A stretch of DNA of 64,000 nt from assembly GCF_000002425.4 (NCBI RefSeq), contig NC_037264.1:14510808-14574807 (forward strand). Reading direction: 5' to 3'. Position 1 is the stretch's first letter, and each line of letters begins with the position of its first letter. This DNA is from Physcomitrium patens (Eukaryota > Streptophyta > Bryopsida > Funariales > Funariaceae). Positions 1 to 64,000 of the stretch are shown here, piece by piece. Under the pieces are notes generated by a model, which was not told where the DNA came from, ran no database searches, and saw only the letters and a list, made by a program, of their open reading frames with translations. Both the position numbers and the translations under genes were made by a program.

Positions 1-902
1 AGAAAAAAATGTAGCTTTGTAGTTATGGCACTCCACAAAGATATGACTTAATAGGCTATTTATATAACTTTCGATAATCATGTTAGAATGTACACGATCT
101 ATTATTTTAAAGCTTGATTGTTTTTCAGTATTGTCATGATTAAATTATATTTTTTAGTTTTTGATTTTAATTTTTATTCAATGATGCTCTTTGCAAGTGG
201 GCATTTCTTTGCAGTTTGTAGATAATTATAAGAGCCTCTAGTGCTCAGCAAAATCCTCTGCTGTACTTTCCCTTCATTAACCAAATGTGTAATGCAAATG
301 GAGTATTCAGGAGTGTTATTTCTATTTATTCTTAGCATAATCTCTAAAGATTAAAAATTAATATTAAATTCTTTATATTACAAAATGATTTTGGTGAAGT
401 TTATATTACTTAGCCAAATTAAGACTTTTGATTTTTGATCAAAAATCTATTTAATCCTAGCAGATTTAAAGATAAAATTCTTACAATATATTATATTCTT
501 TGGTTCGTGAATTCTTCAAAAATCTAATTATTTATTAAAAAAAAAAAATGTGCAGCTTCAATGCTAAGCATTGTAATTGTCATCTTCAGTATACAAAATT
601 CTAAAAACTTTGTATAGCTCAAAAGAATCTATCGCCACAATGAGAATATAGAATTTCAAAAATAAAATAAATTTTATGTAACAGTTATATTTTAAATATG
701 TAAATTTATCATAACATGAAAATTTATATGGAAATAAGCTCATTGTACAAATTAAGACATCATCTCTGAACTGTACTTCAGATATAAATATACATAGTCA
801 AATTTGAAGAAATCAATAGAAAACTAAAAACTAAAAAGTAAATTGTAATTTATAGATTGAAGAATCTTATAAACTCTATTTACATTGTAAAGAATTTGAG
901 AA
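1..902. other. AT-rich intergenic DNA
   Basis: AT-rich sequence with short homopolymer runs, including an A run near 537-548. No convincing open frame, RNA gene or mobile-element motif was seen. It ends at the 5-bp target site CATCA (903-907) that flanks gypsy element A. Confidence 0.6.
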
Positions 903-907
903 CATCA

Positions 908-1465
908 TGTTAAGGACATGAACATGATAAAAACAAATAAACAAGTGAGACTTCTCTCAAAGAAAGATGACAAAATAGAAATAACTTAATATGTATATTA
1001 AGAAAGAAATTGGAATGGCTATTACCAAAAGCCAAGAAAACTAGAGACCCTTCTAACTAGATTGGAAGCAAGAAACAAGCTGACAAGAGTGAAGAAGGCT
1101 TCACTCGTGTCTCTATATATACTATCTAAATATGGGCTATGTGGCGATGTTCTATTGGACCTCCAATATGTGTTGACTTTGTATGACACATGCCTTGACT
1201 TACAAGGCAAGTTTTTCTACGTGTGGGCCACATAGTTATCTTGGTCTTCAAGCTAACAACATGTGTGGCATATGGCCCACTTGTTGACCACGTTTCTAAT
1301 CCAAAAAGTCAATTAAAGACACCTATAAAGTCAAAGTAGCTTCTATAAAGCTTCTAGGAAGCTTCCATAGTAAATATTATAGAATTAATTTATTTTTATC
1401 TACTTTTATTTACTTCTACTTATTTATACATGTAATTACTGGCTTACATGCGTATATCCATGATA
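908..1465 (-). repeat. 3' LTR of gypsy element A
   Basis: A 558-bp LTR in minus orientation, beginning TATCATGG (a changed TGTCATGG) and ending CCTTAACA. It aligns along its length with the other three LTRs. The degenerate polypurine tract lies just inside at about 1466-1485. Its first 60 bases carry the same variants as the 5' LTR of element B, not those of its own 5' partner at 6737-7291. Confidence 0.88.
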
Positions 1466-1499
1466 TTACCACCGTTTCTAGGGACGAGTTCCACAAAGA

Positions 1500-1950
1500 G
1501 TGGTCATCATACGTTGAAGAAATCTATGATACAACGAATTATATTTGCCACATACTCTGCTCTTTGTTCTCTTCAAAGATGATTGATAGGGCCTCTCAAT
1601 CATTGGTAGTGTCTCATATCAGGGCGAGAAGACCACTCAATTATTTGATCATTGTTGAGGCCTTCATAACTTTCTTTGAATAAAATATTTGGAACACCGT
1701 CAAGACTTGTTCCTACCTCTAGTAAAATCACGAAACATCAGGAGTCCCTTTCAAGGTCCTGATATCAAACGTGTTGTATCTCGCCATCTATTCGAGGAAG
1801 AACATGTCGTTCTTGAAGATCTTCATCTCGATTGCATCGTCTTGAAGGTTGTGACAATTATAATATCTCATTTGGTAGATCAACAAATGAAGGCTCTTGA
1901 GTCAAATCCATTGGTTATTGGTTCTCCACCTCCTCATCGTCATAACTACA
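1500..1950 (-). pseudogene. Relic of extra 3' ORF in gypsy A
   Basis: Between the chromodomain and the 3' LTR, the minus strand is clearly homologous to the intact 140-codon frame at 12936-13358 in element B. Here it is broken by several in-frame stops. A 94-codon frame on the plus strand (1689-1973) is only the antisense shadow of this homology. Its presence in both copies shows the extra frame belonged to their common parent. No function is recognised. Confidence 0.65.
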
Positions 1951-2049
1951 AAGAAGTTATAAACAAGGATTGAAAGTAGAATGTTATCTTGCTTAGATTT
2001 TATTTATTTTATAAAGAAGGTTTTTATCTTGATTTTGATATATGTCGTC

Positions 2050-5000
2050 GATGAAAAGCCTCCACTACCTTTGTTGTATTTACAAGGTTCTTTACTGGCT
2101 CCCATGTGCATTCATTAATATCATATCCGAGTCAATGGACAAGATATTCTAATTTATTTTTGCACTGCCTTGAATCTAAGACTTCTTTTACTTCAAACTC
2201 TTCATTATTGTCTACTTTTATAGGAAGAAGTAGAGCTTGTCTTCTTCTTGGTATGTTCACTATCTTATATGGTTCAAGAAGAGACACGTGGAATACTGGA
2301 TGGATTTTTATTGACTCCGGTAGATATAAATAAGATGCAACTGGATTGATTTGTGCAGAAATAGAAAATGGTCCAAGCCTTCGATAGTCCAACTTATCAC
2401 AAGGACGAGTAGTCTTGATATTACATCAAAATAACCATATCTTATCACCCATGTAGAATAGTGATTGTTCTTTTCCATAGACATCCGCATTGATCTTTTG
2501 TTCTTGAGCTTCTTTTAACTGCCCCTTCATCGTTGCATGTAGCTTTGACAAAAGAATTACCAAATCTTTTGTAGCAGGATTATCAACTTTTGAAAAGTCA
2601 AAATTATCAAGTCGTGGATGATAACCATAATTGGCAAAGAAAGGTGTTTGTTTTATAGAAGAATGTACCGTATTATTGTAAGCAAACTCTTTCAATGACA
2701 AAAGAGTTGTCCAATCATTTTGTTGGTAATTAATGGTACATCTTAAATACTACTCCAAAATTGGATTGACACGCTCCATTTATCTATCAGTTTGAGGATG
2801 GAATGCCAAAGATAGTTTTATATCCACTTTTAGAATCTTGAAAAAAATTCGATAAAATCTTGATACAAATTGAGTTCCCATATGTGATATAATATCCTTC
2901 GATAATCCATAATAGCGATAGATATTGTCAAGAAAGAGCTTAGCTCTTTCTTCACCTCTGATAGATTTTGTACATGGTATAAAATGTGTCATCTTTATAA
3001 AATGATCTACTATCACAAATATAGAGTCATAAGAACGTGTGATTGGAAGATCCATGATGAAATCTATAGAAACATAAGACCATGGTTGTTCTAGAATGGG
3101 TAATGGCTAAAGAAGACCATAAGGTCGATGACGAGGAGTTTTTGATCTCGAGCAAACATCACAAGATTATACAAAATCTTTGACTGCTTTCCACATTTGT
3201 AGCCACCAAAAGTCCCTGGATATTAGTTCCAAAGTCTTATTGTATCCAAAATGTCCTACTGCTGGAAAGTCATGACGAGCTTGAAGAACACGTAATCGAG
3301 TTTTACCTTTTAGAACATATAGGCGTCCCTCGAAATATAGTAGATTGTTCTTGAATTCAAACTTGGAAGTATCATGAGACTTTGAAGGATTTTCTTTAAT
3401 ATCACAAATAAGAGGATCAGAAGACATACTTGACTGAACTTGCTTAATGAAAGTTGAATCAACAGTTAGTGTTGATTTCATTACTCGAAGATGAAGATAC
3501 TCTAACTTTTAGAGAATTATCCGTTATTGATCAAAAGCAGCATCTCCTTCTTTTGGTACAAGGTAAGATTGTCTAAAAAATGCATCTGATAAATCTTGTT
3601 GTTTTCTTAGTCGATAAGTGATCTTGAATTTGAATCTTGACAAAGACTTACTCCAACGGGCTTAGCAATGATTTAAAATACGTGCTGACATAAAATATTC
3701 AAGGTTCTTATAATCTGTATACACTGAGACTTGGCTAGAAGCACATTCTAAATAATGGCACCATTCTTGAAATAAATCCACAAATGCAAGAAGTTCTTTG
3801 TCGTGGATCTCGTAGTTGATCTCGGGTGCTGAAAATTTTTAAGAATGAAAAGCTATTGGATGAAGTTTACCATTTCTTTCCATTTGTGACAATATGGCAC
3901 TCAAAGCAAAGTCTGATGCATCTGTTTCCATAAAAAATGGCTTAGAAAAATCGACGCCATACAAGATTGGTACAAAAACAAAGGCTGTCTTTAAAGCTTC
4001 AAATGCTACTTTTGCTTCTTGATTCTATTGAAGTTTTTCTTTACAAGTCAAACGAATAAGTGGAGCTGCAACTTGAGAAAAGTCTTTGATGAAGATCCGA
4101 TAGTAGTTGGCAAATTCCAAAAAGCATTGGACATCTCTTATCATTTTTGGAATCTTCCAATCAATAATAATTTGAATTTTTTTAGGATCCATCATAAGTC
4201 CATCATTTGAAATAATGTATCCTAAGAAGTCGACTTGAATAGTGTAAAATACACACTTTTTTTTATATCGACATAGAGTCCCACATCTCTTAGTTTTTGT
4301 AATATACGATGAATATGAAGTTCATATTCTTTTATGTTCTTAAAATAGATTAAGATGTCGTCTAAGTAACAAACAATAAAATCATCTAAAAACTCATGAA
4401 AGACATCATTTATTAGATGTTGGAATGCTACTGGTGCATTTATAAGTCCAAAAGGCATGACATTATATTCAAAATATCCATACCTTGTTCAAAATACAAT
4501 CTTCTATTCATCTCCTTTTTTGATGCGTATCAGATTGTATGCTCTTTGTAGATCTATTTTTGTATAGATCTTAGCTTGATTCAACTAATCAAGGAGTCCA
4601 GATATCAAAGGTAGCAAGTACTTGTTTTTGATAGTAATTTTGTTGAGTCCTCAATAATCAACACACATCTGCAATGATCCGTCTTTTTTCTTCACAAATA
4701 AAATTGGAACTCCTGCTAGAGATTTGGAATAGTGTATGAAGTTCTTAGCCAAATTCTCTTCAATATACTTCTTGAGTTCAGCCAAATCATTTTGAGATAA
4801 ATTGTAGATTGGTCCAAATGATGGCTGTGCTCCTTCTTAAAGGTCAATTGAGGAGTCACAAAAATGATGTTTTGGAAGAGTGTCCGCATTCTTCTTCTCA
4901 AATACATCTTGAAAATCTTGATATTTGCTTGGAATGCCACTTGAAGTCTTTCCACTAGTAGCAACAAGTGTGGCATAAATGACATAAGGTGATCCTTCTT

Positions 5001-5560
5001 TTGCAGCATGTAAGAAAGCTCTTGCACCTACAAATATAAGTTTAATTATACTACACTTATGACTTTCTACTTAATTAATTATACTCTTAGTTATACTTTC
5101 AAAAAAGTCAAGACTACGAGAAGTTCAATTTATTTTAGGATTATATTTTTTTAGCCATGATAAATCTAAAATGATTGGATTAGAGGGAGATCTAATGATA
5201 TTAAACACTACAAAGCTATTATGACCATTGATTATTACTTCTATAGGAATGGTTTCATGAGTAATATCTCCAAAAGGCAATGGACGACCATCTATGACTT
5301 CTACATGAACAGCTTTAGTTTTCTTCACTAAAATTATGCTATGTCTTTTAGTAAATTCTTCATCTAAGAAACATGCTGAGGCTCATGAATCTAGAAAGGC
5401 CGAGGCTTTGTTATGTTTAGGTTGTAGAATAATATTTATTGTAAAACATGAAGAGGATTCTGAGGAGAGGATAGGACCTTCACTAGGTGTTGTACAAGGT
5501 TCCAGCCCCATGATTCCTATTGTAGCTAGACAAATTTGTTTTTTGATATGCTATCTATTT
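2050..5560 (-). pseudogene. Decayed pol of gypsy A (PR-RT-RH-IN-chromodomain)
   Basis: The minus strand encodes fragments of a gypsy polyprotein. The protease region lies near 5125-5400, with the DSGA active-site motif interrupted by TGA at 5383-5385. An RT fragment at 4222-4458 includes CYLDDILIY, the YLDD-type catalytic motif. RNase H follows at about 3500-4000. A zinc-binding integrase N-terminus lies at 3167-3481, and the integrase core is split between 2780-3055 and 2426-2701. A chromodomain at about 2060-2160 ends in a TWEPVKNL...VVEAFH stretch. The coding potential is broken into at least eight frames, so no functional enzyme is expected. Outside the gag-proximal part it differs from element B at roughly one residue in five to eight. 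Confidence 0.88.
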
Positions 5561-5569
5561 TGATCGCCA

Positions 5570-6530
5570 TACTCCTCATTTTATGGTTGCGTTGCTTTTT
5601 TGGGCAATATTGAGTAGTGTGCTTAGGTTCTTGATAATATAAGCATAATCCTTCTTGGTGACGATGAATCTTTTCTTACTTAGTAAGAACTTTGAAACGT
5701 ACTACATTAATTTGCATATCATCTACTTTCGAATGTATGTGTTGAAGAGATGTTGGTGTTGCCATTGAATTATAGTAACGTTGAGGTCCACTTCTATGGT
5801 TCTCAGATTGGAATTCAAAAAGGCAATTGTCATACTTCATAGCAAAGTCAATTGTTTGACTCAATGTTTGAGGATCAAGTAAGTTGAGCATTAATTTTTT
5901 TATCTCATATTGTAATCCATAGAAAAATTGGCTAATAAGTGCACCATCATCCTACTTGATATCAGTTGCAAGTTGTCAAAATTGTGAAGCATACAATGTT
6001 ACAGATCAATTGCCTTGTCACAAAATATAGATCTTATTAGTTGCAACATGAATTGAATCATGTTCTCCATACATGGATCAAAAGTCCACTAAAAAAGCCT
6101 TTAGATTATCCAATATTGGATCTCTTCGTTCAAGAAAAGATGAAAACCACGATAATGTTGAACCTGAAAGAAGCATACCAATGAATCTAACTTAAGAACT
6201 TAGAGTTGAATAGCTTTGGAGTTGAAGTTCAATCACAAGTTGTACTTGATTGATAAATCCTCTAAACTTTGATCTGGTACCATCAAACTTCTCAGATAGG
6301 ATAATTCTTGGTTCTTTAATACTGGAAGGGTGTTCTACTATTGGAAAAGGGACATGATTTGGTGCAGATGTTGAAGCAGCTCCAATCATTTCTATATCTT
6401 TACTTCTTGTTAATCTTGTTGTTCCTTGTGGTGGTAAATTGAGTTGATGCATTGTAAGCATTAACTCCTTCAATTGCTCTTGCATTTGTGCCATTGCATT
6501 CTTTATTTAAGCAAGTTCTATCATGATTAT
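5570..6530 (-). pseudogene. Decayed gag of gypsy A
   Basis: The minus strand carries two gag blocks: 6192-6494 (N-terminal, MAQMQEQLKEL...) and 5676-5891 (C-terminal). They are followed by a degenerate zinc knuckle, about 5620-5660, in which the second Cys is Tyr. The same two blocks occur in element B at 8342-8674 and 8975-9190 with only a few residue differences. They also share internal stops, such as the stop after the PSS/LSS end of the first block. Sharing dead-end mutations implies that this part was copied after the reading frame had already decayed. Confidence 0.85.
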
Positions 6531-6704
6531 ACTTAAAAAAGAAAAGATGTCTAATATCGCTCAAGACAAATAGAAGAGAGGACTTGAGAAGAAAGAAAAT
6601 ACTAAGGACAATATCAATTTAGAAGAGGGTAATCTGTAACTTCTAATATGCTTATGTCTTATCATGAGAAATAGATAATCCACTCTTAATCAAGATTAGA
6701 GAAA

Positions 6705-6714
6705 GCTCTGATAT
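6705..6714 (-). other. Possible primer-binding site, gypsy A
   Basis: On the minus strand this reads ATATCAGAGC, close to the TGGTATCAGAGC complementary to the initiator methionine tRNA 3' end used by many plant LTR elements. It lies about 22 bases inside the LTR edge, further than usual, and the first two bases differ. Element B has the same sequence at 8152-8161. Confidence 0.4.
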
Positions 6715-6736
6715 TGTAAGTGTACTCTTATCAATC

Positions 6737-7291
6737 TATCAAGGACAAGAACATGATAAAAATAAATAAATAAGTGAGACTTCTCTTAAAGAAAGTTGAA
6801 AAAATAGAAATAACTTGATATGTATATTAAGAAAGAAACTTGAATGGCTATTGTCAAAAGCCAAGAAAACTAAAAACCCTTGAAACTAGACTAGAAACAA
6901 GAAAGGAATTGACAAGAGTGAAGAAAGCTTCATTCTTGTCTCTATATATACTATCTAACTAGGGGCTACGTGGTGATGTTCTATTGGACCTCCAATATGT
7001 GTTGACTTTGTATGACACATGCCTTGACTTACAAGGCAGGATTTTCTACGTGTGAGCCATATCGTTAGCTTGATCTTCAAGCTAACAACATGTGTAGCAC
7101 ATGGCCATGTTGACCACGTTTCTAATCCAAAAAGTCATATATAGACACCTATAAAGTCAAAGCAGCATCTATGCGACTTTTAGAAAGCTTCTTTGGTAAA
7201 TATTATAGAATTAACTTACTTTTATCTACTTTTACTTACTTCTACCTATTTCTATATGTAATTATTAGCTTACATGATTATGGCCATGACA
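6737..7291 (-). repeat. 5' LTR of gypsy element A
   Basis: A 555-bp LTR in minus orientation, from TGTCATGG (at 7291) to CCTTGATA (at 6737). Beyond about 60 bases from its outer edge it is nearly identical to the 5' LTR of element B (7575-8129) and clearly different from its own 3' LTR. Its outer 60 bases instead carry the CCATAATCAT and AAGCTAA variants of the 3' LTR of element B. Confidence 0.9.
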
Positions 7292-7574
7292 CATACTCAA
7301 GCTTATTTTCCTAACACATGAATGGAGTTTGACTGATTATATTATCATAGAGTTGATGAACGTTTTAGTGCGAATGAAATATTAAACGTGAGATATTTTG
7401 TGATTAATGCCAGCACATTAGTTTCACAATTTTGTAGAATATGTTGAATTTTAAAAAAAATATTTCTAATTGAAACCATGTGGAGAAGTGGGAGGTAACC
7501 TAAATGAAAAAATAAATGAAAAAATAAAATGAATCAAAGATCACTTGAAAATGAGAAAGAAAAAATAGATGATG
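7292..7574. other. Spacer between head-to-head gypsy elements
   Basis: A 283-bp AT-rich segment with no gene seen. Its edges are target sites: CATAC at 7292-7296 and TGATG at 7570-7574. Each is the reverse complement of the distal flank of the opposite element. The spacer therefore appears to be inverted relative to its orientation when the two elements first inserted. Confidence 0.8.
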
Positions 7575-8129
7575 TGTCATGGACATACACATGTAAGCCA
7601 ATTATTACATGTATAAATAAGTAGAAGTAAGTAAAAGTAGATAAAAGTAAGTTAATTCTATAATATTTATTAAAGAAGCTTTCTAAAAGCCACATAGATG
7701 CTGCTTTGACTTTATAGGTGTCTATATATGACTTTTTGGATTAGAAACGTGGTCAACATGGCCATGTGCTACACATGTTGTTAGCTTGAAGACCAAGGTA
7801 ACGATATGGCTCACACGTAGAAAATCCTGCCTTGTAAGTCAAGGCATGTGTCATACAAAGTCAACACATATTGGAGGTCCAATAGAACATCACCACGTAG
7901 CCTCTAGTTAGATAGTATATATAGAGACAAGAATGAAGCTTTCTTCACTCTTGTCAATTCCTTTCTTGTTTCTAGTCTAGTTTCAAGGGTTTTTAGTTTT
8001 CTTGGCTTTTGACAATAGCCATTCAAGTTTCTTTCTTAATATACATATCAAGTTATTTCTATTTTTTCAACTTTCTTTAAGAGAAGTCTCACTTATTTAT
8101 TTATTTTTATCATGTTCTTGTCCTTGATA
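7575..8129 (+). repeat. 5' LTR of gypsy element B
   Basis: A 555-bp LTR from TGTCATGG to CCTTGATA. Most of it is a near-perfect inverted copy of 6737-7291. Its outer 60 bases instead carry the variants of the 3' LTR of element A (for example ACATGTATAAATAAG). It should contain the promoter; a TATATATA box-like stretch lies near 7916-7923. Confidence 0.9.
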
Positions 8130-8151
8130 GATTGATAAGAGTACACTTACA

Positions 8152-8161
8152 ATATCAGAGC
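8152..8161 (+). other. Possible primer-binding site, gypsy B
   Basis: ATATCAGAGC resembles the initiator-methionine-tRNA primer site TGGTATCAGAGC but lies 22 bases downstream of the LTR edge. It is identical to the site in element A. Confidence 0.4.
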
Positions 8162-8341
8162 TTTCTCTAATCTTGATTAAGAGTGGATTATCTATTTCTC
8201 ATGATAAGACATAAGCATATTAGAAGTTACAGATTACCCTCTTCTAAATTGATATTGTCCTTAGTATTTTCTTTCTTCTCAAGTCCTCTCTTCTATTTGT
8301 CTTGAGCGATATTAGACATCTTTTCTTTTTTAAGTATAATC

Positions 8342-9340
8342 ATGATAGAACTTGCTAAAATAAAGAATGCAATGGCACAAATGCAAGAGCAATTGAAGGA
8401 GTTAATGCTTACAATGCATCAACTCAATTTACCACCACAAGGAACAACAAGATTAACAAGAAGTAAAGATATAGAAATGATTGGAGCTGCTTCAACATCT
8501 GCACCAAATCATGTCCCTTTTCCAATAGTAGAACACCCTTCCAGTATTAAAGAACCAAGAATTATCCTATCTGAGGAGTTTGATGGTACCAGATCAAAGT
8601 TTAGAGGATTTATCAATCAAGTACAACTTGTGATTGAACTTCAACTCCAAAGCTATTCAACTCCAAGTTCTTAAGTTAGATTCATTGGTATGCTTCTTTC
8701 AGGTTCAACATTATCGTGGTTTTCATCTTTTCTTGAACGAAGAGATCCAATATTGGATAATCTAAAGGCTTTTTTGGTGGACTTTTGATCCATGTATGGA
8801 GAACATCATTCAATTCATGTTGCAACTAATAAGATCTATATTTTGTGACAAGGCAATTGATCTGTAACATTGTATGCTTCACAATTTTGACAACTTGCAA
8901 CTGATATCAAGTAGGATGATGGTGCACTTATTAGCCAATTTTTCTATGGATTACAATATGAGATAAAAAAATTAATGCTCAACTTACTTGATCCTCAAAC
9001 ATTGAGTCAAACAATTGACTTTGCTGTGAAGTATGACAATTGTCTTTTTGAATTCCAATCTGAGAACCATAGAAGTGGACCTCAATGTTACTATAATTCA
9101 ATGGCAACACCAACATCTCTTCAACACATACATTTGAAAGTAGATGATATGCAAATTGATGCAGTACGTTTCAAAGTTCTTATTAAGTAAGAAAAGACTC
9201 ATCATCGTCAAGAAGGATTATGTTTATATTATGGAGAACCAAAGCACACTACTCAATATTGTCCAAAAAAACGATGCAATCACAAAATGAGGAGTATGGC
9301 TGTGAAAGAAGATAATATGTCAGAAAACGAGTTTGTCTAG
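8342..9340 (+). pseudogene. Decayed gag of gypsy B
   Basis: Two gag blocks survive: 8342-8674 (110 codons) and 8975-9190 (71 codons), separated by stops and frame changes. A degenerate CCHC zinc knuckle follows at about 9215-9275, with the second Cys read as Tyr (CLYYGEPKHTTQYC). Gag would package the element RNA. The blocks match those of element A almost exactly, including the interrupting stops. Confidence 0.85.
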
Positions 9341-9399
9341 CTACAATAGGGACCATGCGGCTGGAACCTTGCACAACTTCTAGTAAAGGTCCTATTCTA

Positions 9400-12300
9400 T
9401 CCTCGGAGCCCTCTCCTTGTTTTACATTAAATGTTATTTTAGGACCTAAACATTACAAAGTCTCTGCCTTATTAGATTCATGAGCCTCAGCGTGTTTTTT
9501 AGATGAAGAATTTACTAAAAGACATAGCATATCTTTAGTAAAGAAAACTAAACTTGTTCATGTAGAAGTCATAGATGGTCGTCCATTGTCTTCTAGAGAT
9601 ATTACTCATGAAACCCTTCCTATAGAAGTAATAATAAATGGTCATAATAGCTTTGTAGTATTAAATATCATTAGATCTCTCTCTAATCCAGTCATTTTAG
9701 ATTTATCGTGGTTAGAAAAATACAACCCTAAAATAGATTGGATTTCCCGAACTCTTAATTTCTCTAAAAGTATAACTAACAGTGTAGTTAAGCAAGTAGA
9801 GAGTCATAAGTCCAGTTCAATTAAACCCGAATTTATAGGAGCAAAAGCTTTCTTGCATGCTGCTATGAAAGAATCACCATACATTATTTATGCTACACCC
9901 GTTTCTACTAGTGAAAAGACTTCAAGTGGCATTCGAAGCCAATATCAAGAATTTCAAGATATATTTGAAAAAAAGAATGCGGATACACTCTCGGAACATC
10001 GTCCCTATGATTGCTCAATTGACCTTCAAGAAGGAGCACAACCGCCATTCAGACCAATCTATAGTTTATCACAAAATGAGTTGGCTGAACTCAAGGAGTA
10101 TATTGAAGAAAATCTAGCCAAGAATTTCATACGCCACTCTAAATCTCCGACAGGAGCTCCAATTCTAATTGTGAAAAAAAAAGATGGATCATTGCGGATG
10201 TGTGTTGATTATCGAGGACTCAACAAGATTACCATCAAAAATAGGTATCCACTACCTTTAATGTCCGGACTTCTTGATCAGCTGAATCAAGCTAAGATCT
10301 ATACAAAAATAGATCTTCGGAGAGCATATAATCTAGTACGCATCAAAGAAGGAGATGAATGGAAGACTGCATTTCGAACTAAGTATGGACATTTTGAATA
10401 CAACGTCATGCCTTTTAGACTTACAAATTCACCAGCAGCTTTTCAACATCTAATGAATGATGTTTTTGAAGAGTTTTTGGACGATTTTGTGGTATGTTAT
10501 CTAGACGACATCTTGATCTATTCTAAGAATCCAAAAGAACATGAACTTCATGTTCATCATGTGTTACAAAAATTAAGAGATGCAGGACTCTATGCCAAGA
10601 TAGAAAAGTGTGTATTCCACACTACTCAAGTCGATTTCTTAGGTTACATCATTTCAAATGATGGACTTATGATGGATCCTAAGAAAGTTCAAACTATTAT
10701 AGATTAGAAGATTCCAAAAACGGTAAGAGATGTCCAATGTTTTTTGGGATTTGCCAACTACTATCGGATCTTTATCAAAGACTTCTCTTGAATTGCAGCT
10801 CCACTTACACGTTTGACTTGTAAAGACAAACTCCAATGGAATCAAGAAGCAGAAGTTGCTTTTAACTCTTTGAAGACAACATTTGTTTCTGCACCAATCT
10901 TGTATCGTGTTGATTTTTCCAAAGCATTCTTTATGGAAACAGATGCATTGGATTTTGCTCTGGGTGTGGTTTTATTACAAATAGGAACAGATGATAAACT
11001 TCATTCAGTAGCCTTTCATTCAAAAAATTTTCAGCAGCAGAAATCAATTATGAGATCCATGACAAAGAACTTCTTGTAATTGTGGATTCTTTTCAAGAAT
11101 AGCATCATTATCTAGAAGGCGCTTCTAGTCCAGTCACCGTGTATACGGATCACAAGAATCGCGAATATTTTATGTCAACACGCGTATTAAATCGTCGCCA
11201 AGCTCGTTGGAGCATGTCTTTATCAAGATTCGAGTTCATCATCACTTATCGGCCAGGAAAACAACAAGGTTTATCCGTTGCGTTGTCTAGACGTTCTTAT
11301 CTTGCACCAAAAGAAGGAGATGCAGCTTTTGAGCAACAAAGAACGGTTCTCTTGAAGTCGGAACAATTTCATCTTCGAGCAAAAAAATCAACATTGGCTG
11401 TTGATTTAACTTTCCTTAAGCAAGTCTAGTTAAGTATGTCTTCAAACCCTCTTGTTCATGATATCAAGAATAATTCTTCAAAATCTCATGATCCATCTAA
11501 ATTTGAATTCAAGAACAATATACTCTATTTTGAAGGATCCTATATATTCCAGAAAGAGAAGCACGTTTATGTGTTCTTCAAGCTCGTCACGACTTCCCAG
11601 CAGCATGACATTTCAGACATAATAAGACTTTGGAGCTGATATCTAGGGATTTTTGGTGGCCTCAAATCTGAAAGGCAGTTAAAGATTTTGTACAATCATG
11701 TGATGTTTGCTCAAGATCAAAAACTCCTCGTCATCGATCTTTTGGACTTCTTCAGCCATTACCCATTCCAGAACAACCATGGTCTTCTGTTTCTATGGAC
11801 TTCATCACGGATCTTCCAATCTCAGGTTCTTATGACTCTATATTCATGATAGTAGATCGTTTTACCAAGATGGCACATTTTGTACCATGTACAAAATCTA
11901 TCACAGGTGAAGAAATAGCTAAACTCTTTCTTGACAATATCTATCGCTATCATGGATTACCCAAAGAAATTATATCAGATAGGAGAACTCAATTTGTATC
12001 AAGATTTTGGCGGACTCTTTTCAAGATTCTTAAAGTGGATATAAAACTATCTTCGACATTCCATCCTCAAATTGATGGACAAACGGAGCGTGTTAATCAA
12101 ATTTTAGAGCAATATTTAAGATGTACCATTAATTACCAACAAGATGATTGGACAACTCTTTTGCCATTAGCAGAGTTTGCTTACAATAACACGGTACACT
12201 CTTCTACAAAACAAACACCTTTCTTTACTAATTATGGTTATCATCCACGACTTGATACTTTTGACTTTTTAAAAATTGATAATCTTGCTACGAAAGATTT

Positions 12301-12800
12301 GGTAATTCATTTATTCGAGCTACATTTAACGATGAAGGGGCAGTTAAAAGAGGCTCAAGAACAACAAAAGGCCAATGCAGATGTCTATCGAAAGGAACAA
12401 CCATCATTCGTCTTGAGTGATAAGGTATAGCTACTTCGTCGTAATATCAAGACCACTCGTCCTTGTAACAAGTTAGACTATCGAAGGCTGGGACCATTTT
12501 CTATTTCTGCACAAATCAATCCAGTTGCATATCGTTTACATCTACTGGAGTCAATAAAAATCCATCCAGTATTCCACGTGTCTCTTCTTGAACCATACAA
12601 GACAGTGGGCATACCAAGAAGATGACAAGCTCCACCTCCTCCTATAGAAGTGGACAATAATGAAGAGTTTGAAGTAGAAGAAGTCTTAGATTCAAGGCGA
12701 CGCTGAAATAAATTAGAATATCTTGTCCATTGGCGCGGATATGGTATTAGTGAACGCACATGGAAGTCAATAAAGAATCTTGCAAATGCAGCAAAGGTGG
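9400..12800 (+). pseudogene. Decayed pol of gypsy B (PR-RT-RH-IN-chromodomain)
   Basis: The protease motif DSGA is interrupted by TGA at 9481-9483. A long frame at 9586-10707 carries the protease C-terminus and RT, with catalytic YLDD in CYLDDILIYSK and the usual MPFGLTNAPA changed to MPFRLTNSPA. RNase H fragments lie at 10813-11079 and 11139-11429. The zinc-binding part of integrase is around 11450-11730 with stops. The integrase core at 11795-12430 has DFITDLP, SDRRTQFVS and GQTERVNQ, around the D,D,E triad. A chromodomain at about 12715-12816 shows LVHWRGYG and TW, then KVVEAFH. Multiple stops exclude a functional polyprotein. Confidence 0.9.
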
Positions 12801-12935
12801 TGGAGGCTTTTCATTGACAACATCCATCAAAATCAAGATGAAAACCTTCTTTATAAAAGAAACATCATCTAGGCAAGATAACATTCTACTTTCAATTCTT
12901 ATTCGTAGCTCCATTGTAGTAGTGGCGCTCACGAG

Positions 12936-13358
12936 ATGGAGAACCAACAACCAGCAGATTCAACTCAAGAGCCTTCATTTGCTGACCTATCGGACGAGAC
13001 ATTACGATTGTCACAACCTTCAAGACGACGTAATCGAGATGAAGATCTTCAAGAACGACATGTTCTTCCTCGAATAGATGGTGAGATACAACGCGTTTGG
13101 TATCACGATTTGGGAAAGGACTCCCGATGTTTGGTGATTTTGGTAGAGGTAGGAACAATTCCTGATAGTGTTCCAAATATTCTATTCGAAGGAAGTTACG
13201 AATGCCTCAACAATAATCAAATAATTGGGTGGTCTTCCTGCCCTGGTATGAGACACTACCGATGGTTGAGAGGCCCCATCAATCATCTTCGAAGAGAACA
13301 GAGATCAGAGTATGTGGCGAATACAATTCGTCGCATCATAGATTTCTTCAACATATGA
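12936..13358 (+). CDS. Extra 3' ORF of gypsy B, unknown function
   Basis: A 140-codon frame begins MENQQPADSTQEPSFADLSD and ends IIDFFNI. It lies in sense orientation between the chromodomain and the polypurine tract, where standard gypsy elements have no gene. The N-terminal third is rich in Gln, Ser, Asp and Arg. The rest looks folded, with several Trp, Cys and Tyr residues (VWYHDLGK, IIGWSSC). No signal peptide, membrane segment or known motif is visible. It is intact although pol upstream is broken, and a decayed homologue lies at the same place in element A. Stops separate it from the chromodomain frame, so it would need its own initiation or a spliced RNA. It may be a captured gene or an accessory protein. 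Confidence 0.5.
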   Translation: MENQQPADSTQEPSFADLSDETLRLSQPSRRRNRDEDLQERHVLPRIDGEIQRVWYHDLGKDSRCLVILVEVGTIPDSVPNILFEGSYECLNNNQIIGWSSCPGMRHYRWLRGPINHLRREQRSEYVANTIRRIIDFFNI

Positions 13359-13386
13359 TGACCGCTCCTCGTGGAACTCGTCCCTA

Positions 13387-13398
13387 GAAGGGGGGTAA
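13387..13398 (+). other. Polypurine tract, gypsy B
   Basis: AGAAGGGGGGTA lies immediately before the 3' LTR (TGTCACGG), the expected place for the plus-strand DNA primer. Confidence 0.7.
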
Positions 13399-13959
13399 TG
13401 TCACGGCCATAATCATATAAGCTAATAATTACATATAGAAATAGATAGAAGTAAATAAAAGTAGATAAAAGTAAGTTAATTCTATAATATTTAATATGGA
13501 AGCTTCTTAGAAACTTCCTAGATGTTGCTTTGACTTCATAGGTGTCTTTAATTGACTTTTTGGATTAGAAACGTGGTCAACAAGTTGGCCATGTGCCACA
13601 CAAGTTCTTAGCTTGAAGATCAAGCTAACTATGTGGCCCACACGTAGAAAAACTTGCCTTGTAAGTCAAGGCATGTGCCGTACAAAGTCAACACATATTG
13701 GAGGTCCTATAGAACGTCGCCACGTAGCCCCTAGTTAGAGAGTATATATAGAGACAAGAGTGAAGGCTTCTTCACTCTTGTCAACTCCTTTCTTGCTTCT
13801 AGTCTAGTTTCAAGGATCTCTAGTTTTCTTGTCTTTTGGCAATAGCCATTCCAGTTTCTCTTTCAATATATATACTTGTTTATGTATATTTTGTTACCTC
13901 TCTTTGAGTGAAGGCTCACTTGTCTGAATTGTTTTTTCATCGAGTTCTTGTCCTTGACA
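13399..13959 (+). repeat. 3' LTR of gypsy element B
   Basis: A 561-bp LTR from TGTCACGG to CCTTGACA, with perfect 5-bp terminal inverted ends (TGTCA/TGACA). It is noticeably diverged from its own 5' LTR. Its first 60 bases match the 5' LTR of element A. It is followed by GTATG at 13960-13964. Confidence 0.9.
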
Positions 13960-14049
13960 GTATGATACTTTTGATGTCTTTGTGATTGCTAATTACTCTT
14001 CCATATGTACTTTTTTTTTTTATTTTAAAAGTAACCAATTATATGATTC

Positions 14050-14373
14050 TTTCTTTTATTATTATTGAAGAAATACAACAAGCAAGACACAAATAAGTAA
14101 AAAACAACAAAGTTAGATACAAGAGAAGTGAAGAATGAGATACCTCTCACTTCTAACACCTTTTACTAATAGGTAGACTTTACATCCATTTTGGCTAGTA
14201 TTCAACTTACTTTCATTCATTAAACCATATATTCTTCTTAACCTAGCCGCCACCTATAATCCTAGTTGCCACCTTGATAACTTTCCTTTATCTTTTTGTT
14301 GCCCTTTGACCATTAGTAACTTATCTAAGATAATATCTTTTACCTTCTAATTTATCTTTCATTTATTTTAATA
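14050..14373 (-). repeat. 3' LTR of the copia element (approximate)
   Basis: The inner boundary at 14373 is set by the polypurine tract. The outer boundary is uncertain, around 14050. The inner 105 bp match 18173-18280. Confidence 0.6.
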
Positions 14374-14384
14374 CTCCCACTTTG

Positions 14385-15925
14385 CTATTGACCAAAGGCT
14401 AGTAAACCTAATTCCTTTATCAATTTGTAATGTCTATCCTTCACATTTGCTTTTGTGAGCAAATCAACAAGCATGTCTTTTATTGTACAATATTTCATGT
14501 CAATCACTTTCATCTCAATCTTCTCCCGTATGAAGTGATGATGAATATCAATGTGTTTTGTCTTTGAATGATGCTTTGGATTCTTGGCAAAAACTAGGCA
14601 TCTTTGATTGTCACACTTCATTGGAGTTGCTTCCAATTACACAAGACCAATGTCTTCAAAAACTTGTGTTAGCCATATTGCTTCCATTGCACCATGACTT
14701 ATTGCCATGTATTTCGCCTCCATTGTAGACCTTGCAATTATTGATTGTCTCTTACAATTCCAAGAAATTACTCCCACTCCAACAAAGAATATATATCCTG
14801 TTGTTGATCTTCTATTATTTGCATCTCTAATCCAATGCGCATCACAATATCCATGCAATGTAATACTATCACTTCCAAGGCATAATTTGAAATTCAAAGT
14901 ACCTTTTAAGTACCTCAAGATCCTCTTAACGGTTGTCCAATGAATTGGTCCAATCTTTGACATGTGTTGACTCACAACACTCACCGCATATAGAAGATCC
15001 ACCCTTATACCAACCATTACATACATAAGTGAGCCTACTGCTGCCTTGTATAGAACATCTTTCTTTTCTTTTTCAATTTCAGTAAATTCTTCATCCGTGA
15101 GCTTCATCAACTTAAAATTTACCTCCAAAGGTGTTCCAATGGACTTGCACTCCTCTATATTGAACCGTTTCAATATTTCTTCAATATACTTCTTTTGTCT
15201 CAATATAATGATTTTTTTTAGCTCGATCTCTCACAAACTCCACTCCTAAGCAATAGTGGAGCTCTTTCAAATCACTCATTTCAAATTCTTTTGCTAGCTT
15301 TGCCTTCAATTAATCCATCTTTTTCAAAGTATTGGTCAAGATGATGAAATCATCAATATAAAGAATAACAATCAACAGGAAGGTTTTTAATTGCATCACA
15401 TACATGGAATGATCAACCTCACTCCTTACAAATCCCTCATTCATAAAAAACGTGTTGATACATTGGTACCATGCCCTCGATGATTGCTTGAGCCCATACA
15501 AGGATTTCTTCAATTTACACAAGGTATTGTTTGCCTTCTTCAACAAATCCTTGAACTTAATCCATGTAGATGTCTTCTTTCAATTTTCCATTCAAGAAAG
15601 CCATCTTCACATCCATTTGATGCATTTCCAAGTCCATTACTGCCCCAATTGCCACAATGTTTTTAATGGTGGTGAATTTGGCCACGGGAGCAAATGTCTC
15701 ATTGAAATCAACACCATCAACTTGTTAGTAGCTTTTGGCTTCCAATCTTATCTTATACCTCACAACATTGCCCATTACATCTCTCTTTGTTCTAAACACC
15801 CACTTACAACCAATTGAAACTCGATTTGGTGAAAGTTGAGTCAATTTCCATATTCCATTATCCATGAGTGATTTGTATTCTTCTTCCATAGCATCTGTGG
15901 ACTTCATTGCATCACATAAACTCAA
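14385..15925 (-). pseudogene. copia reverse transcriptase-RNase H remnants
   Basis: Three minus-strand frames follow one another. 15725-15925 is the RT N-terminus (GCKWVFRTKRD). 15310-15546 holds KKSLYGLKQSSRAWYQ and the catalytic ILYIDD motif. 14637-15203 is the RT end plus RNase H (GYCDAHWIRDANNRRSTTGY), continuing at 14385-14636 in the RNase H C-terminus (KHIDIHHHFIREK). Frameshifts separate the parts. Codon use is AT-rich like the rest of the element. Confidence 0.9.
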
Positions 15926-16003
15926 CGGATCAGCAAGAAGTGCAACATTGGCATGTTCTTTACTTACTTGAGGAAAAATATGGTCCTTCTACCATTCACC
16001 ACG

Positions 16004-17108
16004 TTATTTTCTATCTCTCAGAGGATATCTCCTTTCATTTGAAGAAGATTCAACTTGTTGCACTCCATCATCACCTCCAACCTTCTTTTCTTTTGAAGAT
16101 AGTCTTTTCTCACTCAAAGGTTCATAATCCTCATCACCATCATCACCAACATCTTCATTGCTAGTCTTAGCAATTATAGAGGCCTTCTTGTCTACCTTCT
16201 TTGCCTCTTCATCTTCATTTCTACCTTTATAACCATCATTATCTTTGTCTTCTTTCTTCTTTGCTGAATTTGAAGATGTGTCCACAAACACACCATTACT
16301 CCTACTTGGATACATCTCTAAGTGCTCACAAGGACTCTTGTGCTCCAAAAATTCAACATCATGAATTTTGATGATCTTTTTAGTCTCCAAACACATGAGC
16401 CTATAAGCCTTTGTACCTTCAAAATATCCCACAAAAATACATTTTGTATCTTTTGCATCAAATTTTGATGTCATAGAATTTGGTATCTTTGCATATATTA
16501 TGCATCCAAAGGTCCTCATATGAAAAATACAAGGTTTTCTCCCACTCCAAGCTTCTTCCAGCATTATTGATGTAAATACACTTGTAGGACACCTATTTCT
16601 TATGTATACTGCATTCACCACTGCTTCCGCCCAAAACTCATGTCCAAGTTGTTTTTGCATGAAGCATACTCCTTGTCATCTCCACAATGGTCCAATTTGT
16701 TCTTTTAGCAACTCCATTTTGTTGTGGAGTTCAAGGAGTGGAGGTTTGTCTTGCAATACTATGCATCTTCAAAAAATCATTGAATTGCTTTAATATATAC
16801 TCACCTCTATTCTCTATATGGAATACCTTGATTTTGCATTCACATTGCTTCTCCACAAGTGCCTTAAACTCCTTAAACCTTGTGAAACACTCATTCTTTG
16901 CTTTGAGGATGAAAATCCATACCTTCTTTGAAAAATCATCAATGAATGTGACAAAATACCTTGCACCTCCTATTGATGGCATCCTCATAGGTCCACAAAC
17001 ATCAGAATGGATGATCTCCAATAACTTGGTTGCACGTGTTGCAACTCTACTTGGAAATGAGGCCTTTTGTTGTTTACCTTGAATGCAACCTTCATAAGCA
17101 AGTGTCAT
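16004..17108 (-). pseudogene. copia integrase core and linker remnants
   Basis: 16731-17108 encodes the GKQ motif, HSDVCGPM (first catalytic Asp) and FIDDFSKKVW. The second site, usually DNGGEY, is changed to ENRGEY. A frame change then leads to 16004-16660, with GHEFWAEAVVNAVYIRNRCP (third region and C-terminal integrase) and an acidic linker before RT. The HHCC zinc-binding N-terminus is absent, consistent with the deletion upstream. Confidence 0.88.
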
Positions 17109-17949
17109 AGCATTGTATCTTATATGCCTTCTTTAAATGGATCCATTTAAAGAGGGCAGCCGTGGAAGTTCCTTCACTTGCCATGAATGCATAATCATCA
17201 CCTCCATATTCATCACGAGCATTGTTTGCACTTTCTCTATGTTCTTTCTTAGGCTTATAGCAATTTCGAGTAAAGTGACGTGATTTTTCACAAATGAAAC
17301 AAGTTCTTACATTACCACGTTGGTTAGAATAACTTTCCTTGACTTTTCTTGAAAAGAGAGCCGAACCTTCACTTCGGGGCTCTTTTTCTTTCTTCTTGGT
17401 TACTTTATGGACAAGTCTTGCTATCACATAATCCATTGTGAGTTCTTTTAGCTTGATAGACTCTAATGCTACAATGAGGTAGTTGTAGGACTTGAGAAAG
17501 CTCATAAGCAAGGTCATGACAATATCACTCTCTTCTAAAGACTTGTTAACAATTGCAAGTTGATTAGCAAGGACCTTTATCTTATTGACATGAGCTATGA
17601 GGTCTTCACCTTCTTCCATCTTGTAAGTGAAGAATTTCTTCCTTGTGAAGATGGTATTGAATAAGTTCTTGTTCTCATATATGTTGCAAAGACTCTTCCA
17701 TGCTTCTACTAGTCCTTTGCAAGAAATAATGTGAGAAACGTTGACTTCATCCAAATTGGTGGCAATCATGCCAAAAGCCTTCTTTTCACGTCTTGTAAAG
17801 TTCTTCCTCTCTTTAACATTAACATGCATGCTTGGAGGCTCTTCACTTTCATCTACAATGTCCCAAAGGTCCAAAGACGCCGACAAAAGCTCCATTTTGA
17901 CCTTCCAATGGTAGAAATTGTCACCTCTAAATTTCTCAATCACTTTCAA
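17092..17949 (-). pseudogene. copia gag with zinc knuckle, truncated
   Basis: A 285-codon frame begins MKVIEKFRGDNFYHWKVKME, typical of copia gag (UBN2-like). It carries a complete CX2CX4HX4C knuckle, CFICEKSRHFTRNC, near residue 215. Shortly after the knuckle it passes directly into sequence just upstream of integrase. The DSGA protease is missing, so this is gag left open by an internal deletion, not a whole gag-pol. Confidence 0.85.
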
Positions 17950-18109
17950 ACCTTCACCCTCACTTCAAACCATTTCTTAGAAGAGGTCTATTAAAAAATA
18001 TTAAGAAAAAGAGTCTCTATGTGCTTAAAATCACCAAAATAATTTTACACTAGCAAAATCTCATAATGCCTTCTTGTGAACAAATGAATGTTTCTTCACT
18101 CCCAACACT

Positions 18110-18280
18110 CCCAAATCAACTTTTGAAGCTTTTAACAAGTATGTAAACTTAGCTACCACTTTAAACCCTAATCGCCACCTTAATAAACTTTCTTTCATCT
18201 TTTTGCTAGTCTTTGACCATTAACAATTTATCTTAAATAACATCTTTTACCTTCTAACTTATCCTCCATTTACTTTAATA
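18110..18280 (-). repeat. 5' LTR remnant of the copia element
   Basis: About 170 bp similar to the inner part of the left LTR, strongest at 18173-18280. It is followed by ATTAT. No clear primer-binding site is found between here and gag. Confidence 0.6.
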
Positions 18281-19193
18281 ATTATGCCATACAAAGATTT
18301 GAACAATTAAAACTCTACAAGAGAGTCAGATTCTGTGCAACACTAAATAATCAACAATATTTGATTTCAAGCTCTTGTTCGATGTTAGATTGCCATGATT
18401 AGATAGAACAAAAAGACTATATCATCATCTTTACGTTTTGAAGTAGCTTACATTGCCACTATTAGATAGAGCAAAAAGACTATATCATGATCATCTTCAC
18501 TTTTTGAAGTAGCTTACACGAAGAGAATAAACTGATAATAACTAGCACCCATAGATTACATGGACAGGGGGGGAGAAACTGTGGCCGGCTTAGAGGTCTA
18601 ACAAAGCATAATGGCTCTCGACTGCATTGCAAGCTCTAACAATTAAGAGACTCATCATGAGTTGATAGTCCTATAGTAATGATCGCATTTTATGTTCTTG
18701 ACTACAAAATTACATCAATGTCATTGCTCCTCTCTTTGAACATGGATAATCTAAAGTTGATTCATAAAGAGCCGTGAAAGAAAACCTTCACAACCTACTC
18801 ACAGTCAGGCAGACTCTCTCCCTTTACGGCCATTCCCACCCCAGCCATCTACATATATACGCCAACCAAACTCTACCGAGAAGACCATTCAGTTCTCCTA
18901 AGACCATTTAATGCACAAGACTTGTGAATACTGTAATAATTTGCTGCAGACACGACCTTCTCCCCATGAAGCGGCAGCCTAAAAGCACCAAGAGTCTACT
19001 AATGTGCGAGCATGTGTATATGTGAACTTATCTGCCTGAGAACCGCAGCAGAGTGAAACAGCCTAATGCAAGGATTCAAAAGAAGCTCTGGTCAGGAGCC
19101 CAATCGCCCATTACCTGCAATTGAAAGAAGAGTACCTATGCACAAAAACTCAATCTGCCGCTGGGCTAAGGGTCAGATGAACGTGGAGCTCAA
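18281..19193. other. Intergenic DNA and 3' flank of CDPK-1
   Basis: It contains an imperfect direct duplication of about 64 bp: unit 1 near 18389-18452, unit 2 near 18453-18521, both with AAAAAGACTATATCATCAT-like and TTTTGAAGTAGCTTACA segments. Nearer the kinase the base composition rises, as expected for its 3' untranslated region. No other gene was seen. Confidence 0.55.
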
Positions 19194-20930
19194 CTACCTG
19201 TGTCTGTGCTTACCGCCGTCTTCTGTAATAGGATTGCCTTTCCGCATCATAGCAACAAACTCGTCGTAGTCTATTCTCCCGTCGCGGTCTGTGTCCACCT
19301 CATTGATAATCTCTTGAATTGTTTGCGGATCTCCCATTCCATTCTTCTCCATTGCTTCCTGCAGCTCGTCAATGGTAATATATCCGCTGCCGTCCGTATC
19401 AAAATGACTGAATGCTGCAAAGAGATGATCCTCCATTTCCAACTTGTTCATGTGCATTGTGGCAGATATGAACTCGTTGAAGTCTATCTTCCCATTCCCA
19501 TCTACGTCGGCTGCTTCCATCAGCTCGCGTATGTCGGACTCTCTGAGTTTCGAGCCTTGTCTGAGTAAACCGTCTTTGAGTTCCTCAAATGTCACCATAC
19601 CGCTGTTGTCGGTATCCATTGACTTGAAGAGCTCCCGCAACCCTACGATCTCTTCTTCTGACAGATTCTTTGCAATAACCTTCAGCGCAAGCTTCTTCAT
19701 CTTGTTGGCGGTGGAGAAGTTCTTCAGTCTGGTCAGCACCGCATTGTCAAGTGGCGTGTCAGAGGCGTCACCTCCTTCCTCCATCCATGGATGGTTCAAC
19801 ACCTGGTATGCTGTCAGCCGCTCCTTCACATTCATATTCAACATCTTCCTCACAAGGTCCTTGGCCCCGCTAGAGATTTTCGGCCACGGATCGCTTACAA
19901 AATCAATGTGGCCTCTTAGCACAGCGTCAAAAATTCCTTGCTCTGTTTCAGCCCAGAATGGTGGAACTCCGCACAAAAGAATGTACACAATCACGCCGGC
20001 GCTCCACACATCAGCTTCAGGCCCGTAATTCCGCCTCAAGACCTCTGGAGCGACATAGTACGCACTTCCGACAATATCATGGAAGACCTCACCGGGCTTG
20101 AAGAAAGTCGAAAGACCAAAGTCCGTTGCTTTCAGCTGCGCATCCTCAGCTTCGCTGGACAACAGAAAATTCTCAGGCTTCAGATCCCTGTGAAACACGC
20201 CTAGAGTGTGGCATCTGTGTACCACATTCACAATGACCCTGCACAAATCAGCGGCGGCTCGCTCGCTGTAATGCCCCTTGGCTATAATGCGATCGAAAAG
20301 CTCTCCACCCGCACAGAGCTCCATGACAAGATGCACGGAATGCCTGTCCTCATACACTCCCTTCAAATCCACGATGTTGGGAGTTCCCGACAAATGGTGC
20401 ATTATCTGGACTTCCCGCTTAACATCCTCGACATCTTCTTTGGTAGTCAGCTTCCGCTTGGCTATACTCTTGCAGGCGAGAATTTCACCCGTTGTTTTGT
20501 GAGTGCACAAGTAGGTCACTCCAAACTGGCCTCGGCCGAGCTCCCGACCAAGCGAATACGTCTGGCGAATGTCCACCAGCGGCTTCCCCAAAACGCCGTT
20601 CGCCGAATAGGACGTCGGCCGGGGCCTAGGCATAGGGGCCGACATCGGACCAGGAGGACGCTCGGAGGGTGTGGCACCAGAGCTAGGTCTTGCTGCATGG
20701 CCACCCTCCGCGTGTGTGCTCCCCGTGGTCGCTGGACGAGTGCTGCCATCCTGTTTGTGCTGGGTACCTCCGCCATAACTGCTGGCAACCGCGCTTGAGC
20801 GCTGAGTGCTGCCTTCGTACATTGGTCTTTCGCTCTCATTCTTCTGCCGAGGATCTGTAGGCCTGCCCAGATTCATTCCCTTCGTCCCATGTCCACGATT
20901 CTTTCTTGGGCGTCCGCTGATATTCCCCAT
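19194..20930 (-). CDS. Calcium-dependent protein kinase (CDPK-1)
   Basis: A complete 578-residue plant CDPK in one uninterrupted frame. Residues 1-120 are a variable Gly/Ser/Pro-rich region starting MGNISGRP, so Gly2 is a likely myristoylation site; no Cys follows for palmitoylation. The Ser/Thr kinase domain spans about 125-383: GRGQFGV loop, ATP-binding Lys154, HRDLKPEN with catalytic Asp249, DFG 270-272, APE 294-296. The autoinhibitory junction follows (about 390-425, [19 protein letters not shown]). Four full EF-hands lie at 439-450, 475-486, 511-522 and 546-557. All key residues are present, so a calcium-activated kinase is expected. CDPK genes usually have several introns; this coding region has none. 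A paralogue lies about 14 kb away on the same strand. Confidence 0.96.
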
Positions 20931-22440
20931 CTCTTCAATTTTCGAAGCCCCACTGGCGGATATTTCCTCTCCAGCAACAAAACCAACTCCAGTGCCCTGA
21001 AGTTTTCAACGCACATGTCAGAGCCATACAAAACACTAACCAAAAGAGTTTAATTGGCAACCCTCACCGCTGAAGCAATTATATAACAAACTCAACTAAC
21101 AATTAGGCCACTAACCGAAATATTTTACAGACCACATTAAGACAAGAAGCAGGCAAAAAGACGTTCAACGACTATAAATTCAACTCGTGTATCACCGCAG
21201 CATCGCTGTCTACGCTGTGCCATAGCGACAACGCCAGTGCACACAGCAGGGTTAAGAAGAGGACGAAGGAGGAGTAACTAGAGCAAAGAGCTGGACTCAC
21301 GTAGTTGGCAAGCGCTTCAGCCTGGAGGTGAACCCTTTGACCCAATTGCGCAAGCTAGAGTCATCAAAGAACAGTACCACCTAATCAGCATAAACGTATT
21401 CGGCACTTTCCAAAAACTACTACTAACCCTCACCGAGAGAAACTGAAGCAATTGACCCAGCACTGGACTGCGCCACACTCACGAACTCCAAAGGGTTTGC
21501 GAAGCACAAATGCTATTTGAGGCCGCTAGAACAACCAATCCCACAGCTACGAATACGTCAAGGTCAACTTCCATAGCCAGCTGGTTCAAACAGCACAGCA
21601 ACGACAACGACGACCACGACCACGACGATGCTAAAAATTAAAAACTCCCACGAAGGAGCCTCACTGCACGGCCAATCCTTCGAAGAACAAGCAACACCTT
21701 CCAGCGAGAGTATCAAAAACAATAAACAATAAAAATCCTTGCCGGCACGGAGGTGGCAAGTAGAGAGTAAAAGCTCAGCTCCCCGTAATGCACATCCCCA
21801 GCTACCAATCCTTTATTGCCATCTAATTGTATTTCAGAAATCTCACGGAAACCCCTCTTTACTAACAGAAACGAGTCAAAATAAAAAACCAAAACCAAAA
21901 CAAACAGCCATTCCAAAGTGTCAAATTTAGACTTTTAGGACATTGTAGACTATTTTTCTTAAACCAAGTTAAGATACTTCGAGAAATCCGGTTCACGGCG
22001 CTGCCTACCACGCCTTGTGCATCAGTGAACCAGCTACCCAAGTGAGCGGGCTTCTTCAGCAATTCCTACCCTGGAATCACCAAAAGGGTAAACAGCGGAA
22101 GCATCCAAGCAGCAACGTAGTTCTTGCATCTTTGCATCTTCACGCGGCGTTCATCCTGCTGCGTCGTCATCATCCTCCAGCTCCACACCTAACACTCACT
22201 CCCCTCGCATGTTGCAAGCGCAAGCAGCTCCCCCACTCTTTGTTGCTGAGCACTCTGCAACGCTGCTGCTTCTGCTGCGAGTATTGTGGAGTGTTTCGGA
22301 TATTTTTGGGTCCCGTGCTCCATCACCCAAATCGTTATCTTGCGCACGGCACAATGTCTGCGGCTCTCAAATTCTACTTCTCCGAAACTGTGGGATCGGT
22401 TACCACTTCCCCGTAATTAGGACCCCTTCTGAATGAACCT
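20931..22440. other. 5' leader and promoter region of CDPK-1
   Basis: The minus strand upstream of the kinase start has a good acceptor (CTTCAG/GG, cut at 20997) and possible donors, for example TAC/GTGAGT at 21300. A leader intron of about 300 bp is therefore plausible. Further up (22000-22430) the sequence is GC-richer and carries a short plus-strand frame beginning MSAALKFYFSETVGSV, which stops after 20 codons. I do not recognise it, and it may be chance or the head of a lost gene. Confidence 0.4.
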
Positions 22441-24049
22441 TTGCATGAATGTATGTTGATGTTTTATTCATTTATCTCCTCCATTCGGGCAGGTCTAGAT
22501 GTTTTTTGGTGTGCCCGTTTGTCTTGACGGTTCCTTAGAACATCTCATAGAGTAGGACTTTTACCACAGAATTTCATCCATCTGCCCTGTACCAGTCTTG
22601 GTTCTGTGTAACCCACACTGTCCATGGACAACATGCTGGGCACCAGAGTGGACAGAACCTAGATTAATATAAATAATGTGAGACTAGAATTCAATGTAAA
22701 TTACTCCGAAGTTTTGTGTCTATGGTAACAAATTTTGTTAGGCTAGTTTTGGAATTGATTCCAACCACTTACACAATAGACTATTTATGTTATATTTATG
22801 TTTTGACCATCCTCTCAGTGTTTAATTTTTTCTCTTAGGCCTTTCACTAAAGATCTCCCTCCAACTCTTGCTAAGGCTCCCTTGGTTTTTGATCTCCTTG
22901 GGTCTAATTTCTAATTTTTGTAGACAAGTGAGTGTGAGCAAAAGTAGACATGTAAAATCTTTGTTAAAATTGCCCAAATCTTTTTAAGGTGTCCTATTGT
23001 AACATGGTCATTAGGTCAAAGATTAAAAGAAAGATGATATTATAGAAGTGCTTAAATATTGTAGAAAATTATCTTAAAAACATAGATAATAGACAAGGAA
23101 GAAGTAAAATTTAATAAGTGTTAATGCTGTCTTTTTGTAAAAATGACTTCTACTTACTTTGAAGGGCCATAAATAAGGCAAATCAAAGTAGATAAGAAAA
23201 ATAGTTAATATAGATATCTTTAGGAAGAAGTTTAAAATTTATTTTAGCAAAAATTATCTTAAGAAATCAAGAATTAATATCTAAAAAGGATCAATTATGA
23301 ACCAAGGTTGAAATCAAATCCTGAGGCTCAAAACCATGCATTTATGGCAATTTTGGGGTTTTTTGGTTAATCAAAGAACAAAGTTTGATAGCAAACAAAA
23401 GAAAGGTTCTTTGGATATTTATTTTTAGTGAATTGAGTTTGTAATGATTTTGTAAAGGCTTTGCAAGGTTAGGGTTTTTTTGGAGTTACTTGAGATTTTG
23501 AGAAATATATAAATTTTATACTTTAGAAAATTGTGTGAGATTTATAAATGATCTACAAGTGAATTTTTTTGATTGTGTGACTAGTGTTGTGTTAAATCTT
23601 TGTTGTAAGTTTAACCTTGGTTGAATTTTTCAATGAAAGGTTATTAAAATTTAAATGTACTAGGGTCTGTAGAATTGGAGTTTAGAGGTCTAATGATGGT
23701 ATTTAAGATCTATAGCAATTTTCTCATTGGATTGAGTTAAAATTTTGCTCAATAGTAGTTGACTTGATTTTAAACATCTTTGCAAAGTTTAAAAGTCATT
23801 AGACTGTACAATTAAAAAATATTGATATATGGATATTGACATCAAAGTTGGAAAAAGAAGTTGGCCAATATCCAAGTAGATTTTAGGATTATATTTTAAT
23901 TGATAAATTTAATCTTCTTTAAAAAAAAATCTTGTTTTAAACTTAGTAATGGAGAGATGTGTAAATTTTGAATCAAAATCAATATTTAAATTATTAACTA
24001 TTGAAGTTTCAATCTAATATAGAATTGATTAAGGATTTATTTAAACTTA

Positions 24050-24290
24050 TGATTCAATTAGGATTTTGTTAAGATTTGATTTAGGATTTAAGATTTTATT
24101 AGAATTTATTTAGGATTTTTTTCACGGTTTAAGATTTGATTTAAAGTTTAAGGCTTGATTGGAATTATGTTTAAGATTTAAATTTCATTTAGGATTTGGT
24201 TAGAATTTAGTTAAGATTTTATTAGAATTTGATTAGGATTTGGTTAGAATTTAATTAGGATTTTATTAGGATTTGGATAGAAATTTTTTA
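24050..24290. repeat. Degenerate 11-bp tandem array
   Basis: From 24192 to 24290 the plus strand divides into nine consecutive 11-base units, for example GGATTTGGTTA, GAATTTAGTTA and GGATTTTATTA, with consensus RRATTTNNTTA. Less regular units extend left to about 24050. Each unit holds a T-tract, so the tracts recur roughly once per helical turn. Confidence 0.7.
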
Positions 24291-24454
24291 AGGTTTTTAT
24301 TTTTAATATTTTGTTTAAATTTTTTAATTTTAATCTTTCTTTAAGATTTTTTATTTTTATTTCTATTTCTATTGAATTTTTGTAAAATTATTTATGATTT
24401 TTTAATGTTTTTTTTTATAATTTCTTTAAGATTTCAAAAAATAAATATAACATA

Positions 24455-24725
24455 AATATCCACATGTCTAACTTGCAAGACAAGTTTTCTACATATGTGC
24501 CATATTATCAGCTTGTACCACAAGCCACTAATATGTGCAATATGTCGCTAACTTGTTGGCTAAGTTTTTAACATACCAATCAACAACAAATACATATAAA
24601 ATCAAATTTGCATCTATGAAGCTTCTAAAAAGCTTTATCACAAGATATTATCAAATCTATCTACATTTGTCTTTTGCCTAATACTATTTATTTAGATAAT
24701 TAAGTATGTCTATAATGATAAATAT
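24455..24725 (-). repeat. Old gypsy LTR relic, related to elements A and B
   Basis: Collinear similarity to the LTR at 908-1465. Shared landmarks in order are an ACTTGCAAGACAAGTTTTCTAC-like start, an AATATGTGCAATATG block, ACTTGTTGGC, TATAAAATCAAATTTGCATC and AAGCTTCTAAAAAGCTTT. No internal coding sequence is attached, so it is probably a solo or truncated LTR. Confidence 0.55.
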
Positions 24726-26624
24726 ATAATAGGTAAAATCCTATCCTTAAGAATAATAATCCAGTGTATAATATTTATTAATGAGATCCATATTTAATAA
24801 TTATATTTAAGAAAAAATTGTACTATCACATAATTATTATGCATTAGATTGTATTAATTATTATGGTACATACTTTTCCAACTGAAGACATCACCTTCAA
24901 AATGCTCATTTAATTCTATTTTAAAAGAATTATCCAATATAATTAGTTATACTTTAAAATTATAGTATTTTTTTTATTTAAATGTATATATATATATATT
25001 TACTATTATAAAAAAATTATTTTAATTTTAATTATTTTAAAAATATACATAAGTCAATACACACTACAAATAAAAAATATATAAGTTTCATTAGACAACT
25101 TGATTACAAAATCACTCAAGGCAACTATAGTACCTTTAAACAAGCTTAATGATATAATATTGGTCTACAAAATAAGTTTCAATACTATCTATAGTCAACA
25201 TAAAGAAGTTGTGTTTTTTTTTTTTCAAAATTTCTATGAAAAGAATAGCATCATTTTTACTTTTGATAAATATTTTTCTAAAGATAATATAAGAAACTTC
25301 TTTTGGTGCCAACATATTATTATTTTCTTTCAACAATCTTATAATTAATAATATAATAATATTTTATTAATATTAATTTATTCTAATTTATTCTTAAAAT
25401 TAAAAATTATTCATCTAGATACTATTGTAAATTATAATAATAAAGTTTATTGATTTATATAAAATATCTTTTGTTGATCTAATCACTTCTTGATAACTTT
25501 ATTAATATGTCACTAATTTAATATTTAGATATAATTTTTTTAAAAATATTCTTATGTAATTATTTACATAGAATTAATTCTACATACTTGTATTATTATT
25601 GTTATTTTATCAAAATTGGGATATATATGCTACATTAATTAAATTTTTGTTAAATAAGAGGTATCTAAATTTCTAACGCCATTGTTGAATAATAGAAGAT
25701 AATGCATTATATCTAATCTTGTTATTTAACAAAAAATGTTTACTTTCTATTATTGCTTTGTAAATAATTAATGTACTTTCTGGTGCACTAGAACTCTATC
25801 TAATTTATTATTATTATTATTATTTCTATTATTTCTATTATTTTTTAATCCATCTATGACTATTCCAATCTACAAGTGTTAAAGTACTATCATTAAATTG
25901 TTTATGTATTTTATCTCTTATAAAATATTTACATCATTCTTCTTTAATTTAAGAGGTTAGAACTTATCAATTTCTAAGTATGTTTATTTGATCATATATG
26001 TTTTTAGTTGCCTTTGCAATTTGTTACATTTAATTCATCTATATATTTTTGCATGTTTTTATTAATGCCCATATTATTTTGAATCTTTTAAACTATATTT
26101 TTCTATGAGAATGCCTCCAAAAGCTCTTAATGTCTTGAACTTATAACCAACTCATTGATGACTGATTAAACCCAAGTCCATGTCTTTTTACTTGCAGGCA
26201 TTCCAAAAATCTACACATAAATGTTTCTAATTGTACTAGAGTGTAATAATCACATAATATAGATTTTTTTAATTTTTTTTAATTTTCTACGTATTTCACA
26301 AATTTCTTTTTAATAATCTACCGATTCCTTAGATAATTTTCTTAATAATTTTTATTGCTATTAATTGACGACCATTCTTGTTTATTTTTTATTTTTTTAT
26401 TATTATTGTAATATATGTTTTAAAGTTCAATACAACATAATTGAATTTGTATATTTTTTGATATTTTTATTTAAATTATTTTAGGTTTTTAAAACATTTT
26501 TATATTTAATTAATTTTAAAAAAAGTTTTTTAGAATCTGCCTAATTAAATTATTTTTATAATCTAATGTTACTTCCATGTTAGCTAACATAAAATAAAAT
26601 AATATAAATACACCAATAAACATA

Positions 26625-26626
<2 letters not shown>

Positions 26627-26661
<35 letters not shown>
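26627..26661. repeat. (TA)n microsatellite
   Basis: An uninterrupted run of about 35 bp of alternating T and A. Confidence 0.9.
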
Positions 26662-26664
<3 letters not shown>

Positions 26665-27443
26665 GCCATTTCATTTAAATATAATGTCTTAAACATGGCC
26701 TCAATACATATCAGACTTTTTATATTGGCAAAGTAATATTTTTTAATAATTTTCAGCTTACACTATTTTATGACATTTTGAGAAAAAGATGCACACTTTG
26801 TAAGAGTGTATTTACTAGCACATCTACACGACACTATGAAACAGCTGTAGAAATCCTATTTTGAAAGTTCTTTACAACAAACTTTTGTTTTGAAATAAGT
26901 CAAAAAATAAAAGAAACTTTAATAGATTATTATTATAATTTCTTGCATCAAATGTATTCTTTTTTATAAGATATCCTTGAATAACTTAAATGGTTTATAT
27001 AATGTATAATGAGACATACCAAAAAAATAACTGAAAATATTACTAAATTTGAATATATTAAATCTATATAACATTATCCTATTGAAATGAGCTATCTTAT
27101 ATATATTTTTTACATGTTTAACTTTTGATCTTAAATACTTGAACTATTTTATTATTATTATTAGAAATTAAAATATGTATAAATCGTAATTCATTATTTA
27201 ATGATTGAACAATTCTTAATATAAAAAATCATTCGACATTGTAACATATTTCTACTACGAATGCATAAACCAGAATGTATAATACAAGCAACGAATAACA
27301 TGACAACACTGTATCACGTTACACACAAGAAATAGATGAAACATGGATTACTGAATATGTTGTATTGGATGTAATGGTGTACAATATAAATGTAACTCAA
27401 TACAATAAAATCAGCAATCTATGCTGGCATCTGACTTGAAGAG

Positions 27444-27735
27444 TCAATGCATTGGCTTCAGGCCCTCTGAAACATCCACATGCTGATTAGGCTTGTGACT
27501 AACCACAATTCCTCCATGATTCTGCAAAGTTTCGACACGTTGAGTTGTGGTCCATTGCAAGCAACGTGACTGCATGAAATAGGGATAATGAGAGGTTGAA
27601 ACATTGCTTGCTACAGTTGCTTGATGAGGAGGACAAGGAAATCTAATAGCTGGGAACAGTGTTATGCACCTGAAATGGTTGAGTGATTGAAGTCTGCACC
27701 GGGCGAACAGTCAAGTTCATTTGAGAACTTTGATT
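27444..27735 (-). pseudogene. Gln-rich coding-like remnant
   Basis: Directly after the TAA of the putative spliced frame at 27736-28509, the minus strand continues in the same frame with Gln/Ser/Thr-rich sequence (MNLTVRPVQTSITQPFQVHN). A stop follows, then another frame reads RFPCPPHQATVASNVSTSHY and ends at TGA 27444. The composition is protein-like and unlike the surrounding AT-rich DNA. The stop and frame change suggest a decayed gene end or untranslated sequence. No family recognised. Confidence 0.25.
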
Positions 27736-28509
27736 TTACTGTCCCAGTTGTTTCATTGTTACAGAACCTATATGCGAAGGAAAAGGCATGGACTGCTCTC
27801 TGACCCAACTACATTTTTGACCATATGGCTGCAAAGCAAGTCCTGAAATGCTAAGCTACTTAAGAGTGATAGGTACGCCCATGAAGGAAGGTTTCTACAC
27901 CAAGAATGACCACACCACAAGAGGGTCAGGCTTAAAGTGACAAATTATCACTTAGGCAACGTAATTAACATAAAGCTAACCTTAACTCTCAAAGTCCAAT
28001 GTCCAAGGAGATTAAGAGCTTCCCTATTACTTCCAGCCTCGATCAACAGGTTTGTCTAGATTTATGTTCGCTTACCTGCACATGCTCTGTCCGTACCAAC
28101 AGCTGCTGAATCCACTGCATATATGAACTCCCACCCTGCTCAACGATACATGGAGATAAGAACAGAAATATTTTCAAACTACCATGAAAGCACTACCAAG
28201 GCACACTGACAAGATCATACATCTTGTTCTGGTTGAAACAAAGGGCCTAATAAAATCACAAGCTCATATGAACTCTCCAGAACGGCGATACAGAAACGTG
28301 TTCATCTCTGTGTCTAAACCACTTTTGTGAAGACAAAATACATCTGCGAATATCAAGTAAACATTCCCTTACTAAATATGCTGATTTGCTGGTACGAATC
28401 GTCCACACAGTAAGTGCTCTTGGAAGGGAGGGAGTAAAGAGTTGGATGCTCTGACTACGCCAGAAGCTTGAAGAGTTGAATAAAACTATTAAGTTTCCTC
28501 ATCTTTACC
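27736..28509 (-). pseudogene. Exon-like remnants of an unrecognised gene
   Basis: Three minus-strand segments join in one frame through canonical splice sites. The first ends CTG...GAG TTG CAG/GTAAAG at 28509. Exon 28135-28076 codes GGSSYMQWIQQLLVRTEHVQ, with acceptor GAGCAG and donor GTAAGC. Exon 27828-27736 begins PYGQKCSWV, has acceptor TTTGCAG and ends in TAA. The introns would be 373 and 247 bp, and a pyrimidine-rich stretch precedes the middle exon. Upstream of the first segment the frame meets a stop within ten codons, so no start is found. It could be the 3' end of a decayed gene, or spliced 3' untranslated sequence of the pseudokinase gene just upstream. Function unknown. Confidence 0.3.
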
Positions 28510-28699
28510 TGCAACTCAATCGACAAGTGCGGAATGCCTCACCAAGCATTCCAAGATTGCAGTGTGTAACCACGCCCTCTAACCATACTCACTGTGCGGC
28601 GATGAGATAGCGGAGATTGTGATAAGGCTGTCGACGTGGTTCACTTGGATTGACTCAGCTTTAAAGCCTCACTTGAACTGACCAATGCTGCAACTTCAA

Positions 28700-29365
28700 T
28701 CACCAAAACGGCATTCTTCTAAAAAATCTTTGAAGAACTTGAAAGCAGCTTGAGAGAAAAAAAATAAGGAATGTTCTTTTTGGTTGGGGTTCAGGAACAG
28801 GTCGAAGGGCATCATAGAGCTGACGAGGAGGGACCGGGCCAGGAGGAGGACAAGGATGTTTAAGCTGCTGTCCTAAGCTAACACCTTGGTCATAAGCATG
28901 CTGAAGAAGTTCTTGCAGGCAAGTATATACCAGATTCCAACGACTCAGAGTACTCTCATCAAACCGCCACTCACCCAATTCCTCTGAATGAGAACAAAAA
29001 TAGGCGCTCACTTCTGCATCCCAGGTTGAGTAAAACGGGGATGTATCAGCAGATAACCAGCCGTTCGGATGCAGCCCTTTGCTGTAAAGTATAAAACCAG
29101 CGCAACGAACACAGAATAACACAAATTCTTCACCGCTTCGTATCTCTATATAGTTTGCGCCGCTGACAGCCACTCGGTCCAAGGATTTGATTTTAGCTTT
29201 TAACACAGCTGCTAATTCAGACGGTACATCCCACCAATCGCACAAGAATTGAAAAACAAACACAGCGCTTTTTGTCAAAGAATATTCCCGCCCTAAAGGC
29301 GTAACATCGGGCCTAGAGACGACGAATCCTTTACGTCCCAGTTTTTTGTACACCCACGAAATGAT
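28700..29365 (-). CDS. In-frame continuation beyond a TAG of the pseudokinase-GTPase gene
   Basis: After the TAG at 29366-29368 the same frame stays open for 221 codons. It begins with ISWVYKKLGRKGF, contains a Trp- and Cys-rich middle, a Pro-rich stretch (CPPPGPVPPRQ) and a hydrophobic/basic tail (FLIFFLSSC...FFRRMPFW). A possible intron ending at the TAG (donor AAG/GTGATG at 29442) would shift the frame. The simplest readings are a nonsense mutation that cut a longer protein, or stop readthrough. Chance conservation of 221 open codons exactly in frame is unlikely. No domain recognised. Confidence 0.5.
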   Translation of the reverse strand: MISWVYKKLGRKGFVVSRPDVTPLGREYSLTKSAVFVFQFLCDWWDVPSELAAVLKAKIKSLDRVAVSGANYIEIRSGEEFVLFCVRCAGFILYSKGLHPNGWLSADTSPFYSTWDAEVSAYFCSHSEELGEWRFDESTLSRWNLVYTCLQELLQHAYDQGVSLGQQLKHPCPPPGPVPPRQLYDALRPVPEPQPKRTFLIFFLSSCFQVLQRFFRRMPFW

Positions 29366-31671
29366 CTACGAGACAAATTTGATGTCCGCTTTCGTTTGAG
29401 CTGCCTCACAAGAATTCCAGAGCTGAGTGCGAAGATCATCACCTTGTGTAAAATGCGCAAAATTCACTTTCACAATTTTCTTCTTCAACTCGACTTGACT
29501 TTCTTTAGGAAAAGAGGACGCTTCCCTAGCATGGAAATTTTTATGGTACAAGCTACCATTGGGATCGTGCTTCTCGTCCTTCTGGGTTATCACTATTTGG
29601 ATCGGGAGATTACAAAGATTCTTTAGTTTGGTGAATTCCGGACCGGGAGAGTTGTCCACTGAGTAGACAAGCCACAGCAAATGAATCCTGTTACTGTAAG
29701 CCAACGAATCCTCCTGCTCCACTCGCTTCCAGGGATGGAGAGCTGAATACCATTGCCGCTTCATAGACTTTGAGGTCCATGCTCCATTCTTGCTCATGAT
29801 AAGATTTTTTAAAAAATCCAATTGGCCTCTACTTTCAAGATCTCCAGTGTTTAAAAGGCACATAGACGAATCAGGAGTCCATCGACCTGATTTGGCGTCA
29901 TTCACAGACCCATTCCTAAAACCACAAACAAGATCAATGAGGTTTTCTTTGCCAGAATCTGACCTACCGACCACAAGGATTCTCTTATTTGCTGTATACT
30001 TTTCTGGCGTTAGTAGAGTTATTAAACCTGATTCTGCTAGATCTTCCACTCCAGGTTTGTCCAGAAAGCCACTACCTCCTGTGTACACATTATAGTATGT
30101 TGGATATTAATATGTTATCAAGATGTTAAACATAATGAGTATGTATGATTGTATCAATAACACATAGTCATTAAGTGCCTAATTAGTTGAGAGAAAGAAA
30201 CTAACAGAAGACATGGTCGATAAAAGAACAAACCTGTGAGAAGAATAGCTTTTAGTGTCCTTAGTACTTCGCAGATTTCAGAGAATGACGGCCTCTGGGA
30301 TGAATCTGGATGCCAGCATCTCTCAATAAGCCACGACAAAATTGGTGGACAAGAAGCAGGCAGCACTGGCCTTAGGCCTCTAACTTTTACTACGTCGTAT
30401 AGTACACCTAACCTGTGCCCTCTGTATGGCTCTTCACCCGTCAGAATAAAAAAGCAAGTGACAGCGAAGCTGTAAACATCCGCCTTGAAAGCATTCGCAT
30501 TCACACACCAGGGATTCCGAGACTTGGCTCCGCTTATAAATTCACATTCATGGTGAGGCTCTTGACCAGGGATGGCAAACATTTCCGGAGCTCTGTACAA
30601 AGTGGTGCCGCAATTGGCTGTCTGTTCCGACCTGGCAGATATTGATTCCGTCACCTTCGCCAACCCAAAATCGCTAACTTTTACTACCAATACAGGATAT
30701 TCCTTCACCAACACATTTTTTGGCTTCAAGCCTCTGTGTGCCACCTTTTGTACAGTGTGTAAGTAGTGCATACCTTCAGAGATCTGAAGAATGATTTCTG
30801 CAGCTTCCAATGGCGCTAATGGCGACTTTCTATTACGTATGTAAGCATGAAGATCCTTGGAGAATTTCTCCATCATGATGTGGCCGTATCCTTCTGGTTG
30901 CTCGTAAGAACATATCATGCTCAATATATGAGGATGACTAAATCTTCCAAGAAAGTCCGCTTCCTTTCTGAAAACTTCCCCATCGGTGAGATCATTGAAA
31001 GTCTTCTCCACTAAAACCTTATCCTTCCAAGTCACGACGTCGATGGTTCCCTGCCCTCCTTGGCCATCCTCGAGCAAAGTTCGGTTGGTGACAAGAGGAA
31101 TGCCCAACTCCCATTTCGAATCCACCCTTTCTCCCAAACGAGAGAGCATACACTTGCATGCTACACGATGATCACCCAGCTCCTTAAAGCTCTCCTTCAG
31201 CAGCTTTACTAAATGTATCCAATCGGTATTTGCAGCGTTGATGAAAGTGATGTCATTGGCAATCGAGTCTACAGTTTTGTCCCAGTTAAAATCCCCCAGT
31301 GATGGTCGCCTGGGAGCTTTGACAATGCAGCTGATCAAGAATAGACACCATTTCAGCTCGGCATGAAGCTTGAGAAATCGTTGCCTGCTGTCCGTCACTT
31401 GGCTGGCAGCTATGATCCGTGATAAAAGACAACTATCTTGAGTGCAATAGCAACAGTCAAGCAAAAGGCTCCACACTCTCAGAGTCACGCGATAGAGCTC
31501 ACTCAGGACGAGGTCAAATTCTCTATCGGCACGGCGAACACGTCTATTCACATCTTTTATAGCATCCGCGAGTTTTGCCATCAAGAACTTACACTGCTCC
31601 AAGTTCAGTTTCACACGAATATTCTGCAGTTCTTTCAAAACATCGTTTGCCTGCTGCAAGTAGTCTGACAT
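29366..31671 (-). CDS. Helical-bundle / pseudokinase / P-loop GTPase-like protein
   Basis: Exon 1 is 31671-30234 and exon 2 runs from 30078. The intron (155 bp) has donor ACAG/GTTTGT and acceptor TACACAG/GAGG, preserving the frame and giving 716 codons to a TAG at 29366-29368. Residues 1-180 are helical and resemble the four-helix N-termini of MLKL/HeLo-like proteins (inference). A kinase-like domain spans about 195-475: loop GQGGQG 203-208, Lys223, DFG 334-336, APE 361-363. The catalytic HRD motif reads HRG (312-314, codon GGC at 30732-30730), so phosphotransfer is probably lost or weak. From about 512 a P-loop-like GRSDSGKE (517-524, Glu in place of Ser/Thr) and a TQKD motif suggest a degenerate GTPase fold. 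I cannot name the family. It is divergent from the DUF427 gene across a 1.2-kb interval. Confidence 0.75.
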
Positions 31672-32850
31672 GATTGTGTACTACCTCATCCTCCTTCAGA
31701 GGATTCAACGTGTAAAATATCCGAAAAGATACACTTAATCGATGCACTTCAAGACTCATCAAGGCCACTTCTGGTGCTCACCCTTGATGAACATTCCGCA
31801 CTTGAAAGAAACAAAACCTCATTACCAAAATCAAGCATCACACTATGTCCCTCCGCGACCGAGGCAGTTCACTTGGTAGCTTAGGCGCCCAACTCGGAAA
31901 TATGCTTCCCGAACATAACGTAAGGTCATAGTGGAGAGGTCTCTGCATCAATGATCTTTCACTTCAGAGCGCTACTGTGCAACCAATCTCCTAGCAGTGG
32001 TACACATCAGCGGCCGGAGAATGTGACCCATTTGTGGACGTCACCCACCATCACCATCCGGCACAAGCTCCCTGCCGAACTCATTTCCTTTGCACAAGTG
32101 GAGCAAAACCTCCGTAGCCATCAAGCCTACAACACGGCATGCGCTTGAGAGCAAAGATTTCCTGACTATTACTGTCTGCCCCACTCCCCTCCCTTCTGGC
32201 CAGAAGCGTTGGAGGAAGAGTCCCGCAACGCAAGGATTGTACATCTCGTGCAAGAACGGCAAAGATCCACTTGAGTGGATGATTGCGGGACTGTAGCAAT
32301 CGGTATGAGCGATTAGTTTCTCCTAATTTTACGAAGGGAAATACCACTTGTAAACCACTTTTCATCTTTCATATCCGTCTTTTATTTAAATTTTGGAACC
32401 TGGGAATCGGGCGGAGATGAGTGGACGAGAGGCAACATATCCGCAGGATGTACGACTTGAAGCATGGGGAAAACGAGGTTTTAAGACCATTTGCAGCAGC
32501 GGTGTTCTAATCCCCCTCCTGAAAACGCTCATGATTTCATGTTACTCACAAATCCAAACCTAGTCACTGTGTCTGATTCAATTCACCCAATGTTTCCATT
32601 ACCATATCTTTTGACCTCAATTTCTTATCCGAAAAAGCCGGTAATAGGTGACCAGCTTCCACCCTAAACCTGACACCTGCTCGACGATGCTGCGCAAGAA
32701 GCTACCCCCTCTTCACTGACAAATATCCCTGTACTCACGATTTAAACGGTTGGTGTTTCAATATCACATTGCCACTCATCATCGTCATCCTAGTAGTTTG
32801 TGAAGAAGCTGTGGGGAATTCCGGTTGCGAAGCAGGCAATCGTGAAAGAG
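31672..32850. promoter_or_regulatory. Intergenic interval between divergent genes
   Basis: About 1.2 kb separates the starts of the pseudokinase gene (minus) and the DUF427 gene (plus), so it should hold both promoters. Base composition is moderate, with no coding or repeat signal seen. No TATA box or known motif is assigned with confidence. Confidence 0.45.
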
Positions 32851-33553
32851 ATGGCGACCAAGGCAATTTGGAACGGAGCGACGATAGCAGCCACGGACGT
32901 CTACGAAGTGGTGGAGGGCAATGTCTATTTCCCGCCCACTGCTATCGATATGCAGTATTTCAAGCCCAGCAACACTCATACAACCTGCGGTACTTGAGAG
33001 CAGCAAATTGAGTGTTAATTCGTACGCTGTGTGGATTGCAATTGTGGGATTGCTTTGACATTCTTGTAGGAGTGGCAGCAGAGGATAGAATTGATGTGCC
33101 GCAAGGCGGTTTAATTGAATTGGGTATGGGCAGGTTGGAAGGGGGTAGCATCGTATTACACCATTGAAGTGGACGGCAAGGTGAACAAGGACGCTGCGTG
33201 GTTTTACCCAACTCCCAAACCAGCTGCTGCGAACGTTAAAGTATGTTGAGCAACAGAATGTGGATTCCTTGTATCTCGAGTTCGTTGTGTATTTTTGCCA
33301 TTCTTTGTGGAGGATGCGGTTATTTTGATATTCGAAGGTGCGATTTCGTATTTTCTTGGAAGCTTTTGACATGTAATGTGGATCTTGCGGGGATTACGAA
33401 TACTGTGGAGACGGGTAAGAAAGTTTAGATCGGTTTGTGAGATGTTGGGCTGGCAGACTCTCTTGACAATTCATACCTAAACTATGGTTGCAGGACTATG
33501 TTGCTTTCTGGAAAGGAGTTAAGGTTGAGAAAGGTCCTGCGCAAGCGAAATGA
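32851..33553 (+). CDS. DUF427 (NTP_transf_9) domain protein
   Basis: Three exons: 32851-32989, 33134-33240 and 33494-33553, giving 101 aa. The ATG is the first in its frame after two stops at 32791-32796. Introns are GT-AG (donors TGCG/GTACTT and AAA/GTATGT; acceptors GGGCAG and GTTGCAG). The joined protein has the DUF427 signature order: KAIWNG, VVEGNVYFPP, YFKPSNTHTTCGWKG, SYYTIEVDGKVNKDAAWFYP, ANVKDYVAFWKGVKVE. DUF427 proteins are small beta-rich proteins found in bacteria, fungi and plants; their biochemical role is not established. It is full length for the family. It was found only by reading across introns, since each exon is short. Confidence 0.9.
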
Positions 33554-35225
33554 AGTACCGATTCTCCAGTTTGAAGTGATTTGAATATATAAAGCTATGG
33601 CATGGTGTGCATCGTGTTGAGCTGCGGATGCCCTTGTGTGTGATAGGCAGTAAATGGCTCTTACACTGTAAACATGTATCATTTCTGTTACTTTTTGCTT
33701 GCGAATTTGGTGAAGTACCTGGTCCTTGCATGCTTGTGAAAGTCTTTCAGCCTGGTTCTCGCTACTGTTTTTAAAAACCCTCGTAATAGAACAGGAAAAA
33801 ATGCATTGCATTTCATGTTAGAAATAAGCTTCCAGCACATTCTGCTATATTACATCATTTATAGTCCAAGAAACCCCTCTTGAATGCCTCTGGACTCACT
33901 TGACAACAAATTCCAACTCTCTTCTTGGTTGCAATCTTTGCCAGGACTTGATGGAGCAACAGAGAGTCAATTTTCTTCAAACACTATTGCTTGATTCATA
34001 CATAGAATTAGCTTTAGTTCATACATAAATGCATTGCTGTCGCCAGGGTTTAGAGGGGAGACAGAAAAGGCCACTCGATCTTCACCAATGCCACTTGTCG
34101 CTGATGCAGTTTGTGTTGTCATAGCCGCTTACGGCAGCAAATCTCTTCACAGCCAGACCTGCTTCGATGAATTTAGAAGCTTGGTGGGTGTTCTGCAGCT
34201 CGGCCATCTTTAGCCACCTGTATAGTGGACTTATTTCACTGTACACTCGTTCATTCAGAATTAGTCTTCATTGGAGAAAGTGAAACACTGTGACGTGCGC
34301 GAACACACCTGTGCAGACCGTTCTTCGACAACTGCACCTTTGTCCTCAAATGCTTTCAATAGCGCTGTAAACGAATTTAACTTGTGCCCAGTATTCCCCC
34401 GAAAAAGATGAGGTCGTCTCGTGCAACTCATTGCGCTTCCTACTCAACGACATGTTCACTAATCCTGTTCAACTGCCCCTTCCTGAGCACCAGATCCACT
34501 CAGAGAAACACGAAATTTCCCGTTCTCTGAAAATCGTGTGGAAAGGAATGAGCGATGGTCAGTATGTCTGAGTTTGCGTCACAGAAACAAATCATGTGAT
34601 ATGACAAATTTCTCGTACGATTGCAATCCTGATACGAAATTTCTCCAACATTCTAGCGCTGCGGTGCACACATCTTGACAAGATTTATAACTAGTCTATG
34701 CTCACCAGTAAGTACGTCTACATGCTAGGAGAAATAAAAATCAGAAGACATTCAAGCTGGTAACAATTATTGAATACGATGACGTCATAGCAGTTGCAAA
34801 ATGAAATGAATGCGTGGACTGAGGCAACGAGAGCAGATTCGGTGCAGGACTATCCCAATCACTGACAGACAAAACATCCAACCAAATGTTTCACGACAAT
34901 GAATATGACAAGACGTCCGTCGACACGGCATCATTTGAGAACTATTGGTCCTCTGACACCGAAAACAGTATGAAATGCAGTAGCCATGTCACAGCAGCTC
35001 CTGATCTGAATACCGACAGAATGATGTTTCGTATCCAAGACCACCACTACTCCGGATAGTTGCAAATTGCTGCTGAACGAGGTTGTGTCCATATTAAATG
35101 AACAAGGTTTACTACATTAACAAATTTTGGTCTCCAACGCATGTATAAAGAAGCCGGTGCCTCACGCTACAGAATTTTAACAATGAAAATGAGGCATAGA
35201 ATTCATGGTTACCTAAAACTTGGAG
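33554..35225. other. Intergenic DNA between DUF427 gene and CDPK-2
   Basis: About 1.7 kb of mixed composition, probably containing the 3' untranslated regions of the two converging genes. No open frame, repeat or RNA gene was recognised. Confidence 0.5.
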
Positions 35226-36929
35226 CTAGTACCTATGTCTATGGTTATGTTTCTCGCCCTCTTCTGCACCAGGATTGCCTTTCCGCATCATAGCTACGAA
35301 TTCGTCGTAATCTATTCTCCCATCGTTGTCTGTATCCACCTCATCAATGATCTCTTGAATTGTATCGTAATCTCCAACACCATTCTCCTCCAGTGCTTGC
35401 TGTAGTTCAAAGACGGTGATGTACCCACTGTTATCCCGATCGAAGTGATGGAATGCGGCGAACAGGTGATCTTCCTTCTCGAGCTTGTTCATATGCATTG
35501 TTGCTGAGATGAACTCGTTGAAGTCAATCTTCCCGTTCCCATCTAAGTCAGCTGATTCCATCAGCTTGGCAATGTCCGATTCAGAGAATTTGCTACCCTG
35601 TTTTATCAAACCTTCTTTCAGCTCCAGAAGGGTCACCGTCCCGCTATTGTCGACATCTATGGACTTAAACAACTGCCTCAACCCTGCGATCTCTTCTTCC
35701 GACAGATTCTGGGCTATCACCTTCAGTGCCAGCTTCTTCATCTTGTTGGCAGCAGAAAAGTTCTTCAATCTGGTCAACACTGCATTGTCAAGTGGCGCAT
35801 TGGAAGCGCCATCCTCCTTCATCCATGGATGATCCAACACCTGCTGGGCCGTAAGGCGCGCATTCACATCGGGGTTCAACATACCCTTCACTAGGACTTT
35901 AGCGTCATCCGAAATTCTCGGCCATGGATCGCTCGTGAAGTCAAGAGTCCCTCGCATGATCGCATCGAAAATCCCTTTCTCCGTTTCCGCCCAAAACGGT
36001 GGCACTCCACACAACAAGATATACAAGATAACACCAGCGCTCCATACGTCGGCTTCGGGACCGTAATCTTTTCTTAAGACTTCGGGGGCGATGTAGTAAG
36101 CAGTTCCCACAAGGTCCTGGAACCTCTCGCCAGGCTTGAAGAATGTCGAAAGACCAAAATCTGTGGCTTTCAGAGGTGCGTCCTCAGCCATGCTAGTGAA
36201 CAGGAAATTCTCGGGCTTCAGATCCCGGTGGAACACGCCCAACGAGTGGCACCTGTGCACAACGTTCACGATGACCCTGCACAAATCAGAAGCAGCTCGC
36301 TCACTGTAACATTTCTTAGCAACGATGCGATCGAAAAGCTCTCCGCCCGCACACAGCTCCATCACGAGGTGTATATTGTGCTTGTCCTCGAATACCGCTT
36401 TCAGTGTGACAATATTGAGAGTTCCCGAGAGATGATGCATGATCTGAACCTCCCGCTTGACATCCTCAATGTCGTCCTTGTGTGTGAGCTTCCGCTTGGC
36501 TATGGTCTTGCATGCGTAAACTTCATTCGTGTCCTTGTGGGTGCAGGTGTAAGTCACCCCAAACTCGCCGCGGCCGAGCTCCTTACCCAGCGTGTATGAA
36601 TTCAAGATGTCCGACAGAGGCTTCCCTAAGAATCCCGGCGCGACAGGCTTGGGCTTAGGAACAGGTGGAGTATACTTTGGTGCTTGTCTGTAACCACCGG
36701 CGTTGCCATGGCTGCCACCCCTTGGCTGGGTGCTTCCGCCTTGATTGCTGCCTCTAGGCTGAGTGCTTCCGCCCTGATTGCATCCCCTTGGTTGTGTGCT
36801 TCCGCCGTGGCCACTGCCCCTCGGATAGCTGCCCTCATTCCTCGGATAACTACCCTGCGACGACCCTCCCTGAGAACCCCCACCGCTACCCTTCCGACTA
36901 TCTCTCGGCCTCCCGCTTGAGTTGCCCAT
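35226..36929 (-). CDS. Calcium-dependent protein kinase (CDPK-2)
   Basis: A 567-residue CDPK in one uninterrupted frame. The start is taken at MGNSSGRP (36929) because it is the first ATG and supplies Gly2 for myristoylation; the frame extends 9 codons upstream only through GTG. The N-terminal region (1-110) contains three GGSTQPRG repeats (42-72). The kinase domain runs about 112-370: GRGEFGV, Lys141, [17 protein letters not shown]. The autoinhibitory junction ([19 protein letters not shown]) and four canonical EF-hands follow ([48 protein letters not shown]), ending HNHRHRY. All catalytic and calcium-binding residues are intact. It is closely similar to CDPK-1 outside the N-terminus and also lacks coding introns. 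Confidence 0.96.
36630..36810 (-). repeat. 33-bp tandem repeats in CDPK-2 N-terminus
   Basis: In-frame repeats encode [22 protein letters not shown] and [11 protein letters not shown] (residues 42-74). CDPK-1 has only scattered GSTQ/GSTR/GSTH motifs at the same place, so the array expanded after the copies parted, or contracted in CDPK-1. Confidence 0.75.
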
Positions 36930-39900
36930 GTCGCCGAATTTCGGATTCACAATCACAAACCTTCAAAATTGCTGACAAGCTCGCTTCTTCCCCCCGTGCT
37001 CAAAGCTTCAAAAGCCACTTTCAGCGAGCTGTTGTGACATGAGTGAGAACAAGCAACCTAAATGAGATACTAGAAGGTCTCGAAGGTTCCATTAGATTAC
37101 TGACGTCCCATACTGATCTCCAGGGCGTGCCTTGAATCTAGAGGAGCCTGCAGGGATCCAAAATTCCCAGGTGTAATCTACGTTTCTTCGAAACCTAAAT
37201 AACTCTCTCCGGTGATGCTCCGCGTGCGCACGAGGCCCCAGAAGTGGATGCACAGTTTGACATGGTTCACTTTCAAGGAATTGCCAGCGAGGAGCACCGT
37301 TCATTCAGCTCTGACTCGGACGACGAAACGGAGCACATTCAGCTGGCCATTCTGTGTTACATGCTCTATTCGCGGCAACTTGTTGTGTAGAATAGTGGTT
37401 TTGTGACGATGGAAAAAAATCATGTTTGCAATAACTGAGGTTACCAGTTGAAGTTTTCCACACTAGTCAAAAAAAGCAAACTCAAAAATGTGTTCCACAC
37501 GTTCCAAAAGAAAAGAAAAGTGTCAGAGCATTAAAAGCTTGTACCACCAGCTAGTCACAAGTATGGAAGGCTCTATTTTATAATGTGCATTCACCTTTCA
37601 TTCCGAACGACTACTGACACAACCTGAAGTTGATTGACGTCAGAATGATGCGTGGACAGTTACGACAAGGCTAAGTCAGCGTCATTTCCAGCTACAAGAG
37701 CGAAGACCTTTCCACTTTGTATGACGCATCCATCAGCTTCATGGATCAGAGTGCATAGAGTTCCTCGTAGAACACTGTGTCCTTGAAACCCTCCCAACTC
37801 AATCGACTGTCTCCGACGTCGGATCGTAAGTTCCACTCAGATTCAATCCTAGAAGAGTTATTTATCGAAATAAATATTCTTACTGAGGTTTTTTAGCTTG
37901 AAGTGGTTGTACACGAGGGGGGTTAGTTGTTTGTCAAATTAGGCTAGTACAAGAGGCTGTAGAGTGTGTATCCCTCACTTGGGGAACTCAAAGCACGAGT
38001 TACTGAGGATTTTTGGGGGTTTCAGTCCCTCACTGTTGAACTGTGCTCAATAGTTGTAAGTAAAAATTAAAAAATAAAAAAATGATTTTTATATACTGAA
38101 ACCACAATACAATCATCTTAATGATTTTATTTACTTATTTATTCGTACTTTGTTAAAGAGTAGAGAATGCATCAAATACAACAAGAAGAACAGATTAGTT
38201 AAGTAATTTACTTATGCTCATATTCTTGGTTAAGTATCCATTTACAAGATTAATATTTAAACAATATGACATACCATTGTGAAAGTTAAAATATATATAT
38301 ATATATATATATATATAATAATGAAGACAGAAACAGTTTATATATATATATATATTATCTGTTTCTGTCTTCATTATTAAAACCAAGGAAAATTTTGACT
38401 ACACTGGAAAAAAAGATCATGATTAATGCCAAATGAAATTATTTTAGTTGGGGCTTAGCAATGTTTTAGAAAGCTATCCCACAACAATCAAAGTAGTGAT
38501 AATGGTCCTCATGATTTTACTACAGTTCTAGTACAGCCCTGTGTTCCAGACACGTTCCCGAGAATTTGTCTAACGGTCACGATTAAACCTTGTGATCTGA
38601 AGGCTGAGAGGCCTCGAGCCAAACAAATTGATAAAGATATTCCTTTTAATTTCGGCATGAATTCATTCTCACAAGATTTTGTGTCCTGAAACATATACCA
38701 CATATTGAAGAAAAGTCGATAACAGGTGGAATAAACGACAAGCTCTACATGACAATAGTGCTTGTGAAATGACCATATATCATTGACTAGGATGTGACTC
38801 GTGGCTGTAGAGACGAAGTTTGAAAAAAACTAAAACCCAGCTGTGGGTTCGTCTAAAAACACTTCTTAATGATTTCTCATCTCGCCATGATATATTAGAA
38901 TTTCCATAACTCGTGAGTTTTGAGAAACAAACTAGAAAGTGCCTTCTGTAACGCTGTGATCTGATTTGTGGAATATCACTTCACTCCTATTCAGAATGTG
39001 TGAAAGTTATGTCTGATTTCGATCGTTTACAACTGAAAAGCACTCTCTTAAATGTTGGAAGTCAACGCACACATTTGTAGGAAAAGAGCGTGTTGAAACA
39101 GACAAGCATACCGTTGGATAACAACAAACAGGACTAGCCAAGGGCAATACGAAAGTTCAACCTCAAGAATCTGACGTTGTGTACAATAGTAGGAAGTTTT
39201 AACCATACATGGCAGACTATCTCTCTCGATTATGCACAAGCTTTCGAAACTCTGAGAAATTATCTGAGAACACGTCTACCACCTTTGGTGTTAGCATTTT
39301 TCATTAATAAGCACCCTCTTTTTCAAACACATGGACTGAGATAGTTCTACAGGAAGAATCTGCTGTTCAAAGAGGAACAACATAGCTCATTTGATGACTA
39401 ACTTGGCAAAACCTCTCCAAAAACTTCACTATAATTAGCACGGGTACAAGAAGACTAAACATTCTGGGTGACAATGGTAAATTCCGTTACAACGTATGAA
39501 TTATGTTTCTGCAGCTCACTGGCATGCAATCTACGATAGTGGGTCTTACTACAAACAAAACTCGATTCCTAACAAAAATATAGGGGATTTGCTCACTTTC
39601 ACTCCTCCACAATGGCAAGCTCTGCAAAATAGCATTAGAAAAGATACTTAGAAGCCGTTTCATCCGCTTGTCACCAACACACCAGGTAGTTACTCAGCCA
39701 AAAAATACATAGGAACTCAAGGATTACTTCAAAAGCTCCTGATAGAAATGTTGCCCGAGTTCACCAAACTAAAATCACTTCACTATTCTCAGATCACACA
39801 ACGTCTAGAATCGTTACCATACCTCCATTGGATGTCAAACTGTCTGCCAGCGTCTCATCAGCGGTGCTCATCTTTTCTGTAAAGTGCAAGCAAGCACAAG

Positions 39901-40067
39901 GTCCTGACCATGACCATATGCATGTTATGAAGCAGACATATCTCATCCCTTTCATCAACTTGGTCATTCATAAATAAGCAAACTTTGAGATGCAGAACGC
40001 AATTATTGGCTTCATCGCCCAACAAGAAACTGTTACTTGCACACAACATTATAATAAGCATCTCCTG
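36930..40067. other. CDPK-2 upstream region and exportin-T 3' flank
   Basis: About 3.1 kb without a recognised gene. The right part (about 38500-40067) probably includes the exportin-T 3' untranslated region. The left part (36930-37450) is likely CDPK-2 leader and promoter; open frames there are short. A (TA)n run with a perfect 20-bp inverted repeat lies at 38290-38378. Confidence 0.5.
38290..38378. repeat. (TA)n run with perfect 20-bp inverted repeat
   Basis: Arms 38317-38336 (AATAATGAAGACAGAAACAG) and 38359-38378 (its reverse complement) flank a 22-bp AT loop. An (AT)n run lies at 38290-38316. A stable hairpin or cruciform is predicted. Confidence 0.85.
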
Positions 40068-43000
40068 CTATCTGCTCCAAGCGTGACCATTCTGCTGTTG
40101 TTGTGGTCTCAGCTTCTCTATAAAAGACTTATACAATGGTTTGAGCTCCTTCACGTCAGATCTCTGCATCAATAAATCAATGTTAATCACGAAAGCTTCA
40201 CCAGGCTAGCCATCGGAAGTAAAACAGGCAAGTAAATATAGGATAACAGTACTTGAAAGAATGAGTGTATTAATCAAAATAAACCACATTCACGAAAACC
40301 TGGCAACTATAAATAGACATTTATGGCCAGGAAACGTGACATCCACGGTCGAATCCTATTACAATATCAATCAATAAATGTAATCAGGCATGTCTACCTG
40401 AATATGTAGGCAGAATTGTTCAGCTAAATTTGGAGGGCAATGCACGGCAGGCAAAACTTTGGTTGCCAAATGCATCAGCAAATCATTGCCACATTTCTCA
40501 TACAAAAGCTTTTGAGCTGTTACTATTTCACCAAATAAAGCAACCTGCATCATGAAAGATCACATAATTGTTCTTTAAAAATACCATCTGATAAGCCAAA
40601 TGTGACAAGAATGAACATAGTGTGAAGTAATGTCCTGTTTTAAAATATATCTATTGCAGGACAGTAGGAGAAAACACCATGATGCACTTCGTGTGATATC
40701 TATTGTTTTGAAACGTACAGTATTCGCATCTCGAAAATTGAAGGAAGGTTCCGAAACTTTGTAGATGCAACATTCTGCTGCAAATCTCTCCACCAAAAAT
40801 TGGCGAAAACCAGGCACCTGGAAGTAGGAAGTTAGCTGTCATGATTACACAAGTTGCAAGTTAAAAGTTACCTGAACGTTCCAAACATTGTTAAATGTGC
40901 TGATAAAATAAAACAGTTGCTACACCCCGCTACCAAGAAATTGGACCTGATCATATCAAAAACTACAAAACTGATAGCTGCTGAACAAAGAGAGCACAAG
41001 TGAAAGTTATAAGCTACTATAGGCAGTAAGAGAATTTTTAAATGATTACACACCTTCTCCTCTTCTGGACTAGCCACGCACCAGTCTGCAATGAGTTTGT
41101 TGAAGACTTGGACACATATCTGCATCATAAACATAAAATAAGGCTCCAGTAAAGAATCCAGTGACACTAATAACATGCTGATTAAAATCCTTCGGATTGT
41201 GAAAGCTGGATTCGATGCTGCAGAACTAAGAGCGCCTAGAATAAGGACAGAACAGACAAAAATCTACCTTTCTTACGAGCACATCTTTGTGATTGCACGA
41301 GGCATCCAACAGTAAACCAATAATGTTCTGAAGTAATGGACTACTCTTTTGAGAAAGCATAACCGGAGAAAGTTCCTGGGTTGTCATTGCATGAATTAAC
41401 AAAAAGTAGTTTCTCTGCAAATCTAGTAACTCCCGCACTTCCTGAAATAGAAAGAAACCATACAAAAAAATGAGCACTCAGTGACATACTTGTCGAGGTA
41501 ATATCAGTACTGATGACACAAATGCTAAAAAATAACAATAATAATAAAAATGTAGTAGACGTGACTGCAGATACAATACTGAACAAGCAAGATAGACAAA
41601 AGAATTAAGCATGAAGTAGTAAGGGATCTAAATATTAACCTCTGTGAGACTTCCAGGCCCTTCAGAAAAACCGTCTTGCGGGAGGATGGCAAAGACGCGG
41701 CCGACAATGACAGGAAAAATCTCTTGAAGAATGTCCATCATTCCGACTTTGAATTTGTTGATAAGCTGGTTGATTAGCTGTATGAACTCCACAAGGTCTT
41801 TGGGCTGTTACAAATAGAGCAAATATTCAAAACTTGTTATCACTTTCAAAGATCTCCTAACTTCAGCTCTTAACTCGGAGAAAATCATCCATCGCAAATA
41901 TCTTCCTTGCAGAAACTCTCACAATCCACTTTCACGCGATCCTAGTATCTCCAACCGCACATAATTTATCCAGTCGTCATGGACAAAAGTCATACCTCAC
42001 AATCAGTAAGCAGCTGCTGAATGATAGTTGGAAGAGCTGGCAAGACCGCACCACCTAATGTTTCTACCATTTGATGAAGAAAGGAAGTGACCTACATGAT
42101 GACCACAAATCCAAATAATACATTTCTGTGAATAGTTCAAGAAACACAAAACAAAAGCGAATATGCAATCTCGAATAATCTCAACACAAGAACTTGCCAA
42201 TGTGAAGTTTCCAGCGTGGTTGCTATTTTAAAAAGGATGGAACTAATAGCCCAAGCCTGTTCACTCCGTAACTTAGCATTACAGGGGGAAATAAAATAGC
42301 CAACTCCAAAATACCATAAGTCAAAATAATCTCACAAAAAGCCCGAAGTATTACCTTGCTTCGCAACACCTTGTTTTGGGGAAACACTGGAATAACCCGA
42401 AGGACAACATCAAGAGTCTGAGCAAACATGTACACAGGTGATTATCGTTACATTAATGTGTTCACAACGAACGAACAGTAACCTTCTCTTAATGAGAAAG
42501 TTCAAGAGGCTACAGTATTTTCCCGCAATTTAGAACAAGCGGAAAATAACTGATGTTTCAAAGGAAGTCAAAACTCTGCATCACAATCGAAGTAAGAAAA
42601 TTAAGAAACAGCAATAAAAACAAGACAAAACTTCTCATTTTAAATTTTAACCATTAAAAACAAAGATGTATGAAACACCCTACTTTAGACTTGTCAATTA
42701 GTATACACACCTGCTTAAACATATTACCAATAACTGGTCTTCCGTTAGTAGCGAGGTGCTCTCCAAAACCCTGTCAACATCTCAAATAAAATCATTGTTC
42801 AACACGTCTTAAATTAAGTAAACGATTCCAACAACTTTCAGCAGAAATATCAAAAATGCCGTTCGTATATGAAATGAAGGGACCATATTAAAAACACTAA
42901 AGTCACCTTGCCAAGGTAGCTAATCGCCATAATAATTTGCTGTAAAGCCATAGTGATTGGAGTAGGCCCTATGGGATCTCCTTTTACTTCATCTCTGGAT

Positions 43001-45812
43001 AACATCGCCTCCACCTACGGCAAAACAACACAAAATAATCAGAATTCTCAAATGCCGCAACCAAGATCACACCTTCTGTGTAAAATACTGGCAATCAATC
43101 TAGACTGATGACCCTAATAGCTTATTTAAACTAAAATTAGAAAAGTAATTAAATGAATACACTCCTGGTATATACAGTTAAGTGAAAGGAATTCAGTCCT
43201 GAGAAACATATCTAATCGAGTCAGGAAAAATAACAAAACATCTCATTCGATACACATCATCAGTTATCTAGACGCAGTTAACTTGTAACAAAATTAACTT
43301 CCTAGAGAAGAATTGTTTATTACATGAGAAAAAGCACTTGAACAACAATCTACATCATGGTGCGACAAACTGAAGAAACTGCAAGAGTATCTGTGAAGAG
43401 GACAAATTGGAGCAGAGCAAGTGAAAACCTTACTTGCCCACAAAGAGGAACCAGGAGAGCTGACAAAAATGTTGCTTGCTTTTCGACAGCAAGGTCTTCC
43501 ATACCGATCAACAAACCTACTGCCTGCATATTAAAGAAGAAAAATGTACGTTCAAAGCAATGTTGAAAACGAAAACGAGAAATATAAATGAAGGGATGAA
43601 AGAAATGCAGTAAATTTTATATATAACACACAAAAACAAAAAGGTTGGATGGGTGAAGAAGGGGTTGAGGGAGAGAGAGGGAGAGAGAATCGAAAATATA
43701 TACACACGTATACATGTATGATATGGCAAGTACGAAAGACAAACAAATATTATTCGTTCTGTGGCAACTAACCTCAAACATATAACTTCTTTCATCAGCA
43801 TCCTTCTTCAGCAGTGGTTTGGGTAATGTAACACTGGACAATAAATCCTCCAAGCTCTGTCAAGTTACATGGTTAACATAAGCTTCAATTGACAAGAGGC
43901 AAAAGATGAACTTGAAGAAACTAACTTGCAACCAGATGGTTTTAATATTACCAAAGAGACTCGCTCAAACTGCCCACGTCAGGTGCCAGCTAATTTTCGA
44001 CAATATAACTTTCACACAAACAATTAACTGCAGATATGATATAGAAAGGCGTACCTGTAAAATATTCTCCAGATATGGAACCAGTTGAATACGTAAAACC
44101 TTAACAAAACGCATAAAGAGATAACTTGCCCGACTGCTTACTTGAGGGTTAGGATGATGCATGCCCCTAGCATCCAAAAAGGCTGATAAAACACGAGGTA
44201 TGTACTCAGGATGATACTGAACGAACTTTACGTATCTTGTAACCGTCTCTAGATAAAGTATTGCGATAAGTCGATGAGAATGACAAGGAATAGACATTGA
44301 TAGAAAGGCCCCAACCATCTCCCGAAGAGGTCCCCTATTTTCAGGTTTCATGGATTCCTCAGTTACACCTTCACCTAGCACGCGGAGAAGGACTATGGCA
44401 GCCTCAACGTCTTCGAATTCAGCACTAGAATCCTGAAGTATCCTTGCTAACGTACTTTCTACAAAGGTTTTCGTCACTTCAGGAGCCACACGATTGATAG
44501 ATCTAAACAAACCCATAATTTCCTTTCGATATTCAGCCATCCGCTCCTCCTCTTCCAATCCGGACTTGTCGGGCTCATCTATCGAATCCTTGTATGATGG
44601 ATCATACCGCATGCGAGTGAAGACGACAGCAAGGATCTGACCTAGGTGGGTAGCCTGCTTTCCATTAATTGGTTTAGAGTTCTTCATTCGAGTCACATAT
44701 GAATTCAAGAACTGGAACGTAGTAGTAGACATATCTTCATCTCCATTCTGCATAAAGTAAAACACAGGGGGTAGAACCTCGTCGAGCATGACAGTAACCA
44801 ACTCTGCCAAAGCCAGCGATTGTTCACAGGCTCCGTTTACTTCTATTCTCTTGCTGCATTCAAGGACCTCCGTGGCAATTCCCGTCAGCAAAGCTGTCAG
44901 CTTTAAGGCAAATTCAGGTTCCTGCTCTTCCATGATTGTGCTACAAGCCTTCCCTGCCTGTAATTGTTGAAGAAGAGCGAGTTTGGAAGGAGCGTCCATC
45001 CTTTTTGATACGATTGCTAGAAGGCACTCTGCAGCTGCCCCTCGAAGCTGAGGATACTCGTGGGATGAGACGAGGAATTCAAAAAGCAAAGGAACGAAAC
45101 TGTCGTTGGCGACCAAACCAATGTCGATCCATGCAACATACTTCTGCATCATTTCCAATACCTGAGCGGCTAATTGAGGTGACTGACCCTTGTACATCAC
45201 AATTAAATTGTACCAAGCAGCCACAACTTGAGATATGCACTGCTGTCTCATTGCATCTTTGATCCGAGTTGCGGCAGCAGCCTCTTCTTCCGTCCTTGGA
45301 AAATCGAAACTAATGACTTCCTCGTCCAGTGCGTTCAGTACACGAATGAACATGTCCACAACCACAGGTCCTTTGCTGAGAGACCCGAGCATGTCGAGAA
45401 AAGCTGAAGGCCACTCGGCAGGATACTCAAGATAAATAAGGATGACGATCAGCTGGGCAAGCTTATTTCTAATAAATACCGGGCGAGATGACAGTGGGAT
45501 TGCAGAATCAGTAATCGAAGCGTCATCCAGATTAAAATTGCAAAAAGCCAACATCAGAGAAGACCGGATAAAAAGTCGTTTTTGAGAATCCAACGTCTTG
45601 TACCGCTGCTGCATTACTTCCTCAAGTGTCTTAAGACACCAGAATTGAACCTCAGCGTACTGAGATATCCGTATTTTTTCTAAACATGCTTCAATAATGT
45701 TGGGGGCTTGCTTGACCTGCTCACAATAAGCTGCTGCTTGGGCCTTCAATTCATCACTCACAGCCCCAGACTGATCGAAACTGAACAAAACTGCTTTCTC
45801 GAAGTCTTCCAT
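40068..45812 (-). CDS. XPOT/PSD: Exportin-T (tRNA exportin, PAUSED-type)
   Basis: Exports mature tRNAs from the nucleus with Ran-GTP. Thirteen exons (plus coordinates): 44055-45812, 43773-43856, 43434-43523, 42907-43014, 42711-42770, 42355-42417, 41996-42091, 41640-41804, 41268-41441, 41054-41119, 40719-40817, 40398-40544 and 40068-40163. All boundaries are GT-AG and all 12 introns fall between codons. The joined protein is 1001 aa, close to plant PAUSED and animal exportin-T. It begins MEDFEKAVLFSFDQSGAVSD. The Xpo1-like domain lies at about 100-250 (RNKLAQLIVILIYLEYPAEWP). HEAT-like helices fill the rest, with VPGFRQFLVERFAAECCIY and FRDANT near the C-terminus. The end is Gln-rich (RPQQQQNGHAWSR). 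It looks complete and intact. Introns are 98-419 bp. Confidence 0.95.
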
Positions 45813-48380
45813 ATTGATTCCAAATTATGCCCTATTCGTCACCACTTTCCAGGTAAAACGATTCAAAATTGACGATTTTAAATTTTTCTTTAAAATCTAA
45901 AAACTGATTTGCTATGGAATATGTAACCGCCCTGATCCCGGATAAATTTAAGCAGTAAAACTGCTTCGAGAACTCCCAAAATCTGGTACAAGTGCCGAAG
46001 AGAACAATGAGTCTCCTGAGTTCAAGAACTCTACAATCTAATGCTTCAAGTCCAGGAGTCGTGAAATATCTCGAATTCCAAGAAGTGGGTACAAAGAAAA
46101 GAGTGATCGCCGAAGCTGATAAATCACCCAATGTTAAATACCAGTCACAGCCGCCCTGCCTCAAGAAACAAGTTGACGTAGCCCAGCAGAAACGAGCCGG
46201 ATCATCTATTGTTACAAAGAGCTCCTACAAAGCTCCTATTAGCCTCGTCTTTCGGCGACTCTACTAAGATCGCGTGGCCGTCGAAGTAGGCTTGAATGCA
46301 CTAAACCCTAAAGCTCCACCACGCCAGAGACAGCAAAAACTACCATGAAAGAGTTCAAAGATATGCAAGTCTTTGAGATTGAGAGGTGGTTCAAGGAGGC
46401 TTCAAAACCACCACGATGCACATCAACCTGTCCCCATAAACGCACACGCCTGCGCTAAGGTTCGGTGCGAGCGCTTGAAATAAAGATCATCAACCAAGAG
46501 AAACCAACAAATCGGTTCTTAGAGGCAGACACTAATGCCATATTCATCAAATCTTCAAATCAAAAGCCAGCCTTCTTCAAGTTGACGACACGAACACGTC
46601 ACCATTACATGGGCAGAAACATGCTGACCTGCAGCATATCAGTGTATCGCATCAGCTACGCTACAGTGGACCTACACATTGCGGGCTCCAAAATGAACCC
46701 ACTACACCACCGTCCCATTAGCCCTAATTCGGAAGCTCAATCAAGATAGGTGGAAAGAGAAAAGACAGCTACAACAAGAGCGAAGCTTGCAAACCGGGGA
46801 AGACTTCGTAGAAGGAAGAAGAAAAAAAAAAGGACACAATATTCTAAGCAAAGCTACAGAGCGTAAGCTGAACGGATGTAAGTACTCATGCTGGTCAAGA
46901 ATGCAGATAATCGGGTAGTAGATTTTTGAAGTTCCTTATCAAAAATCATTACGCCAAATGGAAATAATGGCAGGGCAAACTACACAGGATCTAAATCTGA
47001 TTACATGTGAAAAATCTGAGAAGGCAACAGAACAATCATCCACCGTCGGTGTCGACAAAACCTAATGTTCACGAGACGCGAAGTGAACCGCACACCCGAC
47101 TCAAACACGTTATAAACACAGAACCACGACCAAAAACACACTGACAAGACAATAGCAAAGACCTAACACAACGACACCCAATGCAAATCACGACACGTTA
47201 CACGCAACGTGGAGAGCAGTCACTTCAGACAGGATCACAAACACGCGCCGCACGATTCAACTGAATTGGCAGCAACGACACAAGCACCGCAACGCAAGCC
47301 ACGAATTCGAACAGCCGCCCAACCTATGCACCACACCAAAAAAAACACACACACACAACAAGGGATGCCCAACAGCCGCGCTGAAAGTACGACACTGCTC
47401 AAGTCCGACCTACAAAACAAAACAAACAACAACTACAGCAACTGCGCAAATTCGAACAAACCTGACGCAAAAGACGGACAACATCGACCAGCACCTCGAG
47501 CGAATTCACCGAGCGTCCAAGAACCACAGATTGAAGCCGGGGCCAGCGAGTGCGCAATGACACGGCGGAAGTGGTGGCCCAAAACCTCAACGAAAAATCG
47601 CGACAGGATACCAAATCGAGTCAGACAAAGCGCGATACAGAGACTAATGCATGACCGAGAGATGGAAGATGATGGACCAGCTCGTCGCCCGGCGCACACG
47701 ATCTGAGGTGGTGGCGATGGGGGATGAAGACCGTCGAGAGTCACCACATGAGAACAATAGCTGGGAGCTTGGGGACGAAGCCATAACCGAGGACGCCTTC
47801 TTCCTTCTTCGCCCTGGCAAGTCCACTCCCAACGCATCCCCAATTTTGTTCCCCAATCGTGTTCCCCCCATGGGAACTCCAGATTCCTCTTTCGTTCCCC
47901 TCGTTTGTCTCCTTTGAGCCCGACTTCGTTCTCACCAGAATTTCACTTCTTTTCCTCTCATAATCCCCCCCCCCCCTCAAATCATGTGTATTTATTTTTC
48001 TCCTTTCTTTTCTTTAATCCCCATCAATCTCATGGCACAACTCTCCATGCCCCTTCTCTCACACATTGTCTGTTCCTTGCCCTGTCACCCCTTTCCCATC
48101 CATCTTGTGGTTGTCTTTTCAAATTTCCCTGTGTCTCAAGTCACGACCATCTCACACACACATCCTCCATGTTCAACACCTTGTTGTTACCAACCTTTTG
48201 GCTTGCTTGACAAGCTTTTGATAATACCAGGGTACAAGATAATTCCAGTGAGGTGTAGAATAGGGTTTTTCTGTTCCATGAAAGTCACTCATCTGGAAGC
48301 TTTGTTCCTTTGCAGAGACTGTAGCACTGTGCATGCAACCTTCACTGCAGCCCCCCCTGAAATTAGGGCAAGTGTTGGTT
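45813..48380. other. Exportin-T upstream region and intergenic DNA
   Basis: 45813-46350 is likely leader and promoter of exportin-T. 46350-47650 is unusually rich in CA and AC on the plus strand, with many overlapping short frames on both strands, and 47640-47980 is GC-richer with a C run near 47965-47977. None of the frames (such as 47209-47706, 47433-47843, 47984-48385) looks like a known protein. Confidence 0.45.
46303..46311. promoter_or_regulatory. Telo-box (AAACCCTAA) upstream of exportin-T
   Basis: An exact plant telo-box, about 490 bp upstream of the exportin-T start. Such boxes are known in promoters of plant translation-related and housekeeping genes. A role here is inference. Confidence 0.4.
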
Positions 48381-50460
48381 CCTAAAGGGGGAGAGTGTGT
48401 TATTACAACAGTTGGCATTCTGAAACCCTAATTTTAGGTTATGAGGTTTTGGGTTTCAGTGTGATCAGATCTTTTGGTGTGGATCCTGATTAGACAACTA
48501 GGGTTGGAGTCATTCATCAAAACCCTAGTTGTGTTCAGTTGTGTTTCATCCAATACCCATGTGCTCAGAGATGAAAACGATCCATGTTGGGGCCTATTCT
48601 CATGCTTTTGAACCACTTGGAACTGTTCTCAAAGTGGTTGAATATTCTGGGCTTGTGGCATAGAACTGGGTTGATTGGAGACCAGGGCTGGGGCCTCTCT
48701 CTCCTTGTTTTCTATCTTCCTGTCTGTCTATATATGTGTATGTGAAGATGGGACAAGCTAGGACCAGCTGGCATAAAAGGACATGGAAGATAGAATTTCC
48801 AACATGGAAATTGGACCCAGCCCATCTCCTCTTTTTATTTCCATATTGGGTCCTTTAAAAACTCTTCATGTCTAGAGGAGCCTGTGACCTCAATGCAAAG
48901 TGAAACAACAGATTTAGGTCTTTAACTTACACATAGTCTGTGTGTTCCCTTTGAGCCACAGTTGTAAGGGAACTGGACAAAAGGAACACTCTGGACACTC
49001 CAATGGATATTGACCATGTCAGAATTGTCATGTGGTGCTGGGTGCCAGAATTTGGGACTTGTCCCCCCATGAAAATGCTCTAGACAGAGGGCCTCTAGAT
49101 TGGATGCATAGCATGGTTTTGCAGTTGGGTTGAGTTGATGAAAGACTTTTGCTGGGCAATTTTGATCCCAACCCATTGAATGCTGACACTTCACTGTGAC
49201 TTGTCAAGCTGATAAATGTTGTGTCTGAAGTGGTTCAAGTAATGCAACTATATCAATTACAATTAAACATTAAAGAGGATCTGTGGCAGTTCTTTTGGTA
49301 AGTAACTGCAACCATTTCACACTTTCATTCAAATAAAACAAAAAAACAAAACTACACTCATGAGTTGATGAATTGTCTGCTAAAAAAAGGGGGGAAAAAC
49401 TGTGACAACTCAAGCAAGGTGTGGTGGGTGATTCAGTTAACTCGTACTTACTAAGATGTGTGTGTGTGTGTGTGTCACAGTCTTAATTTATCAAACACTG
49501 AATGGAGGACTGATTAAACCAAAAACACTCATCAGTATATCCATCTTTTTACACATCCATTCAGGAGGGTGCTTAGGCAACAACAGGTAAACAACAAATT
49601 TGGCAGGATTGGGCAAAGCAGAGGGGTGACTCATCACCACCAATGGAGCAGTGCAAGACATTCCCCTCTCTCTTGCTTATTGGGGGTTTGGAGGGGCAGG
49701 CAGAGCCAGCCCACATGATGCAATATCAGACCCAATTTCTACATTATTTCCATCATGGTGGAAGCTGGCCTGGAATACTACTGCCAAAAGGCAGTTACAA
49801 ATACTTGTAAGTTTTATCATTACAGTCATTATCATTATATTCTGAAAACACAAACGCATTGACAAGCTTTGCTAACAACTTCAACTTTATTCATCCACTC
49901 ATACATACACAAGCTATATGTATATATATATATATATATATGTAAGAATGAATGTAAATGCTCACTCATGGTTACACCCATTCATCCATCTAGACATCAC
50001 TATATATATATATATATGTATTGGGTTTTAACACTAAATATGACCACCCTATAGGTCCAAGCTGGAGGGGACATGGCACAAGGGCAGTCAAAGGCAAAAG
50101 GGGGGGATCAAGCTAGAGACATGGTGGCGAAGGGGGTGAGAGCCCCATGTCTGGATTCTTATTGGAACTGTGCTGTGGGGCCAGCAATTCCAGATCCCTC
50201 CCTCCCCCATTCTGCATTGTGATTCCAGGGGGAGGGGGACCTGGTGCATCTGCTGAGGGATTAGATGCCCACTTGTGGCTTTGTCCCAAACCCAAACAGG
50301 AATCCACAACTGGAACTGTCCCCTGTCGCAATTCGTTCCCTTGCCCATGACCATCCACAGCCTCACTTGACCCATTTCCCCCCCCCCCCTCCCACTGCTA
50401 CTGCTACTACTGCCCATAAGACAGCTCTGCATCATGATGATATTAGGAAATTTGTGACAT
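48381..50460. other. Possible LTR debris and G/C-run intergenic DNA
   Basis: AAAGGGGGAGAGTG (48384-48397) followed by TGTTATTACAACAG looks like a polypurine tract and the start of a 3' LTR. A second purine run, AAAAAAAGGGGGGAAAAAC, followed by TGTGACAAC lies near 49383-49409. No second LTR or coding core was found. A (TG)n run lies near 49458-49476, (TA)n runs at 49918-49941 and 50001-50017, and C/G runs at 50091-50098 and 50380-50390. No gene recognised. Confidence 0.35.
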
Positions 50461-53400
50461 AATTGTAGGTGTGGATAACATGTGGAACATAATCGTAAAT
50501 ATTCAAATACTCGTATACTAAGTTTGGAACTCCTCTTGTCTTTGAGGATGTAATATTTAAAATTTGTAATAATAATAATAATAATTACTTACTCACATCA
50601 TTGTGAAGAACACCACTTTGACCTTTCAATATGCATACTTATCAACAAGAGCATAAGGCTTTTGGTATTAGAGGGAAGAATTGACTGCATTAAAGGGGAC
50701 AGAGGTATTGATTTGAATATGTTGAATATCCTTGTAGGACACACAATCCACAATCTTTGCCCAAAACTGAATAATTATGTCAATTAGAGCCTTTGTTGCA
50801 CTATGATTTACAAATACACTATTTTTAACAACATATTTGTGGTTAGATTTTGTGATAAATTGTCTCACACTTGTTTAGAAACATCTTGTTCAAATTTTTC
50901 AACATTTTTTTTACATAAAACCTTTGTCAAAGTACTTACCATTTAAGAACCATTGTGAAGGTAACTTTATGTATATCAAAATGAATACAGAGAACAGAGT
51001 AACATAATAAAGTTTTAAGGAACACTTAAATAAAATAAAATAAAATAAAATAAAACAAAAATGCAAGTGCATTGGAGTTTTTTTTTTTCTTGTTTAGAGA
51101 AGAGCCTGTCATACTGAAAGTTCATGTTTCATAAATTTTCAAAGATGCATGTAAATCATGCATTATTTATTTATTTATTTATTTATTTTTGCTTGGTTTA
51201 CATACTGTGGTGACAATATACTTACTCTACAAAATATTTGCAAAAAATAAATATAAAAATGAAAACTTTCATTCTTATATTGGATATTTTGTGTATGTAC
51301 AAATAAATAATTATATAAATAGAATGAAAGTGAGTTGAGATGTAATGTTGTTTTGTCTATTTTTGCAACAAATAATTTACTAAATATAAATTTGTTTTTA
51401 AGTAATAACATTTAACTGATTTAAACTGCAAAGTGCATTTTTGAATCAAATTCTGGCACAAGTTAATTTGGTTTGAAGGCAGACACAACATTAAATACTG
51501 ATTAAAAAAACGTAAAAAAGTGCAAAACACAAAAAGGATGGTCTTGAAGTAAAAGAAGTAAATTTGAGTAGTTTTAACAACATCAATTCTTTAACATTTA
51601 AAGGCATGTATCTTATTAGTGGAAAAAATACACTTGTTGAGTCAAAAATAGTAAGAAAAATTCTTTCTCATTTTTGCAAAAAATTAATACTTAAATTTCT
51701 CATAGCATATTATTTGTGGGTTGTAAAAAAATCGACATAATTGAGTTGAGGTATCTATGAATTATAATTTATTAATATATCAATGCAATCAAGAAGAACA
51801 AAAACATTAAGTACATACTTGCATATTTGTATGCTCAAACACACAAAAAATAATGGCCGACAAGGGAATAACCATATTACATCTTAAACCAAATACTTGA
51901 CACATGTCATACTTTAATAAAGATTATAACCATGTGTGTATATATATATATATATATATATTTAGTTATATATATCAAACTAAGGATATTATTATTTTTT
52001 AAATATATATTTTATACAGAAAAAATATTTAAATTTTAAAATAATCATATCTTTAATACTATTATAAAAAAAACATGTAATTATTTTTCTATTTCTATAT
52101 GAAATTATAAAATAATTTGTAAGTAGATTTTGAAATTATAAAAGATAAAACTACACATAGTATTATTTCTGATGTAACAAGATTAATTTCAAATTGTGCA
52201 AGTTTTATTCTAAAAAGTCATAAGTTGATAAATTATTGCAAAAGTACAATTTTTTTACTTGGTTCACATTATAAAAAGAGAATTGCTAGCACTTCATCCC
52301 TAATTGATATTACTACATTTTATGTACCCTCCACACAACTTAAATTGAATAAAAAGCATGCTCCTTTACTTAGAGCATGTTTGGCATCATAATGTTTAAT
52401 CTCCAATGTGACCTAAAAATAGAAATATTTTAAAAAACAAGTTTATTATATTTGGCAATTCAATTTTGAACCTAAAATATTGAACTAAAAATATGAATAA
52501 TTAAAAAAAATTGTATTATTGGTAGCCAAATAAATACAAAAAATAAATTAAATGGTTTTTAAGGCCAATATTTTATTTTAAAAAAGAAACTTGGATATTT
52601 TATTTATAAATTTTTTATTGTCTTTCTTTCAACCACAAACAATTTTTAAAGCAAAGAAAGAAAAAAATATGCAAAAAATAGGTATATCATTACTTAATTG
52701 TCTATGAAGAGGTCATGAGGAGTTTAGCAATATTAACCAAGGATGTAGCACGAACAATATTCTATAAATAACATCACTACATAATACTTATATTATTTTT
52801 TAAAATTAATTTATGTTTTAAAAAACATATATTCAATCGTGAAATCAAAATTATATCAGAGTTGAGGAATATTCAACTTATAAAAATTATATCTAAGTTG
52901 AGGAAAATTCATCAAAATTATTTGTTTCAATTAATCTTTCAATTATTTTCTCATTGAAATTAATTTAGTTTTCTTTGTAAGCACAAAAAAAGTTACATAT
53001 TAAAAAAATTAATAGAAATTTTTATTGGTTTGAAAAAAACAAAGAAAATATGTTTAGTAAGTAGGACATAATAGTAAAAATAATAAAAATCGTGGTAACA
53101 TTATCAACATCTTAGAAGTAATATCTAAATCATTTTGTTAAAACAGATTAATAAATTTAATTTGAAGAAGTCTTAGACTTACAATAATATTAAAATAAAT
53201 TCAAGTGATTTCTATATTAGTATTAATATTAAAAATCAAATATAAATTCGGAAATTATACCAATATTTAAAAAATTAATATATGTAATTTAAAAAGATTA
53301 CAAGTGTATTACATAAAGATAGCGATGTGAGAAATACAAGATTTGTACTCCTTTGTGGTTTTCTTCAACAACCAATCAATATCCCTTACTATGATTAAAA

Positions 53401-55283
53401 AATAAATAAAGAATTAAAAAATAGCACTACATCAAGTAGGTGTAGGTTGGATTCATTTGCGCCGCTGTAGCCAACTCAGCTTGTCTTGTCCCATTGTGGC
53501 CCCCCATGTTTCATCCCTTTTAATAGGTTTTACCAATCTATTGCTCTAGCCAATGGGATTTTTTGATGCTCCGACCAAACTTAAGCTAGTCAATTTTTAT
53601 ATATGTTTAGATTTAGATTTTTTTAAATATATAATTATCGTATAAAATTAAAACAATATGTATTTACTCAAGAAGATACAGTAAACTTACTATTATTATT
53701 AAATCATTATGAATATATTCAAAATATGTTATGAATTATTTTATATATACAAGTCTTTTTGGTATATATATTTTTACAGTACATTTTTTTTATCAATGTT
53801 TTGTTTTGTTTTGTTTTTTTTTTTTTTTTTTTTCTTAAAAAAAAATTAAATGTGGTGTAATTATGTATAATTAATAACAAGAAAAAATAATAATTTATAT
53901 AAGATATTGTAAGATAGACACCCATTTTTTATTGCATAGACACCCTCCTTCTTCCACCCCTATACCACACATACCTCTACATGTATACAAAAATATTATT
54001 TTATTATTTTTAGACAAAATAAAATTATACTTCAAAATAAATTTATAAGCTTTATAAAGTAATTTTAAAATTACACATTTTTTAAATTTTTTATAAAAGC
54101 ATACTTGAAAAAATAAAACATCATATGACATTGCATGATTTTATTATTTTTATTTTTTTGTAAATTAATTCTAGAAACTCTTTAATTGAAATAAAAATAT
54201 TACAATGTATATGCAGAGGCGTGTGGTATGAGGAGGTGTCCAAGTAGTAGAAAGAGGATGCGCACCTAATAGTTCTCTATTTATATATAACAAAATGATA
54301 TTAGAATTGTATTTTTAAGATTCCAAAATTATTATGTCTTGAAGAAAACTTCTAATTTTAAAATCATTGTCAAGACTAACAATAGTTGGGAGCTTGCCTC
54401 CATAAATTATATTTATTACGAAAGATCTTTTGGAGCTTTTTTTAAAGGTCCATATGGTTTACATGCCAAATGTTTAAATTTTAGTATATTTTGCAATGTA
54501 TATATAGTTGTAGATAACACAAAATTTTCTTATTCACATGGTGGATGTGTTGACATGTATAAATTCAACAAGCCTAAAAATATTTTCTTTGATGTTTCTT
54601 GATATGTGTGTATAGATATACATAAATTATTATATATCCTTTCTTAGTCATGGAATTAGTATGGGTGTTTATGACAGTATCTCAAGATGATTGGTTTGAT
54701 AAGAATTAAGAAATTTTCAAATTGTTTTACAACTTGATAATTTCCAGTGTTTGTCAAACGGTATTTTTAATAAATCTTGCTAAATACTTTAAACAAATAT
54801 TTATAATCTCTTTATTGATATTTTAAATGCACCTAAATTGCTTATTTATTTACTGTGATACCTTCGTAACTAGTACGTTTACCTTAAAAATATATATATA
54901 TATATATATATATATCCATATATATAAATTCGAGGCTGTGATATTAACCACATTAAATTTCAACACCTATGTAAAAATAACCTATGTTTTAAAAAAAGAA
55001 TAACCGTTTTAATTTTGATGTTGAATATTGTGACTATTTAGATAATGCTATCTAAAATCCAATGGGGAATAATTTTTGACATGAACTTATTGGCTATTGA
55101 TTATTTTATTTTGTGATATCAAACTATTTTGAAAGGTCACATAGATTTTTAGTTTATTTTATTTTATTTTTAAGAATGCTATTATTTTATTTGTTTATGT
55201 TTATTTTTTTATTTTCATTTTATACATGTTTATGTTTATGTTAGTCCAAATAATAATTTGCCTTTGATTTAGGTAGATATTTT

Positions 55284-55315
<32 letters not shown>

Positions 55316-56020
55316 CGCTGTTATCTTTTAATATACTTGTAAGATTATTGGATGACATATATATAGATTTAACAAGATCAAATTTGTATAAATTTACAAG
55401 ACATTTTGATTTGTATTGGGACAGCATCAAATTCGTGACTACCTTCACTTGAAATTCTTATTTGTTATTTATTTGAACAATAGGTGGTGGAACTTTATTT
55501 CTTTCCAATATGTTGTCATTTAAAAAAGGTCTCACATGATAGTGACAAATTAAGTCTCACATGATTTTTATGTTTTAACCTTTAACAATCTAACATGTTG
55601 CAAGATCAATTTTTTATATACTTAAAAAAACCATAATTAATATCCAACTTTAATTAAAGTTGTCATGTTTTTAAAGATACATGTATTTAGTTTATTTATT
55701 TTATACTAAATCTATAACATATTTTAGTTAATTTTTTTTTTGGAGCATTTCATATTTTATTTGTAAAATATTATACTAACGTATTTCTCACCTTCATATA
55801 ATTATCCAATAATTAATGATAATCAAAATTAGCATTTCAAATTTTTATACTGGATAAAAGATTGTGTTTATAGTTGTGTTTTCAAAAAATAAAAAATTAC
55901 TTCCTCTCTTAGTTTCTAATAATGACATTGAAAATAACTGATCACATCTGTGCCATTGATTATTATTATTTATCATTTATTGTAATTTTAGGTGTTTGGG
56001 CAAAAAAATAAAAATAAAAA
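50461..56020. other. AT-rich gene desert with microsatellites
   Basis: About 5.5 kb of very AT-rich DNA. It holds (AAAAT)n at 51028-51055, (TTTA)n near 51168-51187, (TA)n at 51937-51960, 54890-54916 and 55287-55314, and a poly-T tract to 53833. The longest frame, 54339-54602 (87 codons), has no recognisable motif. Probably old, unrecognisable transposon remains. Confidence 0.6.
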
Positions 56021-56440
56021 AAAGTAACACGGGTACGGAAAAGCCACGGCAGTGGGAGAGGCACGGGTATAGGGCGCACACACAAAGCCCTAGCGTCGCC
56101 GGGGCCATGGTGAGCGAGGAGCAGCGATTCCGAAGAGGCGACCGAGTTGTCGAGAATCCCTCCAAATTGGGCCTATGGCGGCACCGCACTCGGGCCCCGA
56201 GTGTGGCCTCGTCAACCCGGCGGCGCTAATGTAGCGATGCTGCTCCCTGCCCCGCCTGCCTGCCCTTTGCAACGGTGGAGCCTACACCGCTCGGCCGCCC
56301 TGATTCGTCGTTGTGGTGCGACGAGGACGATGTTGTGGTTCGCGGCCGCCCTGACTCTGCGGGGGTTCTACGCACTTGCACCCAGTACTGATGCTGCTAC
56401 TGCCATGCGATTGCCTCGCCCGCCATCGAACCTTTGAAGA
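56021..56440. other. GC-rich patch in AT-rich surroundings
   Basis: An abrupt switch to GC-rich, CpG-rich sequence. On the plus strand an ATG at 56106 in good context (GGGGCCATGG) starts a frame MVSEEQRFRRGDRVVENPSK that stops after 40 codons. Overlapping 60-96-codon frames exist on both strands. It may be the first exon or leader of a gene whose remainder I cannot find, a noncoding RNA start, or a pseudogene. Confidence 0.35.
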
Positions 56441-58032
56441 GTCACACCCCCATGATCTTGCACCCGGTCGTTTGTTTTACGCTACCCTAATTTACGCTGC
56501 ACCCAAGTGGTGAGATGCGACATGGCTTGACGTTCGAGAGCTTGGACTTTCTTTGGTGTGACGGAAACCTAACCTTGAATTTCTGCTTGTGGGGTTGTGA
56601 GTGTGGACCTGACAGAAGGGAAAACTTTGTGTGACTGTGGACGTGAATCTTCTGGGATGGTGAGAGGATGCTACCATTCTCATTCCCTGTGTGTATGTGT
56701 GCCGTTACTGTTCCTGCAGAGTGTTTGAGAGTCTGATACGTGGTTAGAAGTCAGGTGAGTCAAACCTTGCATCTGCTCGTTCAACCCGCGTGCTCTGAGC
56801 AGAGGTTTTTCAGTTCCTTCTTGTGAAGCTTGAGGCAGTTTCTCGAAATCGTCATTATTGTGGCATTATGCTATATTCAAATTGATTAGGCTCATCTTAG
56901 AATGTCATGGTTCCTCCAGGAGCTTCTTGTGCGAGTCCTAGTCAACTTATTGCACTGAAATTGTGGAAGTGGTCATTCGTTTATTCCAATGTTGGCGTAT
57001 GGTAATGTAGATCATGAAGACGTTGAGAATGAGTCTGACCTATATTGTGTCATGTTGAACTGCATGAAATCGCAATATGCTATGAAAAAAGGTCTTCGAC
57101 GTCATGCAATCCTAGTGTTGTGGGTTGCACGTTGCACAATAGTGTCGCGTAAAACATTATTACTATTTATTTGGATGTTGGTCATGTTCGTGCAGACTCT
57201 TTCCTTTCATGTTCGACACATGTTTTGTTGTGGAATGTGAGCTGTGTAAAGGATGCTGCATGGCAGGAGTGCTGACGATGATGCATCTGTGAAGATGTAC
57301 TGGATTGCGCACGTCAAGCATCGCATCCGGAATATAACGACGCATTATTAAAAGAAGAGTTCCCAAGATGGAGAGATTAAATTGTATTTACAGCATTGAC
57401 CGCTCGATGCATGTGAAAAAAAGGTGTCGCTGGCAGACTCCATGAGAACCAACCCCAATATTGTTAGAATTCTGCCCATCTCAAACTCAGGATCTGAAGC
57501 AAAAATTTGATTGAAATCCTCCCAAATTTAGAATGCAAGACTACACGAGACGATGCACAGAGGTCACTCGCCTGTCTCAAACTTGAGAAGGAACTGTCAG
57601 TCTCAGAGCATCGAAAATACCTCAGCATGCGTTCGAGGTAATGAACAGCCGTGGACAGTCAACTGTTCATCTTCACTCAAAAAATGTCACTAGCAACTCT
57701 CGGTCGACTTCATCTTCCAGCATGCAATTGAAATATAGATGCACCGAGGACAACGCTAAATGGTCATGAACTTTGTCGCATTGACCAGAACTCTTTGCAC
57801 CATGATTGCGGTGCTTATTACAGAACTCAGTATCGAAGTGAAAGTTTTTCAGCTTCATTCAAAGTGTTAATGCTTTGTGAGATACCCATTTCTACATAAA
57901 GAAAACTCTACATAATCTGTGCTCATTTAAAGAGTGCTCTCAGGCGCATCTATTGTGATCAGACCAAAAGGTTTACTGTGCGAACAACTCGCTCCAGACA
58001 GCATCGGGCAGAGTTAGGGATAATTCGCGTCA
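56441..58032. other. Intergenic DNA and 3' flank of the AAA-ATPase gene
   Basis: Mixed composition; no frame above 85 codons and no recognisable motif. The last few hundred bases should be the 3' untranslated region of the minus-strand ATPase gene. Confidence 0.5.
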
Positions 58033-59798
58033 TTAGGCATTAGGATGAATTTTACAACTACTCCAGGCACGATGCTCAAGAAAGGAGACTAGATTCTCCA
58101 TGGCGTCATCGGAGTTGTCTCTATTTTGAATCAAAATCTCGCTCACTTGCGCAGGAGTGATCTTAGCTCCGTTTCGGATCAGCTTCTCCACCTTGGGGAA
58201 TAGGTGGTGGTTCTCCAGTGTCAAGTAATTGAGCGACAAAGTCTTGAACGCAGAGTATGTACAATACGACATGTGGATGTGGAGGTCCATGCGGCCTGGG
58301 CGAAGCAGAGCAGCATCCAGTTTGTCGACGTGGTTGGTTGTGAAGATCAAGATGCGTTCGTTGCCACAGCATGACCAGAGACCGTCGGTGAAGTTGAGAA
58401 GGCCTGACAGTGTGATGCGGCCGCCGTCATCCTCCAGCTTCCCCTGTTCCGAAGATTCCGAGAATGACAATTCACTGGAGGATGACGTTGGTTGCCGTGA
58501 ACGCGGGTGAGCGAAGCAGACAGAGCAGTCGATATCTTCGATTACAATAACAGATTTGTTTGTTGTTTGAATGAGCAGCTGCTTTAGCTCTGAATTGCTG
58601 CGCACCTGTCTCGAAAATTTCGTCCGCAAATGGACGAGGTTAGTCATTTGTACAAAGAAGTTCCAGGAGAATTTTAGTGTTGATGCAGTGGGAGATGCTC
58701 AATACCTGAGTGAGTTCCAAGTCGTAGACGTCCCACTTGAGGTAGTTGGCTATGGCGGCTATCATACTGGATTTTCCCGATCCAGCAGGTCCATACAACA
58801 AGTAGCCGCGCTTCCATGGCCGACCCACTCTTCGAAAATATTCCTTCCCGGCGATGAACGCGTCAAGGTCTGTCTTTATGGTTTGCAGTTGCGAAGGTTC
58901 TACAGCCAGCGTGTCGAAGGTCGACGGGTGCTTGAAGTGTATAGCCTGCCAGAGGTGCCTGCTCATGGAGGACGCCGACTTGCTATTCGAGTAGAGAAGC
59001 ATTTCTCTGCATTTGCAAAGATTTACGGGTTAACTACATGCAATTTGAAGGTGGGGATCCAGGGCATCAATTTTGGCTCCATTGCAAATCCAGCATTGGC
59101 GTTTTGGAAGCAAGTCGTGTTGGAAATGCCACGAGATCGACAGTACCTGTTTTTAAACATGAAATTGTAAGCATTTTCACGAATTTCGTCAAGATATGCC
59201 GGGATTATCCTATCACGGTCTCGCTTGTGGATCTTCAGTGTATACGACCGGTGATCTTGACTGCTGCCGTCACTTGTTTTGAATCCGTGCACAGCATGCG
59301 TCCACCAGATTTTCGCGCCTTCGAAGGTTTCCATCACTCCTTCGCCTCCTGCAATGATGCGTAAAGCTGAATATGATAAGTATTTCGCAAGTGGGTCCTG
59401 ATTTGATGAGACTTAGAAGAGATCCCTGATCTTGCACCGATACGCCCACAACACAACACGATGCATCAAGGCAGAAATTGAAGACAAATTGGGTCGAAAA
59501 CACAACCTGCTAGAGTGGAGGTTGTGTTTGTGGAGTTTTTAACCCTGCACAATACTGTTTTTCGAGCATTTCGACACAAATTCTTTGCAGTCAAGTGCAA
59601 TTGCACGTTCTTGTACAGCTCATTTATACTAGAACCTTCAAATTCTGGAATCTCAAATACAACGTAAGGTACTAAATGGGAGTTAAGCTTTCGGAGCCAT
59701 CTGGTGAGCGCCTCGACAATCTCAACCGGTAGTAAGCTACGCACGAAAGCCAAACATCCGAAGATTGTCCACATACATGAAAATTCCATCCTGTTCAT
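58033..59798 (-). CDS. BCS1-like AAA-ATPase
   Basis: Four exons: 59507-59798, 59147-59348, 58706-59006 and 58033-58605, with GT-AG introns of 158, 140 and 100 bp, giving 455 aa. Residues 6-28 are hydrophobic, a probable N-terminal membrane anchor. The plant AAA-ATPase N-terminal domain follows (FEGAKIWWTHAVHGF, SYTLKIHKRDRDRIIPAYLD). The AAA domain has KRGYLLYGPAGSGKS with Walker A at 237-244, Walker B VIVIEDID at 284-291, sensor IFTTNH and the arginine motif LRPGRMD at about 366-372. The family includes mitochondrial BCS1 and plant stress-linked AAA-ATPases located in mitochondria or ER. The start is the first ATG (59798); a second lies three codons on. The catalytic residues look intact. 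It is slightly shorter than typical plant members (about 480-520 aa). Confidence 0.93.
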
Positions 59799-61500
59799 TC
59801 TCCAGGTCGGTTGTCGTAGCACTTTGGGAATTGAACCTGCACATTGAATCCAAACCGCGTGTTCCTTGCCATCACGACTTATGACAGCATAGATCGTTGT
59901 TCAATGTCTACAGGTGAAAGTTTGAAACAACATAAGGATTTTCTTTTATGTACGATTTTTGAAATGCAATTACATTCTAAGAGGTACAAAACTCATCAGC
60001 TTATTTGAAATAAAGCAAAATTCAGAGCTACCTTTGCTGGAAGAAAGAAGAGGCCGTCTCCGCAGCTTTTCTCGATGGATTGCTCTCCACACATTCGTGC
60101 ATTCAAAATGCAGATTGGACTAATTAATAAACCTCACAAGTGATGGAGCAGGGTCCTGGAATGCATGCTTAGATCAATCAATGCGATGGTTTCCATCCAC
60201 ATTTGTCTTTGACTACATGCATCACTGCAAAAGAACCTCGGAGAACGGTGGGCGTAGTGGCTGCCAGTTCGACTTCGTATATCATTCCAGCACGTCCTTG
60301 CGCGCGAACAATCCCTACTTGAACTGCTAACTCAACGTCAGACGACATTCCATGCGTTTATCATTCTGCAAATTACAAAGTTTTCATGTGCAGCAAGGTG
60401 AGACATAGATTCAATCGCGAAGAGCCTTGGGGAGAGAGAGAGAGAGAGCTATGCATACTATCTAGTGCGAGGCATATGTTGTCAAGGATGTGTAGAGAAA
60501 AGGCAGACGAGCTCCAAGGGAGAATGTTTGGGTGTTCTCCTGGACGTATGGATGAGTGAGCAGACCAGAAGCTCATAGGTCCTTTTGTATGTGCCCATCT
60601 TCTCGTGAGACCCCTAGCTACTTGACTTATGATTAGCAAGCTCGATCTAGGAGGGCACCGGAAACAGAATTACAGACAACCTTTTCAGGAGTACTCAGGA
60701 GCGCAGAGCACTGTCTCTAAACGGTGCGTCGTGGACGCAGGAAGACAAAGAGTTGGTGAATTGGGTGAGGGCCCAGCTCCGTCTATTTATGGAAATCTCA
60801 CCTTGCACGTGGCCTGCTCGACCAAAGAATTCACCCCATGAAATTCACGTCATCGGGGACGCAAAGGCGACGGATACTTTGGGCTCATCGTCTGGAATCG
60901 GACGGGCGACAGTGGATGGCTCAACATAATTTCTTTTTACGCACCTTTGCCCAGATTCACTGCGCCTCGTTGAGACATCCCAGACAGATTTGATGAAAAG
61001 TTCCTGCTTCTTCCCCAATTCTCCATGTGTTGAAATTCGCCCGTCTGGCAATTAACAAGCTTGGGGGTGGGGGTTGGAGCATTGTAGGGCCTCGTGACCT
61101 ATTAGGTGAGTGCCTCCGCTCCAAGTCGGTAGCACGAGGCCAAGCATGTCGGTGATTCATCCAAGTTTAGCTGGGAGCACATCAAAACTGACACCTTGCA
61201 TTCAATCCCAGACCAACACTGGCTCCCGGTACAGGCAGAAACTCCCTCCAGGACTGAGATTTCACTGCAGGATTTCATTCAGTCTGAGATTCTGTCCATC
61301 CTGCTGCCCGCCCTCCGCCCAGGGCAACGGGCTAGGCAGAATATTTTTGTTTTATTAAATCCATTAAAAGAATACAAATCAAGCAGGATTGTGCATGCCG
61401 TAGTGTGGACACGCTTCTCTCCGTAATGTCACCCTCCGTAATACCATAACTTGGCCTGTGGGCTCCCTCTCGCTTGATGTGTGTCACGAATTGAACCCTA
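59799..61500. other. AAA-ATPase upstream region and intergenic DNA
   Basis: The first few hundred bases should hold the ATPase promoter. A (GA)n run lies near 60431-60448. Short frames on both strands (60373-60639, 61110-61358 and others) lack recognisable motifs. No RNA gene seen. Confidence 0.45.
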
Positions 61501-61528
61501 AATTTCAGCAAGTTGCTACTTTTGTGCC

Positions 61529-61607
61529 GGAGAGTGTAAGTTGCAGCATTTGCTGTTGAAGTACGGAGAGTGTAAGTTGCAGCATTTGCTGTTGAAGTAC
61601 GGAGAGC
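61529..61607. repeat. 36-bp direct tandem repeat
   Basis: Two copies of a 36-bp unit starting CGGAGAGTGTAAGTTGCAGC, at 61529 and 61565. A third copy starts at 61601 with only CGGAGAG. Confidence 0.85.
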
Positions 61608-61634
61608 CTAAGATGTCAAGATTTGTGTGTGTGC

Positions 61635-61672
<38 letters not shown>

Positions 61673-61748
61673 AATAATGAAAACAATTATGGAAGGAAGA
61701 TATGTGCAAAAAAATCTGATGTGTTTCTTTTATGTCTATGTGTGAGTG

Positions 61749-61779
<31 letters not shown>

Positions 61780-62142
61780 TTTTTTTTTGTTTGCTTTGTT
61801 GTTGTTGATGTTGTAAGTTAGATTTTAAATGTAGACCTAAAAGGCTAAATAATTGACTTTGTTGAATGCTGTGTCTGGTAAAACATGATTTTAGATGTCA
61901 AACTTTGTAAGTACTTTTCTGAAAGAATGTGAATTTGGCATGACTAGTTTGATTTTAGTTTATATTGAGTTTATGTTATATTTGATAATATTAAACCTCT
62001 TTCTTTCTTTTTTTCCTTCTTTCTTTCTTAAGACATAAAAATCGAGCTAAATATCTAAATTCTAACAACAAACCTTGCGATTTCCTCTCTATTCTGCATG
62101 CAGATTACATGCTCATAAGAATAATTCTTGTGTGTTACCTTT

Positions 62143-62221
62143 TGTGTGTGTGTGTGTGTGTCTGTGTACGTATACACACACACACACACACATACATCTA
62201 TATATATATATATATATATAC
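62143..62221. repeat. Inverted compound microsatellite (TG)n-(CA)n-(TA)n
   Basis: About 20 bp of TG repeats, then CTGTGTACGTATACA, then about 20 bp of CA repeats. The two blocks are reverse complements and can fold on each other. A (TA)n tail follows. Confidence 0.85.
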
Positions 62222-63629
62222 ATATGAAATTCACGTTGATGTATTTAATAACATTGAAAATATTTACTTTCCTATCATCCAATGACACTCTTGCAATGCA
62301 TAGGAAGTTTTATTTTCAGTCATACAAGTTTGGGAACCAAGAGGACATCGAAGTCACGGAAGGTTCCGTATAAACCAGGGCCCCCATCAACGAGGATCTT
62401 ATTACCGAGAACCCTGTTACGGAAAGGCTGGTTTCTTCGGCAGCGGTGGAGGTTCGTCACTGCACCACCGGCCACCCCGCTGGATGCCGAGGCCGACCTC
62501 GCAATTTCTCGACACTTGCGCAGATCGACACTTGCGTGGCTTCTCAGTATTGGCAATCCTGACCTCGATGACGCAGTGGGATGCCAGCAGGATACATTTC
62601 GATGACATCAGGCATTCGCCTCGAGACCGCAGTTAGCAGGATCTGAGCCGGCACTGTTGTTAAATACCTCTCATGCTCCTAATTACTTGTTTCTATTGTT
62701 TTACATTCGACACACAGAACTCAGGTTTCATTGTACAGTATCGCAACAAGACTGGTCTCACCTCACGCTCTTCCGCATGTGCCAAACTGGTATCAGACCG
62801 TTCGGTGTTCGGGTGATGCTTAAAGACGGTGGTAACGCATTTTTTTGGAAATTCATGCTTGAAATCTCTAGATAAGTCAAGGTAGCATGGGAATACGTAA
62901 GGGTGTATGAACTGCCACGTGCCGTCTATCTTATTTTTGTTCATGGCTTCTAGGTGTGTTCTCTAATGTGGGGCCACCGACCCCCGCAGAAATTCCACCA
63001 TGGCGTTTCCGTTGAGAGAACATTCTTAACTTTGGCATCATGTTCGCCCTTTGTTTCATATCATTGTGATGAGAAAGATCCTAGAATCTTTTTATAGACA
63101 ACCCTGATGTTCACCCGTGTAGTGCCATGAATATGCGTCACCAGCGAGGGCAGCAATCTCTCGCCGAGGTCGGTGAGGTTACTTTTGAGGCTAAAGGTAT
63201 CCGATTTGACCTACTGTGATGGCAACTTTTTGAGCCTGGTAGAATTCGCACTAGTCCTGTAACTTAGGCTCGTTGTTGCAGTGGTTGCAATGTGATTCAC
63301 AAGCGCCCGTCAAGTGGCATCAATATTTTAACTGATTGGTGTTGGCAGGAACTATTTACCTCGGAATTATGTGACTGTCTTCAAGTGGGTGTGAAGTTGA
63401 ATCACCAGCCGGATTGTTCACATGGACAATATAGTACGCTTTTTACATTGATGTACAAAACACCCTAGCATCAATTACTCCCCTTGAAGTATCCAAACAT
63501 GACATGAATGGGCACAAGAATTCGGTATTACTTGTTGATGGTTTTCGTAACAGCGAGATCAATTTTTTTTGCCGACGCAATATTCTCTAATTTCACACAA
63601 ACCAGTATATGTTTGCTTCATCTTTTTAC

Positions 63630-63648
63630 ACACACACACATGTGTGTA

Positions 63649-63698
<50 letters not shown>

Positions 63699-63710
63699 GA
63701 TATATATATA
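63630..63710. repeat. Compound microsatellite (AC)n-(TC)n-(TA)n
   Basis: An ACACACACAC then TGTGTGTA segment is followed by about 28 bp of TC repeats and a (TA)n run interrupted by one G. Confidence 0.85.
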
Positions 63711-64000
63711 ACCAACAACAAGAACATTACTTCAAACGATACATGTGATTCGTCAAGGAGTGATTTCACGTGGACCCACATACAACAAAATGTATAGCTT
63801 CGAACGGATAGCTTCCAGCGTCCCAATCCTTCAGTGATGATTTGGTGGAATCTTGACCCACTTGGGATCTTCCCACATCAGATGAAACGTGACTCCGCGA
63901 ACTCGGAACATAAAAATAGGCAACCGAAGCTCGCATCAATTGTGACATGCATACGATCAGTAATCTGCGAGATCCTAAAGTACTCTTAGAAGTAAGTATC

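Follow-up and report, generated by a model that had tools for sequence, protein, structure and literature searches.

Why should two retrotransposons that lie head to head each carry, at the facing ends, a target-site copy that matches the far flank of its neighbour? The question arises in a window of 64,000 nt of Physcomitrium patens contig NC_037264.1, the whole stretch of DNA analysed here, in which position 1 is the first letter and to which all coordinates refer.

Two degenerate elements of one family

Self-comparison of the window revealed two copies of one LTR family, element A on the minus strand (908..7291) and element B on the plus strand (7575..13959), with their 5' ends facing each other and that of A lying at 7291. 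The two can be aligned over the whole length of A, at 88% identity. By LTR alignment, element A is bounded by a 3' LTR on the left (908..1465, minus strand), preceded on the minus strand by GAAACGGTGGTAA, which aligns with the purine-rich tract of B, and by a 5' LTR on the right (6737..7291, minus strand), next to which stands the primer-binding-like TATCAGAGC, also on the minus strand. The 5' and 3' LTRs of element B lie on the plus strand at 7575..8129 and 13399..13959, with AAGGGGGGTAA just before the latter. The positions originally reported for both elements, their flanks and the spacer were correct throughout when re-read from the window.

The reading frames of B are broken; nevertheless, domain matches were obtained on its plus strand for a piece of reverse transcriptase (RVT_1, 9586..10707) and, 3' of it, a piece of integrase (rve, 11672..12427), in the overall order RVT_1, RT_RNaseH, rve, SH3_Tf2-1. 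The domain scan covered B, and A was classed through its alignment to B. Since the integrase lies downstream of the reverse transcriptase and RNase H, as in Ty3/gypsy elements, A and B are on sequence grounds degenerate Ty3/gypsy-type LTR elements. A Copia type was dropped, as the reverse transcriptase is upstream of the integrase. In the RLG1 family of P. patens the integrase is described as carrying a chromodomain (PMC7466625); the eight broken pieces of B, with their degraded frames, gave no chromodomain match at E <= 0.01. The termini are TG...CA in the 3' LTR of B, TG...ATA in both 5' LTRs, and TA...CA in the 3' LTR of A. Many of the 38 family relatives that were fetched have TG...CA ends, and the non-canonical termini of A and B are taken as mutations.

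Exchanged target sites and swapped LTR edges

Read on the plus strand, the outer target-site copies are CATCA for A (903..907) and GTATG for B (13960..13964), while CATAC (7292..7296) now adjoins A and TGATG (7570..7574) now adjoins B. The original prediction, that the 5-bp flanks disagree within each element and agree crosswise in inverted form, was confirmed: the reverse complement of TGATG is CATCA, and that of GTATG is CATAC. A 5-bp target-site duplication is obtained for A and for B only once the 283-bp spacer (7292..7574, including both 5-bp copies) is turned back, and the spacer is read as inverted. Mere coincidence of the 5-mers, which the prediction had itself raised, was assessed by probability: based on the window's own 5-mers, both given pairs would be reverse-complementary by chance with a probability of 2.2e-6, and none of 666 pairs among 37 of the 38 fetched relatives had reverse-complement upstream 5-mers. 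Of nine complete control elements, four had exactly matching target sites, one had a single mismatch, and four did not match. Since failure of the match within an element is therefore not rare in the family, the weight rests on the crosswise match.

A second copy of the spacer was not found in the P. patens genome, except that another contig has a weak match of 49 bp, and a search near that match for an empty site with the A and B flanks gave short, weak matches only. Reading frames over the spacer junctions favour neither orientation, with one 62-codon frame inside the spacer either way.

The LTR edges give an independent record. In an alignment of all four LTRs (A5, A3, B5, and B3, for the 5' and 3' LTRs of A and B), six sites in the outer 62 columns group A5 with B3 and B5 with A3, one half-site is of the same kind, one site groups A5 with B5, and none groups LTRs within elements. 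In the remaining columns, 28 sites group A5 with B5, one is swapped, one is half-swapped, and again none pairs within elements, although the half-site at 96 does. The contrast of swapped and 5'-5' sites between outer and inner columns is significant by the Fisher test (2.4e-5). The edge haplotype is GGCCATAATCAT...ATAGAAATAG. The states C9, A14, and G40, common to A5 and B3, are absent from 47 other LTRs of the family, each of which has at most four of the seven swapped-type states; these 47, picked by likeness to the B 5' LTR and with nine elements represented twice, by both of their LTRs, are neither a random nor a fully independent sample. Thus, the predicted pairing of the A5 edge with B3 and of the B5 edge with A3 is upheld by six full sites and by rare states absent from the 47. 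Pairing of the edges within elements, the opposite outcome, is ruled out by the four-LTR site patterns, with no full informative site in its favour.

By the four-LTR alignment and family comparison, the B-type edge on A covers the first 46 bp (7246..7291, minus strand), and the edge on B that pairs with the A 3' LTR likewise covers the first 46 bp (7575..7620, plus strand). The swapped sites end at position 46, and homogenisation is first clear at site 99, which places the switch in the interval 46-99. A switch in the outer ~60 bases had been proposed; the swapped edge stands, but for its limit only the range 46-99 is supported.

These edges also bear on the idea that the 5-mers match by chance and that no inversion took place, the edges having been swapped through local gene conversion. 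Mismatched target sites within elements are indeed frequent in the family, but this idea requires two 5-mer matches at ~2e-6 that also happen to agree with an independent edge pairing, including states absent from all 47 other LTRs, and its probability is close to nil.

A homogenised tract beside the edges

Adjoining the swapped edges is a stretch of ~1.5 kb over which the two elements share ~99% identity, as compared with 85% beyond. This tract, which is absent from the original prediction, occupies element positions 47-1583 by likelihood segmentation and shared changes, that is 5709..7245 (minus strand) in A and 7621..9157 (plus strand) in B. The two elements differ at 12 of 1465 columns within it (0.8%) versus 723 of 4807 beyond (15.0%), and the tract model improves lnL by 161 units on a one-rate model and by 16 on a model of two segments. 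Its outer limit falls at 46-140 by likelihood or at 46-99 by shared changes, and its right limit at 1551-1583, a sharp boundary inside which the identity of the arms is raised above that expected from their age. Past the edge, A5 and B5 are 0.986 identical, whereas the 47 other LTRs, compared in 1081 pairs, reach at most 0.950, and the 5'-3' LTR identity within elements is 0.885 for A and 0.859 for B. The changes A99, A150, A154, C253, and a 3-bp deletion, shared by A5 and B5, were found in none of the 47.

The homogenisation is not complete. A5 and B5 still differ inside the tract at 96, 97, 116, and 118, and sites 219 and 224 have a swapped or half-swapped pattern; T219 occurs in 4 of the 47 other LTRs and could therefore have arisen by repeated mutation. 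The residual differences and the pattern at 219 and 224 may reflect conversion in patches or a crossover farther into the arm. The donor was probably A, copied onto B, a call made from two tract states (in 1 and 0 of the 47 others) that are common with A3, none being common with B3. Counts of 30 versus 18 sites also lean to A, but they are confounded by the greater divergence of B3 than of A3 (median identity to other LTRs 0.879, as compared with 0.904 for A3).

Could the inversion be an artefact of assembly? The plant itself would then have kept the original spacer orientation, the assembler would have flipped it inside near-identical arms, and the tract would be real but not the inversion. 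Stretches of 453, 218, and 218 bp are identical between the arms, and the swapped-like sites 219 and 224 would fit a false join further in. In a review, P. patens v1 is listed as Sanger whole-genome shotgun with a genetic map (PMC13120521), and the assembly used here may be another version. Against this, the window contains zero N, two matching false joins would be required, and neighbouring arm differences are at most 454 bp apart, bridgeable by one Sanger read. An ordinary Sanger read is long enough for that distance. Moreover, the dominant phase of a moss is haploid, and therefore there are no mixed alleles. Overall, an assembly error appears improbable.

Probable recombination between inverted copies

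It is likely that the inverted copies recombined long after both insertions, by a crossover that inverted the spacer together with gene conversion from arm to arm. A possible scheme is as follows. Two related Ty3/gypsy-type elements inserted in opposite orientation, A at CATCA and B at GTATG, with 273 bp between these target sites, as the crosswise matches show. Each element would then have aged, with the LTRs of A diverging by ~11%. Much later, pairing of the inverted copies, in the simplest case within a single chromatid, would have led to recombination. The crossover would have flipped the spacer along with the LTR edges, and ~1.5 kb of the 5' end of one element would have been copied onto the other, probably from A to B. 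The present right element would be A-derived from its edge to ~1583, and the left element B-derived in its first 46-99 bp only. The present structure is exactly what a single crossover flanked by a conversion tract would yield, as would an equivalent double template switch at a replication fork, and one event is enough because it requires only one junction per arm.

The spacer inversion as first proposed is supported by these sequence comparisons. It had also been held to explain everything in one step, and it does restore the target sites and the edge pairing; however, a bare crossover cannot give ~99% identity over ~1.5 kb, and therefore gene conversion is also needed, in the same event or earlier. 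If earlier, the 5' ends would first have undergone a non-crossover conversion, and a crossover inside the tract would later have flipped the spacer. This variant of the best explanation, whose probability overlaps with it, is a serious possibility at somewhat under even chances. Its end product is identical to that of one event, and a homogenised tract would be a better substrate for a crossover. In the human Y palindrome P6, conversions far outnumber inversions, 56 versus 3 in 83 phased chromosomes (PMC3723533), and therefore conversion before inversion is likely a priori. On the other hand, it needs two steps where one is enough, and no site was found that separates conversion and inversion in time. 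Nuclear homologous recombination works with unusual efficiency in P. patens, and the spacer might have turned over more than once, with both orientations among accessions and the tract refreshed each time; this reading is rather unlikely.

The pair is a recombination scar, with no function inferred, and the recombination looks young relative to the insertions. As a natural record of inverted retrotransposons recombining in a plant it is unusually easy to read, with the target sites, the LTR edges, and a conversion tract whose ends could be mapped all preserved. Dating by LTR divergence and checks of target sites fail for such pairs, because a comparison of the own LTRs of A or B mixes histories. 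In P. patens, a moss used for gene targeting, a genome-wide screen for such pairs could set the number of crossovers against that of conversions.

The signature itself has been described before, in Galileo inversions of Drosophila and in palindromes of the human Y, and this locus adds a clean new case to an established process; a search of open-licence papers, a weak negative, found no report of it. At inversion 2z3 of Drosophila buzzatii, ectopic recombination was deduced by the same reasoning as here, from copies in opposite orientation, exchanged target-site duplications, and chimeric copies (PMC2775673), all of which are found in A and B. Galileo is a DNA transposon, and its chromosomal inversion can be compared with non-inverted chromosomes (PMC2775673), whereas the present case, known from one assembly, combines LTR elements with a 283-bp spacer and a long conversion tract. 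In P6, inverted arms are homogenised by conversion and inverted by intrachromatid crossover, as proposed here; conversion tracts average 2068 bp, and inversions are rare (PMC3723533). The P6 arms are large duplications more than 99.9% alike, in contrast to independent insertions ~85% alike outside one tract.

In a genome-wide GENECONV survey of plant LTR elements that included P. patens, conversion between elements was much rarer than within elements, and little conversion was reported for P. patens (PMC7251063); this rarity counts against the best explanation. The survey describes inter-element conversion, as here, and its main text, from which the word 'inverted' is absent, describes no inverted pair with a flipped spacer. 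Converted lengths were most often 100-1000 bp (PMC7251063).

Exchanged target sites in two facing elements

Self-comparison of the window delimits two LTR elements, A (908-7291, minus strand) and B (7575-13959, plus strand), which align over their full length with 88% identity and whose 5' ends point toward each other across a 283-bp spacer (7292-7574). The domains of B run RT, RNase H, integrase, which is the Ty3/gypsy order, and stops interrupt both elements. They belong to an abundant LTR family: a single LTR gave 9975 first-look candidates, 40 of which were scored. Near B, a piece at 16004-16660 (minus strand) contains the retroviral polymerase SH3-like domain PF25597 and is perhaps derived from another LTR element.

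The four 5-bp flanks lie where they were originally reported: CATCA (903-907) and CATAC (7292-7296) beside A, and TGATG (7570-7574) and GTATG (13960-13964) beside B. They mismatch within each element and match crosswise as reverse complements, for which the chance is 2.2e-6 from the 5-mer frequencies of the window. The control set was drawn from 42 listed LTR matches, two of which are the 5' LTRs of A and B themselves. Of the remaining 40, 38 were retrieved; 33 of these 38 were classed by eye as 5' or 3' LTRs from the adjoining bases, and the mate of each was sought at its expected place. Two complete LTRs were found in 9 cases, a partial mate in 6, and no mate in 18. Among the nine complete pairs, the 5-bp duplication was exact in four, had one mismatch in one, and was absent in four, including one pair truncated at its start and one resembling a section of a tandem array. 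Therefore, an absent duplication is ordinary, whereas a crosswise match is not. Three apparently solo LTRs of this family, L019, L027, and L030, each lie between exact 5-bp duplications (GATGA, GTGCA, and ATATG, respectively).

LTR edges and the homogenised tract

It had been proposed that the spacer and the LTR edges were inverted by recombination between the inverted elements. Alignment of the four LTRs (A5, A3, B5, and B3) agrees with this: no full two-by-two site pairs LTRs within an element, although half-site 96 does. Six full and one half-swapped sites lie at positions 9-46, and A5 pairs with B5 at position 57 and at 28 sites deeper in the LTR. Among 47 other copies (the 38 matches and 9 mates), none has the A5/B3 states C9, A14, or G40, and none has more than four of the seven swapped states. 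From these sequences, the A5/B3-type edge is interpreted as characteristic of the lineage of B and at present lies on A.

By 100-column windows, A-B identity is 90% at the edge, 96-100% at 101-1600, and 75-94% beyond. Likelihood segmentation divides the differences into 12 over the outermost 118 columns, 12 over the next 1465, and 723 over the following 4807, with tract limits at 46-140 (outer) and 1551-1583 (inner). Since the first A5/B5-shared change absent from all 47 other copies is at position 99, the outer switch falls within 46-99. Beyond the edge, the rest of A5 and B5 is 98.6% alike, while the most alike of 1081 pairs among the 47 other LTRs reaches 95.0%. The longest identical A-B run is 453 bp inside the tract versus 52 bp outside. 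Crossover alone leaves no homogenisation; therefore, conversion took part. Within the tract, A5/B5 differences at 96, 97, 116, and 118 fit less well, as do positions 219 and 224, whose states resemble the swapped ones. The assembler may have turned the spacer, which is single copy in this P. patens genome, over inside these near-identical arms, but this is made less likely by the lack of any N in the window and by neighbouring arm differences at most 454 bp apart.

Donor, age, and mechanism

Two rare states within the tract (279 and 307) also occur in A3, and none occurs in B3; therefore, A was probably the conversion donor. A further 30 versus 18 sites also lean toward A, which adds little because B3 is more diverged than A3. 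With A as donor, the right arm would be A-derived to ~1583 and the left arm B-derived to 46-99; one junction per arm would be needed, and likewise with B. A single junction per arm, as here, is what one crossover next to a conversion tract would leave, and conversion followed by a separate crossover would give the same end product.

Leaving the edges aside, the 5' and 3' LTRs of A have an identity of 0.885 and those of B 0.859; the nine control pairs fall at 0.901-0.930. Because A and B differ by only 0.8% inside the tract, the recombination has roughly one tenth of the insertions' age, in relative terms only.

Related systems and other features

For a Galileo inversion in Drosophila, the proof consists of exchanged duplications and chimeric copies in opposite orientation, and the same signs are present here. 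The inverted arms of the human Y palindrome P6 undergo conversion and, rarely, inversion, the type of process proposed for the A/B pair. A plant LTR survey including P. patens reports that between-element conversion occurs and is rarer than within-element conversion (PMC7251063). The A/B pair is a new case of a process already known. A further inverted pair of this family is possible at G000:C2, where the LTR match L042 (G000:C2:24042666-24043219) and a partial LTR match 77% alike to the query (G000:C2:24042270-24042661) lie only 4 bp apart in opposite orientation.

Elsewhere in the window, an exportin-T frame (43965-45812, minus strand) has 100% identity to a P. patens protein over 95% of its length. 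Two uninterrupted minus-strand frames, of 578 aa (19194-20930) and 576 aa (35226-36956), encode a kinase domain followed by four and three EF-hand_1 stretches, respectively; they are of the calcium-dependent protein kinase type, and their DNA is 76% identical across 1351 bp.
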